Counted from the first letter of the stretch, positions 1 through 64,000 are shown. The stretch is DNA of 64,000 nucleotides from Spartobacteria bacterium (GCA_003169975.1 PNAA01000009.1:62001-126000); one strand, 5' to 3'. The notes: generated from the letters alone by a model not told the origin. Translations and numbers: made by a program.

Positions 1-534
1 GGCAAAATCCCAGCTTTCGAAATTCCCCTGGTCGGCCAGGTGATGGAGCGAGAGAACGGTGGCGAAGGGCAACCCCTGATCGCGCACCAGCACCGGCACA
101 AGCGCCGCGGTCCAATCGTGGCAATGGAGAATCTCCGGGGAGGGCGTCATCCGCCGGGCGAGCTCGACCGCGGCTTTGCTGAAAAATATGAAACGGGCGG
201 CGTTATCCGGGTAGGGCTCGCCGCGTTCCTGGTAAACCCCGGGGCGATCGTAGAGCTCGTTGCAGCGCACGAAAAAGATCTGGAGATCCTCGGCGGTGCG
301 GCCTTCGAGGAGATCGGCCGAGAGTTTTTTCTCGCCTAACGAGATCTCGAGGCTGACGCGCAACGGCTTCGTCTTGATCTTCTTGTTCTCGCGAATCTCG
401 CGGTAGTAGGGCATGGCGAGCGCCAGCTCGTGGCCGCGGGATTGCAGTTCGCGCGGCAGAGCGACGAGCACGTCCCCCAGGATGCCGGAACGGGCGAGCG
501 GCCAGCCTTCGCTGCTGATCATGAGGATCTTCAT
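1..534 (-). CDS. glgA: Glycogen (starch) synthase, N-terminal part
   Basis: The minus strand reads MKILMISSEGWPLARSGILG from the ATG at 532-534 and stays open to the window edge (178 codons; C-terminal two thirds missing). This is the N-terminal Rossmann domain of GT5 glycogen synthases, which transfer glucose from ADP-glucose to growing alpha-1,4-glucan in the cytoplasm. Family landmarks are the MKIL start, the SGxLGDV loop, ALPRELQSRGHE and ILHCHDWTAALVP. The usual KTGGL substrate loop reads RSGIL, so the lysine that normally contacts ADP-glucose is arginine and the second glycine is isoleucine. A divergent paralogue or altered kinetics is possible. Transcription diverges from the dockerin gene on the right. 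Confidence 0.88.
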   Translation of the reverse strand, partial: MKILMISSEGWPLARSGILGDVLVALPRELQSRGHELALAMPYYREIRENKKIKTKPLRVSLEISLGEKKLSADLLEGRTAEDLQIFFVRCNELYDRPGVYQERGEPYPDNAARFIFFSKAAVELARRMTPSPEILHCHDWTAALVPVLVRDQGLPFATVLSLHHLADQGNFESWDFA

Positions 535-857
535 CGGAGTAGACTAACCGCCGAGTTCACCGCGGCGCGGAGATTTTTCTGGAACAAAGACCCATCGTTT
601 ATTTTCCTTCCTCTCTGCATTCTCGGTTGTCCTCGGCGATTAATATTCCTTTTCACCACAATCGGTCGCGAACATGCGTATGTACAATGGAAGAAGCCGG
701 TCCAGCGCTTCCCGGGCGGCTCATTATGACAATACCATTAATACTGGATGACTTCTAAGTCTGGTTTGAGAATAGGCGTGACGCGCACCGCTTTCCTGTC
801 CTTTTTGAGCGCGGCAAGTTACCGGTGAACGCCCAGACCAAGGAATCCCAAAATAAA
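535..857. other. Divergent intergenic region between glgA and the first dockerin gene
   Basis: These 323 bp hold no convincing gene. The segment is AT-richer than its flanks (about 575-760), as expected for divergent promoters, but I cannot assign clear -35/-10 boxes. AAGGAA at 840-845 is a plausible ribosome binding site for the ATG at 858. Confidence 0.5.
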
Positions 858-3008
858 ATGAAAAACAGCAACAAGTTTAGATTCGTTAGTTTCCGCACAT
901 TCCTGGCGGCCGGTTTTTGTTCCGGCGCCGCGCTGCTCGTGTTGACCGCGCTGGGCGTCATCCCAATCACCGCGGCTATGGCGCAGGGAAGCAAGAATCC
1001 GTCGCTGCAAAAAGGTGCGCAACTAATCCCTTCGTATCACAACGATCTTTCGCGTCCTTTGCGCGACCTTGTCAAAGAATGGAAGCCTGACGCGCGCCAG
1101 CAGCGCGAGGCGGCCGAAAACCCGCACATCGCGAACGATCACGTCGATGGGCCCGATCCGGTGATCGAGAAATCATGGCTGAACAAGCTGGCGCCGCATA
1201 TCCCGGCCCCGATCCTAAATTTCGACGGCATCCCATTTCCTGGCGTCGGCTGCAGTTGCGCGCCGCCGGATACCGACGGCGCCGTGGGCAGTACGCAATT
1301 CCTTCAGATCGTCAATGAGGGTTTTCAGGTCTTCGACAAGGCCACCGGCAACTCTCTCCTGGGACCGTCGGGTATTGCCTCGGTCTGGACCGGCTTCGGC
1401 GGGGTGTGCCAGTCGAATGGCGATGGCGATCCCATCGCGCTCTACGACCAGCTGGCAAATCGCTGGATCATTAGCCAGTTTGCCGGGACCAGCGTCCCGA
1501 CCGACGAATGCGTTGCCGTTTCCCAGACGAGCGACGCCACCGGCGCATGGTTTCGCTATGGCTTTCATCTCGGCACCAATTTCTTCGATTATCCCAAGCT
1601 CGCGGTTTGGCCCGACGCCTACTACATGGCGATGAACGTCTTTAACACCGCGGGCACAAGTTTCCTCGGGCCTCAGGCCTTCGCGATGGACCGCACCAAC
1701 ATGCTTCTGGGTAACGCTGCCACCATTATTTCCATGCCGCTCCTGGGCTCTTCATTTCCGCCCATGCTGCCTGCGAACCTCGACGGATCCACCTTGCCGC
1801 CCGCCGGCGCGCCAAACTCCTTCGTCCTCTTTCCGAGCAGCGGCACCTATCGCGTCTATCATTTCTCGGTCGGCAGCCCTTTTGGCACTTCGCCGACCTT
1901 CACTCTCTTCCAGGCTCCGGCCGCGGCGGCCTTCACCCAACTCTGCACCGCGACGCGCGCTTGCGTGCCCCAGTTAGGCGGCACCGGAAGCAATGCCGTG
2001 GACGGGATCGGCGACCGCCTGATGCACCGTCTGGCTTATCGCAAATTCAGCGACGGCCACGAATCGTTAGTCGGCAACTTCACGGTTAGCGCGAGCAGCG
2101 TGGCCGGCATCCGCTGGTTTGAGTTGCGCGGCGTGACTAGCGGCCCGGTCACGGTTTTCCAGGAAAGCACCTACCAGCCGGATACGACCTGGCGCTGGAT
2201 GGGCAGCGCGGCCATGGATGGAGCCGGGAACCTCGCGATTGGCTTTAGCGCGTCCAGTGCCACGATCAATCCGCAAATCCGATACGCCGGTCGATTGGCG
2301 ACTGATCCACTCAACGCGTTGAGTCAGGGTGAAGCACACCTTTTCGACGGCACGGGCAGCCAGACCGGAACCGGCAACCGGTGGGGCGACTACAGCGCCC
2401 TCTCCATTGACCCGGTGGATGACAGCACTTTCTGGTACACCCAGGAATATTATGCCTCGACCGGGACGTTTAATTGGCGGACCCGCATCGGGACCTTCAA
2501 ATTCCCAACGACGCCCGCCTTGGCCTCGGTGGTTTCGCGGCTGACGCATGGCGGGGCAGGCACCTTTGACGTGAATATGCCGCTAACAGGGACGCCGGGG
2601 GTGGAAGACCGCCTCTCGAGCACCTATAACATCGTTCTTACCTTTACCAACGGCCCGATCACTTCGGGCACTGCGACGGTAAGCGCGGGCACGGGAACGG
2701 CGGGGAGTCCGACCTTTAGTGGCAACACCATGACCGTGCCGCTGACCGGAGTTGGCAACGCCCAAACGCTGACTTTGACGGTGAACAACGTCAACGGCCT
2801 GTTGCCCACAGCCAGCGTCAATCTCAGCTTCCTGATTGGCGACACCACGGCCGATGGGACGGTTAATGCCGGTGACATCGGCCAGACCAAATCCCAGTCG
2901 GGCAATGCCGTGACCGCTTCTAACTTCCGTGAAGACGTGACGGTCGACGGCAGCATCAACGCTGGTGACATCGGGCTCGTGAAATCAGAATCAGGCACCG
3001 GACTCTAA
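858..3008 (+). CDS. Secreted protein with dockerin-like C-terminal module
   Basis: A 716-residue protein. A GTG at 825 is in frame, but the ATG at 858 follows AAGGAA and opens directly into a signal peptide (MKNSNKF, hydrophobic stretch, AMAQG cleavage region). The central roughly 470 residues match no family I can name; they contain repeated W/Y-rich beta segments and paired cysteines (GVGCSCAPPDTDGAVG). From about 2515 to the stop it carries the module shared with the next three genes: a beta-rich domain starting VSRLTHGGAGTFDVNMPL, then two calcium-loop motifs DTTADGTVNAGD and DVTVDGSINAGD typical of type I dockerins. Role unknown; extracellular or cell-surface location inferred. Confidence 0.8.
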   Translation: MKNSNKFRFVSFRTFLAAGFCSGAALLVLTALGVIPITAAMAQGSKNPSLQKGAQLIPSYHNDLSRPLRDLVKEWKPDARQQREAAENPHIANDHVDGPDPVIEKSWLNKLAPHIPAPILNFDGIPFPGVGCSCAPPDTDGAVGSTQFLQIVNEGFQVFDKATGNSLLGPSGIASVWTGFGGVCQSNGDGDPIALYDQLANRWIISQFAGTSVPTDECVAVSQTSDATGAWFRYGFHLGTNFFDYPKLAVWPDAYYMAMNVFNTAGTSFLGPQAFAMDRTNMLLGNAATIISMPLLGSSFPPMLPANLDGSTLPPAGAPNSFVLFPSSGTYRVYHFSVGSPFGTSPTFTLFQAPAAAAFTQLCTATRACVPQLGGTGSNAVDGIGDRLMHRLAYRKFSDGHESLVGNFTVSASSVAGIRWFELRGVTSGPVTVFQESTYQPDTTWRWMGSAAMDGAGNLAIGFSASSATINPQIRYAGRLATDPLNALSQGEAHLFDGTGSQTGTGNRWGDYSALSIDPVDDSTFWYTQEYYASTGTFNWRTRIGTFKFPTTPALASVVSRLTHGGAGTFDVNMPLTGTPGVEDRLSSTYNIVLTFTNGPITSGTATVSAGTGTAGSPTFSGNTMTVPLTGVGNAQTLTLTVNNVNGLLPTASVNLSFLIGDTTADGTVNAGDIGQTKSQSGNAVTASNFREDVTVDGSINAGDIGLVKSESGTGL

Positions 3009-3039
3009 AAGTTCGCGATGGCTGCGGGATGTTGCTTCG

Positions 3040-3056
3040 GCTCCCTGCGAGGGAGC
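3040..3056 (+). terminator. Hairpin downstream of first dockerin gene
   Basis: GCTCCCT-GCG-AGGGAGC is a perfect 7-bp stem 31 bases after the stop codon. There is no T-run after it, so a terminator role is only plausible. Confidence 0.4.
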
Positions 3057-3269
3057 ATGGGGTGATCGGTCCGCGTGAAGTTCAGGTGATCTTCATAGCC
3101 GCTCATCTCCTTGCCGGGGGCGGTCAAGCTGGTGATCGCTGCGGAGAAATCTAGACGCTTATTTTTTAATCTTGGACGAAAAAACGTGACAGCCGATTTC
3201 CGCATCAATCGACGGAACAGCAAGTTCATATCCGGGTAAAAAAGGAGAACGGATCCAGGTAGCGCCTAA

Positions 3270-6200
3270 ATGAAGACAAAATCACACTCAAAATCCGGCT
3301 TTCTAAGACTACCCTCTCTTCTTGGATTGAGCTTATGCCTGGCTGGACTGACGCTGGCCGTCTTCGCCTTCGACCAGCCGGCCGAGCGCGCCAGGCAGGC
3401 GGAGAGCCCGCAGCGCGACATGCCGACGCTCCGTGAAAACACCCAGCGGGAAGCCGCCGATCTCGGACAACTGGAACAATACTGGAGCGATCGCTTGACC
3501 TATCCGACGGGTAACTTTGACCCAACGTGGGTGCGGCAGGCCGCGGCCCAACATGCGCTTTTGCCACAAGGCATCCCGGCGGGGCTGTTTCCAACGACCA
3601 AGGGAAATCAGCAAGGAACGGCGCTCAATACCACAAGCTTTACCGCCCTCGGTCCTAAGCCCGAGCGGATGACCGGCTGCAGCGGCTGCTATGACTACAC
3701 CACCACGGAGGGCCGCATCAACGATATCGTGTTTGATCCGACAACCACGACTAATGGCAGCATCGTGGCCTACGTCGCGAGTGACGGCGGTGGCGTCTGG
3801 AAAACCACCAACTGCTGCAGCTCCGCTACCACCTGGAGCGTGGTCACGGATGATCCTCTCATTTCCACGATCGCGATCGACACCCTGACGATCGATCCTA
3901 ACGATCATAACACAATCTACGCCGGCACCGGCGACTTGAACTACGGTTCCTTTTCCCTGGGCAGCCAGGGCATCTTGAAGTCGACCGATGGCGGCAATAG
4001 CTGGACAGTATTGGGCGCCGGCGTTTTCGGCATCGCCTACACCGAGCCACCGGGCCAATACCCACAATACAACGCAGTCGGGAAAGTGCGGGTCGATCCT
4101 AACAACAGTAACAATGTCGTGGCCGGAACGAAGCAGGGTCTCTATGTATCGAATGATGCAGGCATTTCCTGGACCCAGTGCGCCACGAACCCGTATACCA
4201 CGCAGCGTCAGGATATCACCGGGCTCGAGCTGTCCAACATCTCCGGGAGCACGCGCATCATCGCCGCCGTCGGCACGCGCGGCTTTCCCACGGCTGTCCA
4301 ATACGACCTCGGCCTGAACGGCGCGAACGGTATCTACAGCGCCACGATGCCGGCCAGCGGTTGCCCGACCTTTAGCTCGATCGCGAGCAACGCGAACGGC
4401 TTTGTTTTCGGCACCGCCGTGAGCGGCAGCCCCTACACGACGGGCGCGAATATGAATGCCGGCAGCGGCGTTCCTTGTAACTACCCGATAAGCGGTGGCA
4501 CCGCGACCTATTGCGGCGGCGCCAGCCCCACGGACGGCGGCGCCGACAACCTGGGCCGGATCGATATCGCCGTGGCGCCGAGCGATCCTAACACCATCTA
4601 TGCCCAGGTGGGCTCGATCGACTGGAACACCGCCAGCGGCTGTGGCACTACCAATGGCTGTCAGCTCGGCGCATGGGTCTCGACCAATGGCGGAAGCTCA
4701 TGGTCGTTCCTGGCTGGCTCGGCCGGCGGTTCACTCGCGGCCTGCGGGTCAGGGGCAGGCTCCGGCACCGCTGGGAGCGGCGATTATCCACAGAACTGGT
4801 ACGACCAGGGGATTAAGGTGGACCCGAATAATCCTGACCGCGCCTTCTTTGACACCTTCGAAGTCTGGCTGGTGAGCCGCACCGGCACCACCTGGTACGA
4901 CACGACCTGCGGCTACACCGGTGTAAGTCCCAAGCCGGTTCATGTGGACCAGCACGCGCTCGCTTTCCTGCCCGGTTCATCCGACATCCTAGTTGCCGGC
5001 AACGATGGGGGCATGCACGGAACGACCAACGCCAGCGCAGCAGTCTTAAACACAACCAGGCCTACCTGGTTCAACATGGACACCGGCCTGAATGCGATCG
5101 AGTTCTATTCCGGCGACATCAGCGGCAGCTTCGCCACTTCGGCGACCCCATCGGCGGTTGGCGGCGCGCAGGACAACGGCCCCAGCTCGGTCACCTTCGC
5201 CGGCACGCCGACCGGCCCCGTCCAATGGCAGATGGGTTTGGGCGGCGATGGGTTCTCCGGCCAGATTGACCCGGTTGGCACTGGAACCAGTCTCCGTTAC
5301 TGGGAGGGCAACAACAGCGGCGGCCTCAGCCGCTGCATCAGTAACTGCACGGCCGGCGGCGCCACCTGGACCAGTAAGAGGGGCGCCTGGACTGGCGACA
5401 CCCAGTCGTTCGTCCTGCCGATCAATCTTTTCCGCGGCGGCATCTCCGGCGGTGACGACTGTCCGCCAGCCGGAACCTCGGGAGGCTGCGGCCATCTCGT
5501 GGCCGGCACGACCAGAGTCTGGGAAACAATCACGGGTAACGCCGCCAGCACGGTGACTTGGTATGTGACTAACAATCCGACGACCCAAAACATGACCAAA
5601 CAGGCGCTGGGCAACCGTTCCTACATTAACCAGGTCAAGTATTCGCCCAAGTTCCAGAGCGTGGCGATCGTGGGCACGAACGATGGCAACGTCCAAATCG
5701 GATTCAATCTCGGCACCGGCACTCAGGCCCAGGCGACCTGGGTGGACGTGACCGGGGCCAATGTGATTCTGCCTAACCGCCCAATTCTCGGCATCGCGCT
5801 GGATCCATCGGTCTTGGGCGCGAACGTCCCGGTTGGATATGCGGCGGTGGGTGGTTTTAATGCCAATACGCCGACGACGCCCGGCCACCTTTTCCAGGTA
5901 GCCTGTGCCACCTCCTGCGGGTCGTTCACGTGGCTGGATAAGACGGGCAACCTCCCGGATATCCCGGTGGACTCAGTTATCGTTAACCCCAATTTCCCGC
6001 AACAGGTCTTCGCCGGCACCGACTGGGGCCTTTATTACACCGACGATATTACCGCGGCCGCTCCCGTTTGGGCCCGATTCGAGAACGGACTGCCGCACGC
6101 CATGGTCTGGGACATGCAGATCGATCGCGGCGCCACCACGCTCTCGGTCTGGACGCGCAGCCGCGGCGCTTATGTCTGGCCGCTGCCCACCGCCCCGCTG

Positions 6201-6695
6201 ATGGTGACCGGTGTTGTGTCCCGCATGACTCATGGCGGCGCCGGCACGTTCGACATCAATCTTCCGTCCGATGGCAGTGGAATCGAATGCCGGAGCGGCG
6301 GTGTGAATGGCGATTACACGCTGGTCTTTAGCTTCGTGAATTCCATGTCGTCCTGCGGCGTCGCCAATACCGGCTCGGTGAGCAGCGGGCCGAACCCGAA
6401 TCAGTGTACGGTCAATGTGACCGGCGTGCCCAATGCCCAATTCCTGACTGTGACTCTGACTGGCGCGATCGACTCGACCGGAGCCATCGGCGCCGCCTCC
6501 GGGACGATGGGCGTACTGATCGGCGACACCACGGCCGATGGCTCGGTCAATGCCGGCGACATCGGGCAGACCAAATCCCAGTCGGGCAACGCAGTCACCG
6601 CTTCCAACTTCCGCGAGGACGTGACGGTGGACGGCAGCATCAACGCCGGCGACATCGGGCTCGTGAAATCAAAATCGGGCACAGCGCTCCCCTAA
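3270..6695 (+). CDS. Secreted BNR/sortilin-type beta-propeller with dockerin-like tail
   Basis: A 1141-residue protein with a signal peptide (MKTKSHSKSGFLRLPSLLGL and following hydrophobic residues). Asp-box motifs recur (SDGGGVWKTT, STDGGNSWTV, SNDAGISWTQ, STNGGSSWSF), each in contexts such as TIDPNDHNTIYAGTG. This is typical of BNR/VPS10-like propellers found in sialidase-fold and glycoside hydrolase family 74-like proteins. No catalytic residues can be assigned from the sequence alone. The last roughly 160 residues are the shared module (VSRMTHGGAGTFDINLP, then DTTADGSVNAGD and DVTVDGSINAGD). It is the second of four co-oriented genes with that tail. Confidence 0.85.
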   Translation: MKTKSHSKSGFLRLPSLLGLSLCLAGLTLAVFAFDQPAERARQAESPQRDMPTLRENTQREAADLGQLEQYWSDRLTYPTGNFDPTWVRQAAAQHALLPQGIPAGLFPTTKGNQQGTALNTTSFTALGPKPERMTGCSGCYDYTTTEGRINDIVFDPTTTTNGSIVAYVASDGGGVWKTTNCCSSATTWSVVTDDPLISTIAIDTLTIDPNDHNTIYAGTGDLNYGSFSLGSQGILKSTDGGNSWTVLGAGVFGIAYTEPPGQYPQYNAVGKVRVDPNNSNNVVAGTKQGLYVSNDAGISWTQCATNPYTTQRQDITGLELSNISGSTRIIAAVGTRGFPTAVQYDLGLNGANGIYSATMPASGCPTFSSIASNANGFVFGTAVSGSPYTTGANMNAGSGVPCNYPISGGTATYCGGASPTDGGADNLGRIDIAVAPSDPNTIYAQVGSIDWNTASGCGTTNGCQLGAWVSTNGGSSWSFLAGSAGGSLAACGSGAGSGTAGSGDYPQNWYDQGIKVDPNNPDRAFFDTFEVWLVSRTGTTWYDTTCGYTGVSPKPVHVDQHALAFLPGSSDILVAGNDGGMHGTTNASAAVLNTTRPTWFNMDTGLNAIEFYSGDISGSFATSATPSAVGGAQDNGPSSVTFAGTPTGPVQWQMGLGGDGFSGQIDPVGTGTSLRYWEGNNSGGLSRCISNCTAGGATWTSKRGAWTGDTQSFVLPINLFRGGISGGDDCPPAGTSGGCGHLVAGTTRVWETITGNAASTVTWYVTNNPTTQNMTKQALGNRSYINQVKYSPKFQSVAIVGTNDGNVQIGFNLGTGTQAQATWVDVTGANVILPNRPILGIALDPSVLGANVPVGYAAVGGFNANTPTTPGHLFQVACATSCGSFTWLDKTGNLPDIPVDSVIVNPNFPQQVFAGTDWGLYYTDDITAAAPVWARFENGLPHAMVWDMQIDRGATTLSVWTRSRGAYVWPLPTAPLMVTGVVSRMTHGGAGTFDINLPSDGSGIECRSGGVNGDYTLVFSFVNSMSSCGVANTGSVSSGPNPNQCTVNVTGVPNAQFLTVTLTGAIDSTGAIGAASGTMGVLIGDTTADGSVNAGDIGQTKSQSGNAVTASNFREDVTVDGSINAGDIGLVKSKSGTALP

Positions 6696-6808
6696 CGAGC
6701 GGCCTGTTCGAATGGCAACTGTCAAAACACGTTCTTAAAGATTACGTTCATTGGCGGCAGTGCGCAGCAGGTTGACGCGCTGACGCCATTCGGAATTAGA
6801 TCGGGGAT

Positions 6809-8218
6809 ATGTTTTCGAAATTCCGCCTCATTGCGGCAGCCAGCCTCCTCGGACTCCTCGGGATTGCGCCCAGAGTCGCGGGCGCCGGGTTCAACTCAAG
6901 CAGCACGGTTTTCATAATCCTCATGGAAAACGAGAACTGGTCGAGCATCAAGGGCAGCGCTTCCGCGCCTTACATCAATAACACGCTTCTGCCGATCGCC
7001 TCCTATGCGGAGCAATATTACAACCCGCCCGGCAATCATCCGAGCTTGCCGAACTATCTCTGGCTCGAAGCCGGGACCAACTTCGGCATTCTGAACGATA
7101 ACCCGCCTTCGTCGAACCATCAGTCAACGACGAACCATTTCGTTACCTTCCTGAAAAACACCGGAATTTCATGGAAAACGTACCAGGAAAACATTACCGG
7201 AACGACTTGCCCGACGACAGACAGTTATCCCTACGCGGTGAGGCACAATCCCTTCGCCTATTTTGATGACATCGTGAACAACTACTGCGTTTCCGCCATG
7301 CGGCCGTTCACGGAACTGGCGGGCGACCTCGCCAATAACACCGTGTCGCACTATAACTTTATCACGCCAAATCTTTGCGACGACATGCACGACTCCTGCG
7401 CGCCGACGAACAATCCGATCAAGCAGGGCGACACCTGGCTTTCGCAAAATGTGCCGATGATCTTGCAATCGGCTGCCTATCAAAACAACGGGCTCCTGAT
7501 CATTACCTGGGATGAAGCGGTGACGGGCGATGGTCCGATCGGGATGATCGTGCTCTCACCACTGGCGAAGGGCGGCGGCTATCATAATTCACTTGGTTAC
7601 ACGCATAGCTCCACCTTGCGCACTTTTCAGAAAATATTTGGAGTGACACCTTTTCTGGGAGGCGCGGCAACCGGGCTGGATTTAAGCGATTTGTTCGTTC
7701 CCGGTGCGATCCCGAATGGCGATCCGCAGGTTGTCTCGAGACAGGTCCATGGCAGCGCCGGGACTTTCGACATCGACCTGGCTCTCGGCGACGAATGCCG
7801 CAGTGGCGGAGCGACCAATGCTTATCAGCTTGTTTTAACTTTCCCGAGCGCCGTCACTTTCAGCAGCGCATCCGTCACCTCCGGGACGGGAACAGTGAGC
7901 GGCACCAGCGGCAGCGGGACGGCTAGCGTTACCGTCAACCTCACAGGCGTAACCAATGCGCAAACAATCACCCTCACATTATCCGGTGTCAGCGACGGGA
8001 CCGGCACTACTGGTAACATTAGTGTGCCGATGGGCGTGCTAATCGGCGACACCACGGCCGATGGCTCGGTCAATGCCGGCGACATCGGTCAGACCAAATC
8101 CCAGTCGGGCAACGCGGTCACCGTTTCCAACTTTCGCGAGGACGTGACGGTCGACGGCAGCATCAACGCGGGCGACATCGGACTCGTGAAATCAAAATCC
8201 GGCACCGGCCTGCCTTAG
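6809..8218 (+). CDS. Secreted phosphoesterase (acid phosphatase/phospholipase C family) with dockerin-like tail
   Basis: A 469-residue protein with a signal peptide. Residues about 30-300 look like the PF04185 phosphoesterase family of the alkaline phosphatase superfamily. ILMENENW holds the first metal-binding acid/Asn pair, HPSLPNYLWL the likely nucleophile loop, NFITPNLCDDMHD and LLIITWDEA further metal ligands, and YTHSSTLRTF the final His region. It should hydrolyse phosphomonoesters or phosphodiesters outside the cell. After GAIPNGDPQVVSRQVHGSAG comes the shared tail with two dockerin-like calcium loops. A GGGGA lies only 2 bases before the ATG, too close to be a normal SD. Confidence 0.85.
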   Translation: MFSKFRLIAAASLLGLLGIAPRVAGAGFNSSSTVFIILMENENWSSIKGSASAPYINNTLLPIASYAEQYYNPPGNHPSLPNYLWLEAGTNFGILNDNPPSSNHQSTTNHFVTFLKNTGISWKTYQENITGTTCPTTDSYPYAVRHNPFAYFDDIVNNYCVSAMRPFTELAGDLANNTVSHYNFITPNLCDDMHDSCAPTNNPIKQGDTWLSQNVPMILQSAAYQNNGLLIITWDEAVTGDGPIGMIVLSPLAKGGGYHNSLGYTHSSTLRTFQKIFGVTPFLGGAATGLDLSDLFVPGAIPNGDPQVVSRQVHGSAGTFDIDLALGDECRSGGATNAYQLVLTFPSAVTFSSASVTSGTGTVSGTSGSGTASVTVNLTGVTNAQTITLTLSGVSDGTGTTGNISVPMGVLIGDTTADGSVNAGDIGQTKSQSGNAVTVSNFREDVTVDGSINAGDIGLVKSKSGTGLP

Positions 8219-8386
8219 AGCGTGTCATGACACTTGCGGAGCCTGCGTGGCCAGCAAAATTCGCGTCCTCTAGCCGTCGCCCTGTGGGCGACGCGGAGAG
8301 CGCGCTCCAAAAAGCTCGAGAGTGTTGCACGCCCGCGAACGCTTCGCACAGCGAAGCGGCTACAGCCTCATCCGTGGCCCGGCTCG
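8219..8386. repeat. Extragenic repeat G, copy 1
   Basis: About 165 bp starting right at the stop codon of the phosphoesterase gene and repeated after the next gene (10190-10369) at roughly 90% identity. It contains two palindromic parts: GTCGCCCTGTGGGCGAC, and CTTCGCACAGCGAAG followed by CGGCTAC. It looks like a REP/BIME-type extragenic element. The 8387-8447 remainder holds the SD for the next gene. Confidence 0.75.
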
Positions 8387-8447
8387 TGAAGTGCAGGACA
8401 CACACTAGAAGTCGTTGTTGGGTTCCTTCCATCGCGAGGGAGAAAAT

Positions 8448-10184
8448 ATGAAGTTACAGCGAAGCTGGGTGATGGTAGCGACCGTGCTGGGACTCGGAGT
8501 CTGCGCGGGCGGCGCGTTGGGCACGACGCTCCGCGTTGTTTCCTACAATATCGATTGTGCCGACCAGGGAAGCGATAACAACATCACCGGCGCAACCCAC
8601 AGCCTGCCGACGGTAATCCAAGGAATCGGGCTGCACCACATTGGCAGCAATGCGCAGCAAGTTGATGCACTCACGGTGGAAGAACTGACTTCGACGACGC
8701 TGGCGAACTTTGTTACCCAGCTCAACAATACTTACGGCGCGGGGACTTACTCGTACGATACGACCCCTGATCCAAATAGCGGCGGCGGTCCGGACGGGCT
8801 GATTTACAACACCCACACGGTGCAGGTGGTGTCGGCGCGGGCGCTGCCGCTAGGCCAAACGGTGCTCTTGCAGTCGAACGGCACTTACACGATGGCCCAT
8901 TCCCCCGGTGGCGGGGTGAACGGCGTCGTTCGCGCTCCCCTGGTCTACCAACTTCGGCCGATCGGCTACGGGTCGAGCGACGATTTTTACCTTTACGTCA
9001 GCCATGCGCGGAGCACAAGCGACGACTCGGTGGGCGACGCGCGCTACGCCGAGGCACAGGAGGTCCGGAGCGACGCCAAATACAACCTGCCGGCCGGGGC
9101 GCATCTCATTTATGCCGGGGATTGGAATCTGTTCAACGGCAGCGGGGAGAACGCCTACAAGTGTCTTACGGGGCAGACGACTTCCGATGGCCTCAACTGG
9201 AGTGACAGCAGCGCGATCTGGGCCAACAGCAACCCGACCCAAGCCTACGATCCCACCTCCAAGACTAATCCGCCGACCACCACAGTTTGGGCAAACGTGG
9301 CCGGGGATAACGCCAACTATCTCTACGGCGATTCGACGGATTCGCTGACGTCGCGCCTCGACATTCAACTGGTGAATGGCCCGATGCTGGGTGTTTACAA
9401 CAGCCAGGGGGGAGTGCAGCTCGCGCCCGACACGTCGGACCCCTTCGACACTTCAAACTTTCCCTCCGCGAAGTACCCGTATGCGTTCGAGTCCGTCGGG
9501 AACAATGGCACGACACCCCGCAGCGGTTTGGTGACCAATTCCAGTAATCACTCTCTGGATGATCTTACGAGCACGGTCCCGAACGCCGCGACCGTTTATG
9601 CCGATCTTCTGGAAACCGGCAGCGGTAATACCTTCACGGGGAGCGACCACTATCCCATCGTCGGGGATTACAATGTTGTGGCGGCGCTACAGTTGGTCTC
9701 AGCGGTCTCGCGGCTGACGCATGCCGGGGTGGGCGACTTTGACGTGAGCATGCCGCTGAGCGGGACGGCTGGGGTGGAAGACCGCCTGTCGAGCACCTAC
9801 AACATTGTCCTGACCTTTAGCAGCAGCCCGATCACTTCGGGCACCGCGATGGTGACCACGGGCACGGGAGTAGCAGGAACGCCGACCTTTAGCGGCAATA
9901 CCATGACGGTGCCTTTGACCGGGATCAGCAACGCCCAAACAGTGACTTTGACCGTAAGCAATGTTAACGGCTTGTTGCCCTCGGCTAGCGTCAACCTCGG
10001 CTTCCTAATCGGCGACACCACGGCCGATGGCTCGGTCAATGCCGGCGACATCGGCCAGACCAAATCGCAGTCGGGCAACGCGGTCACCGCTGCCAACTTC
10101 CGCGAAGACGTCAACCTCGACGGCAGCATCAACGCCGGCGATATCGGACTCGTGAAATCAAAATCAGGCACCGGCCTGCCTTAG
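8448..10184 (+). CDS. Secreted endonuclease/exonuclease/phosphatase-fold protein with dockerin-like tail
   Basis: A 578-residue protein. The ATG at 8448 follows AGGGAG (8437-8442) with 5-base spacing and begins a signal peptide (MKLQRSWVMVATVLGLGVCA); an upstream in-frame TTG is less likely. EEP-fold motifs appear in order: RVVSYNIDC (active-site Asn), DALTVEEL (metal-binding Glu region), PDGLIYN, YLYVSHARS, IYAGDWNLFN (catalytic Asp/Asn), RLDIQLVNG and the terminal GSDHYPIVGD. It is expected to be a metal-dependent phosphoesterase acting on nucleic acid or phospholipid; substrate unknown. The tail is the shared module, here with the most canonical dockerin loop (DVNLDGSINAGD). Confidence 0.85.
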   Translation: MKLQRSWVMVATVLGLGVCAGGALGTTLRVVSYNIDCADQGSDNNITGATHSLPTVIQGIGLHHIGSNAQQVDALTVEELTSTTLANFVTQLNNTYGAGTYSYDTTPDPNSGGGPDGLIYNTHTVQVVSARALPLGQTVLLQSNGTYTMAHSPGGGVNGVVRAPLVYQLRPIGYGSSDDFYLYVSHARSTSDDSVGDARYAEAQEVRSDAKYNLPAGAHLIYAGDWNLFNGSGENAYKCLTGQTTSDGLNWSDSSAIWANSNPTQAYDPTSKTNPPTTTVWANVAGDNANYLYGDSTDSLTSRLDIQLVNGPMLGVYNSQGGVQLAPDTSDPFDTSNFPSAKYPYAFESVGNNGTTPRSGLVTNSSNHSLDDLTSTVPNAATVYADLLETGSGNTFTGSDHYPIVGDYNVVAALQLVSAVSRLTHAGVGDFDVSMPLSGTAGVEDRLSSTYNIVLTFSSSPITSGTAMVTTGTGVAGTPTFSGNTMTVPLTGISNAQTVTLTVSNVNGLLPSASVNLGFLIGDTTADGSVNAGDIGQTKSQSGNAVTAANFREDVNLDGSINAGDIGLVKSKSGTGLP

Positions 10185-10189
10185 AAGAG

Positions 10190-10369
10190 CGTGTCATGAA
10201 CTTGCGGAGCCTGCGTGGCCAGCAAGATCCGCGTCCTGTAGCGTCCTGTAGCGTCCTGTAGCCGTCGCCCTGTGGGCGGCGCGGAGAGCGCTCCAAAAAG
10301 CTCGAGAAGTGTTGCACGCCCGCGAACGCTTCGCACAGCGAAGCGGCTACAGCCTCGTCCGTGGCCCGT
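10190..10369. repeat. Extragenic repeat G, copy 2, with internal triplication
   Basis: Second copy of the 8219-8386 element, again starting right after a stop codon of the dockerin series. Inside it the 10-mer GCGTCCTGTA is present three times in tandem (about 10231-10260) where copy 1 has one degenerate unit. The tandem expansion points to replication slippage. Confidence 0.75.
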
Positions 10370-10476
10370 CTCCTAAGCGTGTCGGTGAAGAACCAAAGCC
10401 GTCGGCCTCCAAGTCGCCAATCTGATTTGACTGCCTCCCGTGTGGCTGGCAGATCTTTCGCGCCCGAGTTGCTCGG

Positions 10477-10827
10477 CTAATCCCTAATACGCCGCCTCAG
10501 TTCCCAGACTCGCAGGGCGGCGAGGAACAGTCGGCGGGTCCGCTCCATCCTGCTGACCGACGCGGGAGGTGGTGATTGCTCGACCTGGACGATCTTCTTT
10601 TCGGGTAGAGCGCCACGCTTGTAGGGTCCGTTCACTCGACGCTTGGACGGCGGCGAAGCAGATTTCTTCTTCTGTCTGGGACCGTCTCCAGCTAGGCCGA
10701 GCTGCGTCATATTTTCGCAACTGCCTTTCAGCATCTCCCGCGCCATCGCGGACTCCCCGGTCGTCGCAATGGGACCGCCCCATTTCCGTTCAAACGAGTC
10801 GGAAGTAGCAGTGCCTGCGAGCGACAA
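10477..10827 (-). CDS. Possible small basic protein, unrecognised
   Basis: A 116-codon open frame from a TTG, or shorter from an internal ATG at MAREMLKG. It is rich in Lys/Arg/Pro (QKKKSASPPSKRR, EKKIVQVEQSPPPA) and has no recognisable domain. A competing frame is open on the same strand, so coding potential is doubtful. It lies in a 1.1-kb otherwise non-coding and repeat-rich stretch between the dockerin and kelch genes. Confidence 0.25.
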   Translation of the reverse strand: MSLAGTATSDSFERKWGGPIATTGESAMAREMLKGSCENMTQLGLAGDGPRQKKKSASPPSKRRVNGPYKRGALPEKKIVQVEQSPPPASVSRMERTRRLFLAALRVWELRRRIRD

Positions 10828-10907
10828 CGAATGGACCGCCAGACTGGCTCTGCGATGCTATTGCAGCGCTCTTGCAAAACGCTGGCAAACGGTCTGCGCC
10901 CGATCTG

Positions 10908-11063
10908 AAGGTTCGTAGCCGACTTGTCCGACTTATGGGCTTCCAGACTTCCAAATCGCCGATCTTGATGGAAACGCCCGCGCTGCACGCGGGTTTTCGA
11001 CGAGCCTGAATCGCGGGCTGTCGCTCTGGGGTTTTCACGGCGAGCGGTTGCATTCCGCGGCGG
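10908..11063. repeat. Dispersed repeat A, copy 1 (short form)
   Basis: Shares CTTCCAGACTTCCAAATCGC, a hairpin-prone CCCGCGCTGCACGCGGG and CGAGCCTGAATCGCGGGCTG with copies at 17785-18036 and 20525-20781. This copy stops at TTCCGCGGCGG, where it abuts repeat B. Frames through it are open but differ between copies, which argues for non-coding DNA. Confidence 0.75.
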
Positions 11064-11127
11064 ATTTCTGCATGCGCGTAATCCGTGGTTAGATCCCGGT
11101 CAGGGTTGCTTTAGCTGACATATAGCA
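11064..11127. repeat. Dispersed repeat B, copy 1
   Basis: Core TTTCTGCATGCGCGTAATCC then GGTTAGATC, GGTCAGGGTTGCTTTA and GACATATAGC. The same sequence follows at 12447-12520 and 13886-13959, so a copy precedes or follows each of the first two kelch genes. Confidence 0.75.
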
Positions 11128-11313
11128 AAGGTATTTTTCGCCCTGTTGCCGTATTGACCGGGCGACGTTATCATTCCGCGTGTCCGAAACCACGGAGTCC
11201 GATTATTGCCGACTGAATCCGCTTTTTCGGTTGTTCGCCAAGCTGGTTACGCAAATCCCAATAAACTCGCTAGTCAGCTGTGCCGACGGTCCACTAAGAT
11301 CGACCAACCTCTT

Positions 11314-12435
11314 ATGAAATCACATTCTCACTCTCATCCCTTTGCCCTCGTCATTCTGCTCGTTCTGGTCGCCGGGGTACTGGCGACCTGGGCGCAGCCC
11401 TGCGTGGCTGCCCCCTTTCGATTTATGCCCATCGACTCGCTCGCCCACGCCCGCGCTAGTCACACCGCCACGTTGCTCCCCGACGGCAGAGTGCTGGTGG
11501 CTGGAGGTGCTAATGTGGTCGCCCTCGCCTCGGCGGAACTTTACGACCCGGTCAGCGGCACCTGGACCGATACGAATAGCTTGAACACCCCCCACGCCGG
11601 GCATACGGCCACTTTGTTGTCCGACGGCAAAGTGCTGGTCGCAGCGGGCGTCGATGGCCAGGGATTTACCGCCAGCGCGGAACTCTACGACCCGGCAACT
11701 GGTTTGTGGACGCCTACCGGGAGTTTGAGAGTGGCACGCTCGAATCACACGGCGACCCTGCTCCACGATGGGCGGGTGCTGGTCGCGGGCGGTGATGATG
11801 CAGGCGGCGCGACTGCGAGCGCGGAGCTCTATGATCCGGCGAATGGGACTTGGACGCTAACGGGAAGGCTGGTCATGGCGCGCAACAGTCATACGGCCAC
11901 GTTGCTTCCCGACGGGAAGGTGCTTGTGGCAGGAGGTCAGGCGCCCTCACTCTATTTCTTGAGGAGCGCGGAACTTTACGATCCGGGGAGCGGGATGTGG
12001 ACTCTGACGCGCGATCTCCATGGACCGGTGGGACATCATCGCGCAGTGCTTCAACTCGACGGCCGGGCGTTGGTGGTCGGGGGCATCGGGAATCTCAGCC
12101 ATTTTAAGCGCGCGGAGGTTTACGATCCCGCTAGCGGTACGTGGTCGCTGACGGGCCAGGCAAGGGCGGAGGTGTACGATCCGACTGCTACGTTGATCCC
12201 GGATGGCACCGTCCTCGTCACCGGCGGCTCGCAATTCGCCATTTTCGGGACAGCGAGAGCGGAAATTTACGACCCGGCGAGGGCAGAATGGGCCACGACT
12301 GGCAGCCTCACGACCCAACGGCGTGGCCACACGGCGACGTTGCTCCCGAATGGCCAGGTGCTCGTGGCCGGAGGCGTTGACAAGGTGGGCATAGCGATGG
12401 CCACCGCGGAGCTTGGAACGAGTCAGGGACAGTGA
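11314..12435 (+). CDS. Secreted kelch-repeat protein, 7 blades
   Basis: A 373-residue protein from the ATG at 11314 (MKSHSHSHPFALVILLVLVA, signal peptide ending near CVAAP); an upstream in-frame start would bury the signal peptide. I count seven kelch blades built on SAELYDPxxGTW-T-TG...[16 protein letters not shown], about 50 residues each, forming one seven-bladed propeller of the galactose oxidase type. Blade 6 is abnormal: TGQARAEVYDPTATLIPDG lacks the usual Arg-containing turn, and a second RAEVYDP string replaces it, as if by local recombination between units. No catalytic residues are evident; extracellular binding or carbohydrate recognition is inferred. Confidence 0.85.
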   Translation: MKSHSHSHPFALVILLVLVAGVLATWAQPCVAAPFRFMPIDSLAHARASHTATLLPDGRVLVAGGANVVALASAELYDPVSGTWTDTNSLNTPHAGHTATLLSDGKVLVAAGVDGQGFTASAELYDPATGLWTPTGSLRVARSNHTATLLHDGRVLVAGGDDAGGATASAELYDPANGTWTLTGRLVMARNSHTATLLPDGKVLVAGGQAPSLYFLRSAELYDPGSGMWTLTRDLHGPVGHHRAVLQLDGRALVVGGIGNLSHFKRAEVYDPASGTWSLTGQARAEVYDPTATLIPDGTVLVTGGSQFAIFGTARAEIYDPARAEWATTGSLTTQRRGHTATLLPNGQVLVAGGVDKVGIAMATAELGTSQGQ

Positions 12436-12446
12436 GACAAGCCTCT

Positions 12447-12520
12447 CGACGTGCCCTGATTTCTGCATCCGCGTAATCCGTGGTTAGATCCGGTCAGGGT
12501 TGCTTTATATGACATGTAGC
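12447..12520. repeat. Dispersed repeat B, copy 2
   Basis: Nearly identical to 13886-13959 over CGTGCCCTGATTTCTGCATC, GCGTAATCC and GGTCAGGGTTGCTTTATATG. Located 12 bases after the first kelch stop codon. Confidence 0.8.
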
Positions 12521-12680
12521 AACTGTCATTTTCTGCCTTCCCTTCGGTGCCTTCGAATAGAGCGACATTTTGCAACTGACGCTTTCATCCGCATTCTGGG
12601 CCAACCCCCGCGATTTCTTGCTTGACACCGTCATTCACTGCTCGTTACGCTCCGCGCTGTTGGTTATCCGGACTAAAACT

Positions 12681-13820
12681 ATGAAAACATTGCGTTCCCT
12701 GATCGCCGGTTCTCGACTAGCCGCGTCAAATCCAGTCCGGCGGATCGCGTTCCCGCTGCTTCTTCTCGGTGTGGGGCTGGTGCTCGTGCAGCCTTGCCCG
12801 GGTGCGCCCTTTGTTTTTCAGCCCACGGGTAGCATGATACAGGGACGCGTAGGTCATACGGCGACGTTGTTGCCTGACGGGAGGGTCCTCGTCGCGGGCG
12901 GTTATAACGAAGTCGAGATCGCGAGCGCGGAACTCTATGATCCGGCGACCGGGATCTGGACGAACACCGGGCGGCTTGCCACCGGACGCCAGAATCACAC
13001 GGCGACGTTGCTGCCGAATGGCATGGTGCTGGTCGCAGGCGGAACGGACCGCGGTGGCGTGACCGCCAGCGCGGAACTGTACAATCCGGCGACTGGGGCT
13101 TGGACGGCCACCGGCAGCCTCATCCTAGACCGCGAACTTCACACGGCTACATTGCTGCCCAACGGCATGGTGCTGGTCGCAGGCGGTTTGGGTTCGCGCG
13201 GATTTGTCGCGAGCGCGGAACTCTACGATCCTGCGAGCGGGACCTGGACTGCCACCGGCCGCCTTGCCACTGCGCGCTATGGTCACACGGCGACGTTGTT
13301 GCTTGACGGCAAGGTGCTCGTCGCAGGCGGATGGGCTGATTCCAATCCTTTCGCGAGCGCGGAACTTTACGATCCGGCAACCGGCATCTGGACGGCTACC
13401 GGCAGCCTCACCACCGGACGCTATTACCACAGGGCGACGTTGTTGCTCAATGGCAAGGTATTTGTCGCAAGCGGACTGAATTTCAGTGGTCCGGTCGACG
13501 CGGAACTCTACGATCCGGCGAGCGGGACTTGGACACCCACCGGTACACCCATCGATGGACGGGCTTTCCCCACGGCGACATTGCTGGCGGACGGCAAGGT
13601 GCTCGTTGCGGGAGGGGAGGAACTCGGCAGTTTCTATACCTCGAGCGCGGACATCTACGATCCGGCGACCGGGTCCTGGACGGTCACAGGCAGACTCACC
13701 TCCCGACGTGGGGGCCAGACGGCGACGTTGTTGCCCAATGGCAAGGTGCTTGTCGCAGGCGGTTTCAGCGGCCATAACACACTCGCGAGCGCGGAACTCG
13801 GTGCTCGCCGGGGGCGGTGA
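12681..13820 (+). CDS. Secreted kelch-repeat protein, 7 blades
   Basis: A 379-residue protein from the ATG at 12681 ([20 protein letters not shown], then a hydrophobic signal core ending at PCPGAP). The N-terminus closely resembles that of the 14-blade protein at 36780-39263, which fixes the start. Seven kelch blades are present, each with a [17 protein letters not shown]-like strand pair and [13 protein letters not shown]. Blades 5 and 6 vary ([32 protein letters not shown]). It is the most intact member of the kelch cluster. Function is unknown beyond the propeller fold and the expected export. Confidence 0.87.
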
Positions 13821-13885
13821 CGCCTGGCGGGACTCCTAGCTACGGCCCGAGCGATCAACAATCTCGGTCAAGTAGCCGGCGTTTC

Positions 13886-13959
13886 AGACGTGCCCTGATT
13901 TCTGCATCCGCGTAATCCTTGGTTAGATGCGGTCAGGGTTGCTTTATATGACATATAAC
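13886..13959. repeat. Dispersed repeat B, copy 3
   Basis: Same core as 12447-12520, ending GCTTTATATGACATATAAC. The 13821-14346 interval otherwise holds only a perfect hairpin at 14002-14026 and no supportable gene. Confidence 0.8.
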
Positions 13960-14001
13960 GTCCAGATGTTTGTGGAAGGCTTGGTTCTGAATCGCGGGGG
14001 T

Positions 14002-14026
14002 GCACGGTGCTTGTTCAACACCGTGC
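14002..14026. terminator. Perfect inverted repeat, terminator-like
   Basis: GCACGGTG-CTTGTTCAA-CACCGTGC forms an 8-bp stem with a 9-base loop. No U-tract follows on either strand. It lies in a gene-free gap after the second kelch gene. Confidence 0.4.
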
Positions 14027-14346
14027 GCCTTTCGGGATCTCGGGTTATGAAACAAATGATCGCCTGCGGATCGAGCGAGCCTAACGAAAACATGGATCAA
14101 GGTGGGGTGGGGTTGTGATCGAACGAAGCAGGGCCAAAGGACGCGATTCTAGGGGCATGCCTGTCAGGGATCAAACCTCTTCGCCCCTGAAGGAGCCCGG
14201 GGTGGATCCAATTGAGCCATGCAATCGAACGTTTGCCGACTGACCGGAATTCTCCGCCAGAACGCTACGAAAGCAGGGTCCCCAGCGCAGGGTGGCTAGA
14301 GCACGGGGTGTGTCGATGAAGCAAAGCTCAGCATGAAAGAGAACCG

Positions 14347-14547
14347 ATGAGCGCGCTTAAGGGTCCGTTTCAGTGTGGGCTCTGCGAAGGGTGGTCTGAG
14401 CGCGGGGAGCATCTTCCGAGCGGCAACCGGCATCCAAGAACCGGGGAAACGCCGCTCGACAATTTCGTTTGTGAGCGATGCCAGGGTGAGGCGGTTAAAC
14501 TGCGGGAAGCGCTCGCACGTTGGGAAAAGGGTCAACGCGCAGCCTAA
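14347..14547 (+). CDS. Small zinc-ribbon-like protein
   Basis: A 66-residue protein, MSALKGPFQCGLCEGWSERG at the start and FVCERCQGEAVKLREALARW near the end. Two CxxC pairs (CGLC, CERC) about 30 residues apart suggest one structural zinc site, followed by a short helix. The stop TAA lies in GCCTAACGCCTAAC. A second, frameshifted copy lies at 16052-16230, and both copies sit inside a roughly 355-bp direct repeat that brackets a kelch gene. Role unknown. Confidence 0.6.
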   Translation: MSALKGPFQCGLCEGWSERGEHLPSGNRHPRTGETPLDNFVCERCQGEAVKLREALARWEKGQRAA

Positions 14548-14725
14548 CGCCTAACAAACTGGTTCCGCTTGTCTTTGCAGCGTGGATCGTCAGTCCGGAG
14601 ATGAAAAGCAAAGGAGAAAAACGTTTCTCGCAGAATGTGCGAACCGTTTCCCGCGCCGGTGGACGTATTGGGCCTAACGACTAACGGGCGCGGGGCAGGG
14701 GACCGAAAGCCGCTCAGGCTCCAGC
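14367..14725. repeat. Direct repeat C, copy 1
   Basis: About 355 bp from GTTTCAGTGTGGGCTCTGCG to the CCGCTCA(G/A)GCTCC region, matching 16052-16409 at roughly 85-90%. It covers most of the zinc-ribbon gene and its 3' flank (AACTGGTTCCGCTTGTCTTT and onward). The two copies flank the kelch gene at 14821-15987. Confidence 0.8.
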
Positions 14726-14820
14726 GATTGAGACCACTATCCGCGCTTGCTCTCCTCTCCTAATCGAGAATTCCGACAGAAAAGCTTGACTCCAGCTCTG
14801 GAATCTCACTAGCGTCGGGC

Positions 14821-15987
14821 ATGAGCCGACGCTCCATGAAAAGGGTACCCCCGGTCTCTCAAACTTTCCGCCCAGCCTTCCCGTTCCGCATGAAGCAGGT
14901 CGCCGCGCTTCTTCTCCTGGGTGGGATGAATCTATGCGTCGCTCATTACGGTCGTGCAAGCGACGGCGGCATGCTGATTAATCCGCGCTCGGCGCACACG
15001 GCTACCCGGTTGGCGAATGGCCGCGTCTTGCTCGTCGGAGGTCTCGTGGCTGGTGGGAGCGTAACCTCGACTTGTGAAATCTACGATCCCGCGACCAATT
15101 CCTGGACGGCCACCGGATCTCTTAATCAAGCGCGTGACAGCCATGGCAGCGTCCTTCTTTCGGACGGCCGCGTGCTCGCGGTCGGAGGTGCTGGATCTAA
15201 CTTCCTTCTGATCAGCTCAGCGGAAATCTACGACCCCTCTACGGGAAAGTGGACTCTTACCGGCTCCATGAGCGTGGCGCGCGTTCTCTCTGATCCCGTC
15301 GCGCTCACGAACGGCAAGGTCCTCGTCGCTGGCAACGGCGGCGACGCCAAGTCGTCTGAGCTTTACGATCCTGCGATCGGCACATGGGCGCCAACCGGCA
15401 GCCTGAGTCAACGGCGGGACTTTGCTTCCCAAATGACAGTGCTAACTAATGGCCGTGTTCTCATCGCAGGCGGACATTCTCAGAGAGTCGGCTATCTTTC
15501 CGAAACTAAGCTATATAACCCGGCGACCGGCGTTTGGACAAAGCAGGGTTCGCTTGCCAATGGCCGCATTTATCACGCGCAAGTACTTTTGCCGGACGGG
15601 CGCGTGCTCATTGCCGGCGGAGTAGTAAATCCTCCGTCCGCCGTTAAGGTCACACGTAGCACAGAAATCTACGACCCTAATACCCGGCTTTGGAGCTCGA
15701 GCCATCCCCTCGGAATGGAGCGGTTCCAATTTACCGCCAATCTCCAGAGCAATGGACAGGTCCTCGCTGCGGGCGGAAACGACGACCCTACGGCCTTCGC
15801 TCTTGCCAGTCTTGAGCAATACGATCCCACTTCTGGCGCATGGCAGACGCTGGCTCAAACCCTCGCGACGCCGCGCACCGCCCATACCGCAACCACTTTG
15901 TTCGACGGTAGCATCATTCTCGCGGGAGGCACAGACGCCAGCGGAAAGCTTATCCCTTCAGCCGAGCTACTCGCTGCGCCACAGTAA
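14821..15987 (+). CDS. Secreted kelch-repeat protein, 7 divergent blades
   Basis: Up to 388 residues; the ATG at 14890 (MKQVAALLLLGGMNLCVAHY) gives a cleaner signal peptide than the ATG at 14821. Seven kelch-type blades are recognisable, but they diverge more than in the neighbours ([49 protein letters not shown]), while retaining EIYDPxTxxW. It is bracketed by direct repeats C1 and C2, so the gene could be lost or amplified by homologous recombination. Predicted exported propeller; ligand unknown. Confidence 0.82.
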   Translation: MSRRSMKRVPPVSQTFRPAFPFRMKQVAALLLLGGMNLCVAHYGRASDGGMLINPRSAHTATRLANGRVLLVGGLVAGGSVTSTCEIYDPATNSWTATGSLNQARDSHGSVLLSDGRVLAVGGAGSNFLLISSAEIYDPSTGKWTLTGSMSVARVLSDPVALTNGKVLVAGNGGDAKSSELYDPAIGTWAPTGSLSQRRDFASQMTVLTNGRVLIAGGHSQRVGYLSETKLYNPATGVWTKQGSLANGRIYHAQVLLPDGRVLIAGGVVNPPSAVKVTRSTEIYDPNTRLWSSSHPLGMERFQFTANLQSNGQVLAAGGNDDPTAFALASLEQYDPTSGAWQTLAQTLATPRTAHTATTLFDGSIILAGGTDASGKLIPSAELLAAPQ

Positions 15988-16051
15988 GGTTTTTGCGAGC
16001 AGAGGGGTCAATCTTGGCTTGCATTGTTTTCTCGGTGTAGGTTTGTGGTCG

Positions 16052-16230
16052 GTTTCAGTGTGGGCTCTGCGAAAGGTGGTCTGAGCGCGGGGACCATTTG
16101 CCGAGCGGCAACCGGCATCCAAGAACCGGTGAACGCCACTCGACAATTTCGCCTGTGAACGATGCCACGGTGAGGCGACTGAACTGCGGGAAACGCTCGC
16201 ACGTTGGGAAAAGCGCCAGTGCGCAGCTTA
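16052..16230 (+). pseudogene. Frameshifted copy of the small zinc-ribbon gene
   Basis: Reads FQCGLCERWSERGDHLPSGN then loses frame. Where the intact copy at 14347 has GGGGAAACGCCGCTCGAC, this copy has one base fewer (GGTGAACGCCACTCGAC), removing the second CxxC from the frame. No upstream ATG equivalent to MSALKG is retained. Confidence 0.75.
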
Positions 16231-16409
16231 ACGCCTAACAAACTGGTTCCGCTTGTCTTTGCAGCGTGGATCGGCAGTCCAGAGATGAAAGCAAAGGAGA
16301 AAAACGTTTTTCGCAGATTATGAAAACCGCTTCCCGCGCCGCTGGACGTGGCGAGCCTAACGAATAACGAGCGCGGGGCAGGGGACCGGGAACCGCTCAA
16401 GCTCCGCTG
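16052..16409. repeat. Direct repeat C, copy 2
   Basis: Second copy of the 14367-14725 repeat. The interval 15988-16600 holds nothing else that I can support. Confidence 0.8.
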
Positions 16410-16600
16410 ATAGATGCCACTTTCCGTGCCCCGGTATTCCGCTTAGCGCAAAGGGGGATGGAATACGCACTCCGCGCTGGCAGTTTCGGCTTTGCATCTG
16501 TGGTCAGATGAGGCCATAAGTCGGGCATGCAGTTGCCGATCACTTATGCCAGCGATGCCAAACCGATTTCTTAACGAAGCCGACATTCAGAAGTTGCTCC

Positions 16601-17701
16601 CTAACGACCACCGAGCTCTGCGCTCGCCAGAGATTCGCCCACATGATTCGTACCGCCTGCGACTAAAACCTGGCCGTTATGAAGTAACGTCGACGTTTGA
16701 CTCGCTCGCGCAGTCGTTAGTCTCGAGACTGTCCAAGTCCCTCTTACTGGATCGTAAACTTCTGCGCTCGAGGTATAGAACAAGGCAAGTTCTTCCCCAC
16801 CTGCGACGAGTGCTCTGCCGTCGGCCAGTAAGGTCAGGGTGAGAAATGCCCTGGTATCGACGGGTTTGCCGACGGACATCCATGTCGCAGACGCCGGATC
16901 ATACATTTCCGCCGCGAGCTGACCCGCGCCATTATTAAGACCGCCGGCGACGAACAGCTCTCCGTTCTGGAGTAACGTCGCCGCATGATAGTAGCGTCCC
17001 ATCGCCAGACTGCCGGTTAAGGTCCAAGTCCCAGTAGCTGGATCATAGAGCTCGGCGCTTGTGAATGGAGTAGTATCGGCCCAGCCACCGGCGACCAGCA
17101 CTTTGCCACTGGGAAGTAAATTGGCGGTATGACCATAGCGCGCCGTAATTAAGTGGCCGGTCGTAGTCCAAGTCCCGCTAACTGGGTCATAGAGTTCGGC
17201 GCTAGCCGTCACACCCTGTGGCCCCAGACCGCCTGCGACCAACACCTGCCCGTTAGGCAGTAACGTGGCCGTGTGCAGGTGGCGGGCGACCGCAAGGCTG
17301 CCGGTCGCCGACCAACTCCCAGTAATCGGGTCATAGAGCTCCGCCGTCGCGGTATCGAAACCAATTCTGTCCTCTCCACCTGCGGCCAGCACGCGCCCGT
17401 TAGGCAACAACGTTGCTGTATGCTCAAAGCGGGGCGTGACAAGACTCCCGGTTCCGGTCCACACCGCGGTCGCTGGGTCGTAAAGTTCCGCAGTGCGGAG
17501 CGAACCAAAGCCTCCGGCCGTCAGCACCTTCCCATCCGGGAGCAAGGTGGCCGTATGGGCTGAGCGCGCGTGCGCCATGCCGCCGGTCGGCGTGAAATGG
17601 AATGGCGCCGCCAGCGCAGGCGGCACGAGAGCGAACCCGATTCCTAAGAAGAGAGCGAGTCCGGTTAAGAGACAGTGAGAAGCGTTATAAGACAGTTTCA
17701 T
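16601..17701 (-). CDS. Secreted kelch-repeat protein, 7 blades
   Basis: A 366-residue protein on the minus strand, starting [20 protein letters not shown] with a signal peptide to ALAAP. Seven blades follow the family consensus ([16 protein letters not shown] through [16 protein letters not shown]). The blade-by-blade pattern (RYYH in blade 5, RAF in blade 6, [17 protein letters not shown] in blade 7) matches the gene at 12681-13820, so the two are recent paralogues now in opposite orientation. The C-terminus ends SAELGGR at the close of the propeller, like its paralogue. Confidence 0.87.
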
Positions 17702-17717
17702 AGGTTATTCCCGTTAT

Positions 17718-17740
17718 GGGCCCCCGGCTTGCTCGGGCCC
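17718..17740. terminator. GC-rich hairpin upstream of the minus-strand kelch gene
   Basis: GGGCCC arms separated by 11 bases, followed on the plus strand by TTTAG. No plus-strand gene ends here, so it may belong to the adjacent repeat instead of terminating transcription. Confidence 0.25.
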
Positions 17741-17784
17741 TTTAGATTTCTACGCCGCCACCTTCTCCAGCGTCAAGCCAAAAT

Positions 17785-18036
17785 GTAGGTTCGCGGAGAC
17801 TTGTCCCACTTGGGCTTCCAGACTTCCAAATCGCCGGTCTAAATGGAAACGCCCGCGCTGCACGCGGGTTTTGGACGAGCCTGAATCGCGGGCTGTCGCT
17901 CTGGGGTTTTCACTGCGAGCGGTTGCATTCCGCGGCGGCTCTATCGCAAAGCTGAAAGAGAAATTTGGGAGGATTGCAGAGGGGTTGAGCTCCTCGGCGG
18001 TTCCATTACGACTGGTCGTATTGCATCCCGCCGTCG
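17785..18036. repeat. Dispersed repeat A, copy 2 (long form)
   Basis: About 250 bp, over 90% identical to 20525-20781, ending at CATCCCGCCGTCG. Here it stops 9 bases beyond the stop codon of the minus-strand sugar dehydrogenase gene. Open frames on both strands are not conserved between copies. Together with 17741-17784 it fills the gap between two minus-strand genes. Confidence 0.8.
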
Positions 18037-18044
18037 CACGGCTA

Positions 18045-20312
18045 TCACGGGCCGATATTATACACTTCAACCAAGGCGACGCCAGTGGTGTCGTTTTTTC
18101 CGCGCACGATGGCGGTGTAGTTGTCGGGACTCAGAGTTGCCAGGATCGCTGATTCGTGATCATCAGTCGGGGCAAGACCTGTCGCTTCAATCTGCGACTG
18201 TTGGCTCTCTTTCCAGTCGTCGTTGGAAGTGATCAGGGCGCCGTCTTTGTCGTGCAACTCCAGGATCGGGTCTTCCAGCACCCCATCGACTCCAACGTCC
18301 GCGAGCTCTGGGCCGATCGCGCGCACCAGGACATCGGTATCAATGTCGCCCAGGATGATTACCCCCCCGATCATCACGTCATCACCCGTCTGGACGAAGC
18401 CGCGCGCTGAGATGTTGGCGAGCTTCGAGTCGACCGTTCGATCCAAATCATAGACTTCTACGAGCGCGACGCCGGTTGTTCCGCTTACGCCCCGGACAAT
18501 GGCCGTATAAGCTCCTGGTTCCAGCGTCATCAAGATCGCCGACTCCTTGTCATTGGTGGGCGCCAAACCCGCGTCGATGATCGCCTGCTTGTTCGCGCTC
18601 TCCTGCCAGTCGTCGTTCGTCGCGATTGTCGAGCCGGTCGAGTCATGTAGTTCCAAAACCGGATCAGATAACACCCCGGTAAGCGCCAGGGAGGGACCGA
18701 GCGCCCGGACGATTACCTGCTTCGACTGAGTTCCCGTGACGATGAATCCCCCGATCAAGACGTTATCATTCGTCCCGACGCTCAAGCGGGCGGAGATATT
18801 GCCCAGTTGCACTGGGAAAAATGGTGTCGGCGAAGGCGTGGGTGATGGAGTGGGGCTCGGCGACGGCGAAGCGCTGGGGCTCGGCGACGGCGTCGGAGTT
18901 GGACTGGGTGTCGGAGTCAGTGTCGGTGTTGGAGTAGGTGTTGGAGTCGGAGTCGGAGTCGGAGTCGGTGTCGGAGTCGCGGTCGGTGTTGGGGTCGGAG
19001 TCGGAGTCGGAGCCGCCGTGATCTTGAAGACGTTTCCGTTGAGATCGGTGAGGTAGATCTCGCCAGAACCGTCCTCTCCCAACGAGGTAAGCGGGCCCAA
19101 TTCGTAACCGCCCACCTTCGTCGGAAAGAGCTGTGAAGTGATGTCCTGGAAATCCGAACCCACTCCATTCAGGTAACTGAGGGTGAAGACGTGGCCCGAG
19201 AAATTGCCGGTCTCCGGACCGAATAAGTCGCCGAAAACGTAGAGGCCCTCTAAATCGCCAACCGTGCTTCCGTGATAGAGGTAGCCGCCAATCACGCATT
19301 GTCCGGTCGTCTGGTGGTCATAGTCGAGGATTGGATCGATGGCATTGGGTGGCGGAGGATCGTCAGGGTAAAAGGGATTCTGAATGAACCCCTCACGGAC
19401 GCGCCATCCATAGTTTTCGCCCCCGCCCGGATTAGAGGCGCTTTGCACATCCACCTCTTCACGGTCGTCCTGCCCGACGTCGCCGATCAACATATCGCCT
19501 GTCGCAAGAACAAAACTCGCGCGAAAGGGATTGCGCAGACCGTAGGTAAAAATCTCTGGTTTTTGCGTTTGCGATCCAAAGAAGGGATTATTGGGCGGGA
19601 TTGTATAGGTGCCGTCGGCTTCGATGTGAATGCGCAGGATTTTTCCAAGCAAGGTCTGCGTGCTCTGGGCGTTGCCGCCCGGCTCGATGTGGCCCGGACC
19701 TTGGTCTTCCTCAGATCCGCCATCGCCGCTGCAGATATAGAGGTTGCCTGCGTCGCCGGGGCGCGGGCTGAACCCGATCCAGTCAAAGTCATGACCGGGC
19801 TGTGGCTGATCGGCGGTAATTACCGTCACTTCGCTCGCCGGGTCCGCAACGTCGGGATTTGCGCTGACCGTAAAGCGAGCGACGTGGGACACCCCTTGGT
19901 TGAACACTCCGCCGAAGTCGGTTGTGTAGCTGACGTAGAAATGGCCGTTCGTCGCATAGTCCGGATCGAAAGTCATCCCGAGAATCCCGGTACCCTGGCC
20001 TTGCCCGACTTCACTGGTGATATCGAGAAAGGGCGTTGGATTTACCGTGCCCGATGGAAGGTTGATGATCATGATCTTTCCTCCCTGCTCCGCCACAAAA
20101 ATCCGGCTGGTGTCCCCGGGCGGTGCGCAAACGTAGAGTGGGATTGTGAAGCCGCTTGCCACCAGCACCGCTTCGATGCCTGCGGCGTGGCTGGCAGCCG
20201 GCGGGGTTAGGGTGAAAGCCAGGATCGGCAGGACGCCGGTGCTGACGAAGTGTCGAATAGCGCACGCAAAAGAACGCGTGTATGCGGATTTGTTCCTATT
20301 TTTCCTTTGCAT
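18045..20312 (-). CDS. Secreted PQQ-dependent sugar dehydrogenase-like protein with Pro-Thr linker and two C-terminal domains
   Basis: A 755-residue protein. After a signal peptide, residues about 45-425 form a glucose/sorbosone dehydrogenase propeller ([76 protein letters not shown]). Such enzymes oxidise aldose sugars with PQQ in the periplasm or outside the cell. A roughly 60-residue TP/SP-rich linker follows, then two homologous domains of about 110 residues ([20 protein letters not shown] and [20 protein letters not shown], each with LELHD...NDDW...YTAIVRG), a repeat common in secreted verrucomicrobial proteins. Substrate not deducible. Confidence 0.85.
18900..19015. repeat. Hexanucleotide-rich tract encoding the TP linker
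   Basis: Tandem GGAGTC/GGTGTC units on the plus strand, which read as TPTPTP on the minus strand. It lies within the sugar dehydrogenase coding region and may vary in length between strains. Confidence 0.8.
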
Positions 20313-20524
20313 TGCTTCCTCAAGTGTAGAGCCGAGGTCGCGGAGGTCAAAGTAGAGAAGGCCCTTGCCCGTCGGTTGGCAGAAGATTCCGTTTTGAGAA
20401 GGCGCTTAGTGGCCACCAGGTTTCGTCGGAGGAGGATCAGGATCGGGATTAGGCGTCGGTCTCTCTTTCTTTTGTGCCATTCCCAATCCTTGCATAAAGA
20501 AGCAAATATAGTCGAGGAGATACT

Positions 20525-20781
20525 GAAGGTTCGTCGCCGACTTGTCCCGACTTATGGGCTTCCAGACTTCCAAATCGCCGATCTTGATGGAAACGCCCGC
20601 GCTGCACGCGGGTTTTCGACGAGCCTGAATCGCGGGCTGTCGCTCTGGGGGTTTTCACTGCGAGCCGGTTGCATTCCGCGGCGGCTCTATCGCAAAGCTG
20701 AAAGAGAAATTTGGGAGGATTGCAGAGGGGTTGATCTCCTCGGCGGTTCCATTACGACTGGCCGTATTGCATCCCGCCGTC
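20525..20781. repeat. Dispersed repeat A, copy 3 (long form)
   Basis: Third copy, from AAGGTTCGTCGCCGACTTGT to CATCCCGCCGTCG. It overlaps the last codons of the minus-strand DUF2188-like gene at 20752, so that gene ends in repeat-derived sequence (GGMQYGQS). With 20313-20524 it makes up the gap beside the sugar dehydrogenase promoter; nothing else is seen there. Confidence 0.8.
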
Positions 20782-20985
20782 GATCGGGATCTTCTCAGCG
20801 ATGTTTTCGCCCGCCTCGTCGTAAACATGGATCTCGCCGGAGCTGCCGCCGAACCGGCCTCTAGCGTAATCGATCGCATCGATTTTGGAGGCTCCGGTCC
20901 TGAATGTGGGCTGGACGCTGGCCGCTTCGAACGCGACCCACGCTCCTTTGAATTTCTTCGATCGGCGTATTTCGATGATTCTCAT
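20752..20985 (-). CDS. Small DUF2188-like protein
   Basis: Read from the ATG at 20985 (MRIIEIRRSKKFKGAWVAFE; an upstream ATG at 21003 adds six residues). The IHVYDEAGENIAEKIPIDG strand and the AIDYARGRFGG helix are typical of short DUF2188-type beta-alpha-beta proteins. Its paralogue at 21220 points the other way across a 234-bp spacer. The last residues come from repeat A, implying the original 3' end was replaced. Function unknown. Confidence 0.65.
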   Translation of the reverse strand: MRIIEIRRSKKFKGAWVAFEAASVQPTFRTGASKIDAIDYARGRFGGSSGEIHVYDEAGENIAEKIPIDGGMQYGQS

Positions 20986-21219
20986 AGCCTGCAAGCGCAA
21001 CATTGCCCGGGTCGGTGTCGATCTGTTAGATGCAACAAAATCGCTCTATGGACGATGGCACGAAGCACTCGATACGACAGGTGTGAGACGCAGAACTAGA
21101 GGACGCGGTTACCCAGTTGTCTGGCCTTTCTCTTTTTCTCCGATCTGCTGGCGCCGGGCGATGATGACCTTTTTCGCTCGGGCTCGGGTGAGCTCCGCGG
21201 CGCGCGCGGTGGGTGCGTT

Positions 21220-21477
21220 GTGACCATCGAAGTTCGACCATCTAAGAAATTCAAAGGGGCGTGGATTTCGCTCGAGGCTCCCGGCGTGGAGCCGGCGTTT
21301 GCAGCGCCCGACGCAAAGCAGAAGGCAATCGACTATGCGTGCGGACGCTTCGGGGGCGGCACGGGCGAAGTGCATGTGTACGACGAGTTCGGCAAAAGCG
21401 TCGAGCGCAAGATCGCTTTTCCGTGCGAGGACGCGCAGAATTTGCCGGTCATGGACGCTTTGGTGCTTCGGCCTTGA
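21220..21477 (+). CDS. Small DUF2188-like protein, paralogue
   Basis: An 85-residue protein from a GTG (MTIEVRPSKKFKGAWISLEA). It shares SKKFKGAW, the AIDYAxGRFGGGTGEVHVYDE core and the KI.P/F end with the divergent gene at 20752-20985, but has an intact C-terminus. The 3' end overlaps the convergent gene at 21449 by 29 bases. Function unknown; a cytosolic small-ligand or nucleic-acid binding role would be a guess. Confidence 0.65.
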   Translation: MTIEVRPSKKFKGAWISLEAPGVEPAFAAPDAKQKAIDYACGRFGGGTGEVHVYDEFGKSVERKIAFPCEDAQNLPVMDALVLRP

Positions 21478-21832
21478 GTTGCACAGCCCAGTTGCCGGCA
21501 AAATCCGACGGCATATAAACGTCGGCCGTGTACGGTTGAAATCCTTTGGCTGTGATCTCCAACTTGAATCTGCCAAGGCTCGTGTGCGGGAACTCAAAGA
21601 ATCCGTGCTCGTCGGTTTCCGTTGAGTATGCGGGACCAGAACCAGGTGGGTCGTGTTGAAGCACTACTTTGGCCCTGGGTTGCTTGTCTCCGTATGCAAC
21701 ATTCTCGAAAGCGACCCAGCCGCGCAAGCTGGCCCCACCGGACTGAGCCAGACCCGCGCTTGATAACGTGAGCAAAATTGCCGTCGCCAGGGTAGCATTG
21801 AGGGCGATCGCTCTGATGTTTCGATTTATCAT
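21449..21832 (-). CDS. Secreted single-domain protein with carboxypeptidase-regulatory-like fold
   Basis: A 127-residue protein with a signal peptide (MINRNIRAIALNATLATAIL, cleavage near GLAQS). The rest reads as one CarboxypepD_reg/transthyretin-like beta-sandwich: LRGWVAFENVAYG, ARVxL-type strand, STETDEHGFFEFPHTSLGRF, LEITAKGFQPY. Such domains usually occur as modules of outer-membrane or surface proteins; here it stands alone. No partner gene is evident. Confidence 0.7.
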   Translation of the reverse strand: MINRNIRAIALNATLATAILLTLSSAGLAQSGGASLRGWVAFENVAYGDKQPRAKVVLQHDPPGSGPAYSTETDEHGFFEFPHTSLGRFKLEITAKGFQPYTADVYMPSDFAGNWAVQLKAEAPKRP

Positions 21833-21894
21833 CCCCGACGCGGTCTTACAACGCCCTTAGAATAATCGCTAACCGATAATTCGCCCGCGCGGCG

Positions 21895-22275
21895 CTACGC
21901 ATCGCCGGTAGGAACAATGGTCGCGGTTTCCACCATCAGAATGATTGCTCGATCAGGGGCGCGGGTGCGATGCCTGACGCCTTTGGGAACGACAAATCCC
22001 TGCTGTGGCTGCAGATCAACCGAGCGATCTTCGAGATCGATGACAAAGTGCCCCTCCAAGACAAAGAAAAACTCGTCGTCGTTGTCATGTTTGTGCCAGT
22101 GGTACTCGCCTTGCACGACCCCCAGGCGAACAACGGAGTCGTTCACCTTGCAGAGCGTTTGGTTATACCACTTATCCGTGCAGGCTTTCACCAAGGCTGG
22201 AACGTCCACCAAGCGGAGCGCTGGAAACTTAATATCGAGGTGAGTAGCGTAAGGATGATCTTGCGGTTGGTTCAT
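21895..22275 (-). CDS. Cupin-domain protein, probable integron cassette gene
   Basis: A 126-residue protein from the ATG at 22275 (MNQPQDHPYATHLDIKFPAL). Cupin motif 1 is YHWHKHDNDDEFFFVLEG (two His, Glu, Gly) and motif 2 is GFVVPKGVRH, so a metal-binding double-stranded beta-helix is expected; the substrate is unknown. The ATG lies 23 bases after a GTTAGGC core (minus strand, 22299-22305) ending a 193-bp attC-like element, the spacing typical of cassette genes. No clear attC follows its own stop; GGTTAGCG downstream is only a poor match. Confidence 0.78.
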   Translation of the reverse strand: MNQPQDHPYATHLDIKFPALRLVDVPALVKACTDKWYNQTLCKVNDSVVRLGVVQGEYHWHKHDNDDEFFFVLEGHFVIDLEDRSVDLQPQQGFVVPKGVRHRTRAPDRAIILMVETATIVPTGDA

Positions 22276-22298
22276 GGAAGATTCGTATGTATAAGCAG

Positions 22299-22491
22299 GC
22301 CTAACGAAAACAAGATGAGCTGCCGCGAGCGAATGGAACGGACTGCCAAGCCGTGACATAGACGATGGCCCGCAGGGTGCGGGAGCAGCGCGACCAAATC
22401 AAAGCGCGGTCGGTTGCGGAGTGACGGGTTGAACTCATGTAAAACTCGATAGTACGGCGGCTCGCGGATCGGCTGCAGCGATTAGTTAGAC
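22299..22491 (-). other. attC-like element, copy 2 (193 bp)
   Basis: Bounded by GCCTAAC (22299-22305) and GTTAGAC (22485-22491), which match the integron core consensuses RYYYAAC and GTTRRRY. About 85% identical to 27904-28094. On the minus strand the preceding gene stops inside the core (GTC TAA C) and the cupin gene starts just after the other core. It is longer than classical attC sites and the inner arms pair only partly. Confidence 0.6.
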
Positions 22492-22845
22492 GTTTCGGGT
22501 TCTTGGGTCCAAGGGAAAGAACCCAATACCGATGGTGAAAGCGCTCGCGCCCGGCGCGAAGGTGATGCCGTCCAATGTGGTGAAGGCCGACTGCGTAACA
22601 TTGGTCGTGTTAGACGTGGCAAAGGTCGCGGTGTCAGTGGCCGCATTTGGGACGGTGGCGGGCGTCCAATTGGCAGCCGTATTCCAATCGCCGCTGGTTG
22701 GGTTCAGATTCCAGGTCGCGCTCCCGGCGTAGGCGGGTTGAAGGCTGAACAGTAAAACGAGCGCCGGCAGAAGCCCGGCGATGAATGTGACCATAGATAA
22801 GCGCGGCAGCGCGCCCGATTTGCATGCAGCTGATTGTTTTCTCAT
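22486..22845 (-). pseudogene. Truncated autotransporter-like or PEP-type surface protein
   Basis: A 119-residue open frame: long signal peptide (MRKQSAACKSGALPRLSMVT, hydrophobic core, PAYAG) followed by SATWNLNPTSGDWNTAANWT and VPNAATDTATFATSNTT. This is the start of a beta-helical passenger found in verrucomicrobial autotransporters that normally exceed 1000 residues. The frame ends at the attC-like core (stop TAA within GTCTAAC) after FFPLDPRTRNV. Either a large gene was cut down, or the fragment was captured as a cassette. Confidence 0.55.
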
Positions 22846-23294
22846 AGACGTTTGCTTTCACCTGGTAATTTTGCCTGCGACTGCAGGTCTGAAAGAGGGG
22901 AAGAAGCCCCCAGGAATAAACGTCCGCGCCAGATTCAGATCTCTTCGACCGCGCCAGATTGCCCCGTTCGCCTTCAGCTTGTCGAGACAAATCTTCCAAC
23001 GTGAAAAGCCTGCCTTGGAGCGAACAACAAAGCCGCCACGCGGACTGGTAGCGCATCGCAAGACACGCTGGCACCACGCCTAATGATTACATTTGCATGT
23101 CATCGCCCTTTTGCACTTGCATCCCGCGCCTTGACTCTGGTAATCGTTTCTCTTCTGGGGGAAACAGGGTCGGGCGCAGTCGGCTTCCTGGATATAGCTC
23201 GATCTTTCCTGGCAGCGGCGTGCGTTACTTATCCTGGCGACAAATCGCTCCCATGTGTCTAGTTTCACGGACAAACAAACAGAGGAAAACATTT
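22846..23294. other. Gene-free interval
   Basis: Open frames here are short, overlap on both strands and show no recognisable sequence. I see no repeat shared with other parts of the window. Confidence 0.5.
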
Positions 23295-23357
23295 ATGGGA
23301 TTACTCGATTCACTTCTTGGCGATTCCGCCGGCAAAACAGTATCAGAGAGGTTTTAA
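23295..23357 (+). CDS. Possible 20-residue peptide or gene remnant
   Basis: MGLLDSLLGDSAGKTVSERF preceded by GAGGAAAAC, a plausible SD. The amphipathic MGLLDSLLG start resembles N-termini of longer proteins, so this may be a truncated gene. It ends just before the putative promoter of the PQQ-propeller gene. Confidence 0.25.
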   Translation: MGLLDSLLGDSAGKTVSERF

Positions 23358-23387
23358 TTGACATCGATCATCCGAAAACAGTAGACT
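23358..23387 (+). promoter_or_regulatory. Candidate sigma70 promoter for the PQQ-propeller gene
   Basis: TTGACA at 23358-23363, 18-base spacer, TAGACT at 23382-23387 (4 of 6 matches to TATAAT), 32 bases before the ATG at 23420. Confidence 0.4.
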
Positions 23388-23419
23388 GATTTAACGTCCC
23401 AAGAATCGCAAACCGCCGT

Positions 23420-24889
23420 ATGAAAACATCCTTGCATCACATCATCATTGCCGCGCTCGGCACTTCATTTGCCGCCACGATCGCGACATCAGCGGCACAA
23501 GACTGGCCTGGCTTTCTTTTCGACAACGGACATTCATCATATAATAGGTTGGCGACAGCGATCACGCCGAGCAACGCTTCTTCCCTGGTGGAAGCCTGGA
23601 GCTTTGTCGACCCCCAACCAACCTTCCAAGACCAACCCATGGCGGGCTTGTACTCCAGTCCGACGGTCGTTAACGGCGTTGTTTACATCGGCTCGAATAC
23701 AGGAATGTTTTATGCTCTCAACGAAACGACCGGGGTGGTAATTTGGCAGCAGTTGCTCGGATATACGACCCCGACAACCTGTGTAAACGGACATGGTGTC
23801 ACTTCGACGGCCAGGGTCGTGACCGACCCTGTTTCTGGAACCCTCACCGTCTATGTGGGAGGCGGCGATGGCTATCTCTACGCACTCAACGCTGCCACCG
23901 GTGATATCGTGTTCAGAGTGTTTGTGTGCGACGTCGGACCGCCCAAGAACACTGGTTTCATCTGGGCCTCGCCAACAATCCTAAACGGCACGATTTATCT
24001 GGGATTCGCCTCGCAATGCGATCATCCCCTGGTTCGGAGTTCGATAAGCTCTTTCGACCAGCACACCGGCGCCTTGCTAAGAACGTTCTGGACACTTCCC
24101 CTCGGTTCGACGGGGGCGGGCGTCTGGTCGACCGCCGCCACGGACGGAAAGTCTATCTGGTTCACAGATGGTAATTCCCATGCCACCAGCGGCGGCTATG
24201 CCTACGCGATCATAAAGTTAAAGGCCCAGAATCTGAAGTTCCTAACCGATTGGGTGGTTCCTGACACAGGTGATCTCGATTGGGGCTCTTCGCCCACGTT
24301 GTTCCAGGCCACGGTCAACAATGTGAAGACACAGATGGTTGGTGCGAATCAAAAAGACGGAACTTTTTATGCGTTTGACGCGACTCACTTGGAAAATGGT
24401 CCGGTCTGGTCGTATCCGGTCGGGACCACAGAAGGCTTTGACATCGGCGCAGACCTCGCCGCGCCGGTGTGGGATGCCACGAGCAGGACGCTCTACGTGG
24501 CCGGCAATCAGACGACCATCCAATCCCAGGTCTTTGCCGGCTCGGTCCGCGCCTTCAACCCCGCAGATGGCACTGTTATTTGGGAAACAGGTTTGACGGG
24601 CGGACCAGTGATGGGAAGCCCCACCTTGGATGGCGCAGGTGTGCTCGCTGCCGGAACCTACAACATCCAGAATATCACCCAGAATGCTGTCTATCTCCTC
24701 GATAGCTCGAATGGGAATATTCTCACAACCATACCGGAACCGAACGACATCGTCTTCGCCCAGCCAGTCTTCGCTGCCAATTATCTCTTCGTCGCAACCG
24801 CATCCGCCTCGTCTGGCGACGCGCCGGTGCCGGGCGCTCCCAAGCTGACGGCATTCATTCCGTCCGCTCTAAAGCCGTCGAGGAAGTAG
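23420..24889 (+). CDS. Secreted PQQ-binding-like beta-propeller protein
   Basis: A 489-residue protein with a signal peptide (MKTSLHHIIIAALGTSFAAT, cleavage near SAAQD). Repeated motifs of the PQQ/BamB-like propeller are present: SSPTVVNGVVYIGSNTGMFY, ALNETTGVVIWQ, VYVGGGDGYLYALNAATGD, WASPTILNGTIYLG, GSVRAFNPADGTVIWETGL. In this family the blades either bind PQQ in alcohol dehydrogenases or act as scaffolds; the catalytic set and the vicinal Cys pair of quinoprotein dehydrogenases are not evident, so enzyme activity is uncertain. It interrupts a run of small minus-strand genes and is oriented opposite to them. Confidence 0.82.
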   Translation: MKTSLHHIIIAALGTSFAATIATSAAQDWPGFLFDNGHSSYNRLATAITPSNASSLVEAWSFVDPQPTFQDQPMAGLYSSPTVVNGVVYIGSNTGMFYALNETTGVVIWQQLLGYTTPTTCVNGHGVTSTARVVTDPVSGTLTVYVGGGDGYLYALNAATGDIVFRVFVCDVGPPKNTGFIWASPTILNGTIYLGFASQCDHPLVRSSISSFDQHTGALLRTFWTLPLGSTGAGVWSTAATDGKSIWFTDGNSHATSGGYAYAIIKLKAQNLKFLTDWVVPDTGDLDWGSSPTLFQATVNNVKTQMVGANQKDGTFYAFDATHLENGPVWSYPVGTTEGFDIGADLAAPVWDATSRTLYVAGNQTTIQSQVFAGSVRAFNPADGTVIWETGLTGGPVMGSPTLDGAGVLAAGTYNIQNITQNAVYLLDSSNGNILTTIPEPNDIVFAQPVFAANYLFVATASASSGDAPVPGAPKLTAFIPSALKPSRK

Positions 24890-24920
24890 GGAAGCTACTT
24901 CCCTCAGCGCCATCAGTTGC

Positions 24921-25142
24921 TTGCGAACGCGGCCATTGCGAATCGCTCCAAAGCAGTTAATTGCAATCGAACATGCGCCGCCAAATTTCCGCAACAACCT
25001 GGCAGACAGCGCCATCAACGCGATGGGCGTGCTGAAACAGACGGCGGCAGACAAGGGTGTCGACCTCGCTGATTTGTGGAAAGCGATCACCAAAGCTGGT
25101 GCACTGCAAAAAGGGGCCAAGGCAATCGCCAAGGCGATATAA
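24921..25142 (+). CDS. Possible small helical protein or C-terminal fragment
   Basis: A 73-codon frame from TTG. The second half, SAINAMGVLKQTAADKGVDL then ADLWKAITKAGALQKGAKAI, reads like a genuine amphipathic helical C-terminus, while the first 25 residues do not. The opposite strand is open as well. Fragment of an unknown gene at best; otherwise 24890-25229 is empty. Confidence 0.3.
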   Translation: MRTRPLRIAPKQLIAIEHAPPNFRNNLADSAINAMGVLKQTAADKGVDLADLWKAITKAGALQKGAKAIAKAI

Positions 25143-25229
25143 TTTCATCGAGGGGCGCGGGTTTTTGCTCATAGGGCCCGCGTCCCAAAAACTTCGTCAG
25201 CGGGTCAGTTTGAAATATCTTGGTGGTCG

Positions 25230-25439
25230 CTATGGGGCGAGAACACGCCAGTCCGGCTGCAAACCAAGTTGCGGCAACACCCAAATATAAACGGCAGCTA
25301 ACGTTACGACCCACAGCGTCACGCTGAGTCCACCGTGATGTTCGTCAATCCAGTTTGAATGGGAACGGGCTATTTCGAGTATTAGTAAAGGAGAGCCAAT
25401 CAAAAGAATGACGGCTCCATTCAGGAGTAGCAGCCTCAT
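25230..25439 (-). CDS. Small membrane protein, unrecognised
   Basis: A 69-residue protein: MRLLLLNGAVILLIGSPLLI as a first TM segment, LSVTLWVVTLAAVYIWVLPQ as a second, with a short loop carrying HSNWIDEHHGG. No family recognised. It follows a GCCTAAC heptamer (25457-25463 on the complement) by about 17 bases and belongs to the series of small minus-strand genes left of the integrase remnant. Confidence 0.5.
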   Translation of the reverse strand: MRLLLLNGAVILLIGSPLLILEIARSHSNWIDEHHGGLSVTLWVVTLAAVYIWVLPQLGLQPDWRVLAP

Positions 25440-25526
25440 GGTTTCGGTTGCTTCTTGTTAGGCGTCCAGGCCGCGAGTTTGCTTGGGGAAATCAGGGTCG
25501 CAGTGGCCGGATTTTCACCTAACGAA

Positions 25527-25766
25527 TTAGGGGCGGTTGCCCGAAAGTTTGCTGCTGGGAAACCGGGAGCACTTTTGCCACACGCTGAAGGCAAAGAAAA
25601 GGAGAAGGACGCAGGGGAAAAGCACCGCGCCGACCACTGCCAAACACGGGGCACACTACCGCGCCAATAGTATCCCGGTGGCGGCCGCAATTACAAAAAG
25701 TAACAGGCCCCAAAACACATACACCGTAGTTGAAAGCCGAGAGGCGTTTTGGTGGAAATAAGTTTC
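25527..25766 (-). pseudogene. Small membrane protein gene broken by in-frame TAG
   Basis: One minus-strand frame reads FHQNASRLSTTVYVFWG, a hydrophobic segment (LLLFVIAAATGILLA), then R-TAG, then a second hydrophobic segment (VVGAVLFPCVLLLFFAFSVW) and a stop at 25527-25529. Both halves look like transmembrane helices in the same frame, so the TAG probably inactivated a two-TM protein. It directly follows the stop of the gene at 25767-26054. Confidence 0.4.
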
Positions 25767-26054
25767 CTAGCCTGGGCACTTCATCTTCTGTTCAAGTTCG
25801 ACGCGGATATACTTGGAGAGATGCTCAATTCTAAGCAGCAGCGCATGTGAGCGAAGGAATCCGAACAGCCACAGAAAAAAAGGGGCGAAAATGATTGTTG
25901 AAATCGGCGGGTGGGAAAAGCACCACGCATAGAAGGCGAACGTCGCTCCGACCGTGTGGGTCCACCGTTGCCATCCTGCCCCGGTTCGTCTGGGCAAAGC
26001 AAGCGTTTCTGGAATTGGAAAACGCGACTGCGAAACCCGCCCTGGGGGCGTCAA
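25767..26054 (-). CDS. Possible small membrane protein, start uncertain
   Basis: Residues 30-95 read as a membrane protein: HTVGATFAFYAWCFSHPPIS, TIIFAPFFLWLFGFLRSHAL, then a charged tail IEHLSKYIRVELEQKM. The first 28 residues look random, and the only start is a TTG overlapping the TGA of the upstream gene. A damaged 5' end is likely. No function inferred. Confidence 0.4.
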   Translation of the reverse strand: MTPPGRVSQSRFPIPETLALPRRTGAGWQRWTHTVGATFAFYAWCFSHPPISTIIFAPFFLWLFGFLRSHALLLRIEHLSKYIRVELEQKMKCPG

Positions 26055-26539
26055 TTCGTTAGCCCGTGCTCACGCAGGACCGACAGCCAGGCGTTTACAT
26101 CGCGCTCTAATTCTTTCCTCAGTGGTGCGTCCGGTGTGCAAGCAGCGTGGTGAAACGCTTCGATTTGTGGCGACTTTTCCAGCTTGAACAGGCGCGCAGC
26201 GATGGCTTGCACGAGGCGCTGTTGTTTGTTGGTTGGACGCGGGACCGACTGTGGTTTTCTTTTTAATGAGGCGAGGGCGGCGCGCTCGCTGTCGAATTTC
26301 GCCGTCGGGTCTCTCAGATAAATTTTGGCGCACTTGATTTTGTTGTAGGCGGCGGCGCGCTCACTGAGTTGGCAGTTTTTCTTCAGCCAGTCCACAAAGG
26401 ATTCAGAATCGGGTAGCGACGCCTTCTTCGCCAGAAGCCATCGACCGATTTTGACTGCTTCTTCATATGGGCCCGCGTTATCGCGGGGCACCATTGTTGG
26501 CGGGCACTTCATCCGCGCAATCTTCAGCATGTTCCACAC
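26051..26539 (-). CDS. DUF3102-like protein
   Basis: A 162-residue protein. EEAVKIGRWLLAKKASL and FVDWLKKNCQLSERAAAYNK resemble DUF3102, a helical domain found in phage and plasmid proteins. The basic middle (LKRKPQSVPRPTNKQQR) suggests nucleic-acid contact. The end, REHGLTN with GGCTAACGAATTGA, falls on a GCTAAC motif close to an integron core. It may be a cassette gene or a phage remnant. Function unknown. Confidence 0.55.
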   Translation of the reverse strand: MWNMLKIARMKCPPTMVPRDNAGPYEEAVKIGRWLLAKKASLPDSESFVDWLKKNCQLSERAAAYNKIKCAKIYLRDPTAKFDSERAALASLKRKPQSVPRPTNKQQRLVQAIAARLFKLEKSPQIEAFHHAACTPDAPLRKELERDVNAWLSVLREHGLTN

Positions 26540-26587
26540 CGGCCCAGGGCGACTGGGCGGGGGGTAGTGTCCTAATTTGAAATGCGC

Positions 26588-26893
26588 CTATTTCCAGCCG
26601 TGAATTATGCCGCCGATAATCAACCCGCCGATTCCACCACCGATGAGGATGGGCGGATATTTGTGGGTAATGATCGCATCTGGCAGACTAATCAGGAGTC
26701 CAAAAACCAGTCCGAGAATCCAACCTGGCCAAGGTAGCTGCACGCAACCAATCACGAAGCCGATTGCGAACCGGCTAGCAAACGCGCCCAACAGTGCCGT
26801 GGTCTTGTCGGGAAATGTCGTCGGCATCATCAGCCCAACATCGAGCGCGCCAAAGACCAAGCCGCAGATCAATCCGAGCGTCACTTTTGACAT
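26588..26893 (-). CDS. Small polytopic membrane protein
   Basis: A 101-residue protein from the ATG at 26893 (MSKVTLGLICGLVFGALDVG). Four glycine-rich hydrophobic segments are visible: LICGLVFGALDVGLMM, ALLGAFASRFAIGFVIG, WILGLVFGLLISLPDA and ILIGGGIGGLIIGGIIHG. The pattern resembles small GxxxG-rich membrane proteins of unknown role. Minus strand like its neighbours; a lone cassette-type gene is possible. The flank 26894-27282 contains no supportable gene. Confidence 0.6.
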   Translation of the reverse strand: MSKVTLGLICGLVFGALDVGLMMPTTFPDKTTALLGAFASRFAIGFVIGCVQLPWPGWILGLVFGLLISLPDAIITHKYPPILIGGGIGGLIIGGIIHGWK

Positions 26894-27282
26894 GTCGTGA
26901 CGGAATGACAATTTCGGGCCTGCCGGTCAAGCCTCTAATTTCGGGCAATGTCCAATTTGAACGTCCCAGAGGTCGAGCGGTTGTTTCGTTTACCGGCCCG
27001 CCAATCGGCATGGGGACTGCTGTTGGGAAAGCCCTTAGCATACTGGAGGCCGGGCATCGCATTCGGGGGTTTTGCTTTGTCCGGCCTTTTCTTTTCTCTC
27101 GGATCGAATTAGGGGACCCACATTGCGGTTTCGGGCGTCAATGGTGGCGGCGGTCGTCAAAGCTACTGCCAAAATACTGTCAAAAAAATGGGTATTTTGG
27201 GGGTAGAATGGGCGCTTGAACGGCGAATGAGGTCGAATGGCAAAAACGTCAATCCAGCGCGTTTTTCCCTCGTAAAGAGGCT

Positions 27283-27360
27283 TGCCGATGGCGGGACTCA
27301 AACCCACACAGAGTTTTCACTCTAACGGATTTTAAGTCCGTCGCATCAAGCAATTAACCC
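27283..27360 (-). pseudogene. tRNA-Leu(UAA) 3' fragment
   Basis: On the minus strand the anticodon arm ACGGA-CTTAAAA-TCCGT (anticodon TAA), a class II variable arm, the T-arm GTGGG-TTTGAGT-CCCGC and the 3' acceptor strand CATCGGC plus A are all present. The 5' acceptor strand that should read GCCGATG is missing, and the D-arm is degenerate (TTAATTGCTTGATGC). No CCA is encoded. Such 3' tRNA pieces are usual scars of island integration. Confidence 0.7.
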
Positions 27361-27475
27361 AGGAGACAAGCACATGAAAAAGCGATCGCCGCTTCAGGCG
27401 CGAAGGCGCGGACGCTGCCCTCGCGTCTTCGCGGCGCGGCCGCGCGCCTTCGTCGGCTGCAAGCGCTTGTTAGGC
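27361..27475 (-). other. Truncated attC site of the VOC cassette
   Basis: Minus strand starts GCCTAACAAGCGCTTGCAGC and continues through an imperfect hairpin to CGCGCCTTCGCGCCTGAAGC. The final GTTRRRY core expected after GAAGCGG is absent; the sequence runs into GATCGCTTTTTCATG and then the tRNA-Leu fragment. The 5' arm closely resembles classical gamma-proteobacterial attC sites. Confidence 0.65.
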
Positions 27476-27888
27476 CGCTGGCTCGCAAGGCTGCGTCGCT
27501 CGAGCGCGGAGAGCGCACTAATCGTGACGTAGTATCCGTCGGGATCTCGCAGTGAGAACTCTTTGGTCCGAGTGTTGGGGTTCACGCGAGGCTCTTCTGC
27601 GAGCTGGGGGACGAGAGCGCGCGCCCTGCGCAACGCTGCACCGTAGTCATCGACGCGGAAGAACAAAAGCAGCCCATTGCCCGGTGTCCCGTCGTCGGGA
27701 CTCATCAACGACGGATGGTTCTCGACGGCCCACTCGTGAAGACAGAGCAACACAGTTCCGTCGGAGTCGAGGAGCTGACCAAAGTCCGAATGCGCTGGAG
27801 CTGTCAAGCGCTGGCCAAACAGCGACTGGTACCACTTGAAGCTGCGCGGCACATCACGCACCCCGATGATCGTCCACGTACGTTTCAT
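27394..27888 (-). CDS. VOC-family (glyoxalase/bleomycin-resistance fold) protein, integron cassette gene
   Basis: A 164-residue frame starting MKRTWTIIGVRDVPRSFKWY. The VOC fold is indicated by the early VRDVPRSFKWYQSLFG strand-helix, GNGLLLFFRVDD in the second module and the closing FSLRDPDGYYVTISALS. Relatives are glyoxalases, dioxygenases and drug-binding resistance proteins; the substrate is unknown. The ATG lies 16 bases after a GTTAGGC core (27904-27910 complement). The natural protein probably ends near SLASQRPN; the last roughly 25 residues (KRLQPTKARGRAAKTRGQ...) are translated from the attC stem, as often seen in cassettes without their own stop. Confidence 0.82.
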   Translation of the reverse strand: MKRTWTIIGVRDVPRSFKWYQSLFGQRLTAPAHSDFGQLLDSDGTVLLCLHEWAVENHPSLMSPDDGTPGNGLLLFFRVDDYGAALRRARALVPQLAEEPRVNPNTRTKEFSLRDPDGYYVTISALSALERRSLASQRPNKRLQPTKARGRAAKTRGQRPRLRA

Positions 27889-27903
27889 GGCGTCCTCTTA
27901 ACG

Positions 27904-28094
27904 GCCTAACGAGAGCAAGATGAGCTGGGCGAGCGAATGGAACGGACTGCCAAGCCGTGACATGGACGATAGCCCGCAGGGTGCGGGAGCAGCGCGACCA
28001 AATCAAAGCGCGCGTGGCTGCGAACTGGCGGGTTGAACTCATGTGGAACTGGGTCGTACGACGGGTCGCCGTCGGCTGCAGCGATCGGTTAGGC
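27904..28094 (-). other. attC-like element, copy 1 (191 bp)
   Basis: GCCTAAC at 27904-27910 and GTTAGGC at 28088-28094 delimit a block about 85% identical to 22299-22491. Minus strand: the upstream gene stops in the core (GCC TAA C) and the VOC gene starts 16 bases beyond the other core. The inner GGCTGCAGCGATC(G)GTTAGGC resembles the L'-R' arm of environmental attC sites. Confidence 0.65.
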
Positions 28095-28520
28095 CTTGTT
28101 GGTGGAGTCTGTCCATGCAGCCTTTACGTCGGGCAGCGCGAGTATATGTAAAAGATCGTTCATGGAAAGAAGTGCGAAGTGCAACCGGCCTTTACTCGAA
28201 ACGAGATTGCGCGCGTGATGCGTATCGAGCCAAGTGGAGTTCTCTATGGAAAGCAAGGGAAATGTCCACCGTGACCAAGGACCTGGACATCGAGGCAATC
28301 GTTCGGGGAGAGGAACCAGCCCGAAGGACTCGCTCTCCCACCGCAGAGCGATTGCACCACTGAAGTTTAGGATGAGGTCTTGTGGCGCACCGTTTCGCAC
28401 ATGCGAGAAATACATGGTCACGGATAGAAAAGAGGGAACTGTGTAGGTAAAACGAATGTCTGCGCACGGAGCGAGAATACCATCGACAGGTTCCCACTTA
28501 ATGCAGCTATCGGCGCGCAT
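28089..28520 (-). CDS. First cassette gene of the relic integron, unrecognised product
   Basis: A 143-residue protein from the ATG at 28520 (MRADSCIKWEPVDGILAPCA). The ATG is only 3 bases after the GTTAGGC core at the presumed attI/cassette junction, and the stop TAA is embedded in the GCCTAAC core of the following attC-like element. This is the standard fit of a gene cassette. The protein looks like a soluble beta-rich domain (DIRFTYTVPSFLSVTMYFSH, LILNFSGAIALRWESESFGL) and matches no family I know. Upstream in-frame starts would reach into attI. Confidence 0.65.
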   Translation of the reverse strand: MRADSCIKWEPVDGILAPCADIRFTYTVPSFLSVTMYFSHVRNGAPQDLILNFSGAIALRWESESFGLVPLPERLPRCPGPWSRWTFPLLSIENSTWLDTHHARNLVSSKGRLHFALLSMNDLLHILALPDVKAAWTDSTNKA

Positions 28521-28523
28521 GAG

Positions 28524-28530
28524 GCCTAAC
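28524..28530 (-). other. Presumed attI-side recombination core
   Basis: GTTAGGC on the minus strand, 3 bases before the first cassette ATG and 93 bases upstream of the integrase ATG on the opposite strand. This is where attI should lie in an integron. Confidence 0.5.
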
Positions 28531-28553
28531 GAGGAGTGAGCCCCAAAAATCTG

Positions 28554-28582
28554 CAATTAAAGGCAGATAAAATCTGTATAAT
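28554..28582 (+). promoter_or_regulatory. Candidate promoter of the integrase remnant
   Basis: A perfect TATAAT at 28577-28582 with a weak -35 (CAATTA, 28554-28559) 17 bases upstream, 40 bases before the intI ATG. Confidence 0.4.
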
Positions 28583-28622
28583 CCGGTTGCTTCCTGGGGG
28601 GACGCCGGATAAAAAACCTTTC

Positions 28623-28790
28623 ATGGCCACAGAGGCTGTAGCGCAGACCACTTCGCCGGGCAAGCCGAAAAAGCTGCTCGAACAGGTGCGCGATCTGTTG
28701 CGCCTGAAGCATTACAGCCTCCGCACGGAGCGCTCCTATTGCGATTGGATCGAGCGCTTCATCCGCTTTGATTCGTTCGCCTCCCGCCCA
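28623..28790 (+). pseudogene. intI: Integron integrase, N-terminal fragment
   Basis: MATEAVAQTTSPGKPKKLLE followed by QVRDLLRLKHYSLRTERSYC and DWIERFIRF. This is the SAM-like N-terminal segment of IntI-type tyrosine recombinases, whose typical form is LLDQxRExLRxxHYSxRTExxYxxWIxRFIxFH. Homology stops after about 55 residues of a normal 320-340. The downstream sequence contains no RHRY catalytic residues and runs into GGGTCA-bounded repeats. The fragment diverges from the minus-strand cassettes, the normal integron arrangement. The array can therefore no longer exchange cassettes unless an integrase is supplied in trans. Confidence 0.8.
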
Positions 28791-28888
28791 CTCAGCCTCT
28801 CGGCCTGCGCGCCTATTGCCGTAGCTCCCCCAGCTACTCCATTCACGCAAACGGTGTCCGGGGGTCGAAATTGGGGGTCAGGCAGGAA

Positions 28889-29102
28889 TGGCATTAAGAT
28901 AAGACGGTTTTAGGATGAAATTGCCCTCTGTAGAGCGTTCATGCGGCCTCTGGTAGCCCGAGGTTCAAGCCAAAACCGACAGTTCCGGCATTTTAGAGGG
29001 ACGCTTCATCCCCAAAGGCCCTGCCCAGCCACGATTCCACGAGCAGATTCAAAGCTTTTTCAGAGGAGAACCACCTCCGAAATCGTTCTTATCTTAATGC
29101 CA
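28889..29102. repeat. MITE-like element with 16-bp inverted ends
   Basis: TGGCATTAAGATAAGA (28889-28904) is the exact inverse of 29087-29102. The 214-bp element has no transposase. It sits where the integrase gene should continue, next to GGGTCAGGCA motifs at 28875 and 29107. Confidence 0.6.
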
Positions 29103-29106
29103 TGTC

Positions 29107-29210
29107 GGGTCAGGCAGCGTTTTTTGGCAGAGCGATTCCATTCCCGAAAGAAACCGCCGGCCCGCCTCGTCGTGAAGAATTGGTTCGTGTCAAGATTTGA
29201 TGCCTGACCC
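29107..29210. repeat. Small inverted-repeat element
   Basis: GGGTCAGGCA (29107-29116) and TGCCTGACCC (29201-29210) enclose about 104 bp. It forms the 3' end of the minus-strand gene at 29110-29538, whose last 35 or so residues are therefore foreign. Confidence 0.5.
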
Positions 29211-29538
29211 CAAGTTTCCCACGCCTATTGACTCGCTCGCGCGCACGCGCGCGCGCGTAGGGACGTTGCAGTTGTGCTAGTCTGTAATGCCTGTCTGGCC
29301 TCGCCACCACTGCGCAAATGCTGGGTAGCGCCCGCAACCAACGCTGAAAAGCCGGATCAGCTCGCAGCCGCATAACGTGCGCGCGGTAGCGCGTGTTGCG
29401 TCCCCGGTCGAATGCGCGCTCCCACTGCCGGCGAAAGGCGGGATCTCCGCGGAGATGCGCATACATCGAGTTGCGCGAGATGTTCGCCGCTCGGCAGGCG
29501 CGACTAATGTGCGGGTCGAGCCGCAGCGCGTCGAGCAA
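29110..29538 (-). CDS. Phage-type HTH protein with disrupted C-terminus
   Basis: The first 100 residues (LDALRLDPHISRACRAANIS, RNSMYAHLRGDPAFRRQWER, AFDRGRN) read as a helix-turn-helix domain like those of small terminase subunits or phage regulators. The only start is a TTG, and an upstream in-frame TGA suggests the N-terminus is also damaged. A CG-dinucleotide tract (29235-29262) and the inverted-repeat element at 29107-29210 supply the C-terminal sequence. Probably a decaying gene. Confidence 0.45.
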   Translation of the reverse strand: MLDALRLDPHISRACRAANISRNSMYAHLRGDPAFRRQWERAFDRGRNTRYRAHVMRLRADPAFQRWLRALPSICAVVARPDRHYRLAQLQRPYARARARERVNRRGKLGVRHQILTRTNSSRRGGPAVSFGNGIALPKNAA

Positions 29539-29753
29539 TGGCCGGCGCCAGGCGAAAACGTTGGCTGCAACGGATCACGTTCGGATGAACTAAAAGAGGC
29601 TGTAGAGATTTTTCAAGCAGGCAACCCAGGGAGCTTTCCTCGCATACGCCTGAGTGGTCGCAAGTGTGTCCCGTTAATTCTTGAGGTCGTGCGTTTCGTT
29701 TGTTGCCGGGCATGGCCTAACAAATGCTGCTCATTTTTTAGCACAGCAGTAAT

Positions 29754-31073
29754 ATGTCCACCAACCTCCGTCAGAGCACTCTTGAGAGGGAATTACTCAC
29801 GTCGCCTCATCCGGAGGAAGAGTTGCGTGACATCGGCGCCGAACCGGAACATGGCGTTGCTAAGCGAACGAACGGCCCGGAAATGACAAATACCGAAGTG
29901 CCGCGCCACGTCGCTGAAGGAGGAGGTGTTAAGGCTCAATTAGAAACATCACTTCGGGAGGTGAAGGACTTGAAAGCGGCGCTCGATGAGCACGCCATCG
30001 TGGCCATGACCGATCCGCAGGGCAGGATCACTTTCGTGAACGATAAGTTTTGCGCGATCTCGAAGTATTCGCGCGAGGAACTGCTCGGGCAGGATCACCG
30101 AATCCTTAACTCGGGCTTTCACCCAACGGAATTCATCCGCGACTTGTGGACGACGATCACTCACGGGCGCGTCTGGCATGGCGAGATCAAGAATCGTGCA
30201 AAGGATGGTTCCTTCTATTGGGTGGACGCCACCATCGTGCCGTTCCTGAACGAGGATGGCAAACCGCGCCAGTATGTGGCTATCCGCGCTGATATTACCG
30301 AGCGCAAGGCAGCGGAGGACGAAATTCAGCAACTCAATGCGAGACTCGAACAGCGCGTGATCCAGCGGACAGTTGAACTGGAGGCAGCAAACAAGGAACT
30401 GGAGGCGTTCAGCTACTCGGTTTCCCACGATCTGCGTGCACCGCTACGTCACGTCGCCGGGTTCGTAGAGTTATTGCGCGCGGATGCCGCGCCAATCTTG
30501 TCGGAAAAGAGCGGCCGCTATCTCGCGACCATCTCGCAGTCGGCAAAACGGATGGGAGATTTGATTGACGATCTGCTGGCGTTTTCACGCATTGGGCGCT
30601 CTGAGATGCAAAAGACCGAGGTCAATCTCGACCAGCTAATCAAAGCGACGCTGGCCGATTTGCACGTTGAAACAAAGGAACGAAACATCGTTTGGGAAGT
30701 GAACCCCTTGCCCACGGTGGAGGCGGATCGCTCCATGCTCCGCCAGGTTCTTGTCAACTTGATTTCCAATGCGGTGAAGTTCACTGGCACACGCGCCCGC
30801 GCCGAAATCGAAATCGGCTGCGCTTCCACCGAGGAGAACGAGGTCGTGATTTTTGTTCGAGATAACGGTGCCGGCTTCGACCCGAAATACACCGGGAAAC
30901 TTTTCGGCGTCTTTCAGCGTCTGCACAGCAGAGACGAGTTTGAAGGCACCGGCATCGGATTGGCCAATGTCCAGCGCATCATCAATCGCCACGGCGGACG
31001 AGTTTGGGCGGAAGGTGCGGTAGATAAAGGTGCAACATTTTATTTCTCAATCCCACGAAAGACAGAGGCATAA
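29754..31073 (+). CDS. PAS-domain sensor histidine kinase
   Basis: A 439-residue soluble kinase with no TM segment. Residues about 75-185 are a PAS domain with PAC tail (AIVAMTDPQGRITFVNDKFC, GEIKNRAKDGSFYWVD, ADITERKAAEDEI), then a coiled coil, a HisKA helix with the phospho-accepting His225 in FSYSVSHDLRAPLRH, and an ATPase domain with N box NLISNAVKF, G1 DNGAGFD and G2 GTGIGLA. It resembles phytochrome-like and cytosolic kinases that signal to single-domain receivers. The two receiver genes follow immediately (0 and 237 bases), so phosphotransfer to them is likely. Confidence 0.88.
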   Translation: MSTNLRQSTLERELLTSPHPEEELRDIGAEPEHGVAKRTNGPEMTNTEVPRHVAEGGGVKAQLETSLREVKDLKAALDEHAIVAMTDPQGRITFVNDKFCAISKYSREELLGQDHRILNSGFHPTEFIRDLWTTITHGRVWHGEIKNRAKDGSFYWVDATIVPFLNEDGKPRQYVAIRADITERKAAEDEIQQLNARLEQRVIQRTVELEAANKELEAFSYSVSHDLRAPLRHVAGFVELLRADAAPILSEKSGRYLATISQSAKRMGDLIDDLLAFSRIGRSEMQKTEVNLDQLIKATLADLHVETKERNIVWEVNPLPTVEADRSMLRQVLVNLISNAVKFTGTRARAEIEIGCASTEENEVVIFVRDNGAGFDPKYTGKLFGVFQRLHSRDEFEGTGIGLANVQRIINRHGGRVWAEGAVDKGATFYFSIPRKTEA

Positions 31074-31265
31074 ATGAACGCTCAACTAAAAAACATTCTC
31101 TTGGTTGAAGATGATCCACGAGATGTGGAGCTGACGTTGGCGGCATTGGACGAACACAAGTTAGCGAACAAGGTCACGGTCGCGCGCGACGGTGAGGAGC
31201 ATTGGATTATCTCTATTACCGAGGAAAATTTGAGTCGCGCGCGAATGGCAATCCCATCTTCGTAA
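31074..31265 (+). pseudogene. Response regulator receiver domain, frameshifted
   Basis: MNAQLKNILLVEDDPRDVEL begins a Rcp1-type receiver adjacent to the kinase stop. After VARDGEE the frame is lost: GAGGAGCATTGG lacks one G compared with the expected GAGGAGGCATTGG. Reading +1 restores LDYLYYRGKFESRANGNPIF, the normal continuation, which then stops being recognisable before the phospho-acceptor Asp. Both a 1-base deletion and a 3' truncation are therefore present. Confidence 0.8.
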
Positions 31266-31310
31266 ACATTTGCGAAAAAACGGAGCGCAAGCGAACCGAG
31301 AAACCAAACC

Positions 31311-31763
31311 ATGAGGAACACAAATGAGCTCGAGATATTGCTTGTCGAGGACGATCCCAACGACGTCGAGCTGACCTTGTGCGCGTTTGGGAAGTCCAAT
31401 TTGAGCAACCGCATCCACGTCGCGCGCGACGGAGCGGAGGCGCTGGAGTTCATCTTTTGTGAAGGACCACATGCCGGCCGCAAGATGGAAGATGGACCAA
31501 AGGTTGTATTGTTGGACTTGAAGTTACCGAAGTTAGACGGCCTGGAGGTATTGCGGCGCATAAAGGGAGATCCGCTCACGAGAATGATTCCCGTGGTGGC
31601 ACTGACCTCCTCGCCCGAGGACCGCGACGTCGTTGAGAGCTACAACCTGGGTGTGAACAGCTACATCGTTAAACCGGTGAATTTCGAGCGAGTTGTCGAG
31701 GCGGTGGAACAGTTAGCACTTTACTGGCGGCTAATGAATGAACCGCCCAAGTTGAAAGGATAA
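31311..31763 (+). CDS. Single-domain response regulator (Rcp1-like)
   Basis: A 150-residue receiver with no output domain. The acidic pocket EDDPND (residues 13-18), the phospho-acceptor Asp69 in VVLLDLKLPKLDG, the ALTSS switch and Lys121 in YIVKPVNF are all intact. It is the only complete receiver left downstream of the PAS kinase and probably its partner, acting through phosphorylation-dependent protein binding. MRNTNELEILLVEDDPNDVE fixes the start at 31311. Confidence 0.88.
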   Translation: MRNTNELEILLVEDDPNDVELTLCAFGKSNLSNRIHVARDGAEALEFIFCEGPHAGRKMEDGPKVVLLDLKLPKLDGLEVLRRIKGDPLTRMIPVVALTSSPEDRDVVESYNLGVNSYIVKPVNFERVVEAVEQLALYWRLMNEPPKLKG

Positions 31764-31820
31764 AATGTCGCGCGGCCACTCCGGGTTCTGATTCTCGAAG
31801 ATAATCCAAAAGACGCCGAA
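31764..31820 (+). pseudogene. Receiver-domain fragment fused to the next gene
   Basis: The frame reads VARPLRVLILEDNPKDAE, the first strand and acidic pocket of another receiver, then continues in frame into MARDIRPAGN of the XRE gene. The ATG at 31764 is out of frame with this fragment. The rest of the receiver (or hybrid kinase) has been replaced. Confidence 0.6.
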
Positions 31821-32072
31821 ATGGCTCGAGACATTCGACCGGCCGGCAACGTCGTTGGCGCGCAGATTCGCCGTTTGCGAAACGAACAGGGACTGTCGCA
31901 ACCTGCTCTGGCCGCCAAATGCCAGCGCATCGGGTGGGACATCGGACGGGACATCGTCGCGCGTATCGAATCGGGAGTTCGGCTGGTCACTGATTCGGAA
32001 ATCCTGTTCCTGGCGAAAGCGTTGAATGCTCCGATCGCGGATCTCTTTCCGGGGTCTTGGCGGCGCCAATAA
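31821..32072 (+). CDS. XRE-family transcriptional regulator
   Basis: An 83-residue protein (MARDIRPAGNVVGAQIRRLR). A Cro/CI-type HTH spans residues about 11-70: VGAQIRRLRNEQGLSQPALA, then AAKCQRIGWDIGRDIVARIE and EILFLAKALNAPIADLFPG. Single-domain HTH proteins of this size often repress neighbouring genes. Because the sequence immediately 5' is a receiver fragment in the same frame, this gene appears to have arrived by recombination into the two-component operon. Its regulon is unknown. Confidence 0.7.
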   Translation: MARDIRPAGNVVGAQIRRLRNEQGLSQPALAAKCQRIGWDIGRDIVARIESGVRLVTDSEILFLAKALNAPIADLFPGSWRRQ

Positions 32073-32107
32073 CTGTTCCGTTGTCTCTGGCCGTCGACGT
32101 TCCGGGC

Positions 32108-32170
32108 CGTCAAACCTGTCGCGCAATCGGAGGGCACTAATCAGACTTAACCCCGCTGCCAGACCGAAGA
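32108..32170. repeat. Degenerate repeat D, copy 1
   Basis: GTCAAACCTGTCGCGCAATC matches 36288 onward (GTCAAACCTATTCGCGCAATC) and, less well, 35433 and 39850. Located between the XRE gene and the tRNA-Ser fragment. Confidence 0.5.
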
Positions 32171-32257
32171 ATTGGGGTATCGGCGCTATTGGGTTAACCC
32201 TCGGATTTTATAGCCGTCGAATTTAGTTTTCTGACCACCCTGTTGACATCACATACC

Positions 32258-32311
32258 CAGGAAGAAAACCTGCCGTTGAAGCCGTGGGTTCAAATCCCAC
32301 CCCTTTCGCCG
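32258..32311 (+). pseudogene. tRNA-Ser 3' fragment
   Basis: A T-arm GTGGG-TTCAAAT-CCCAC followed by CCCTTTCG matches the 3' end of bacterial tRNA-Ser, preceded by what looks like part of a variable arm (CCTGCCGTTGAAGC). No 5' half is recognisable upstream. It probably marks an island junction; the DUF4209 gene lies on its right. 32312-32619 contains no supportable gene. Confidence 0.6.
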
Positions 32312-32619
32312 CGTCTTCATTCTCATAGGTAAATGTGCGGATTTTTGGATTCCGTCGTTGGAATGGGTAAGAACGAAAATAAGGACACGATCGTTATTGT
32401 CCTAGAGCACCCTGTGTATCCTAGAACCGGTGTTTGCTTATTGGTTAAAAATTTCTGCGAGGCTAAACCCGATTTGGAACGTCGCTACCACTCCGAATCC
32501 CGCACCAGCCCCCGGCGCTCGCGAATCTGATCTGTGAATTATTTCTAAGGGACGGTGGCACAGCGAAGTCAATTTTTCGCTCTCGAACGCGGCGGATCGG
32601 GGGTAGGATCGCCGCCTAG

Positions 32620-33189
32620 ATGCCGGCATCGCAGTTTTCCTCAAGGCAAATAAAGGCGTTTCGCCGATTACTCTGGGCCATGGCGGATATAGGGGCCGCT
32701 CGGCAGGCGACCGACCTGTTAATCCGCAATTTTAACGCGTTTCATGAAGGATTCACCGCGCGTGCGCTGGAAACGGGGACCATCGTGTCCTACGCTCGAC
32801 CATTTGGCGAAAATGACGGCCTTGGTAGTTTACCGCAGGAGTTCAGAATGTTCGATAAGGCGGAACTTCAAACCTACCACGATCGCATTTTGAGATCGCG
32901 GGATGTTCTGGCAGCCCACAACAACCTTCAAGAAACGCCAAGCCTGGTAAACCCACTCATTCCGCGCGACACAGTCTCGAAAGTGGGAATTGAGATTGAG
33001 CGGAATTTCCAGACTGCGTGGAGAATTAACCCGCCTTTTTTGTCGCCTAACGTGCTCGCAGGAATGATAAAATTATTTCTTTTTCAGGAGGAGCGGATTG
33101 ATCGGGCGATTCAAACAAGGTTCCGAGCGTTTTTGGACAGGCACCATCACGCGCCTGGCCGCTACACGTTGGGCGAGGATTTCCCATGA
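32620..33189 (+). CDS. Hypothetical protein, unrecognised
   Basis: A 189-residue helical, soluble protein (MPASQFSSRQIKAFRRLLWA). Features include DIGAARQATDLLIRNFNAFH, the middle stretch FDKAELQTYHDRILRSRDVL and the acidic end GRYTLGEDFP. No signal peptide or membrane segment. It lies 114 bases upstream of the DUF4209 gene in the same orientation and may form a unit with it. I do not recognise the family. Confidence 0.6.
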   Translation: MPASQFSSRQIKAFRRLLWAMADIGAARQATDLLIRNFNAFHEGFTARALETGTIVSYARPFGENDGLGSLPQEFRMFDKAELQTYHDRILRSRDVLAAHNNLQETPSLVNPLIPRDTVSKVGIEIERNFQTAWRINPPFLSPNVLAGMIKLFLFQEERIDRAIQTRFRAFLDRHHHAPGRYTLGEDFP

Positions 33190-33303
33190 TTGCTCTCGTG
33201 GAACATTGGCTTTGGTTGATAAGTCGGCAATGTCGTCGAATCCCTTGGGTGTCGCCGAACACGGAGGCCGAGCCACCCCACCTCTTTAGATCCTTTCATC
33301 CCG

Positions 33304-35154
33304 ATGGATTGGCGATTCTATTTTCACAAAAAAGGCGGAGGCGAAGTGACCACAGATGAAAGCAGCCCCGACAGGGAAGAGGTGTCCGTCGATGATCTAC
33401 GGCGACATCCCTGGCAGACGATAATCGGCGGGCAGCGGACCAAAAAAAATAGCAGCTATGGGCGAGCGTTACTTGCCGAGGCTGAACGGCTCAAGGAACG
33501 AGGAGAGTTTAGCGGCGAGCGCGCCTTCTCATTCCTCGCGAAAATAGCGGCGCTTTGGCCCGATTACAACCTACCGGGGAACCCGTATGAACAGCCGTGG
33601 ATGAAATCTGCCCCCTTGTCACCTTCAGATTTGGATGTTCTCGAAGAGGTATTTGGCGAGATTGAAGATCCTGAGTTCAAAGCCCGAGTCGGGGACGTCC
33701 TTTGGGAGTTTCGCCGGCGACATGATGCGGCAACTGTTGCAGCAAACGCATTTGTAGACTCGGCACACCGCCTTGAGGAGGCAAAGCTGTGGCCTCCCTT
33801 TGTCAAAAGGCTGGAACGTGCCTTAGCCTTGGCCGGCAAACTTGGCCGGGGAAAGCCGCTTCACACTCGCCTTTGCGACGAGGTCGAGCAGACCATAACA
33901 AAATACAAGGAGGTAAACGAGGCTGGATTTCTTTGTTCCAGACTTATCCAACTACTTGACAGCCACAGAAGGCTGGACTCAGCCCGCTATTCAAAGCTCT
34001 GCAAAGACTTGGCAGCCCGATTCTCAGCGGCGAAACAATGGGACAAAGCGCACGATTATTGGACGTTGTCCGCAAAGCACTGCCGGCGACTTGAGGATGC
34101 ACCTGCAACTAGCAAAGCACTCGTAGAGGCTGCCGAATGCTGGGCCGCGAAGGCTGAGGAAAATATTGCCAGCGAGAATCCAAATGCACTTTTCGCCGCT
34201 CATTGGATGGGAAAGGCGTTTTACGAGCTGCAACAGGCCAGCGCCCCGGAGGAGCGCCAAATCGAAGTCCATCGGCGACTCCGAGAACTTCAAAAGAATG
34301 GATTAAAGCGGATGTCCCCGCTGCCAATTTCCGAGGAACTATTGGAGAAGTTTGAAGAGCATGAATCGAGGATAGCTGATTTCGCGAGGGAACATGTTCG
34401 GGGACTTGACTTCGATGAGGCGCTATGCCGATTAGCGTTCATGGCAGAGGTTCCCGACCCCAGCGAGATTAAGGCGCGTATCGAATCGGAGAGTAGTCAC
34501 TCCGTTTGGACGCAAATAATACCGACGGCAACTGTTACCGAGAGCGGACTAACAGCGGACCAACTCGGACCGATGCCAACTTCGTCGGGTCCGGAATACG
34601 ATGATTGGATGGTGAAGCGGGCATACCTTCACGCGCGTCAGCTTGAATGGCCCAGCTTGGCAACACTGATCGAAGCAGCACGTGAGCAGATTGTCGAGGA
34701 AAATTGCCCCAGTATCGGTGACTTAGTGTCACTCGTAACGAGTAACTCGTTTATTCCTCCGGGTCATGAAGGCATTTACCGGCGGGGGCTGTATGCCGGT
34801 TTGGTAGGCGACTGGCTGGTTGCTGTTCATCTCCTTGTCCCACAGCTTGAGGCGTCCATTCGTCAAGTTTTCGAGCAAGAGGGCATCCGAACGTCGAGCG
34901 TCGAATCGGAAGGAATCCAAGAAGAAAAACTTCTCGGTAAGCTTCTTTTTCATGAAAAGATGGAGAATTTGTTTGGAGTCGCACCGACCTTCAACCTTCG
35001 CGGCATTCTCGTAGAAAAGTTGGGGTTCAATTTAAGAAATGATATGGCGCATGGCTTCATATCCGAGGCGGGTTTTTTCTCGCCAGCCGCGCCCGTTCTA
35101 TGGTGGTTGACCTTGCGGATGTGTTGGCTGGGGTCGACCGCTGTTGAGCCTTGA
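33304..35154 (+). CDS. DUF4209-domain protein, candidate defence gene
   Basis: A 616-residue protein starting MDWRFYFHKKGGGEVTTDES. The N-terminal two thirds are helical and lack known motifs. The C-terminal about 120 residues carry the DUF4209 pattern: IYRRGLYAGLVGDWLVAVHL, LVPQLEASIRQVFEQEGI and FNLRNDMAHGF, the last an RNxxxH-like HEPN signature compatible with RNA binding or cleavage. The codon choice is more AT-tolerant than in neighbouring genes. It sits between a tRNA-Ser scar and repeats D and E, in keeping with an acquired island. A phage-defence role is inferred only. Confidence 0.7.
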   Translation: MDWRFYFHKKGGGEVTTDESSPDREEVSVDDLRRHPWQTIIGGQRTKKNSSYGRALLAEAERLKERGEFSGERAFSFLAKIAALWPDYNLPGNPYEQPWMKSAPLSPSDLDVLEEVFGEIEDPEFKARVGDVLWEFRRRHDAATVAANAFVDSAHRLEEAKLWPPFVKRLERALALAGKLGRGKPLHTRLCDEVEQTITKYKEVNEAGFLCSRLIQLLDSHRRLDSARYSKLCKDLAARFSAAKQWDKAHDYWTLSAKHCRRLEDAPATSKALVEAAECWAAKAEENIASENPNALFAAHWMGKAFYELQQASAPEERQIEVHRRLRELQKNGLKRMSPLPISEELLEKFEEHESRIADFAREHVRGLDFDEALCRLAFMAEVPDPSEIKARIESESSHSVWTQIIPTATVTESGLTADQLGPMPTSSGPEYDDWMVKRAYLHARQLEWPSLATLIEAAREQIVEENCPSIGDLVSLVTSNSFIPPGHEGIYRRGLYAGLVGDWLVAVHLLVPQLEASIRQVFEQEGIRTSSVESEGIQEEKLLGKLLFHEKMENLFGVAPTFNLRGILVEKLGFNLRNDMAHGFISEAGFFSPAAPVLWWLTLRMCWLGSTAVEP

Positions 35155-35275
35155 AGGCAACCTGCCCGGCTCCCGAACGCCCCTCTCGACCGCGGCGACT
35201 TTGCTTTTCTGACGCACTCGTCGGAGGTCGCGCTGACCCTCCCGATGTTGCCAGCCGCCTGGCCAGGGGCCGCGT

Positions 35276-35333
35276 CGAGCCGGACGGGCATGAGTGGCTG
35301 CTCACCGGCGTCGTGAGCGGCGCGAAGGCGAAG
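35276..35333. repeat. Repeat E, copy 1 (58 bp)
   Basis: CGAGCCGGACGGGCATGAGT and the next 38 bases match 40024-40081 with a single mismatch. Encodes GHEWLLTGVVSGAKAK in one frame in both copies, but flanking frames differ. Together with repeat D it fills 35155-35570. Confidence 0.8.
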
Positions 35334-35432
35334 CGGGCTCTCCCGCCGTGCTTCACCGCTCTCACGGACCACCGCCAGAAACCAAATGGATATGCGAAAT
35401 GGCGTCCCTGCCGTCCCAACCACTCGGGCCCC

Positions 35433-35530
35433 CGCTGAATCCACCCGCGCAATCGCGTGAGCGTCTCATGTCCAGGCGTCCACGCGCGCGCCGCGGATCG
35501 GGGTCATCTCTCTAATGTCGTAAGCCGCGC
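35433..35530. repeat. Degenerate repeat D, copy 2
   Basis: Shares CGCGCAATC, TCATGTC(T/C)AGGC, CGCGCGC and CTAATGTCGTAA with the copy at 36288-36380. Confidence 0.5.
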
Positions 35531-35570
35531 GGCACTGACTGGAACCAGTGGCGCGGGCTCACCGGCAGCT

Positions 35571-36005
35571 TCATTCGGAGGCGGCGCCCACAGTGTATTT
35601 GACGATAACAACCGCGCCTCGTCCGGTGAGTTCCGATCCTTCTTTAGCTCTTTGGGCTCCGGCTCTGCCGTCCTTGCGGAAGTAAGTAATCATCGTCGGG
35701 CTGTCACCGATTATCTCCCAGGCTGAGCCTTCAGCATTTTCTTCCAAGATTGCGGAGACTTGTGCCTCGGAGAACACTCCGCCAGCCTCCGGTCCAAAAT
35801 CCTCACGCACCGACCGATTGGCGCGAAGATGAACGGTAATCACAGTATGATCCCTGGAGAAAATGAACTCGTCGTCACCGTTCTGACCGGTCGCGCTGCC
35901 GTAACGTGTCTTGCATTCATTTAACGTTTCGCCCAGGCGGGCGAGGCTAAGCGGAGCGGCCGCTAGAAGAAGAAAGATGGTTAGGGATAAGGGCGTTTTT
36001 TTCAT
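35571..36005 (-). CDS. Small secreted protein, unrecognised
   Basis: A 144-residue protein with a signal peptide (MKKTPLSLTIFLLLAAAPLS, cleavage near SLARL). The mature part GETLNECKTRYGSATGQNGD and VFSEAQVSAILEENAEGSAW resembles a family of short exported proteins in soil Verrucomicrobiota whose LGETxxECxxRYG opening is typical; I cannot name a function. It is flanked on both sides by repeat D copies. Confidence 0.6.
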   Translation of the reverse strand: MKKTPLSLTIFLLLAAAPLSLARLGETLNECKTRYGSATGQNGDDEFIFSRDHTVITVHLRANRSVREDFGPEAGGVFSEAQVSAILEENAEGSAWEIIGDSPTMITYFRKDGRAGAQRAKEGSELTGRGAVVIVKYTVGAASE

Positions 36006-36287
36006 GGGGATCAGAAATCAACGATGAAGCAACTTTGAGTTGTCCCAAGATTGCAAGCAGCAGATTCTGAGCCCTGCGGTCGCATACCTGAAAGCTTTAG
36101 ACCAAGGTTCGTTATCCCACGGCGCCCAACGCGGCATCTGAACTGCTCGTATTGCGGAGGATGACCAAATCAACAGCAGCTCTGATCGCCAACATGATCG
36201 TCAGCGTGGTGGCGCTGATGAAGCGAGCCTGACACCGGAATCACCCCGCACCTGGTAGAGCAGCCTTGGGGCTCGGACTGGGTCCCC

Positions 36288-36380
36288 GTCAAACCTATTC
36301 GCGCAATCACAGGGGCGCATCATGTCTAGGCACACGCGCGCCCGCGGCAAATCGGGTTAGTCGGCCTAATGTCGTAACCC
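36288..36380. repeat. Degenerate repeat D, copy 3
   Basis: GTCAAACCTATTCGCGCAAT, CAGGGGCGCATCATGTCTAGG and CTAATGTCGTAACCC are shared with the other copies. Confidence 0.5.
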
Positions 36381-36559
36381 TCGCGCCGCCCCACACCCCA
36401 GCGCCCAGCGCCCCAGCCTAACCGCGGTGCTGCCTGCGCGGTGAAGGTCCGCGACACCAGGACCGCGACAGAGACCCCCGGTGGGGCGGTGAAAGGCGCG
36501 CAGGGTCCGCCGGGCGGTGAAAGGCGCATCCGCCCGTGGGCGGCGTTACTGCTCGATGA

Positions 36560-36700
36560 GCACAGGAGCGAGGGGTTGAGATCGTGCTTCACTTGCGGAT
36601 ACCGTTTTCACGTTGCACGCCAGCAAGGACTGATCACGCACAATCCGGCTAAGGCCGTCGAGATGGTGCCAACGATAGCGAATCCACCAGGCAGCCGTTC
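36560..36700 (+). pseudogene. Tyrosine recombinase (phage integrase) fragment
   Basis: One frame reads FHVARQQGLITHNPAKAVEM, the characteristic end of the core-binding domain of phage-type integrases, where xxARxxGLIxxNPAxxVE precedes the catalytic domain. Neither the N-terminal part nor the catalytic RHRY residues are found nearby. It is distinct from the IntI fragment at 28623. Confidence 0.5.
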
Positions 36701-36725
36701 GATCACAAAAGCTTAAAGAATCACA

Positions 36726-36771
36726 GCGCCTAACGAACGCGGCATAAACGGGTGCAGATTTGGTTAGGCGC
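36726..36771. other. GCGCCTAAC/GTTAGGCGC inverted repeat
   Basis: 9-bp perfect arms enclosing 28 bases, with integron-like cores GCCTAAC and GTTAGGC in attC orientation. It lies just beyond the stop of the 14-blade kelch gene. It is too short for a classical attC, so a transcription terminator is an equal possibility. Confidence 0.4.
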
Positions 36772-36779
36772 CGAACCGC

Positions 36780-39263
36780 TCAATGGGAACGCTGCGCGAG
36801 GACCAGATACTTCGCAGCGCTTGGGATGCCGTTGGTAAAGACCGTCACGAGAGCCGGGCCAAAAGGAAAGCCTACCACCGGGAGAGCGGTAAAACTTGTG
36901 GCCGACCAGCCGTGAACCGGATCGACCGGGAGAAAAACGACCTGGCTGCTTTCGAGGCTGCGTAACTGCACGATTGGGTAATTGCTCGATGAATCCTGGG
37001 TGTTACCGCCAGAGGCCTGGGAGATGCCCTGGAATAGCGAGCCGGTGAGCTGGAGGCTCTTGCCGGCTTTTGCGACAGTAATGACAGGTTGCCACGCGCT
37101 GCTGAAGCCCAGGCCGACATCATAGAGTTCCGCGGTCTTGAGAATGCGGGTTGGACCAGTACCGCCTGCCACTAGCGCCTTGCCGTTGGGCAGCAACGTC
37201 GCCGTGTGAGCAGTGCGCGCGTTGGCGAGGCTGCCGCTGGCCGTCCAGGTCCCACTGGCTGGATCGTAGAGTTCTGCGCTCGCGATAATGACGCCACCAG
37301 AACCGGCTGCGACGAGCACCTCCCCATCAGGCAGCAATGTCGCCGTCTGTCCGTCGCGCGCGGTGACGAGGTTCCCGGTCGCCGTCCAAGTCCCGCTCGC
37401 CGGATTGAAGAGTTCCGCGCTTGCGAGAAAGACGCCGTTATAACCTCCTGCGACGAGCACCTCGCCGTTAGGCAGCAACGTTGCGGTGTGAAACTTGCGC
37501 GCCGCGGCGAGGCTGCCGGCGGTCGCCCAGGTCCCGCTTGTCGGATCATAGAGTTCCGCGCTCGCGAGGTAGCCGCCGATGGAAGTGATGGAACCGGCTG
37601 CGACGAGCACCTGCCCGCTGGGCAGCAACGTCGCCGTGTGATCTTGGCGCGCGGTGACGAGGCTGCCGGTGGCCGTCCAAGTCCCGCTCGCCGGATCGTA
37701 GAGTTCCGCGCTCGCGAGAGGATTGAAGCTGCTGTCCTCTCCGCCTGCCACGAGCACTTTGCCGTCGGGCAGCAACGTCGCCGTATGCTGATCGCGTGCG
37801 GTGGCGAGACTGCCAGTCGCCGTCCAAGAGCCGGTTGCCGGATCGTAAAGTTCGGCGCTCGCCAAAATGACTTGGTTGGTGGTGTCCCCTCCGGCGACGA
37901 GCACCTTGCCGTTGGGCAGCAACGTCGCCGTGTGACCAAAGCGTGCGGTGGCGAGGTTGCCGGTCGCCGTCCAGGTCCCGCTCGCCGGATTGTAGAGTTG
38001 CACGCTATCGGCGATACCGCCTGCGATGAGCACCCTGCCGTTGGGCAGCAACGTCGCCGTGTGCAGATACTGCGCGGTCTTGAGGCTACCGGTAGTGGTC
38101 CAGGTTCCGTTCGCCGAATCGTAGAGTTCCGCGCTCGCGAGATAGCCCCCCTCGCCAAGACCGGCTGCGACGAGGACCTTGCCGTTGGGCAGCAACGTCG
38201 CCGTGTGCGCAGTGCGTGTGGTGGCGAGGCTGCCGGTCGCCGTCCAGGTCCCGCTCGCCGGATCGTAGAGTTCCGCGCTTGAGAGATAGTTGAAGTTCAT
38301 GTCATATCCGCCTGCGACGAGCACCTTGCCGTTGGGCAGCAACGTCGCCATGTGGTAATAGCGTCCGGTGCCTAGGCTGCCGGTGGCCGTCCAGGTCCCG
38401 CTCGCCGGATCGTAAAGTTCCGCGCTCGCGGAAGCGGAACCGCTGATGTCGATACCGGCTGCGACGAGCACCTGGCCGTTGGGCAGCAACATCGCCGTGT
38501 GAAAATAGCGCCCGGTGCCTAGGCTGCCGGTCGCCGTCCAAGTCCCGCTCGCCGGATCGTAGAGTTCCGCGCTCGCAAGAGGATCGCCTTCAATTTCGGC
38601 TTCTCCTCCTGCGATGAGCACCTTGCCGTCGGGCAGCAACGTCGCCGTGTGAGAAAAGCGTGCATTGGCGAGGCTGCCGGTGGCCGTCCAGGTCCCGCTC
38701 GCTGGGTCGTAGAGTTCCGTGCTCGCGAAAGCAATGCCGCCGTTGTAGTCGCCGGCGACAAGCACCTTGCCGTTAGGCAGCAACGTCGCCGTGTGATCCG
38801 CGCGTGCGGTAACGAGGCTGCCGGTCGCCGTCCACTTTCCACTCGCCGGATCGTAGAGTTCCGCGCTCGAGAGAGAGGTGAAGTTGGTGTCATGACCGCC
38901 TGCCACAAGCACCTTGCCGTTGGGCAGCAACGTCGCCGTGTGATCGAAGCGTGCGGTGGCTAGGCTACCGGTAGTCGTCCAAGTCCCGCTCGCCGGATCG
39001 TAAAGTTCCGCCTTCGCGAGAGCGCCTTTGGGGTAGATGTAACCTCCTGCGACGAGCACCTTGCCATTGGGCAGCAACGTCGCGGTGTGCAGCTGGCGTG
39101 CGGTGTGAAGGCTGCCGGTCGGCTCAAATTGAAAAGGAGCACCCGCGCAAGGTTGCACGAGCGTCAGCCCCGCACCGAGAAAAAGTAGCGGGAACGCAAT
39201 CCACCGCGCAAGAATCGAGCTGGCCGGACGAAGTCCAGCGACCAGGCAATGCAATGTTTTCAT
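36780..39263 (-). CDS. Secreted kelch-repeat protein, 14 blades
   Basis: An 827-residue protein from the ATG at 39263 (MKTLHCLVAGLRPASSILAR, signal peptide to PCAGAP), homologous at its N-terminus to the gene at 12681. I count 14 kelch blades with near-identical strands such as [16 protein letters not shown] and [16 protein letters not shown], enough for two seven-bladed propellers in series. A C-terminal domain of about 110 residues follows (FSSAWQPVITVAKAGKSLQL, TQDSSSNYPIVQLRSLES, VTVFTNGIPSAAKYLVLAQ), an Ig-like fold seen at the end of galactose-oxidase-like proteins. High repeat identity at DNA level makes copy-number change likely. Extracellular adhesion or glycan binding is inferred. 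Confidence 0.87.
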   Translation of the reverse strand: MKTLHCLVAGLRPASSILARWIAFPLLFLGAGLTLVQPCAGAPFQFEPTGSLHTARQLHTATLLPNGKVLVAGGYIYPKGALAKAELYDPASGTWTTTGSLATARFDHTATLLPNGKVLVAGGHDTNFTSLSSAELYDPASGKWTATGSLVTARADHTATLLPNGKVLVAGDYNGGIAFASTELYDPASGTWTATGSLANARFSHTATLLPDGKVLIAGGEAEIEGDPLASAELYDPASGTWTATGSLGTGRYFHTAMLLPNGQVLVAAGIDISGSASASAELYDPASGTWTATGSLGTGRYYHMATLLPNGKVLVAGGYDMNFNYLSSAELYDPASGTWTATGSLATTRTAHTATLLPNGKVLVAAGLGEGGYLASAELYDSANGTWTTTGSLKTAQYLHTATLLPNGRVLIAGGIADSVQLYNPASGTWTATGNLATARFGHTATLLPNGKVLVAGGDTTNQVILASAELYDPATGSWTATGSLATARDQHTATLLPDGKVLVAGGEDSSFNPLASAELYDPASGTWTATGSLVTARQDHTATLLPSGQVLVAAGSITSIGGYLASAELYDPTSGTWATAGSLAAARKFHTATLLPNGEVLVAGGYNGVFLASAELFNPASGTWTATGNLVTARDGQTATLLPDGEVLVAAGSGGVIIASAELYDPASGTWTASGSLANARTAHTATLLPNGKALVAGGTGPTRILKTAELYDVGLGFSSAWQPVITVAKAGKSLQLTGSLFQGISQASGGNTQDSSSNYPIVQLRSLESSQVVFLPVDPVHGWSATSFTALPVVGFPFGPALVTVFTNGIPSAAKYLVLAQRSH

Positions 39264-39308
39264 AGTTCTAGCCTCCATGTTTTTCATCTGCTCCAGCTCC
39301 GTCTGCAA

Positions 39309-39571
39309 CCAGGGACCATCCGAAGGGGGAGTTGAGGGACGGCCGCTCTGCCGCTTAATCCCCCAGTAACGACTCTCACCTCCAATCCGCGCTCAGCTGA
39401 CTCGCTCTGGTTCCAGTTGGATCTGGAGATCGCGCAAAGCGGTGTTCCAGCGAAGGGTCCGGCTCCAGTGGCTTATTCAGCCGCGCCGAAAGATGCGTCG
39501 AAACGTCGGGTAACGTAATCGGAGACTCTTTTGCGCTCCCGCTTCGAATTTGTCGAGCTTTATTTTTCGCG
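39309..39571. other. Upstream region of the 14-blade kelch gene
   Basis: No gene supported. Contains the kelch leader and, from about 39475, the degraded restriction-gene neighbourhood. Confidence 0.4.
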
Positions 39572-39592
39572 GGTCAACCGTCGTAGCGCCGA
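39572..39592. repeat. Direct repeat H, copy 1
   Basis: GGTCAACCGTCGTAGCGCCG plus A, identical to 40380-40400. It abuts the duplicated 3' end of the serine recombinase gene at 39590-39632. Confidence 0.8.
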
Positions 39593-39632
39593 CGGTCCAG
39601 CGGGTGAAGATGGTTGCGCGGTGCGAAAATGC
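39590..39632 (+). repeat. Duplicated 3' end of the serine recombinase gene
   Basis: 43 bp identical except one base to 41134-41176, the last codons of the recombinase (CGACGGTCCAGCGGGTGAAG onward). It suggests an earlier recombinase copy whose body was deleted, or a recombination event at the gene end. Confidence 0.8.
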
Positions 39633-39860
39633 GTCGTCGATTATTTCGGCCTCGCCGATCAGCTGAAGCAGGCGCTGCCGAACTACACTCAAGCAGCGGG
39701 CGAGGCGATCCGAGCATAGACACCGCGGCCGCCATCGCACTCCTGCTCGAGAAACACGAGATCGCCTGCGGCATGATGCACGGTTTCGATTGGTCGAAGT
39801 GGCGCCACGGCACGCCCGCCGAACAGATGTCGCTGCCTCCGCCTCGGTTGCCGGTAAATC
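39633..39860 (+). pseudogene. hsdR: Type I restriction enzyme HsdR fragment, frameshifted
   Basis: Frame one reads VVDYFGLADQLKQALPNYTQ. After a shift the second frame reads GDPSIDTAAAIALLLEKHEI then ACGMMHGFDWSKWRHGTPAE. These are consecutive motifs of the C-terminal region of HsdR (IVDYxGLADxLKxAL...YTxxxG, AVxxLLEKYEI, MMHGFDxSxWxxGTPAER). Translocase motifs and the nuclease domain are absent, and no hsdM or hsdS is seen. A relic of a lost type I restriction system. Confidence 0.75.
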
Positions 39861-39960
39861 AGCTCGCGCGATCAAAGGGGCGGGTCATATCAGCGGATCC
39901 GCGCGCAGCCGCGGATTTGGGGCACCGACGCTATGAGGTTAACCCAACCCTCCCAAGCCG
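39850..39960. repeat. Degenerate repeat D, copy 4
   Basis: CGCGCGATCAAAGGGGCGGGTCAT and CCGCGGATTTGGGGCACCGAC parallel the other copies; it also shares the GGGG-TATCGGCGCTAT-like end with copy 1. Confidence 0.45.
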
Positions 39961-40023
39961 CGCCACCCCACGCCAACGCCACAGCGACCTTACCGCCCAC
40001 TGGCGGCAAGATCGTCACCCCTT

Positions 40024-40081
40024 CGAGCCGAACGGGCATGAGTGGCTGCTCACCGGCGTCGTGAGCGGCGCGAAGGCGAAG
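40024..40081. repeat. Repeat E, copy 2 (58 bp)
   Basis: One mismatch to 35276-35333. The rest of 39961-40379 holds only overlapping open frames without recognisable sequence. Confidence 0.8.
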
Positions 40082-40379
40082 CAGACTCTCCTGCCGTGCG
40101 GCGCACCACCACCCACCGGCCATCACCCCTCCGCTTATCATCATCGCCGCCCTTCACCCATGCAGCACCCATGAGCACATGGGTAGGTAGGCATGGATGT
40201 GGCCTGTGCCACATAATGGTCCAGGATCGCGCAGGTGCGTCTTTGAGGTTCGGCGTGAACGTCGTGAAAAGGGTAATCAGGCATTTTCTTCCGAATTGTA
40301 AACAATTCGACGCCGCCAGAGGCTCTGTGCGGCGTCCGAAGGGGGAGCGCCGCTGTCATGACCCCTGGCCCGTCGCCGT

Positions 40380-40400
40380 GGTCAACCGTCGTAGCGCCGA
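40380..40400. repeat. Direct repeat H, copy 2
   Basis: Identical to 39572-39592; about 130 bases upstream of the recombinase ATG. Confidence 0.8.
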
Positions 40401-40529
40401 GTCTGTATTCAAATAATCGTTGGCGAAAATTGGTTAATCGCTTTCGAGGTGAAAAATTGCGCATGCCTTCCCGTTTGGTGTATTCACGAAAACATTTGAT
40501 TAATTGAATACGTCGGCTAGACTGGCGGT

Positions 40530-41171
40530 ATGCCAAAGAAATCCGTCATTCCGGTCGCAATCCTCGTCCGCGTCTCGACCTCGAAGCAGGAAACAAATCG
40601 CCAAGTCCACGAACTGACTCAATACGCCAAGAGCAAAGGCTACTTGATCGTTGAGGTATGCAAGGAAACGATCTCCGGCTCTGCGGCCGATGATGAACGC
40701 GAGGGGTTAAGGGCCGTCGAGGAACTGGCCGCGGCCGGCCAGATCCGGAAGGTGCTCGTGCATGAAATCTCGCGCCTGGCACGGCGGAACAGTGTCGCGC
40801 ACAAGTTCGTTGAAACCCTCGAGCATTACGGAGTCTCCCTCTACTGGCACGCCCAAGGCATCGAGACGCTGCTAGCGAGCGGCAAGCGCAATCCGGCCGC
40901 CGGCATCATGCTTGCGTTGCTCGCTGAGATGGCTCGAAGCGAGCATGAAGTTCTGAAAGCGCGAATCGCGTCCGGCTTGGCAGAGGCGCGGCGACGTGGC
41001 CAGAAGCTTGGGCGGCCCCGAGGAACTACTGTGGCGCCGGCAGAATTCTTGAGGAAACACAAAGACATCGTGCGCCTGTTGAAGTCCGGCCAGTCGGTCC
41101 GCAATGCTGCGACGATCGCCGGCAAGGGCGTTTCGACGGTCCAGCGGGTGAAGATGGTTGCGCGGTGCTAA
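40530..41171 (+). CDS. Serine recombinase (resolvase/invertase family)
   Basis: A 213-residue protein. The catalytic domain covers residues 7-150: VAILVRVSTSKQETNRQ (nucleophile Ser16), EISRLARRN and a MLALLAEMARSEHEVLKARI E-helix region. RRGQKLGRPRGT follows, then a C-terminal HTH (LLKSGQSVRNAATIAGKGVS, TVQRVK). This is the size and order of Tn3-type resolvases and DNA invertases, which cut two short sites through a phosphoserine link. No transposase gene lies beside it; the 43-bp duplicate of its 3' end and the direct repeats H point to past rearrangements here. Confidence 0.88.
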   Translation: MPKKSVIPVAILVRVSTSKQETNRQVHELTQYAKSKGYLIVEVCKETISGSAADDEREGLRAVEELAAAGQIRKVLVHEISRLARRNSVAHKFVETLEHYGVSLYWHAQGIETLLASGKRNPAAGIMLALLAEMARSEHEVLKARIASGLAEARRRGQKLGRPRGTTVAPAEFLRKHKDIVRLLKSGQSVRNAATIAGKGVSTVQRVKMVARC

Positions 41172-41176
41172 AATGC
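41134..41176 (+). repeat. 3' end of the recombinase gene duplicated at 39590
   Basis: Source copy of the 43-bp duplication; includes the TAA region (GCTAAAATGC versus GCGAAAATGC). Confidence 0.8.
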
Positions 41177-41205
41177 TGGGTGTTGGGTCTGATTGAGCAT
41201 GGAAA

Positions 41206-41448
41206 TTAGAGGCCAGCCGCCCTGATGTCGGAGAGCGCCATCTGCGCCTCTACTCCGCAAAGCCAGATTCGTTCACCGTCTGTTGTGATGATTTCGAGAG
41301 TGGTCTCCACCTCGGCGTAGTGCTCAACCTTTTGCAGGCTCGGGTTAACGTCGATAATGCGTTCTCTGTCCTGAACTCGACTGCCCGGCACATACGATTT
41401 TACGCAACTTGGATTTAGATTTCCCTTCGGTGTTCTGATAGAGCTCAT
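41206..41448 (-). CDS. Small hypothetical protein
   Basis: An 80-residue protein (MSSIRTPKGNLNPSCVKSYV). The second half VEHYAEVETTLEIITTDGER and IWLCGVEAQMALSDIRAAGL reads like a small beta-alpha domain. No family recognised. Convergent with the recombinase gene, 34 bases apart. Confidence 0.5.
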   Translation of the reverse strand: MSSIRTPKGNLNPSCVKSYVPGSRVQDRERIIDVNPSLQKVEHYAEVETTLEIITTDGERIWLCGVEAQMALSDIRAAGL

Positions 41449-41536
41449 TCGCTTAGAAAACCAACAACGCGGACGATTCGATGGCGACAGCCGCCTCCCG
41501 TCTAGGCGGATCGGAGGCTAGCGGCACCGGTGTATG

Positions 41537-41737
41537 TCAAAACCGGACCCCTGATTTGATATACAAAAACTGATTGGAAGTCAACGCGCCCACGCAGAGC
41601 AAACCGATACCGATCTTACGAGTTCTCTTACTAACCGATGCTCGACCGAGGGTCTCGGCGACCAGGCCGAAGCCCGCGATCCAGATGGGCGGGGGGATCG
41701 TCGCTGCATGCAGTGGCCACTGGCCGTAAATGGGCAC
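41537..41737 (-). CDS. Possible small hydrophobic protein
   Basis: 66 codons with two weakly hydrophobic stretches (IWIAGFGLVAETLG, IGIGLLCVGALTSN). Could be chance. Lies in the 335-bp gap before the ClC gene, which is otherwise empty. Confidence 0.25.
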   Translation of the reverse strand: MPIYGQWPLHAATIPPPIWIAGFGLVAETLGRASVSKRTRKIGIGLLCVGALTSNQFLYIKSGVRF

Positions 41738-41784
41738 TTCCGAGAAGCGGAAACCCCGCTTCCGGAGGGGTATAGCCTGGCGGT

Positions 41785-43629
41785 CTATCCCGTTTTAGGC
41801 CGCCCTTGGGCCCGCATCTGACGAGCTGCGGTGCGAATGGTCGCGCCGCTTTCCCGCACATCTTCTTCGCGGTGATATTTCTCGCGGGCGCTGAGAATGC
41901 CGGCTCGGCCCAGATAGCCGATGACTCTGTTCGGCGCGGCGCGCTTCACCACGGGCAAGCGACCGATGTCGTGGCGCAGGAGCTTGGCGATGACGTCGTA
42001 AAGTGTTTCATCCGGGTAGGTGACGACCAGTGCTTTCTGGCCCGCCTCCAGCACGGTAAGGGTGGCACCGGGCCAGCGCGCAAAGGCGCGCACGATGTCT
42101 CCGCGAGTGATAATTCCCGCCAAGTCACCCGCCTCATTCACGAGCAGCGTCCCCTGATGCGAGCAGACCAGGGGGTCGCCGCTCGCCACCCGCGCCGAGT
42201 ATTGCGACAAAGGCGTGTCCGCAGCGAGCACTGTAAAGTCCCGATCCATCACGTCGGCTACGCGCATCAACTCGAAGAGATCGACACTGTATTCCCGCGC
42301 GATGTGCTGCCCGCGCCGGGCCAGCTTTTCCGTGAGGATCGAGCGTTTCATCAGGAGCACGGTCACGGCCAAAGCTGCGACCGAGCCGCAGAGCAAGGCC
42401 GGCAGCGCGTTGAAATCGGCAGTGAGCTCAAGCATGAAGAACATGCCGGTGAGCGGCGAGCGCATCGTGCCGCCCATCATGCCGGCCATTGCCACCATCG
42501 CCCAAAGACCGGGATCACCGGCCGGCAGCCATTGCCCCACGAGCGCTCCGAGCGCGCCGCCGATGATGAGTAACGGCGCAAGCACACCTCCCGAAGTGCC
42601 TGAGCCTAGCGAGATCGACCAGACGACGGCTTTCAATGCCAGCAGAGACATCACTGCGGCTCCCAGAATGTGCCCCTTGAGCAGGCCATCGATCAGGTAA
42701 TACCCGACCCCGAGCACGCGCGGATCGAACCAGCCACCGACACCGACGAAGATCGCGCCGATCGCCGGCCACCACATCCAATGAATCGGTAGCTTGAGAA
42801 AAATATCTTCGCAGAAGTAGACGAGCACGGTCAGCAATCCCGAGGCAAAACCGGCCAGAATTCCGGTCGGGACCGCCCACAGAATCACTGACGGCCCGAG
42901 CGCCGCATGCGGAGGAATCGGGAAAATCGGTCCGGCGCCAATCAAGGGCACGCGCAGAAGGCTCGCCACCACCGAGGCCACGGCCACCGGAATGAAACTG
43001 CGCGGCCGCCATTCAAAAAGCAGCAACTCCACCGCGAGGAGCGTCGCCGCGATCGGCGTGGAAAAGACCGCCGCCATGCCACCAGCCGCGCCGGCCACGA
43101 GCAGCGTCTTTCGTTCCGCCGCTGTCAGATGGAAGAACTGCGCGATGATCGAGCCGAACGCACAGCCCGTCATGATGATCGGCCCCTCGGCGCCGAACGG
43201 TCCGCCGGTCCCGATGGAGATCGCGGAGGAGATCGGCTTGAGCAGCGCCACTTTCGGGTCCACGATGCTCCTGCCGAGCAGGATCGCTTCGAGCGCTTCC
43301 GGGATTCCGTGGCCACGGATCTTTTCCGAGCCGTAGCGCGCCATGAGCCCGATAATGAGCGCGCCCACCACCGGCGCGGCGATAATCCACGGCCCGAGAT
43401 GATGATTTTCCAGCGGCGGCAGAACGGTCCCGAAGCGTTGAAAGAAAACGAGATTCGTAATCTCAGCGATCAACCAAAGCAGCGCCTTGGCCACGAGGGC
43501 GCTCACCACGCCGACGGGTATGGCGAGTCCGACCAGCACCAGCATGCGCGAATCGGTCCGGAAATCCCGCAGCAACGAATGACCTTCGTTAGCTATCGGT
43601 TCAGAGGAAGGCAAATCGGCTGATCGCAT
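41785..43629 (-). CDS. ClC-family chloride channel or H+/Cl- antiporter with CBS pair
   Basis: 614 residues from the ATG at 43629 (MRSADLPSSEPIANEGHSLL); the longer open frame upstream looks non-coding. About ten hydrophobic helices carry the ClC signatures: KIRGHGIPEALEAIL for GSGIPE, GGPFGAEGPIIM for GxEGP with the gating glutamate, and SGGVLAPLLIIGG for GxFxP. Retention of the gating Glu favours an antiporter, but the class cannot be settled from sequence alone. The last 160 residues hold two CBS domains (DVMDRDFTVLAADTPLSQYS, VVTYPDETLYDVIAKLLRHD) that usually bind adenine nucleotides. Inner-membrane location. Confidence 0.9.
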   Translation of the reverse strand: MRSADLPSSEPIANEGHSLLRDFRTDSRMLVLVGLAIPVGVVSALVAKALLWLIAEITNLVFFQRFGTVLPPLENHHLGPWIIAAPVVGALIIGLMARYGSEKIRGHGIPEALEAILLGRSIVDPKVALLKPISSAISIGTGGPFGAEGPIIMTGCAFGSIIAQFFHLTAAERKTLLVAGAAGGMAAVFSTPIAATLLAVELLLFEWRPRSFIPVAVASVVASLLRVPLIGAGPIFPIPPHAALGPSVILWAVPTGILAGFASGLLTVLVYFCEDIFLKLPIHWMWWPAIGAIFVGVGGWFDPRVLGVGYYLIDGLLKGHILGAAVMSLLALKAVVWSISLGSGTSGGVLAPLLIIGGALGALVGQWLPAGDPGLWAMVAMAGMMGGTMRSPLTGMFFMLELTADFNALPALLCGSVAALAVTVLLMKRSILTEKLARRGQHIAREYSVDLFELMRVADVMDRDFTVLAADTPLSQYSARVASGDPLVCSHQGTLLVNEAGDLAGIITRGDIVRAFARWPGATLTVLEAGQKALVVTYPDETLYDVIAKLLRHDIGRLPVVKRAAPNRVIGYLGRAGILSAREKYHREEDVRESGATIRTAARQMRAQGRPKTG

Positions 43630-44016
43630 CCGGCCGACAATTGTGCGGACACCTCGAAGATTCAAGACGCATTCAGTTCGCCGAGGAAGTTTGTAGACGT
43701 CGATTCTTGAATCTTGCGGAGGGCAGTTTGTAATTTTGCCAGCATCGATCCTTCGAGCCTTTTCACGTGGCATCGCGGCCGGGCTGGTCTTCAGCTTCTT
43801 CAACTGGAGAACGCCGTCAGCCCGTCCGCCCACGGGCGGAGTTGGGGTTCACGCCGCCCGTGGGCGGGAGCAGCTCATCAGCGATGGGCATGATGGGCTG
43901 TTCTTCCCGCTCGTGCGCCGCCTTGAGACGCAAGAGCGATGCGCGACGAGCGGCGATCAGCTCTTGCTGTTCGGCGGGGCCGATGACGAGCATGCACTAA
44001 TTGGGGTCGCGTCTAA

Positions 44017-44166
44017 AGGGCGTGTTGCTCAAACGCCCTTTCTGTAATGAGGGAAAAAGACGAAGTCACAGAATGACCTGTAGCGCATTTTGATTTTGCG
44101 GCAGGGTGATTTGAACCCCTCACTTAGCAACATTTGTGGCTAAAGCCGATTTGAGCAACACGCCCT
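44017..44166 (+). repeat. MITE F, copy 1 (150 bp)
   Basis: Begins AGGGCGTGTTGCTCAAA and ends in the inverse TTTGAGCAACACGCCCT, giving 17-bp terminal inverted repeats, with no coding capacity. Nearly identical to 44303-44452 (direct) and 55272-55421 (inverted). An outer arm TTGGGGTCGCGTCTAA lies just to its left. Confidence 0.85.
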
Positions 44167-44302
44167 AAATATTTTGACATTCTTGCAAGAGTGTTCTTCG
44201 CTCTTTTGGGCTGGCGTCGAACTCGAGGCGCAGCGGCCGAGCCACCCAAAAATCCTCTCGCTTCCTATGCAATTGTCATCCTATGCAATTGTCAAAATGT
44301 TT

Positions 44303-44452
44303 AGGGCGTGTTGCTCAAACGCCCTTTCTGTAATGAGGGAAAAAGACGAAGTCACAGAATGACCTGTAGCGCATCTTGATTTTGCGGCAGGGTGATTTGA
44401 ACCCCTCACTTAGCAACATTTGTGGCTAAAGCCGATTTGAGCAACACGCCCT
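44303..44452 (+). repeat. MITE F, copy 2 (150 bp)
   Basis: Direct copy of 44017-44166. Right flank TTTAGACGCGACCCCAA is the inverse of the left flank of copy 1, so both copies lie within a larger palindromic composite (about 44000-44470). 43630-44016 and 44167-44302 hold no supportable gene. Confidence 0.85.
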
Positions 44453-44479
44453 TTAGACGCGACCCCAATTCCCTTCTCC

Positions 44480-45907
44480 TCACCGCGAAGAGAACACGGT
44501 TTGTTTCTCAAACCGTCCATCATCTTGAAACATTACGAAGGCTCTCCGAGGAGACCTAGGATCAACCCATCTTGTGTCAATTGATCCAGCATCATGTCGA
44601 AGACCAATAATCACCTCGTAGTCCCTTCCTTTGCCTGTCAACACCTCAAAGGCATGGGTTTCATTCTCCACGGGACCTCCCCAAAAGTCGTATAGCTCGT
44701 TTTCAACGTACAGCGTGGCGATTCCTCCAGTTATACCAATGGCTTCCGCGTTAAGCGATTGAGTCCTCGATTCGATCAACTTTCGATAACGGTTCGAGTT
44801 TTCCTCGCTCATACCCTGCGTTAGTTTGCTGAATAGGACCTCGTTGATGTGTCGAGCGTCTCCTGGCGTCAACTGCACGCTTGGCGCGGCGACCTTTCGG
44901 TACGTTCCCTTCACCAAGTCAAATAGAAAAGCCCATCGACTGCTTACGTTGTACACCATGAGACCAGTCTGAAAATATTGCTCGTGTACGTTTGCAAAGG
45001 CGATAGAGCCTGGATAGCCATGTTGCTTTATCAGTGGAGACTGATCTTTCATCCACTGTTCAAAAAGATTCCATATGTCTGTCTGTCTAGATGTCAATTC
45101 TGCGGGTCGCTGCGGGCGAGTCTCTTCAGGAGGGCGCGCTGCGGTCTCTACCACCTTCGGCGAAAACAACAACATCGCGATGGAGAACCCGAGCGCACCT
45201 GTCGCGCGGAGCGCTAGTCCTTGTCCCTTCCATGATAAGCTAAACTGACCCGGAAGCGTTGCTCCGACGACGCCCGCGGCAACAGCGAGCACAACCCTAA
45301 GCACTATTACTAGGTTCGGATCGGCGAACGGGGCGTTTCTGATAAGGAGGAAAGCTACAAGGCACAAGACTATCGAGATCCCAGAATATGCTGCAATCTT
45401 GTCTGAATTCAAAAATGATCTTTGACCGTTTGCCATACGTTTCTCCTCGCGACGCCTCCGTTCCGCTATCACGCTTTGGCAATGGAGGTCAATCTCAATG
45501 TGGTATTTGGTCCGAACTTCTTCGTACGCGCCGTCAAAGGTCTCCCTTGGCATGGCGCGTCCGTTCTGCCTAAGAGCCGCCATATACGAACGAGCGCAGT
45601 CCGCCGCTGCGCTCAAATATGAATCAAATTTTTGCTTCAGATCTGCAGCCAACTCCGGATATGGCTCCAGATCCACCCCGCTGAGTACCCGCAGCATCTC
45701 GGACCAGACAGCGGCGGCCAAATCCTTGTAGTGGTCGAAGTAAACGCCGGTGTGCGCAAATACGGCAGCGCCCGATCCACTAATGCCCACCGCTACATCC
45801 TTCTCTGCACGCCTTCTAATTTTCCTATCCAACTCCGAACTTTGCGAATTGAGAATTAGCCCTACAGCGTTATCCATGAGCGTCCCGGTATTGGCCGCAA
45901 GCGTCAT
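44480..45907 (-). CDS. Two-TM protein of unknown function, possible effector-type membrane module
   Basis: A 475-residue protein (MTLAANTGTLMDNAVGLILN). Residues 1-170 are soluble and helical. Two or three hydrophobic segments follow around 173-255: GISIVLCLVAFLLI, VLRVVLAVAAGVVGATLPGQ and LALRATGALGFSIAMLLFSP. The ALAAGxxGAxxPG...RAxGALxxF arrangement recurs in membrane modules of several bacterial conflict effectors. Residues 290-475 are soluble (WNLFEQWMKDQSPLIKQHGY, AFEVLTGKGRDYEVIIGLRH). No enzyme motif identified. It abuts the MITE composite. A defence role is only a suggestion. Confidence 0.65.
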   Translation of the reverse strand: MTLAANTGTLMDNAVGLILNSQSSELDRKIRRRAEKDVAVGISGSGAAVFAHTGVYFDHYKDLAAAVWSEMLRVLSGVDLEPYPELAADLKQKFDSYLSAAADCARSYMAALRQNGRAMPRETFDGAYEEVRTKYHIEIDLHCQSVIAERRRREEKRMANGQRSFLNSDKIAAYSGISIVLCLVAFLLIRNAPFADPNLVIVLRVVLAVAAGVVGATLPGQFSLSWKGQGLALRATGALGFSIAMLLFSPKVVETAARPPEETRPQRPAELTSRQTDIWNLFEQWMKDQSPLIKQHGYPGSIAFANVHEQYFQTGLMVYNVSSRWAFLFDLVKGTYRKVAAPSVQLTPGDARHINEVLFSKLTQGMSEENSNRYRKLIESRTQSLNAEAIGITGGIATLYVENELYDFWGGPVENETHAFEVLTGKGRDYEVIIGLRHDAGSIDTRWVDPRSPRRAFVMFQDDGRFEKQTVFSSR

Positions 45908-46239
45908 ATATGTCGAAACGCCTAACGATTCACAAGATCAAAAACTCCCAGCTAGATTGAAACGCAAATCCGGCCGGCGACGATTCCAGCGAGAAGTAGG
46001 CCGAAGTATTCGGCGTTTAGAGCCGGAATTACTTGATGTATCAAGGTTGCTTTCGTGGGGCGGCTGGCTGGGAATTTCGAACATGGAAGCGGTTTTAACC
46101 GAGATGTCTCCGCCGAGCCAAGCCCAAAATGTTGAGTGCCCACGGGCACAATCTGGCCACCGCTTTAGGAAACGCCGTCCAGCCCCGGAAAAATCTGGCG
46201 GTCCCTGCAAACTTTGCATAATCGTTAGATTCCATGCCG
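45908..46239. other. Gene-free interval
   Basis: Overlapping short frames on both strands; one minus frame ends in a hydrophobic stretch (YFGLLLAGIVAGRICVSI) that could be a membrane-protein remnant, but I cannot support a gene. Confidence 0.4.
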
Positions 46240-46567
46240 CTCGAAGGCCCTGATCAAACTGCACGTGCGCGCTGCGCACGGCTACATCGAGCTCGGCATG
46301 TTCGAGGAGGCAAACGCCGAACTGGAGGAAATCGACCCATTTCGCCGGCATCTTCCGGACGTTTTGATCGCGCGCGTTGCCATTTATCAGGCCCTCAAGA
46401 AATGGGACCTGATGGCGGTCGTCGCGCAAAAGCTGGTCGAGTGGAATCCGAGCGAGCCAGGACACTTTATCGACCTGGCCTACGCCACAAGGCGCGCGGA
46501 ATCCGTGCTGATGGCGCACGCGATCCTGACCCGGAGGAGCAGAGCTGGCATTCTACTTATACTTTGA
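46240..46567 (+). pseudogene. TPR-protein fragment
   Basis: LHVRAAHGYIELGMFEEANA, then ELEEIDPFRRHLPDVLIARV and WDLMAVVAQKLVEWNPSEPG match a tetratricopeptide family common in Verrucomicrobiota. In complete relatives HAILTR is followed by further TPR helices. Here the frame is lost after ILTR (CTGACCCGGAGGAGCAG) and ends within 10 codons. The start is also missing. Confidence 0.65.
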
Positions 46568-46578
46568 ACCGGTCGGGG

Positions 46579-47673
46579 TTAGGGCGCCGTCAAGGCCCCA
46601 ATCTCACAGGACGCCCGGCGTGTCGTCGAAATACCCCCGGCGACTAGAATCGTGTCATCGTTGAGCAGCGTTGCCGTGTGGTCGGAGTGTGGTCCCTTCA
46701 TTTTCCCTCTCGTCCACGTGGCGGTAGCTGTGTCATACAGGACCCAGGTATTTGGCGCGCCCGTCGTCACGTCGCCTGTCAGCACAACGTTCCCATCCAA
46801 AAGAGTGGCCCGATGAGTATAACGCGGCCTCGGCAGGGAAGCTGTCGGCGTCCACAATGCCGTGGAGGGATCATAAAGCTCGGCGCTGGCGGTCGCCCTT
46901 GTCCCATCGAAGCCGCCCGCTACCAATACCTGGCCACTTGGTAGAAGCGTAGCGGTATGATCGCTGCGCCCGACCGCGAGGCTTCCTGTGACCGTCCAGA
47001 TGCCGCTAGCCGGATCATAAATTTCGGACTCCTGCAGGCGATTGTTTTTGTTCTGTCCACCTGCGGCGAGGACGCGGCCGTCGCTCAAGAGGGTAAGTGT
47101 CAAAGGTGCCCGTCCGATGTGGAGGCGGTCGGTCGGCGTCCATGTTCCAGTCGCTGGATCGTAAAGCTCGGTGATGGTGGGATAGGTGGTGCCCGGAGGG
47201 GCAACTCCTCCGGCGACCAGCACTTCGCCCGTGTTGAGTAAAACAGCCTCATGGAGCACACGCACCGTGGACATGTTGCCGGTCCCGCTCCACTGGCCGG
47301 TTGCAGGATCGTAAACCTCCGCCGAGTCGAGAAGGGTAACGCCGTTTTGTCCCCCGGTTACGAGGACACGTCCATCGGGTAGTGTGGTGCTGGTATGATT
47401 TTGGCGCGGACCGGACATATTCCCGGTGAAGCTCCATCGACCCGACGCCGGATCGTATAACTGGGCGCTCGCCACGATCCCGGAGCCATCCGACCCTCCG
47501 GAGATGAGGACCTCACCAGCCTGGAGCAAACTGGCGGAATGACTAAAAACGTCGCCATTGGTTGGGCCCGTCGGAGTCCAGGTGAGGCCGGAGGTCTGAG
47601 CTTTGCTGACTATTGGCAGCGCAGCCGCGGCGATAAAAAGGAAACCGACGGGGGATAGGCGGGATATCTTCAT
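46579..47673 (-). CDS. Secreted kelch-repeat protein, 7 blades
   Basis: A 364-residue protein with a signal peptide (MKISRLSPVGFLFIAAAALP, cleavage near SKAQT). Seven blades can be counted (FSHSASLLQAGEVLISGG through HTATLLNDDTILVAGG). Blade sequences are less uniform than in the 12681 and 36780 genes. It ends CEIGALTAP directly after blade 7. The only kelch gene in the right half of the window, with no repeat A, B or C beside it. Upstream 47674-47829 holds no gene. Confidence 0.85.
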   Translation of the reverse strand: MKISRLSPVGFLFIAAAALPIVSKAQTSGLTWTPTGPTNGDVFSHSASLLQAGEVLISGGSDGSGIVASAQLYDPASGRWSFTGNMSGPRQNHTSTTLPDGRVLVTGGQNGVTLLDSAEVYDPATGQWSGTGNMSTVRVLHEAVLLNTGEVLVAGGVAPPGTTYPTITELYDPATGTWTPTDRLHIGRAPLTLTLLSDGRVLAAGGQNKNNRLQESEIYDPASGIWTVTGSLAVGRSDHTATLLPSGQVLVAGGFDGTRATASAELYDPSTALWTPTASLPRPRYTHRATLLDGNVVLTGDVTTGAPNTWVLYDTATATWTRGKMKGPHSDHTATLLNDDTILVAGGISTTRRASCEIGALTAP

Positions 47674-47829
47674 GGTTGATGGTTGCTGACTTCAAACGGC
47701 AAGTCAATCCTGCAAGGAGCTTTGAATAAACGGCGCACTTCGATGGCGCGCCCTTAACCAACAAAACGCGGGTGTCGCGCAATTTCCCAACATTGTAGCG
47801 GTTTGCGACCTCGCCAGCGCCAGCGGGTT

Positions 47830-47999
47830 CGAAGAGAGGGTTGGCCGCCAATCCCTTCCGGGAAAAGCTTTGCAGCCGGACAATGCTTCTGATTTATCGT
47901 TGGCTTTGACGTGCGCATGCAATTAAATTATCGAACTCATTCCCCTGAGTCTGGCAACGCAAGAATTGATCGCTGCGCTCCTGGCTTGGCGATCGTTTG
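47830..47999 (+). promoter_or_regulatory. Conserved leader upstream of unknown gene A1
   Basis: About 170 bp roughly 75-80% identical to 61135-61303, the leader of the paralogous gene at 61304. Shared blocks include AAAAGCTTTGCAGC, TTTGACGTGCGCATGC, ATTCCCCTGAG and CGATCG just before the start. Conservation upstream of both paralogues suggests a regulatory or element-end function. Confidence 0.6.
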
Positions 48000-48983
48000 A
48001 TGAAGGTAAAAACAGAACAAGTCGAGCGTGTCGCCGGACCGTTGAAACGTGACGATTGGGATTTTGGCGATGTCCCCAACCAGGAATTGATCGCCTGCTG
48101 CTATTGGGAATACGCGCGTGAGTCAGCGTTTGTTCGCGACCTACGGGAGCGAAGTTGGCAGCATTGGAAGCCGCTCTCCCTCAAAGACAGGTGGTGGGAC
48201 GCGCCCGAAGATAAAGGAATTCGTGCAGACTTGCTAAAGGTGCAGAGCATCGGCTATCCGGCGGAAGTTTTCCTGCGGGGGATTTCGTGCCCGCCGGATG
48301 ACGTGCTCCCTGATGCGCCTCCCCTCAAGCCCGGTGAAGTGCGTCGGGTCACGGGGAGTTTTCCGAAGCCCTGGCAAAAACTCACGAAAGAAGAGCGCGC
48401 TTATCGTTCGCACATTGGTAGTGATGCGCTGGCGCCCTTCGAGCGGGGTGATTCAATGGACGCCAAAGACATCCGTGCGTGGATCGAAGCCCGACGGGCG
48501 GAAACCAATGCGGCCAATGACCGTGTTCGGCGGGAGAACCGACAAAAAACCGAAGAGGCGCTCTGCCGCGAAGGGAAACTCCATTTCCCAACGATTCAGC
48601 CGTCTCTCCATTGGGCTAGCGGTAAGGAAGTGACGGTCGTCGGAATCCAATGGGCACGATTCACTGACGGTGAAATCGTCAAGCACTTCCGCGGATGGGT
48701 TAAGCTCAATCGACCAGCCAACATTCCCGCGCCGAACGCCCAAGGCCGAAAAATGAGAGATTGGCGCGTCGCCTTGAATCGGCTGGGAACCATGCGGGTT
48801 TTGCACGTTCACACCTTCGCGGACTATCACTTTCCCAAAGCCTTCAAAGACCATGGTGAGAAGCAATGTTACGCGGCGCGAAAGGGCGCGCTGAAAAAGT
48901 TCTGCGAGCTGTTTCCATTTCTCCCGAAAGGTGAAAAGCCGATAAACTGGACTACCAAGGGCAGGCCTTATCAACGGCCCTGA
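48000..48983 (+). CDS. Unknown family A protein, copy 1
   Basis: A 327-residue protein from the ATG at 48000 (MKVKTEQVERVAGPLKRDDW). Shares VAGPLxRxDWDF, VPNxExxACxxWEYARES and RxxLxWxGxxRxLxxxxFxxA with the gene at 61304, but the middle region differs completely. It is basic in the C-terminal third. No known catalytic motif. It is followed by four 10-bp tandem repeats and a truncated gp27-like gene, as in the second locus. It is probably the first gene of a small mobile or phage-derived unit. Confidence 0.7.
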   Translation: MKVKTEQVERVAGPLKRDDWDFGDVPNQELIACCYWEYARESAFVRDLRERSWQHWKPLSLKDRWWDAPEDKGIRADLLKVQSIGYPAEVFLRGISCPPDDVLPDAPPLKPGEVRRVTGSFPKPWQKLTKEERAYRSHIGSDALAPFERGDSMDAKDIRAWIEARRAETNAANDRVRRENRQKTEEALCREGKLHFPTIQPSLHWASGKEVTVVGIQWARFTDGEIVKHFRGWVKLNRPANIPAPNAQGRKMRDWRVALNRLGTMRVLHVHTFADYHFPKAFKDHGEKQCYAARKGALKKFCELFPFLPKGEKPINWTTKGRPYQRP

Positions 48984-49002
48984 ACCTTCCGAACCCCAAG
49001 GC

Positions 49003-49042
49003 AAATCCGACCTAATCCGACCAAATCCGACCAAATCCGACC
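49003..49042. repeat. Four tandem 10-bp repeats (iteron-like)
   Basis: AAATCCGACC, TAATCCGACC, AAATCCGACC, AAATCCGACC, ending directly at the ATG of the gp27-like remnant. The same arrangement with five units lies at 63012-63061. Confidence 0.85.
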
Positions 49043-49129
49043 ATGAAAGGAACTCGAACTGGAAAAATCGCCCGCTTGCCGCGCCCAAAAATGACAAAGG
49101 TCGGATCCACAAAACGGAGGATGCAATGA
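49043..49129 (+). pseudogene. Truncated gp27-like gene
   Basis: MKGTRTGKIARLPRPKMTKV then nine more residues. The TGKIARLPR start equals the N-terminus of the intact gene at 63063 (NGKIARLPRSVRQEL), also placed directly after the 10-bp repeats. The remaining about 200 codons are missing. Confidence 0.7.
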
Positions 49130-49160
49130 AAGCTCTGCGCGGTGGTGAAGTTTTCTCAAC

Positions 49161-51176
49161 ATGCGCGCCCGGGAGGTAAAGCGGCGAACCAAGACTTCGC
49201 GAGTCGGCGCGACTTCACAGCGCGCTTCCAGCACTCGCAGGGAGTTCCTGATTGAGGCCGCGATCTCTGTTTTTCTTGCCGCGATTGTCTGGCTGGCCTT
49301 TAGCCAGACACTCAATAACGAGTTCGTCAGCTATGATGACGGGGAGTACGTCTACGAGAATCCACACATAACCAATGGGCTCACGTTCCGTGGAATCCAA
49401 TGGGCTTTCACTCACGTTCATGCGGCCAACTGGCATCCCCTTACCACGATCTCGCACATGCTCGATTGCCAGCTCTACGGCCTCCAGCCGTGGGGACACC
49501 ATTTGACCAACATTTTGCTGCACGCCGCAGCGGCAATCCTCTTGTTTCTCGCCCTGCGAAAACTAACTGGCTCCCTTTGGCCCAGCGCTTTCGTCGCCGC
49601 ACTCTTCGCCATTCATCCGCTGCGAGTGGAATCGGTCGCCTGGGTGTCGGAACGCAAGGATGTTCTCAGCGGCGTCTTTTTTATGCTCACGCTTCTGGCT
49701 TATGCCCGTTATGCGCGCAGCGATCGGCATTCCTCCGGTAAATATATCACAGTTGTAGCTCTCTTTGCTCTCGGCTTGATGTGCAAACCGACCCTGGTCA
49801 CGCTGCCATTTGTCTTGCTCCTCCTGGATTATTGGCCGCTGGCACGCTTTTCTTCGAATCGTAGGGACGGACGGACGGGCCGTCCGTTGTCTTGGGCGCG
49901 CCCAGCGGTCGCGCCCTACCTGCATCTCGTCGCCGAAAAGATTCCCTTGTTTGCGCTCTCAGCTGCATCGTGTGTGGCGACGACCCTGGCCCAGAAACAA
50001 GCCCTGGAGACACACCTCACACTGACCTTCATCGCGCGCGCCGCTAACGCCGTTGTCTCCTATGCCACCTACCTCGGTCAGATGTTCTATCCCGCACACC
50101 TGGCGGTCCTCTACCCTTATCCCGAAGGTAACCTTAGAATGGCTGCCGTCATTCCAACCTTCCTGCTTTTGCTCGCTCTTTCCGCGGTCGTCTTCGTTTG
50201 GCGCAGAAAGTACCCGTTCTTGTTGGTGGGCTGGCTCTGGTATCTGGGGATGCTTATCCCGATGCTTGGCCTTGTCCAGGTAGGACCGCAAGCGCGGGCC
50301 GATCGCTACACCTACCTGCCTCAGATCGGGTTGTACCTTCTGGCTACCTGGGGCGCCATTGAGTTATTCACCAGGTGGGGTTTCGGGCGCAAGATACTAG
50401 CCGTGCCTGCCTTGCTCGTAATAGTAGTGCTGACCGCCTGCACCTATCACGAGACTTCCTACTGGAAGAATAGCGAAACGTTATGGAAGCACGCGATTGA
50501 CAACACTTCTAACAATGACATTGCCCACTACAACCTTGGCAGTGTGTTATTGCGAAAACGCCAGCCAGATGCAGCGGTTGTCGAATTTCGAAAGGCCCTG
50601 CAAATCAATCCCGATTATGGGGATGCCGATGTCGACGCGGGAAGTGCCCTTATGGTGATGGGCCGAACCGACCAGGCCATCAGCTATTTTCAAAAGGCCC
50701 TGCAAATCAAACCCGACTTTGCCGAGGCCTGGGGCAATCTCGGAAGCGCCCTTCTGCAAAAGGGACAGGTGGACGAGGCAATCCAATGTTATCAAAAGGC
50801 CGTTGCGATCAAACCGGGATCGGCAGACATGCATTACAATCTCGGCCGCGCCCTTGCCCGCAAAGCGAATTGGGGCGGCGCCATCGCATGCTACCAGGCG
50901 GCACTGCGGATACAACCCAATGCTGCGAAAGTTCATAATAATATGGGCGTAGCGCTAGCGGAGGTTGGAAAAACTGATGAAGCGCTCAGGCAACTTAGGG
51001 AAGCGCTTCGCATCAATCCGAACTATCCCGACGCACATTACAATTTGGGCGGTGTGCTGGCTCATCTCGGCCAGAGAGAAGAAGCGGCGGCGCAGCTGGC
51101 GGAGGCGTTGCGTCTTAGGCCGGACTACCCCGGCGCGGAAGAACAGTTGCGCGAACTCGGCGGGTCGCCACGGTGA
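49161..51176 (+). CDS. TMTC-like membrane protein: GT-C glycosyltransferase domain plus TPRs
   Basis: A 671-residue protein. A polytopic N-terminal half (residues about 30-440, ten or so TM helices) carries the GT-C style acidic loop FVSYDDGEYVYENPHITNG and the motif ANWHPLTTISHMLDCQLYGL, then HPLRVESVAWVSERKDVLSG. It is followed by about seven TPR units (GNLGSALLQKGQVDEAIQCY and similar). The layout matches TMTC proteins that add sugars from lipid-linked donors to acceptor proteins. Substrate unknown. The start ATG at 49161 is the first in frame; the GTGA overlap with the next gene implies coupling. Confidence 0.82.
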   Translation: MRAREVKRRTKTSRVGATSQRASSTRREFLIEAAISVFLAAIVWLAFSQTLNNEFVSYDDGEYVYENPHITNGLTFRGIQWAFTHVHAANWHPLTTISHMLDCQLYGLQPWGHHLTNILLHAAAAILLFLALRKLTGSLWPSAFVAALFAIHPLRVESVAWVSERKDVLSGVFFMLTLLAYARYARSDRHSSGKYITVVALFALGLMCKPTLVTLPFVLLLLDYWPLARFSSNRRDGRTGRPLSWARPAVAPYLHLVAEKIPLFALSAASCVATTLAQKQALETHLTLTFIARAANAVVSYATYLGQMFYPAHLAVLYPYPEGNLRMAAVIPTFLLLLALSAVVFVWRRKYPFLLVGWLWYLGMLIPMLGLVQVGPQARADRYTYLPQIGLYLLATWGAIELFTRWGFGRKILAVPALLVIVVLTACTYHETSYWKNSETLWKHAIDNTSNNDIAHYNLGSVLLRKRQPDAAVVEFRKALQINPDYGDADVDAGSALMVMGRTDQAISYFQKALQIKPDFAEAWGNLGSALLQKGQVDEAIQCYQKAVAIKPGSADMHYNLGRALARKANWGGAIACYQAALRIQPNAAKVHNNMGVALAEVGKTDEALRQLREALRINPNYPDAHYNLGGVLAHLGQREEAAAQLAEALRLRPDYPGAEEQLRELGGSPR

Positions 51177-53389
51177 GTCAGAATAGCTCTCATTCAATGC
51201 GCGCGCACCATCTAAGGAAGCGGAGGGAGACTTCGACGCGGCGCGGCGCTTCTCTCCCCCGCCGTTCTCACGCTAACAACAGCCGCGTCGTCGCGATCAC
51301 TCTTTTTCTTCTCATGATCGTCTGGGTGGCCTTCGGCCAGACGCTTGGCCACGAGTTCGTCAACTACGATGACGGTGATTACGTATACGAAAATCCGAAC
51401 GTTACCCGGGGTCTGAGCTTACGCGGGGTAGTCTGGGCCTTCACCCGTGTGCACGCGGCCAACTGGCATCCGCTGACAACCCTCTCCCACATGCTGGACT
51501 GCCAGTTCTACGGTTTGCAGCCCTTGGGACATCACCTGAGCAACGTCCTGTTGCAGGCGGCCGCGGCCATTCTCCTGTTTCTGGCCCTGCGCAGGCTGAC
51601 GGGCAATCTCTGGCCGAGCGCGTTTGTGGCGGCCGTCTTTGCCATTCATCCCTTGCGGGTGGAATCGGTCGCCTGGATCTCGGAACGCAAGGATGTGCTC
51701 AGCGGCGTCTTTTTCATGCTCACTCTTTTGGCGTACGCGCGTTATGCGCGCAGCGAGCGGTCTTCGCCCGGCCGATACGTGACTGTCGTCGTTCTCTTCG
51801 CGCTCGGTTTGATGTGCAAACCAACCCTGGTCACGCTCCCCTTTGTCTTATTGCTCCTGGATTACTGGCCTTTGGGCAGAATGCAAAGAGCAGAGGGCAA
51901 AGAGCAAAGACATCAGGCTCAGCGCTCCCGTGTGACTTCAGCGTTTCAGTGTTTCAGTGGTTCAGCTTTCGAAAGGTGGCCAGCGGTCCGTGGTCTGGTC
52001 GTCGAAAAGGTCCCTCTCTTTGTCCTCTCGGCCGCTTCCTGCGTCGCCACCGTCCTGGCCCAGCGCCGCGCTTTTGAGACTGACCTCAAGCTGACCTTCC
52101 TCGAGCGCGCCGCTAATGCCGTTGTCTCCTATGTCACCTATCTGGGCCAGATGTTCTATCCGGCCAATCTGGCGGTCTTATACCCTTATCCGGAAGGCAA
52201 GCTGGCACTTCCCGAAGTGCTCTTGGCCGCCCTGCTCTTGCTGATCATCTCCGTGCTCGTCTTCCTCTGGCGCCGCAAATATCCCTTTCTGCTGGTCGGC
52301 TGGCTCTGGTATTTGGGGATGCTAATCCCGATGATTGGCCTGGTCCAGGTAGGAACCCAGGCCCGGGCCGACCGCTACACCTACCTGCCTCAGATCGGGT
52401 TGTATCTTTTGGTTACCTGGGGCGCGATGGAGTTATTGGCCAGATGGCGTTTCGGACGTCAGGTGTCAGCCATCTCCGCCCTCCTCGCCATCACCGTTCT
52501 CACCGCTGACAGCGTTCACGAGACCTCGTTCTGGCGGAATAGTGAAACGCTCTGGAAGCGGGCGATCGACCGCACTTCCGACAATTACGTCGCCTACAAC
52601 AACCTTGGTCGCGCGCTGATGGATAAAGGACAACTTGATGAAGCGATATCCTACTTCCGGAAAGCTCTTCAAATCAAAGGCGCGCTCCCGGAAGTCGAAT
52701 ACAATCTCGGCAACGTTTACTTGCAAAAGGGACAAGTGAAGGAGGCCATCACGCACTATCAGAAGGCGGTGCAACTCGAACCCGCGTACGCGGACGCTGA
52801 ATTCAACCTTGGCACTGCCTTTCTGCAAGAAGGGGACCAGCTCGAGGCGATTGCTCATTATGAGAAGGCGTTAGAGATCCGACCAGACTTTGCCGAAGTG
52901 CACATCAATCTTGGCAACGTCCTCCTCAAAAACCGGCAGATAGATCAGGCCATCGACCATTATAAGAAGGCGGTCGCGATCGATCCGCAATCTGCAGAAA
53001 TGCAGTACAACCTTGGGAACGCCCTTGGCAGTAAAGGCGACTGGGCCGGTGCGACCAGCTCTTATCGGGCCGCGCTCCAAACCCAGGCCAGGGACAAGCG
53101 TGGGGAAGAATTACCCGGTCGAATTTCTGTTTACGCCAAAGCTCACAACGGCCTTGGCGTCGGCCTTGAGAAACTCGGCAGAGCCGACGAAGCCGTTGCA
53201 CAATTCCGCGAATCTCTGCAAATCGATGACAGTTATCCCGAAGCACATTATGATTTAGGTTGTGTCCTGGCGCGCCTTGGCCAGAGAGGGGAAGCAGTGG
53301 CGCAGCTAACCGAGGCCTTGCGGCTCAAGCCGGACTACCTGGAGGCGGAGGAACAATTGCGCGAGCTCAGCGCTGCGCCTTTACCCTGA
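51173..53389 (+). CDS. TMTC-like membrane protein, tandem paralogue
   Basis: A 738-residue paralogue of the preceding gene, starting at a GTG that overlaps the upstream TGA (GTGA); an ATG at 51197 (MRAHHLRKRRETSTRRGASL) is an alternative. The same loop is present (FVNYDDGDYVYENPNVTRG, ANWHPLTTLSHMLDCQFYGL, HPLRVESVAWISERKD) and the same TPR tail, here longer by two to three units. An insertion (MQRAEGKEQRHQAQRSRVTS region) sits in a loop after LLDYWPLGRM and looks like low-quality linker. Recent tandem duplication is likely. Confidence 0.82.
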   Translation: MSQNSSHSMRAHHLRKRRETSTRRGASLPRRSHANNSRVVAITLFLLMIVWVAFGQTLGHEFVNYDDGDYVYENPNVTRGLSLRGVVWAFTRVHAANWHPLTTLSHMLDCQFYGLQPLGHHLSNVLLQAAAAILLFLALRRLTGNLWPSAFVAAVFAIHPLRVESVAWISERKDVLSGVFFMLTLLAYARYARSERSSPGRYVTVVVLFALGLMCKPTLVTLPFVLLLLDYWPLGRMQRAEGKEQRHQAQRSRVTSAFQCFSGSAFERWPAVRGLVVEKVPLFVLSAASCVATVLAQRRAFETDLKLTFLERAANAVVSYVTYLGQMFYPANLAVLYPYPEGKLALPEVLLAALLLLIISVLVFLWRRKYPFLLVGWLWYLGMLIPMIGLVQVGTQARADRYTYLPQIGLYLLVTWGAMELLARWRFGRQVSAISALLAITVLTADSVHETSFWRNSETLWKRAIDRTSDNYVAYNNLGRALMDKGQLDEAISYFRKALQIKGALPEVEYNLGNVYLQKGQVKEAITHYQKAVQLEPAYADAEFNLGTAFLQEGDQLEAIAHYEKALEIRPDFAEVHINLGNVLLKNRQIDQAIDHYKKAVAIDPQSAEMQYNLGNALGSKGDWAGATSSYRAALQTQARDKRGEELPGRISVYAKAHNGLGVGLEKLGRADEAVAQFRESLQIDDSYPEAHYDLGCVLARLGQRGEAVAQLTEALRLKPDYLEAEEQLRELSAAPLP

Positions 53390-53406
53390 GCCGGGGACCA
53401 ACCTTT

Positions 53407-55032
53407 ATGGCCAAGAAGATCCAAAGCCCCAACAAAATATTGCCACGAGCCTGGTTGCTTTTGGCGGTGCTCGTTTTTGGGCTCACTCTGGCAATCCGGA
53501 TTCGGCTCCTGGGAATTCCGCTGGAACGCGATGAAGGCGAGTACGCGTATGCGGGACAACTGATGTTGCAAGGCATCGCCCCCTACAAGCTGGCCTATAA
53601 CATGAAGTTTCCCGGAACCTATGCCGCTTACGCTGCGATCATGTCCATCTTCGGAGAAACGATCGTTGGGATCCATCTCGGTTTGCTCGTGGTCAACGCA
53701 GCCACCATCGTGCTCATCTTTTTCCTCGGCCGGCGACTGCTGAATTCGACGGCGGGAATTGCAGCGGCCGCGAGTTACGCGGTTCTTTCCATCAGCCCGT
53801 CCGTGCTCGGGCTGGCCGGTCACGCGACGCACTTCGTGATGCTTCCGGTCGTCGGTGGATCGCTCCTCTTACTCAATCTCAAGCAATCGGATCGGCCCGC
53901 GTTCGGACGGCTGTTCGGTAGCGGGTTGCTCTTTGGCGTTGCCCTGCTGATGAAGCAACCTGCCGTTTTTTTTGTTCTGTTTGCCGCAATTTATCTTCTC
54001 TGCCGAGACATGCGTAGCCGGCTTGGCCTCAAGGCAATCCTTCTGCGAAACCTGACCTTCGGTGCGGGCGTAATTCTTCCCTTTGCCCTTACGTGCCTTG
54101 TCCTCTGGTCCGCAGGTGTATTCCCTCAGTTTTGGTTTTGGACAGTGGAGTACGCTCTTCAGTACGGCAGCCTGACCTCGCTGGCAAAGGGCGCGGAGTA
54201 TTTTAGGCACATTGGAATGGGCGTGCTGGAAGCCGGCTGGGCGCTCTGGGCCCTGGCTGGGTTCGGCCTGTTTGCCGGACTTTGCTCCAAGGCGACACGC
54301 GCCAGCACAGGTTGGATGCTCGGCTTACTTGCTTGCTCGGCCTGCGCGCTCTCCCAGGGATTGTACTTTCGACAACACTATTTCATTCTGATTCTTCCCG
54401 CAATTTCGTTGCTGGCCGGCGCCGGCATCAACAAACTGTCGGATCTGGCAGCTCAGTACACGACCGGCGTCGCTCGGTTTATCCCACTGTTTCTGTTTGG
54501 CGCCGCCCTGGGCCTGCCACTTTTCCAGGAAAGGAAGATCTTTTTTGAAGCTTCTCCGGCTGAAGCTTGCCGAATCATCTACAAGGCGAATCCATTCCCG
54601 GAGTCCATCAGAATTGCGCAGTATTTGCGCGAGCATACCAGCCCGGATGACACGATCGCGATCTTGGGCTCCGAGCCGCAAATTTATTTTTATTCACACC
54701 GGCATTCTGCAACCGGCTACATCTACACCTACGGTCTGGTGGAAAAGCAAACGTATGCCCTCCGAATGCAACGCGAGATGATTCATGAAATCAGCCTGGC
54801 ACGTCCAAAATTCATCATCTTCGTGGCCGTAGACGGCTCGTGGTTAAGGATGCCCGGATCGGAGCGGCTGATCTTCAGTTGGCTCAATGAGTATGCCGAG
54901 CAAAACTATACGCTGGCCGGCCTGGTCAACCTCGTGTCGCCAGACCGGACAGATTATTATCTCGACGAGCCGCCAAAGTCGCTCCCGCCGCGCTTAAGAT
55001 ATTCCGTTATGATCTACCAAAGGAAATCCTAG
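53407..55032 (+). CDS. GT39/ArnT-like polytopic glycosyltransferase
   Basis: 541 residues from the ATG at 53407 (MAKKIQSPNKILPRAWLLLA); upstream frame is non-coding. About ten TM helices. The first periplasmic loop carries the catalytic-type acidic motif LERDEGEYAYAGQLMLQG followed by PYKLAYNMKFPG, typical of dolichyl/undecaprenyl-phosphate-sugar dependent GT-C enzymes (PMT_2). The C-terminal soluble part (AILGSEPQIYFYSHRHSATG) resembles the family's periplasmic domain. It lies 17 bases after the second TMTC-like gene, so the three may act together in protein or lipid glycosylation. Confidence 0.82.
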   Translation: MAKKIQSPNKILPRAWLLLAVLVFGLTLAIRIRLLGIPLERDEGEYAYAGQLMLQGIAPYKLAYNMKFPGTYAAYAAIMSIFGETIVGIHLGLLVVNAATIVLIFFLGRRLLNSTAGIAAAASYAVLSISPSVLGLAGHATHFVMLPVVGGSLLLLNLKQSDRPAFGRLFGSGLLFGVALLMKQPAVFFVLFAAIYLLCRDMRSRLGLKAILLRNLTFGAGVILPFALTCLVLWSAGVFPQFWFWTVEYALQYGSLTSLAKGAEYFRHIGMGVLEAGWALWALAGFGLFAGLCSKATRASTGWMLGLLACSACALSQGLYFRQHYFILILPAISLLAGAGINKLSDLAAQYTTGVARFIPLFLFGAALGLPLFQERKIFFEASPAEACRIIYKANPFPESIRIAQYLREHTSPDDTIAILGSEPQIYFYSHRHSATGYIYTYGLVEKQTYALRMQREMIHEISLARPKFIIFVAVDGSWLRMPGSERLIFSWLNEYAEQNYTLAGLVNLVSPDRTDYYLDEPPKSLPPRLRYSVMIYQRKS

Positions 55033-55271
55033 TTCGGATTTAGCTTTGCACCGCACATGTGATCAGCACCACGACCGGTAAAACGTCAAAGATGTGACCC
55101 CGAAAATGCTTTCCCCGATCGGGCGCGAATGGCGCCTGCCCCGCTCCGCCGCGGCAAAGGACTCGACCGCGCGGCAATTCTCCGCAGACTTTCCTGAATA
55201 TACGATTGAACTGCGAGAGCGATTGAAACGCAGGCGTTCCTCTGTGCGAGTCATTCAGGGTCAGATCTTTT
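55033..55271. other. Gene-free interval
   Basis: Only short overlapping frames; ends in GGGTCAGATCTTTT, the outer arm of MITE F copy 3. Confidence 0.4.
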
Positions 55272-55421
55272 AGGGCGTGTTGCTCAAATCGGCTTTAGCC
55301 ACAAATGTTGCTAAGTGAGGGGTTCAAATCACCCTGCCGCAAAATCAAGATGCGCTACAGGTCATTCTGTGACTTCGTCTTTTTCCCTCATTACAGAAAG
55401 GGCGTTTGAGCAACACGCCCT
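55272..55421 (-). repeat. MITE F, copy 3 (150 bp, inverted)
   Basis: Reverse complement of 44017-44166 with the same 17-bp terminal inverted repeats. Outer arms GGGTCAGATCTTTT (left) and TTTTAGATTTGACCCC (right) form a second, imperfect inverted repeat, as around copies 1 and 2. 55422-55553 carries no gene. Confidence 0.85.
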
Positions 55422-55553
55422 TTTAGATTTGACCCCGAACGCCACGACACAAAGATGGCGGGCGGTGCCGCCCCTGCTACTCCACCCGCTAAGCCCACAA
55501 CCCGGCACCCGGAACGAGGGGGAGCCTAGAGAAAGGGCGCAAAGGGTTGAACG

Positions 55554-56309
55554 CTAGGTGAAATACCGGGGATAGTTTTGACGACTTAATGCCGTGCCGC
55601 CGATGGGAAGTTTGTAAACATTGACGTCTTCCTCGAAGCCCTTAAATCGCGTTCGCTGCGGTCCCGTAATCTTCGACACGTCGGAATCTGCCGGACTGAT
55701 CGAAGAAACTTTAGAATCGGCGTGTAGGCGCTCGACGAAGGGTTCATTCATGATAATTTCTCCCTTGCAAGCCGTGGAGGCAAGCCTAGCCGTTAGGTCA
55801 ATATCCTTGCCGTAAATATCTTCAGTACCTTTTTGGAACGTCACTTCATAGGCGTCCGAGCAGTACGCTACTGCGGCCTTGGTTTTCCCAAATGCGGCCT
55901 CATCTTCTTCCTGAACCACATAGCAGAGCTCGAGAAACAGCTTGCTAAGTGCTCCGCCTCCATGAGATTCGATTACGAATTCAGGGACATAGTACATCGC
56001 ACAATCTCCGATTATTTTTAGCCGCGGAAACTCTGATAAGTATGTTTCACTAAGTTTAAGCGTATCGTGTATTCGTGAAAGCCACTCGTGAGTGGATCGA
56101 TCTTTTAGCGCGGTAGACCACACCATATCTATCAAAACGCAATAGCCAGGCGTTGGCCTCAGCAGTGCTAGTTTGGTTTTGAGTTTGGGATCAGACAGGT
56201 CAAAGAAAAGACTTCTTGTCGTGCCCCGTAGACTCAGTTCGTCATTAGGCCTTAGAATACGGCGCTCTGTGGGATAAGGGATGAAACGTGGTTGTTCTGG
56301 AGTAGTCAT
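55554..56309 (-). CDS. Class III nucleotidyl cyclase, Pycsar-type candidate
   Basis: A 251-residue stand-alone cyclase homology domain without TM or sensor domains (MTTPEQPRFIPYPTERRILR). Metal-binding Asp61 lies in CVLIDMVWSTALKD and Asp102 in LKIIGDCAMYY; the dimer-interface motif reads YGKDIDLTARLAS, with Arg175 kept but the usual Asn replaced by Asp171. Soluble cyclases of this size next to TIR or TM effectors are the PycC enzymes of Pycsar, which make cCMP or cUMP on phage infection. In the ancestral order it follows a TIR gene on the same strand, 176 bp after that gene's restored stop. The base product cannot be told from sequence. A signalling adenylyl cyclase remains possible. Confidence 0.78.
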   Translation of the reverse strand: MTTPEQPRFIPYPTERRILRPNDELSLRGTTRSLFFDLSDPKLKTKLALLRPTPGYCVLIDMVWSTALKDRSTHEWLSRIHDTLKLSETYLSEFPRLKIIGDCAMYYVPEFVIESHGGGALSKLFLELCYVVQEEDEAAFGKTKAAVAYCSDAYEVTFQKGTEDIYGKDIDLTARLASTACKGEIIMNEPFVERLHADSKVSSISPADSDVSKITGPQRTRFKGFEEDVNVYKLPIGGTALSRQNYPRYFT

Positions 56310-56341
56310 GGCTTTATTATGTGGTTGAGTTTAGTGTGTTA

Positions 56342-56356
56342 CTTTCTCAAAGAAAG
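56342..56356. promoter_or_regulatory. Inverted repeat between promoter and cyclase start
   Basis: CTTTCT-CAA-AGAAAG, 6-bp arms, located just downstream of the expected transcription start and 33 bases before the ATG. Could be an operator or an mRNA hairpin. Confidence 0.4.
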
Positions 56357-56366
56357 CGATAAGACA

Positions 56367-56395
56367 CTTATAAGCCAAAATCCCACATTTGTCAA
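56367..56395 (-). promoter_or_regulatory. Near-consensus sigma70 promoter for the cyclase gene
   Basis: Minus strand TTGACA (56390-56395), 17-base spacer, TATAAG (56367-56372). It is the best promoter match in the window, in AT-rich DNA, and lies between the TIR gene's restored stop and the cyclase ATG. Confidence 0.75.
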
Positions 56396-56485
56396 GTACT
56401 TTCGTAGCAAGATTCGGCCATGACTGCAAAACGAGCATTGTGCTTCGCCCCAGCGGTCGGGGTCTAATAGGAAGCCCCTTACCAT

Positions 56486-56634
56486 TTAGGTCGAAAATAT
56501 TTCTTTCACCGGCTGTTGCAACGATAATTGAAAGGGCTGGACGGGTTGATTAGTAGCAGTTAACCAGTATCGAAACCGCTCGCTCTTGTCTGTGTATTCT
56601 AAATTATAGCTGGGAGACCAAGTATAGAATTTAG
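56486..56634 (-). pseudogene. 3' part of the TIR-domain gene, separated by the transposon
   Basis: Continuing the TIR frame from AKF across the target sequence gives YTWSPSYNLEYTDKSERF, RYWLTATNQPVQPFQ and LSLQQPVKEIFST, then TAA at 56486-56488. The frame runs 46 codons beyond the target duplication with no stop. Joined to 59552-60436 it restores a 341-residue protein. It has no start or promoter of its own here. Confidence 0.85.
56627..56634. repeat. 8-bp target site duplication, left
   Basis: GAATTTAG, identical to 59552-59559. Eight bases is the usual duplication for IS1595-family elements. Confidence 0.9.
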
Positions 56635-56682
56635 GGCAATAAATTACTTGACACAACATTGAATTTCTGTTGAAATGCCTTC

Positions 56683-57636
56683 ATGACAGAGGAAAAAGAC
56701 TTCCCAAAAACGTTGGTCGAAGCGGTCAAATTCTTCGCCGATCCTAACGTTGCGCTGGATTTCGTTGTCCAGATGCGATGGCCGAAAGGCGTTCTATGCC
56801 CGCGCTGTGGTTCGTCGCGTGTTTCGTTCACGGCCAGCCGTCGCGTCTGGACTTGCGAAGCGTGTCCTAAGCGTCGCCAATTTTCGATTAAGGTTGGCAC
56901 TATCATGGAAGATAGTCCAGTGCCTCTGGAGAAGTGGCTGGTCGGAATGTGGCTCATAATGAGCGCCAAGAATGGGATTAGTTCATATGAGTTAGGCCGT
57001 GCATTAGGCCTCACTCAGAAAAGCGCGTGGTTCATGGGCCATCGTATTCGCTTTGCCCTTCACAGTGGCTCAATCGAGAAGATGAGCGGGAAGGTTGAGG
57101 CCGATGAAACATTCATCGGCGCACGGGCGCGATTCATGCATAAGGGCAAACGCCAAGTAAAAGGGACTGGTCCCATAGCGATGACGCCGGTAATGGGCAT
57201 CCTGCAGCGTGCAAAGGGCAAGCAGCATTCCCGCGTGTTCCTTAAAGTTACCAAAACACGACGCAAACCGGAGTTGCAAGAAGCGATTCGACAGATGGTC
57301 GAGAAGGGTTCGGAACTCTACACGGACTCGCTCCGTTCCTACGATGGTTTGCACGAGGATTATGTTCATGGGGTAGTTGACCATCTCCAAACCTATGCGA
57401 ACGGCCAAGTCCATACGAACGGCATGGAAAATTTCTGGTCACTACTCAAGCGGAGCCTTAAAGGGACGTATGTAAACGTCGAGCCGTTCCACCTGTTCCG
57501 GTATTGCGACGAGCAAGCGTTTCGATTCAACGAGAGAAAATCGACGGATTCGGAGCGTTTCATATCCGCTGTGCCTGCGATAACCGGACGGCGCTTGACG
57601 TGGAAGAACCTGACTGGCAATGTGGGCGACACCTGA
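56683..57636 (+). CDS. IS1595-family transposase
   Basis: A 317-residue protein (MTEEKDFPKTLVEAVKFFAD). It has an N-terminal zinc-binding domain with VLCPRCGSSRV and WTCEACPKRRQFS, an HTH (ISSYELGRALGLTQKSAWFM), then the ISXO2-type catalytic domain with first Asp in KVEADETFIGAR, second in LYTDSLRSYDGL and the third acidic/Asn region in VHTNGMENFWSLLKRSLKGT, followed by NVEPFHLFRYCDEQAFRFNE. All catalytic positions look intact. TTGACA inside the left terminal repeat with TGAAAT 17 bases on may drive it. Confidence 0.92.
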   Translation: MTEEKDFPKTLVEAVKFFADPNVALDFVVQMRWPKGVLCPRCGSSRVSFTASRRVWTCEACPKRRQFSIKVGTIMEDSPVPLEKWLVGMWLIMSAKNGISSYELGRALGLTQKSAWFMGHRIRFALHSGSIEKMSGKVEADETFIGARARFMHKGKRQVKGTGPIAMTPVMGILQRAKGKQHSRVFLKVTKTRRKPELQEAIRQMVEKGSELYTDSLRSYDGLHEDYVHGVVDHLQTYANGQVHTNGMENFWSLLKRSLKGTYVNVEPFHLFRYCDEQAFRFNERKSTDSERFISAVPAITGRRLTWKNLTGNVGDT

Positions 57637-57674
57637 AAGCCGCGTCAACGTCGCGGCAAACGAAAGCCGCGATT

Positions 57675-58043
57675 ATGAGCGAAGCCAGCGAGACGCCAAA
57701 AGTAATTGGCCAACTAAAATTCCACCACATAAAGAGCAATTTCTTCAGAGTTGTTCATGGGGATGGGATGTGGTGTAGCGTGCACCCAAACGAAAATATT
57801 CAGATCACGTTCTATAGTGAACGCGCTCCGATACCGGTAGAGACGGTGAATAATGTTCTGGATAATAACAGACTTGGGGGCGAAGACTATTCCAAGAGGG
57901 CAGCTAAGGCGGATTACGTTAGAGAGCTTGAAGTCACGGTGGTGCTGTCGAAGTATGTTGCGACGCTATTAAATGGCTGGCTGACCGGCTATCTTGAAGG
58001 CAAGCCACAGCCGGACTCACCTCCTCCGATACTGCCGCATTAA
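57675..58043 (+). CDS. Passenger gene 1, small conserved hypothetical
   Basis: 122 residues from the ATG at 57675 (MSEASETPKVIGQLKFHHIK); an earlier in-frame start would overlap the transposase. Core strands SNFFRVVHGDGMWCSVHPNE and IQITFYSERAPIPVETVN lead to a terminal helix VVLSKYVATLLNGWLTGYLE. The FRVxHxDGxWxxxxPxxNIxxxFYSERxxIP pattern occurs in a widespread but unnamed family. It lies 38 bases after the transposase stop and four bases before passenger gene 2. Confidence 0.7.
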   Translation: MSEASETPKVIGQLKFHHIKSNFFRVVHGDGMWCSVHPNENIQITFYSERAPIPVETVNNVLDNNRLGGEDYSKRAAKADYVRELEVTVVLSKYVATLLNGWLTGYLEGKPQPDSPPPILPH

Positions 58044-58047
58044 AATC

Positions 58048-58515
58048 ATGGCCGGGAAGCAATTAATAGGCGGCGTTGCAGCCGTTGCTCTAACCGCTGG
58101 CACATATCCGTTGGTTCCCATCGCAGAGCACGCGATAGGTGGCGTAGACTATCCCTCGATCTGGCCTACTGAGTCTATATCTATCCGATTCGGGAACAAC
58201 GACAATCACCCGCATTACAGGCCCGGAAAGGATCGTCTCAGAGAAAAGTTTAATGGTTACGCTGAAGAATGGATAAAGGACACGGCCAAATCTTCCTTTA
58301 TGGCCAGTCCTCACACGGCATTTTTGAAAATCCTAACCTTGGGCGAGCCGATTTTACCAATCCTAATCGAAACGCTTCCAACTTCCCCCCGCAGATGGCT
58401 GTTGCCATTGCGTCTTATTGCGAAAGACAATCCAGTAAAGGAAAATGCCACCATGCAAGAGGCCGTGGATGCTTGGCTGGATTGGTGGGAAGAATACCGG
58501 AACTCTGTTTTGTGA
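58048..58515 (+). CDS. Passenger gene 2, small helical protein
   Basis: 155 residues from the ATG at 58048 (MAGKQLIGGVAAVALTAGTY). After a hydrophobic N-terminus it carries KFNGYAEEWIKDTAKSSFMA, AFLKILTLGEPILPILIETL and RRWLLPLRLIAKDNPVKENA then AWLDWWEEYR. Proteins of this make-up are frequently encoded beside the family of the next gene in soil bacteria and cyanobacteria (from memory). The stop overlaps the next start (GTGA). Confidence 0.7.
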   Translation: MAGKQLIGGVAAVALTAGTYPLVPIAEHAIGGVDYPSIWPTESISIRFGNNDNHPHYRPGKDRLREKFNGYAEEWIKDTAKSSFMASPHTAFLKILTLGEPILPILIETLPTSPRRWLLPLRLIAKDNPVKENATMQEAVDAWLDWWEEYRNSVL

Positions 58516-58979
58516 ATCAATGGGTTGCACCTGAGATAGAGCGGGACTTCCCGCTACTCAGCCGGAATAACTCCCTAAAAACAAGCTGTGACACCGAAAC
58601 GTATAATTGTTTGGCGTGGGCGGCGAGAGACTCGAACCGATGGTGGGAGCCCTCGCATGATGGCGTGTTTGATCCCGGCCAGTACTGGCCTAAAGGAGCT
58701 CCAAGGAACTACGAGTTTTCGTCACTTGTAAAAGCATATGAACTTCACGGATTTGAAGTATGCCGCCGCCAAGATTTGGCACTAGGCTTCGATATAATTG
58801 TCTTGTACGAGGATGAGCTGGGAAGAATGTCTCATGCTGCTAGGTGGTTATACGAGGACGAATGTTGGACTAGTAAACTAGGGCCGTTCGAGGACATTAG
58901 CCATGACTATCTTAGCACCTTAGAAGGCGATACAGCTTACGGAACTGCCAGAGTAATGATGAGGCGATATCACCCGTGA
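58512..58979 (+). CDS. Passenger gene 3, DUF7689-like protein
   Basis: 155 residues from a GTG overlapping the previous TGA (MNQWVAPEIERDFPLLSRNN). Motifs ETYNCLAWAARDSNRWWEPS, GQYWPKGAPRNYEFSSLVKA, GFDIIVLYEDELGRMSHAAR and WTSKLGPFEDISHDYLSTLE suit a papain-like or NlpC-like fold with Cys48-type NCxAWA and a later His in HAAR, though a catalytic role is inference. A longer open frame starting at 58269 is rejected because it would overlap gene 2 almost fully. Confidence 0.72.
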   Translation: MNQWVAPEIERDFPLLSRNNSLKTSCDTETYNCLAWAARDSNRWWEPSHDGVFDPGQYWPKGAPRNYEFSSLVKAYELHGFEVCRRQDLALGFDIIVLYEDELGRMSHAARWLYEDECWTSKLGPFEDISHDYLSTLEGDTAYGTARVMMRRYHP

Positions 58980-59149
58980 AAATTGCAAATCAACAGTCCG
59001 CAGAAGAAATAGAACTGATTCCGTTCGTCCAGTTTGCAGGGAAGGTTAAAAAGGTTTTGGCAAAGGATAAGATCGAATCGGATCAAGAGATTTCCAAATT
59101 CCAAGCTGCCAACGTCAAGAAGCGCGAGGCGAGAAAGAAGAAAAGATGA
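58976..59149 (+). CDS. Passenger gene 4, 57-residue charged protein
   Basis: GTG overlapping the previous stop (GTGA): MKIANQQSAEEIELIPFVQF, AGKVKKVLAKDKIESDQEIS, then KFQAANVKKREARKKKR. Helical and strongly basic at the C-terminus. Too short for most gene finders, but its GTGA/ATGA overlaps on both sides support translation. Could be an antitoxin-size or nucleic-acid-binding peptide; function unknown. Confidence 0.6.
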   Translation: MKIANQQSAEEIELIPFVQFAGKVKKVLAKDKIESDQEISKFQAANVKKREARKKKR

Positions 59150-59526
59150 CAATGGGCGAGTTAGAACAACGCAAGTTGGAGCTTGAGATTGCAGAATTGA
59201 AGCGCCCCTTCTGGCAAAAAGCGGCCTATATTGGCGCGTCCATCCCTATTGTATTGGCCGTTCTAGCGTTTCTTTCCGCGTTGTTCAGCGGTTATTTCAA
59301 CCAAGAGCGTATTGATTTACAAAACGAAATTGCAACATTGAAGGTAGAACGAGACGCCATCGCGTACAACAACGAACGAGCTAGTCACATGGTAGATCAG
59401 TTCACTAAGCAGGCCGGCCGCCACCTAGAAGACATCCAAAAAGAAGAACAGTGGGTTGTAGAACACCGGCTCGGGCTGGCGACAATCCTGTACTCGCCTA
59501 CACCCAGTCCAACCCCTGTCCCGTAA
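59146..59526 (+). CDS. Passenger gene 5, single-TM coiled-coil protein
   Basis: 126 residues from an ATG overlapping the previous TGA (ATGA). MTMGELEQRKLELEIAELKR is a short coiled coil. One TM segment follows (YIGASIPIVLAVLAFLSALF), then a second coiled coil (ERIDLQNEIATLKVERDAIA) and a PTPSPTPVP tail. The stop codon lies inside the right terminal repeat of the transposon. Topology with an outside or inside coiled coil suggests a membrane anchor or sensor for the other passenger products. Confidence 0.7.
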   Translation: MTMGELEQRKLELEIAELKRPFWQKAAYIGASIPIVLAVLAFLSALFSGYFNQERIDLQNEIATLKVERDAIAYNNERASHMVDQFTKQAGRHLEDIQKEEQWVVEHRLGLATILYSPTPSPTPVP

Positions 59527-60436
59527 ATGTTGTGTCAAGTAAGTTGTTACCGAATTTAGCCATAGCGGCGGGGACCTCCGGTTTCTGTGCTAGCGTTTGC
59601 CGCAGCAGACCGAACATTCGTAGCTCAGGCCCTATATCCGGACTGTCCTTTACTAGATACTGCCATCCCGCGGGTGCGTTTCCGCCAATTTGCTCAACGA
59701 GTGCTTGACGCAGAAGATGCTCAACGTCGGAATATTGGTAGATCTGGTAACCTTTCGAGAGAAACAGCAACAACAAAGCCAGTAGATTGACCGTACAAGG
59801 GATTTCCCTTTCGTCCTGCGACCCCGTGTTATAAAAATAAGCGGTAGCTGAACTATCACGATTCAGAGCGGCAAGAATGTAAGCGAAGTCCTTTTCTTCA
59901 GCAGAACCGAAGATGTTCGCGTCGGCTGCGGTTCGCAACTTTTCAAGTGCCAACTCGGCTTCCAGCCGCCTTACGCGTTCTTCATTCGTGGCGGCGACCA
60001 AGTTTCGATCAAAGTAGCTTCGCCAGACCTCAGCGACGACTACTGGCAGAAGCTCGACGTAATTTGCATCGTTCCATTCGGGGATCTGTAAGGTTTGTAG
60101 GTCGGCTCGTAAATGAGCGCGGAGTCCCGCCGCCGACACATACGGTAAGAGCGCGACGTGTTTATCCTTCAATTTTTGGATCAAGCCGGCGTCGAGTTCT
60201 TTCTTCACCATACTCGACCCAATGGACTCTTCGGTTAGATAGACGAGAATCCCGTCACAGGTGGGAATGCCCGTTTTAAAGATCGCTTCTAACCAAGGTT
60301 GCCCATGCCGAATCTCCGCCGTGTCGAGCCATGGATCGATCTGGCACCGACGGAGATCTTGCTCAACCTTATGGATGAAGCCTTGATCCGACCTCGAATG
60401 TGATAAAAAGACGCGGGGTTTAGAACCTTCACTCAT
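59498..60436 (-). CDS. TIR-domain protein, C-terminus replaced by transposon sequence
   Basis: MSEGSKPRVFLSHSRSDQGF opens a TIR domain of about 140 residues: FLSHSRSD, IDPWLDTAEIRHGQPWLEAI, CDGILVYLTEESIGS, MVKKELDAGL (Glu80 is a candidate NADase glutamate). A helical region follows (RVRRLEAELALEKLRTAADA onward) without a recognisable cyclic-nucleotide-binding fold. Residues 296-312 (GNNLLDTTFTGQGLDWV) are read from the transposon end; the native 46-residue end lies at 56486-56626. With the cyclase this would be a TIR effector that depletes NAD. The truncated product may be inactive. Confidence 0.82.
   Translation of the reverse strand: MSEGSKPRVFLSHSRSDQGFIHKVEQDLRRCQIDPWLDTAEIRHGQPWLEAIFKTGIPTCDGILVYLTEESIGSSMVKKELDAGLIQKLKDKHVALLPYVSAAGLRAHLRADLQTLQIPEWNDANYVELLPVVVAEVWRSYFDRNLVAATNEERVRRLEAELALEKLRTAADANIFGSAEEKDFAYILAALNRDSSATAYFYNTGSQDEREIPCTVNLLALLLLFLSKGYQIYQYSDVEHLLRQALVEQIGGNAPAGWQYLVKDSPDIGPELRMFGLLRQTLAQKPEVPAAMAKFGNNLLDTTFTGQGLDWV
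59552..59559. repeat. 8-bp target site duplication, right
   Basis: GAATTTAG, the partner of 56627-56634, immediately outside the right terminal inverted repeat. Confidence 0.9.
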
Positions 60437-60614
60437 CGTTCATTCCGACGCTATTCGTGCCGATTGCTTTGCGCAAGCGACCGTTGTCCCATCGGACAAA
60501 TACCGGACATTCGCGCTGATCAGCGTTGATTCGCGCCTGATCACATTTGCATTCCGGCGACAAATCCAGTTTACGGTGACCTGCGCACGGCTGATCTTGT
60601 TTCGTTACACCTAA

Positions 60615-60893
60615 ATGGCAACCTGGATACGCAACATTCCCGAAACATGGGCAAATACTTCGGGCTGGCGGACAGACATCGCGCTCACAAACCTGCGCGC
60701 AGGATATGATAGAGCCGAGTACCTCTTGGAGGACGGTACGCGCATTCGGATACCGATGTCGGAGATGCGGCGTGCATTAGCAACCGCCAATGTCCGTCAA
60801 AACCTGATGGTCGGCCCCTTCAATGTGGACCCCTTCGGTCGCACCGTTAATGACATACTTGTGTCCATGGAGGTCATCCATTCCCCGCGTTGA
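60615..60893 (+). CDS. Small hypothetical protein
   Basis: 92 residues (MATWIRNIPETWANTSGWRT). A short beta-rich opening, then YDRAEYLLEDGTRIRIPMSE and LMVGPFNVDPFGRTVNDILV. Looks like a genuine small domain, but I recognise no family. Divergent from the TIR gene across 178 bp. Confidence 0.55.
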   Translation: MATWIRNIPETWANTSGWRTDIALTNLRAGYDRAEYLLEDGTRIRIPMSEMRRALATANVRQNLMVGPFNVDPFGRTVNDILVSMEVIHSPR

Positions 60894-61056
60894 TTCCACG
60901 ACCACGCTGCATTAGTGTTCCGCGTCCGCTGAAAGCGCCGGACATTCCATGGACAAAACCCCGCGATCTCCTGACCAGCGTTGAGCGGCGCTGCGCCCCC
61001 CGCGCTCCGAGGATTCTGAACCTCCGGCACTCGTAATAAGCTCTGCAACAACGGCA

Positions 61057-61103
61057 TGTCCCCGGCGAGAATCGAACTCGCATTTAAGGTTTAGGAAATC
61101 TTG
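61057..61103 (-). pseudogene. tRNA-Arg(CCU) 3' fragment
   Basis: Minus strand: anticodon arm AAGAT-TTCCTAA-ACCTT (anticodon CCT; one mismatched stem pair), T-arm GCGAG-TTCGATT-CTCGC and acceptor CGGGGAC plus A. The 5' half is absent. It borders the unknown locus at 61135-63746, so it may be the attachment-site remnant of that unit. 60894-61056 holds nothing else. Confidence 0.65.
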
Positions 61104-61134
61104 TGCTGCGTGACATCGCCCGGGCGCTCGCATT

Positions 61135-61303
61135 CGAAGAGAGCATTGGCGGCAATCCCTTTTGCGAAAAGCTTTGCAGCAAAGCAATGCTTCTGGTCTA
61201 TCTCTGTCTTTGACGTGCGCATGCGAGTAAATCGTCGAGCCGATTCCCCTGAGTTCCGCAACGCAAAAACTGATCTCGGCGCTTCCGGCCTGACGATCGA
61301 TTT
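61135..61303 (+). promoter_or_regulatory. Conserved leader upstream of unknown gene A2
   Basis: Homologous to 47830-47999 upstream of gene A1; see shared blocks there. Confidence 0.6.
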
Positions 61304-62197
61304 ATGACGGCAAAACGAGGACAAGTCGAGGGCGTCGCCGGGCCGTTGCAACGTGAGGATTGGGATTTCTGCTCCGTGCCGGATAACGAAGTCTACGCAT
61401 GCCAATGGTGGGAGTATGCTCGCGAATCCGCTCGCATCCGCGCGTTTTACAACCCGGCGGGCTCCGATTTTTTTCAGTCGGTCGGCATGGCGCCCGAGCG
61501 GCAACGCCCTAACCGAACGACGAAGATTGAAGCCCACCGGCATTTGGTTGATCCGATCAGAGTGCAGTTTGCCCGGTTCCTTCGCGAATATGCCTTGCCG
61601 GTGAATCAGACGATGCAGCGCGCGCGCGAACACGGAATCGCGGCCGAGGCGCTCGACTACCCCTGGCAATGCCTACCAAGCGACCTGCGGCGGGCGGTGC
61701 TAGAGGATCTTGCGCCTTACTCCACCAAAATGCCTTGCCTAACGTTTCTCCCTTTCAACAGATGCTCCGATCTACGTGACTTGGGAATTGCGGATGAGGA
61801 TTACCGGTGCGCGCAGCTCGACCAGCAAACCGGGATCGAGCGGTTCCGGGCGCAGGTCGAATGGGCTGAATTCACGGATTCGCAAATCGTCGAAGCGTTT
61901 CGCGTTTGGGTGAAGGAAAATCGTCCTCTTGGTGTCGGTCATTCGGATCAGCGCGGCAAGCGTAACAGCGGTGGGCTCGATGCCCGGTTGCACTGGGTCG
62001 GCATTCTTCGACTCATGAGCGCGATCCCCTTCACAAGGGCCCAGACCTTACGTCCCGATGCTTGGAAAAGGTATCGCACGATGGACTGGCCGCGCGCCCG
62101 CCAGAACGCAGGTCGCACATTCCGTCACCTTTTTTTCTTCTTGCCAGAAATCGATCGTCCCATGCATTGGCCGACGGCAGGCAGGCGCGCGAAATAA
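61304..62197 (+). CDS. Unknown family A protein, copy 2
   Basis: 297 residues (MTAKRGQVEGVAGPLQREDW). The conserved N-terminus GVAGPLQREDWDFCSVPDNE with ACQWWEYARES and the C-terminal LHWVGILRLMSAIPFTRAQT and FRHLFFFLPEI match gene A1; the middle (residues about 55-165) is unrelated. Tryptophan- and arginine-rich, soluble, no recognised motif. It is followed by KTSC and gp27-like genes, which suggests a phage- or transposon-derived context. Confidence 0.7.
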   Translation: MTAKRGQVEGVAGPLQREDWDFCSVPDNEVYACQWWEYARESARIRAFYNPAGSDFFQSVGMAPERQRPNRTTKIEAHRHLVDPIRVQFARFLREYALPVNQTMQRAREHGIAAEALDYPWQCLPSDLRRAVLEDLAPYSTKMPCLTFLPFNRCSDLRDLGIADEDYRCAQLDQQTGIERFRAQVEWAEFTDSQIVEAFRVWVKENRPLGVGHSDQRGKRNSGGLDARLHWVGILRLMSAIPFTRAQTLRPDAWKRYRTMDWPRARQNAGRTFRHLFFFLPEIDRPMHWPTAGRRAK

Positions 62198-62271
62198 CTA
62201 GGCAGATAATCCGGGCGATTTGTCGCCCATTTCGCACAGAAGGAAGGGGGAATAGCAGTGGCGCAAAAGCT

Positions 62272-62454
62272 ATGCCAGCACTCAACAGTTCCTGTCTCGC
62301 ATCGGTCGAGTACGACTCCGGCACCATGTACCTCACGTTCCACAGCGGACGGAACTACACGCTGCACGGTGTGCCCGAATACCATTACGACGGCCTGCTC
62401 AACGCTTCGTCGCCCGGTTGGTATTTCAATACTTACCTGAAAGGTCGTTATTGA
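62272..62454 (+). CDS. KTSC-domain protein
   Basis: 60 residues (MPALNSSCLASVEYDSGTMY). LASVEYDSGTMYLTFHSGRN, YTLHGVPEYHYDGLLNASSP and GWYFNTYLKGRY follow the KTSC consensus. KTSC domains stand alone or are fused to lysyl-tRNA synthetase or phage proteins; the role is unclear. The stop overlaps the TTG start of the next gene. Confidence 0.75.
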   Translation: MPALNSSCLASVEYDSGTMYLTFHSGRNYTLHGVPEYHYDGLLNASSPGWYFNTYLKGRY

Positions 62455-62993
62455 GCACGGCTCGTCATCACATTACCGGCGGGGCCGGCGGGGGCGATGG
62501 AAATGGCGCCTCCGGCTCTCCGCTTTCCGAAACCAAAGCCGCGCTTGTCGCCATGGCCGAGGAGGCGGACGAACTCCAGCAGGCCGTCGGAGGTTCAGTG
62601 ACCGACGCGTTGGCGGGATGGCTCGGACCCCAATATGCCATGGCGGCGCGGGCGCAGCTCGCCGAGCTGAAAGGCGAAGATCGTTTGAAACTCCTGCGCG
62701 CGTTCGTGCAGGATTGGGCGCTGCTCCGGCAGGGCGATCAAACCGCACAGCGGCTGGAAATCGACCGCGAGCGGGTGGTACTCGAGCGGGAGAGGACCGA
62801 AACGCACCTGCGCGAGCAGTTTGAAGAATGGTTGAAGGATCCGGGAGCGAAGCGACGGCTCTGCGGAGAGGGTCTCAGCCCGGAGGAGCGCGAGCGGCGA
62901 ATGCGTGAAATCTTCGACCTGCCGGAAAAAGGGAAAGGCGGAATCAGCGCTGAGACACTCAAGAAAATCGAGAGAGAGCTGGGCATCATGTAA
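62451..62993 (+). CDS. gp27-like protein lacking its N-terminal domain
   Basis: 180 residues from a TTG overlapping the KTSC stop (TTGA); an ATG at 62418 is possible. The C-terminal 140 residues (AMAEEADELQQAVGGSVTDA, QRLEIDRERVVLERERTETH, LSPEERERRMREIFDLPEKG, ISAETLKKIERELGIM) are paralogous to the second half of the next gene. The N-terminal KIARLPRSVRQEL domain is missing and replaced by a Gly-rich linker. Long coiled coil. Confidence 0.6.
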   Translation: MSTARHHITGGAGGGDGNGASGSPLSETKAALVAMAEEADELQQAVGGSVTDALAGWLGPQYAMAARAQLAELKGEDRLKLLRAFVQDWALLRQGDQTAQRLEIDRERVVLERERTETHLREQFEEWLKDPGAKRRLCGEGLSPEERERRMREIFDLPEKGKGGISAETLKKIERELGIM

Positions 62994-63011
62994 TGACTCG
63001 CGAAGCTGCCG

Positions 63012-63061
63012 TGATCCGACCTAATCCGGCTAAATCCGACTGAATCCGACTGAATCCGACC
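63012..63061. repeat. Five tandem 10-bp repeats (iteron-like)
   Basis: TGATCCGACC, TAATCCGGCT, AAATCCGACT, GAATCCGACT, GAATCCGACC, ending one base before the ATG at 63063. Same motif and position as 49003-49042. Confidence 0.85.
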
Positions 63062-63062
63062 G

Positions 63063-63746
63063 ATGAATCTGACTCGAAATGGAAAAATCGCCCGGCTCCC
63101 GCGCTCGGTGCGGCAGGAATTAAACCGCCGCCTGGACGACGGAGAGCAAGGCAGGAAGCTTGTCGCGTGGCTCAACGCGCTGCCCGAAGTGCAGGCCATC
63201 GTGGCCGCAGAGTTCGGCGGGAAATCGATTCGGGAGCAAAATCTCTCCGAATGGAAACAGGGCGGCTATCGCGACTGGACGGCGCAGCAGGAGGCGCTCG
63301 AAATCGCCGGGCGGCTCGGCGAAGATGCAGCGGAATGGGCCGGCGAAGGCCGCGCGCCGCTGACCGACACGCTGGCGCATTTTCTCGTCGCCCGTTACGC
63401 GGTGGCGACACGGCGCGTCGCCGAAACCGGCGGACGCGAAGGTTGGCGTTTGCTCCGCGAAATGTGCAGCGATGTCGTCGAGTTGCAGAAGTGCGATCAC
63501 AGCACGCAGCGACTCCAAATCGACCGCAAACGCTTGCAACTCGAAAAAGAGAGCTCGGAGAAACAGATCCGCGAAAAGGTCGCGGAGTTGTTGAAAGAAC
63601 CGGGCTCGAACGGCGAAGGTCTCAGCCGGGAGGAGCGCAACGACCGCATCCGCGAAATATTCAAATGGCCGCCCGAAAGAAAAAGAAACGGCGGCCTCAC
63701 AGCTGAAACATTGGCGGAGATTGAGAGGACCCTGAAATTACTATGA
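63063..63746 (+). CDS. Mu gp27-like (DUF3486-type) protein
   Basis: 227 residues (MNLTRNGKIARLPRSVRQEL). The N-terminus NGKIARLPRSVRQELNRRLD with KLVAWLNALPEVQAI resembles the DUF3486 small-terminase family of Mu-like phages. The rest is a long coiled coil (QRLQIDRKRLQLEKESSEKQ) closing with ISxETLxxIExxLxxL. Placed directly after the 10-bp repeats. Could bind those repeats, as small terminases bind pac sites; this is inference. Confidence 0.65.
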   Translation: MNLTRNGKIARLPRSVRQELNRRLDDGEQGRKLVAWLNALPEVQAIVAAEFGGKSIREQNLSEWKQGGYRDWTAQQEALEIAGRLGEDAAEWAGEGRAPLTDTLAHFLVARYAVATRRVAETGGREGWRLLREMCSDVVELQKCDHSTQRLQIDRKRLQLEKESSEKQIREKVAELLKEPGSNGEGLSREERNDRIREIFKWPPERKRNGGLTAETLAEIERTLKLL

Positions 63747-63862
63747 TCTCCTTGTCGCATCCCAGCGTCGCGGCGCTCCAACGTCATCCTCTGGATAAGA
63801 CTATGACCTGCCTATTTGTTACTCAGAAAGTAACCGGCCTAACTTTTGGAGGCATCGAAGCC

Positions 63863-64000
63863 ATGCCAGTTACTCCTTTAGTTCCTTTTCCAGATTTAGA
63901 TCGTTTTTATCCGGAAACAAGGCTCCCAGACAGGGAGAGAGACCGCGAGATTAAACCGCCTGCCTGTCGGTTTCATTTTTATAGATCCCACGATTTCAAT
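63863..64000 (+). CDS. Partial open frame at the right edge
   Basis: MPVTPLVPFPDLDRFYPETR onward, open to the window end. GGAGG at 63848-63852 with 10-base spacing is a good SD; an in-frame ATG at 63803 is an alternative. Too short to identify. Confidence 0.4.
   Translation, partial: MPVTPLVPFPDLDRFYPETRLPDRERDREIKPPACRFHFYRSHDFN

Follow-up and report, generated by a model that had tools for sequence, protein, structure and literature searches.

An Ig-like and dockerin-like tail with a putative symmetric recognition signature on four neighboring exported proteins of a Spartobacteria genome

A common tail on four adjacent genes

In the 64,000-nucleotide stretch of Spartobacteria DNA analyzed here (the window), four adjacent plus-strand ORFs all end in a common tail of about 160 amino acids, in which an Ig-like domain is followed by a dockerin-like domain. 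We think it somewhat probable that this tail is a calcium-stabilized docking tag by which propellers, proteases and phosphoesterases are brought together on a cohesin-like receptor.

Gene 1 (858 to 3008, with an ATG at 858 in an ORF that is open from a GTG at 825) codes for an exported protein composed of an N-terminal domain, the Ig-like domain and the dockerin. Its N-terminal part has no Pfam family, but is one of six related N-terminal domains in this genome, all joined to the same tail. Gene 2 (3270 to 6695) encodes a tail-bearing exported protein that resembles a BNR/sortilin-like beta-propeller; its match to PF15902 (E=4.7e-6) is below the Pfam cut-off. The exported product of gene 3 (6809 to 8218) is of the phosphoesterase family PF04185 (E=5e-26). 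The exported product of gene 4 (8448 to 10184, with an ATG at 8448 in an ORF open from a TTG at 8415) looks like an endonuclease/exonuclease/phosphatase, judging from its motifs and a weak match to ExeM/NucH (NF033681, E=0.028). All four leaders are hydrophobic and the N-terminal parts represent four different sequence families, which confirms a preliminary description of four neighboring exported proteins with unrelated N-terminal parts and one common tail. That description also spoke of different enzymes; this stands for the phosphoesterase and, more weakly, for the nuclease-like protein, but not for the propeller of gene 2 or for gene 1, which lacks a Pfam family.

Elsewhere in the window, an exported kelch-propeller family without the dockerin tail is encoded at 11206 to 12435, 12570 to 13820, 14821 to 15987, 16601 to 17701, 36780 to 39308 and 46579 to 47673; yet outside the window, at C18:147582, a kelch protein with the tail is encoded. 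A protein with DUF7380 and DUF4209 domains is found at 33304 to 35154, and a TIR-like protein and an ISXO2-type transposase-like protein were recognized by eye near the right end, at 59498 to 60436 and 56683 to 57636.

Architecture of the tail

Each tail comprises an Ig-like half of about 105 amino acids and a 57-amino-acid half (GDTTADGSVNAGDIGQTKSQSGNAVTASNFREDVTVDGSINAGDIGLVKSKSGTGLP) with two calcium-type loops. The Ig-like halves of genes 1 to 4 are located at 2529 to 2837, 6212 to 6521, 7729 to 8044 and 9704 to 10010, and the dockerin halves at 2838 to 3005, 6522 to 6692, 8045 to 8215 and 10011 to 10181, all on the plus strand. The loops are DTTADGTVNAGD and DVTVDGSINAGD in gene 1, and DTTADGSVNAGD and DVNLDGSINAGD in gene 4; in the window tails generally, loop 1 reads DTTADG[S/T]VNAGD and loop 2 reads DV[T/N]xDGSINAGD. 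The C-terminus of the tail is that of a globular dockerin, ending in SGT[G/A]LP.

The AlphaFold2 model of the gene 4 module (pLDDT 97.6, pTM 0.91) has two domains, with a helix behind each loop. Its Ig-like half, which reached a pLDDT of 95 when modeled alone and 97.6 in the whole module, is a nine-strand sandwich; the fold of the gene 1 half was assigned by homology to this model. The Ig-like half begins VSRxxHGxAGTFDIxLPLxGxxGVECR and has invariant residues S8, E31, R33 and F44. It is an orphan family, with no sequence relative in Pfam or among PDB sequences. Foldseek searches with the whole module and with the Ig-like half returned generic Ig-like folds only, none at E<=0.001, and no NCBIfam family covers the tail module.

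The dockerin-like nature of the second half, proposed in the preliminary description, is borne out by comparison with dockerins of known structure. A single sequence matched PDB dockerins at E=2e-4, and the dockerin profile matched Xyn10B (2ccl) at E=4.5e-7, 1ohz at 9.2e-6 and others also, as well as the X-module and type II dockerin of the ScaA scaffoldin (2b59) at E=7.8e-6. Genome-wide, 20 of 27 rows exceed the Pfam cut-off for PF00404; with the whole window proteins, one of four passes (24.5 versus 22.9 bits) and the other three score 20.5 to 21.2. Two duplicated loop-helix (F-hand) repeats are present in nearly all full copies tested. The calcium ligands are conserved, D1 in 121 of 123 and 123 of 123 modules and D12 in 122 of 123 and 121 of 123 for the two repeats, respectively. 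By its loops and its homology we place the 57-amino-acid part in the dockerin superfamily, and the conserved ligand residues suggest that the loops bind calcium.

Copies in the genome and among relatives

This genome of a soil verrucomicrobium (4.47 Mb, 97% complete) holds 27 tail copies in at least 27 genes, far above chance (best E 1e-94), and all 27 are C-terminal. Outside the tail, most of the encoded exported proteins differ from one another; where a copy has an N-terminal part of some size, that part belongs to one of 13 families. No intact copy has the dockerin without the Ig-like half. Two truncated copies (G000 C48:86058-86309 and C13:15835-16008), which have neither the Ig-like half nor a long reading frame, are probably decayed copies or cassettes in transit.

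The named relatives from a DNA scan were Chthoniobacterales/Spartobacteria MAGs. When 58 relatives were surveyed, the module was found in 22 genomes (this one included), which belong to a single family and have at most 28 copies; the 21 genomes from the order's other families were all without it. In 289 genomes sampled across the phylum, it was detected in three members of that family, and in one further genome there was a weak match. We regard the module as essentially restricted to one family of Chthoniobacterales (Verrucomicrobiota). A plasmid search for it gave no match, and the literature searches made found no paper on dockerins in these Spartobacteria.

Propellers (BNR, kelch, DUF5122) made up most of the N-terminal parts of 97 tail-bearing proteins, and subtilases and metallopeptidases (reprolysin) some of the others; no glycoside hydrolase was among the 25 commonest families listed. 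A strongly hydrophobic N-terminal segment was present in 48 of 55 tail genes in the clusters examined. A recurrent leader, SAFFNLRVLLGxxLxxxGVFLALL, was seen on the tail-bearing proteins L042, L044, L161 and L166 and also on one tail-less paralogue (C15:96174-98126), and is possibly a dedicated signal or anchor sequence.

Exchange of the dockerin DNA

The dockerin DNA (the last 168 bp or so) of genes 1 to 4 is 86.9 to 92.9% identical in pairwise comparison, whereas the DNA of the Ig-like halves is 47 to 59% identical, with the exception of genes 1 and 4 (81%). This disparity in most pairs argues that the module has been exchanged or homogenized. Of the codons that specify the same residue in window pairs, 15 to 32% differ synonymously between dockerins, as against 57 to 67% between Ig-like halves. 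The value for the Ig-like halves of genes 1 and 4 is 34%, and for these two genes a whole-module relation of more recent date is indicated. Synonymous differences in comparison with copies on other contigs were similar to the window values.

Between genes 3 and 4, identity rises from about 55% to about 93% at the border of the Ig-like and dockerin halves, and similarity extends about 190 bp beyond the stop codon, at 84% identity. These 3' flanks (8216 to 8385 and 10186 to 10372) appear to represent a common exchange or duplication tract. The jump at the border, the similarity of the flanks and the like values on other contigs together argue that the dockerin cassette has been exchanged or converted genome-wide, not merely among neighbors. 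The alignment of the 3' DNA thus supports the earlier suggestion that the last 170 bp of these genes were shuffled or converted. Near-alike 3' flanks with an inverted repeat, CCGGGAGTCGTCC...GACTCCCGG, were also seen after the stop codon at C15:91539, C15:101790, C9:56001 and C12:140284 of this genome (G000), which suggests that the cassette travels with a terminator-like flank.

A recognition signature at loop positions 10 and 11

Repeat 1 was compared with repeat 2 in 123 unique modules against shuffles. The two repeats were identical at position 10 in 77 modules, where 29.5 were expected (z 11.5), and at position 11 in 71, where 21.2 were expected (z 13.0). The next strongest coupling was at positions 17, 5, 13 and 14, and metal-ligand positions 3, 5 and 9 likewise co-vary between repeats; positions 2, 6, 8, 15, 16 and 19 showed no inter-repeat coupling in these modules. 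Since positions 13 and 14 co-vary too, part of the coupling may be structural. After collapse to one module per genome and class, 14 of 70 were symmetric versus 2.0 expected (0 of 5000 shuffles); the coupling stayed at positions 10 and 11 (0 of 5000) and 13 (1 of 5000), and became marginal at the calcium-ligand positions. In independent pairs taken from a tree of the Ig-like half, a test that covers positions up to 11, repeats 1 and 2 change together (OR 6.6, p 3e-4 at position 10; OR 9.0, p 3e-5 at position 11), and both rows were symmetric in 12 pairs for position 10 and 17 for position 11. Codon similarity between the two repeats is not higher inside one gene than across genes, and intragenic conversion between the repeats was therefore rejected as the source of the symmetry. 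The uniformity within genomes could be due to conversion alone.

Eight symmetric pairs were seen at positions 10 and 11 (SA, AG, SS, AS, AI, AA, VG and AT). Some genomes are nearly uniform, with SA/SA in 11 of 11 and 9 of 9 modules and SS/SS in 11 of 12; asymmetric paralogues in the present genome have NG/TQ, NG/NQ and KP/TV. In C. thermocellum dockerins, which have a dual binding mode, a Ser-Thr pair at positions 11 and 12 (10 and 11 in our loop numbering, which is one lower than that of the paper) forms hydrogen bonds with the cohesin in both orientations (PMC4728124). Binding in two modes has also been shown for symmetric dockerins of R. flavefaciens (PMC5301203). The pattern at positions 10 and 11 is what would mark a dual-mode dockerin whose receptor is particular to the lineage.

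A docking tag and its alternatives

The preliminary description saw no cohesin, and this holds well beyond the window: Pfam cohesin PF00963 has no match at E<=1 anywhere in the 4.47-Mb genome and none at E<=0.1 in any of the 22 module-bearing genomes. Three relatives have any cohesin match, and all three are without the module. Among the neighbors of about 30 tail-gene clusters in five genomes there was no recurrent receptor-like gene, the only recurrent neighbors being serine/threonine kinases, two-component genes, kelch paralogues and housekeeping genes (names assigned by eye). Since no receptor was found, we only infer docking and the receptor.

Under the docking reading, the two calcium-type loop-helix repeats would fold after export into a dockerin, as the fold and homology indicate, with calcium presumably bound. 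The dockerin would then plug into a cohesin-like receptor in either of two orientations by virtue of its pseudo-twofold symmetry. The receptor would be located on the cell surface or on a scaffold, and would have diverged too far for detection with the Pfam cohesin model; the module would thereby co-locate beta-propellers, proteases, a phosphoesterase and a nuclease-like protein. Positions 10 and 11 would form a lineage-specific code, AG in the main group of this genome and SS, SA, VG or A[I/V] in relatives. Selection for the receptor, to which the sequence signatures point, would keep this code matched within a protein; across paralogues, the matching would be maintained as the 170-bp dockerin cassette is exchanged or converted. 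We put forward tentatively a fuller version, in which this Verrucomicrobiota family has a non-cellulosomal extracellular assembly with an Ig-dockerin tag and a genome-specific, two-fold symmetric code, the candidate receptor being a far-diverged cohesin or another dockerin-binding domain.

Alternatively, the tail might be a calcium-stabilized C-terminal cap that aids extracellular folding or resistance to proteolysis without any protein partner. The failure to find a cohesin in this and the other module-bearing genomes, the co-variation of the metal-ligand positions and the presence of the tail on many unrelated proteins are as this would predict. However, the coupling peaks at 10 and 11, which are not ligand positions, and survives the genome-and-class collapse in which the ligand positions turn marginal; nor does a role in stability predict one code per genome. 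We consider a cap unlikely.

Homotypic assembly, in which the Ig-like half or dockerin face of one protein binds the dockerin of another and the proteins polymerize, would make a separate cohesin unnecessary, and the constant company of the nine-strand, orphan Ig-like half is in keeping with it. Yet the best 50 folds found by Foldseek for the Ig-like half are generic and include no cohesin, and the Ig-like halves diverge while the dockerins are uniform, unlike a matched pair; such assembly seems highly improbable.

The tail favors the protein end but can sit elsewhere. Among 130 distinct modules complete to their end, 109 have no more than 3 residues after it, 18 carry 7 to 45 extra residues and 3 are internal. 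The internal copies are followed by a PT-rich linker and then a Calx-beta-like stretch (L073, by eye), adjoin a PT-rich stretch (L128), or lie between repeats inside an RHS/YD-repeat-like protein (L076, G028:C20, by eye). It had been proposed earlier that the tail may be a surface-attachment or sorting signal and not a cellulosome dockerin, a proposal to be abandoned if the module were internal in many proteins; internal copies do occur, in 3 of 130 copies from relatives and in none of the 27 here. A C-terminal sorting or anchoring signal read by a dedicated processing or export machine, comparable to PEP-CTERM or T9SS tails, accords with the many copies that end at the module and with their diverse exported carriers, but is very doubtful in view of the extended and internal copies, which reject a strictly terminal signal, the lack of a C-terminal transmembrane helix or basic tail, and the seven PEP-CTERM proteins over the cut-off in this genome, a class distinct from the tail proteins. 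With residues at cohesin-contact positions co-varying as well, a terminal sorting signal is improbable; the tail may nevertheless attach proteins to the surface by way of a docking partner.

Comparison with known systems

The tail resembles type I dockerins (PF00404; Xyn10B and CelS of C. thermocellum) in its two DxNxDGxxNxxD loop-helix repeats within about 57 amino acids, its C-terminal location on diverse secreted proteins and its symmetric recognition positions 10 and 11. It differs in having a fixed Ig-like partner domain and a short conserved (S/A)NFR[E/D]D link between repeats, and in occurring in a genome without a cohesin or a cellulosomal enzyme set. A cellulosome was rejected on the lack of any cohesin match at E<=1 and of glycoside hydrolases among the 25 commonest families listed.

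Like the X-module and type II dockerin of scaffoldins (CipA and ScaA; 2b59, 3kcp), the tail has a beta-sandwich directly before the dockerin; the tail profile matches this pair from the last part of the X-module onward into the dockerin, and the SANY link there resembles SNF. However, the carriers of the tail are enzymes and propellers, with as many as 28 copies, instead of a single scaffoldin. Searched by itself, the Ig-like half matched no CipA or ScaA X-module among PDB sequences and had no X-module among its best 50 folds, and the tail was not classed as an X-module-dockerin dyad (XDoc).

A non-cellulosomal use of cohesin and dockerin for extracellular peptidases, the 'planctosome', has been proposed in freshwater Planctomycetes (PMC6461901); there cohesins are identifiable, whereas none was found for the present system. 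As with PEP-CTERM/exosortase, GlyGly-CTERM and T9SS tails, a common C-terminal module is found on otherwise unrelated exported proteins, but here it is a folded two-domain globular module that is not strictly terminal and has no transmembrane or basic tail. Its globular dockerin end and its internal copies set it apart from a PEP-CTERM/exosortase tail.

What is new is the Ig-dockerin combination, its family-restricted expansion and a receptor-like evolutionary signature in the absence of a known receptor. Dockerins without recognizable cohesins are often dismissed as calcium-binding decoration. The tail sequences carry a measurable partner-recognition signature, symmetric and lineage-switched at positions 10 and 11, in genomes without a known partner, and the binding target of such orphan dockerins thus becomes testable. 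The approach also provides a statistical test, general in scope, with which to look for receptor-selected dockerins in other systems, and the tail may point to a surface protein-assembly system in soil bacteria.
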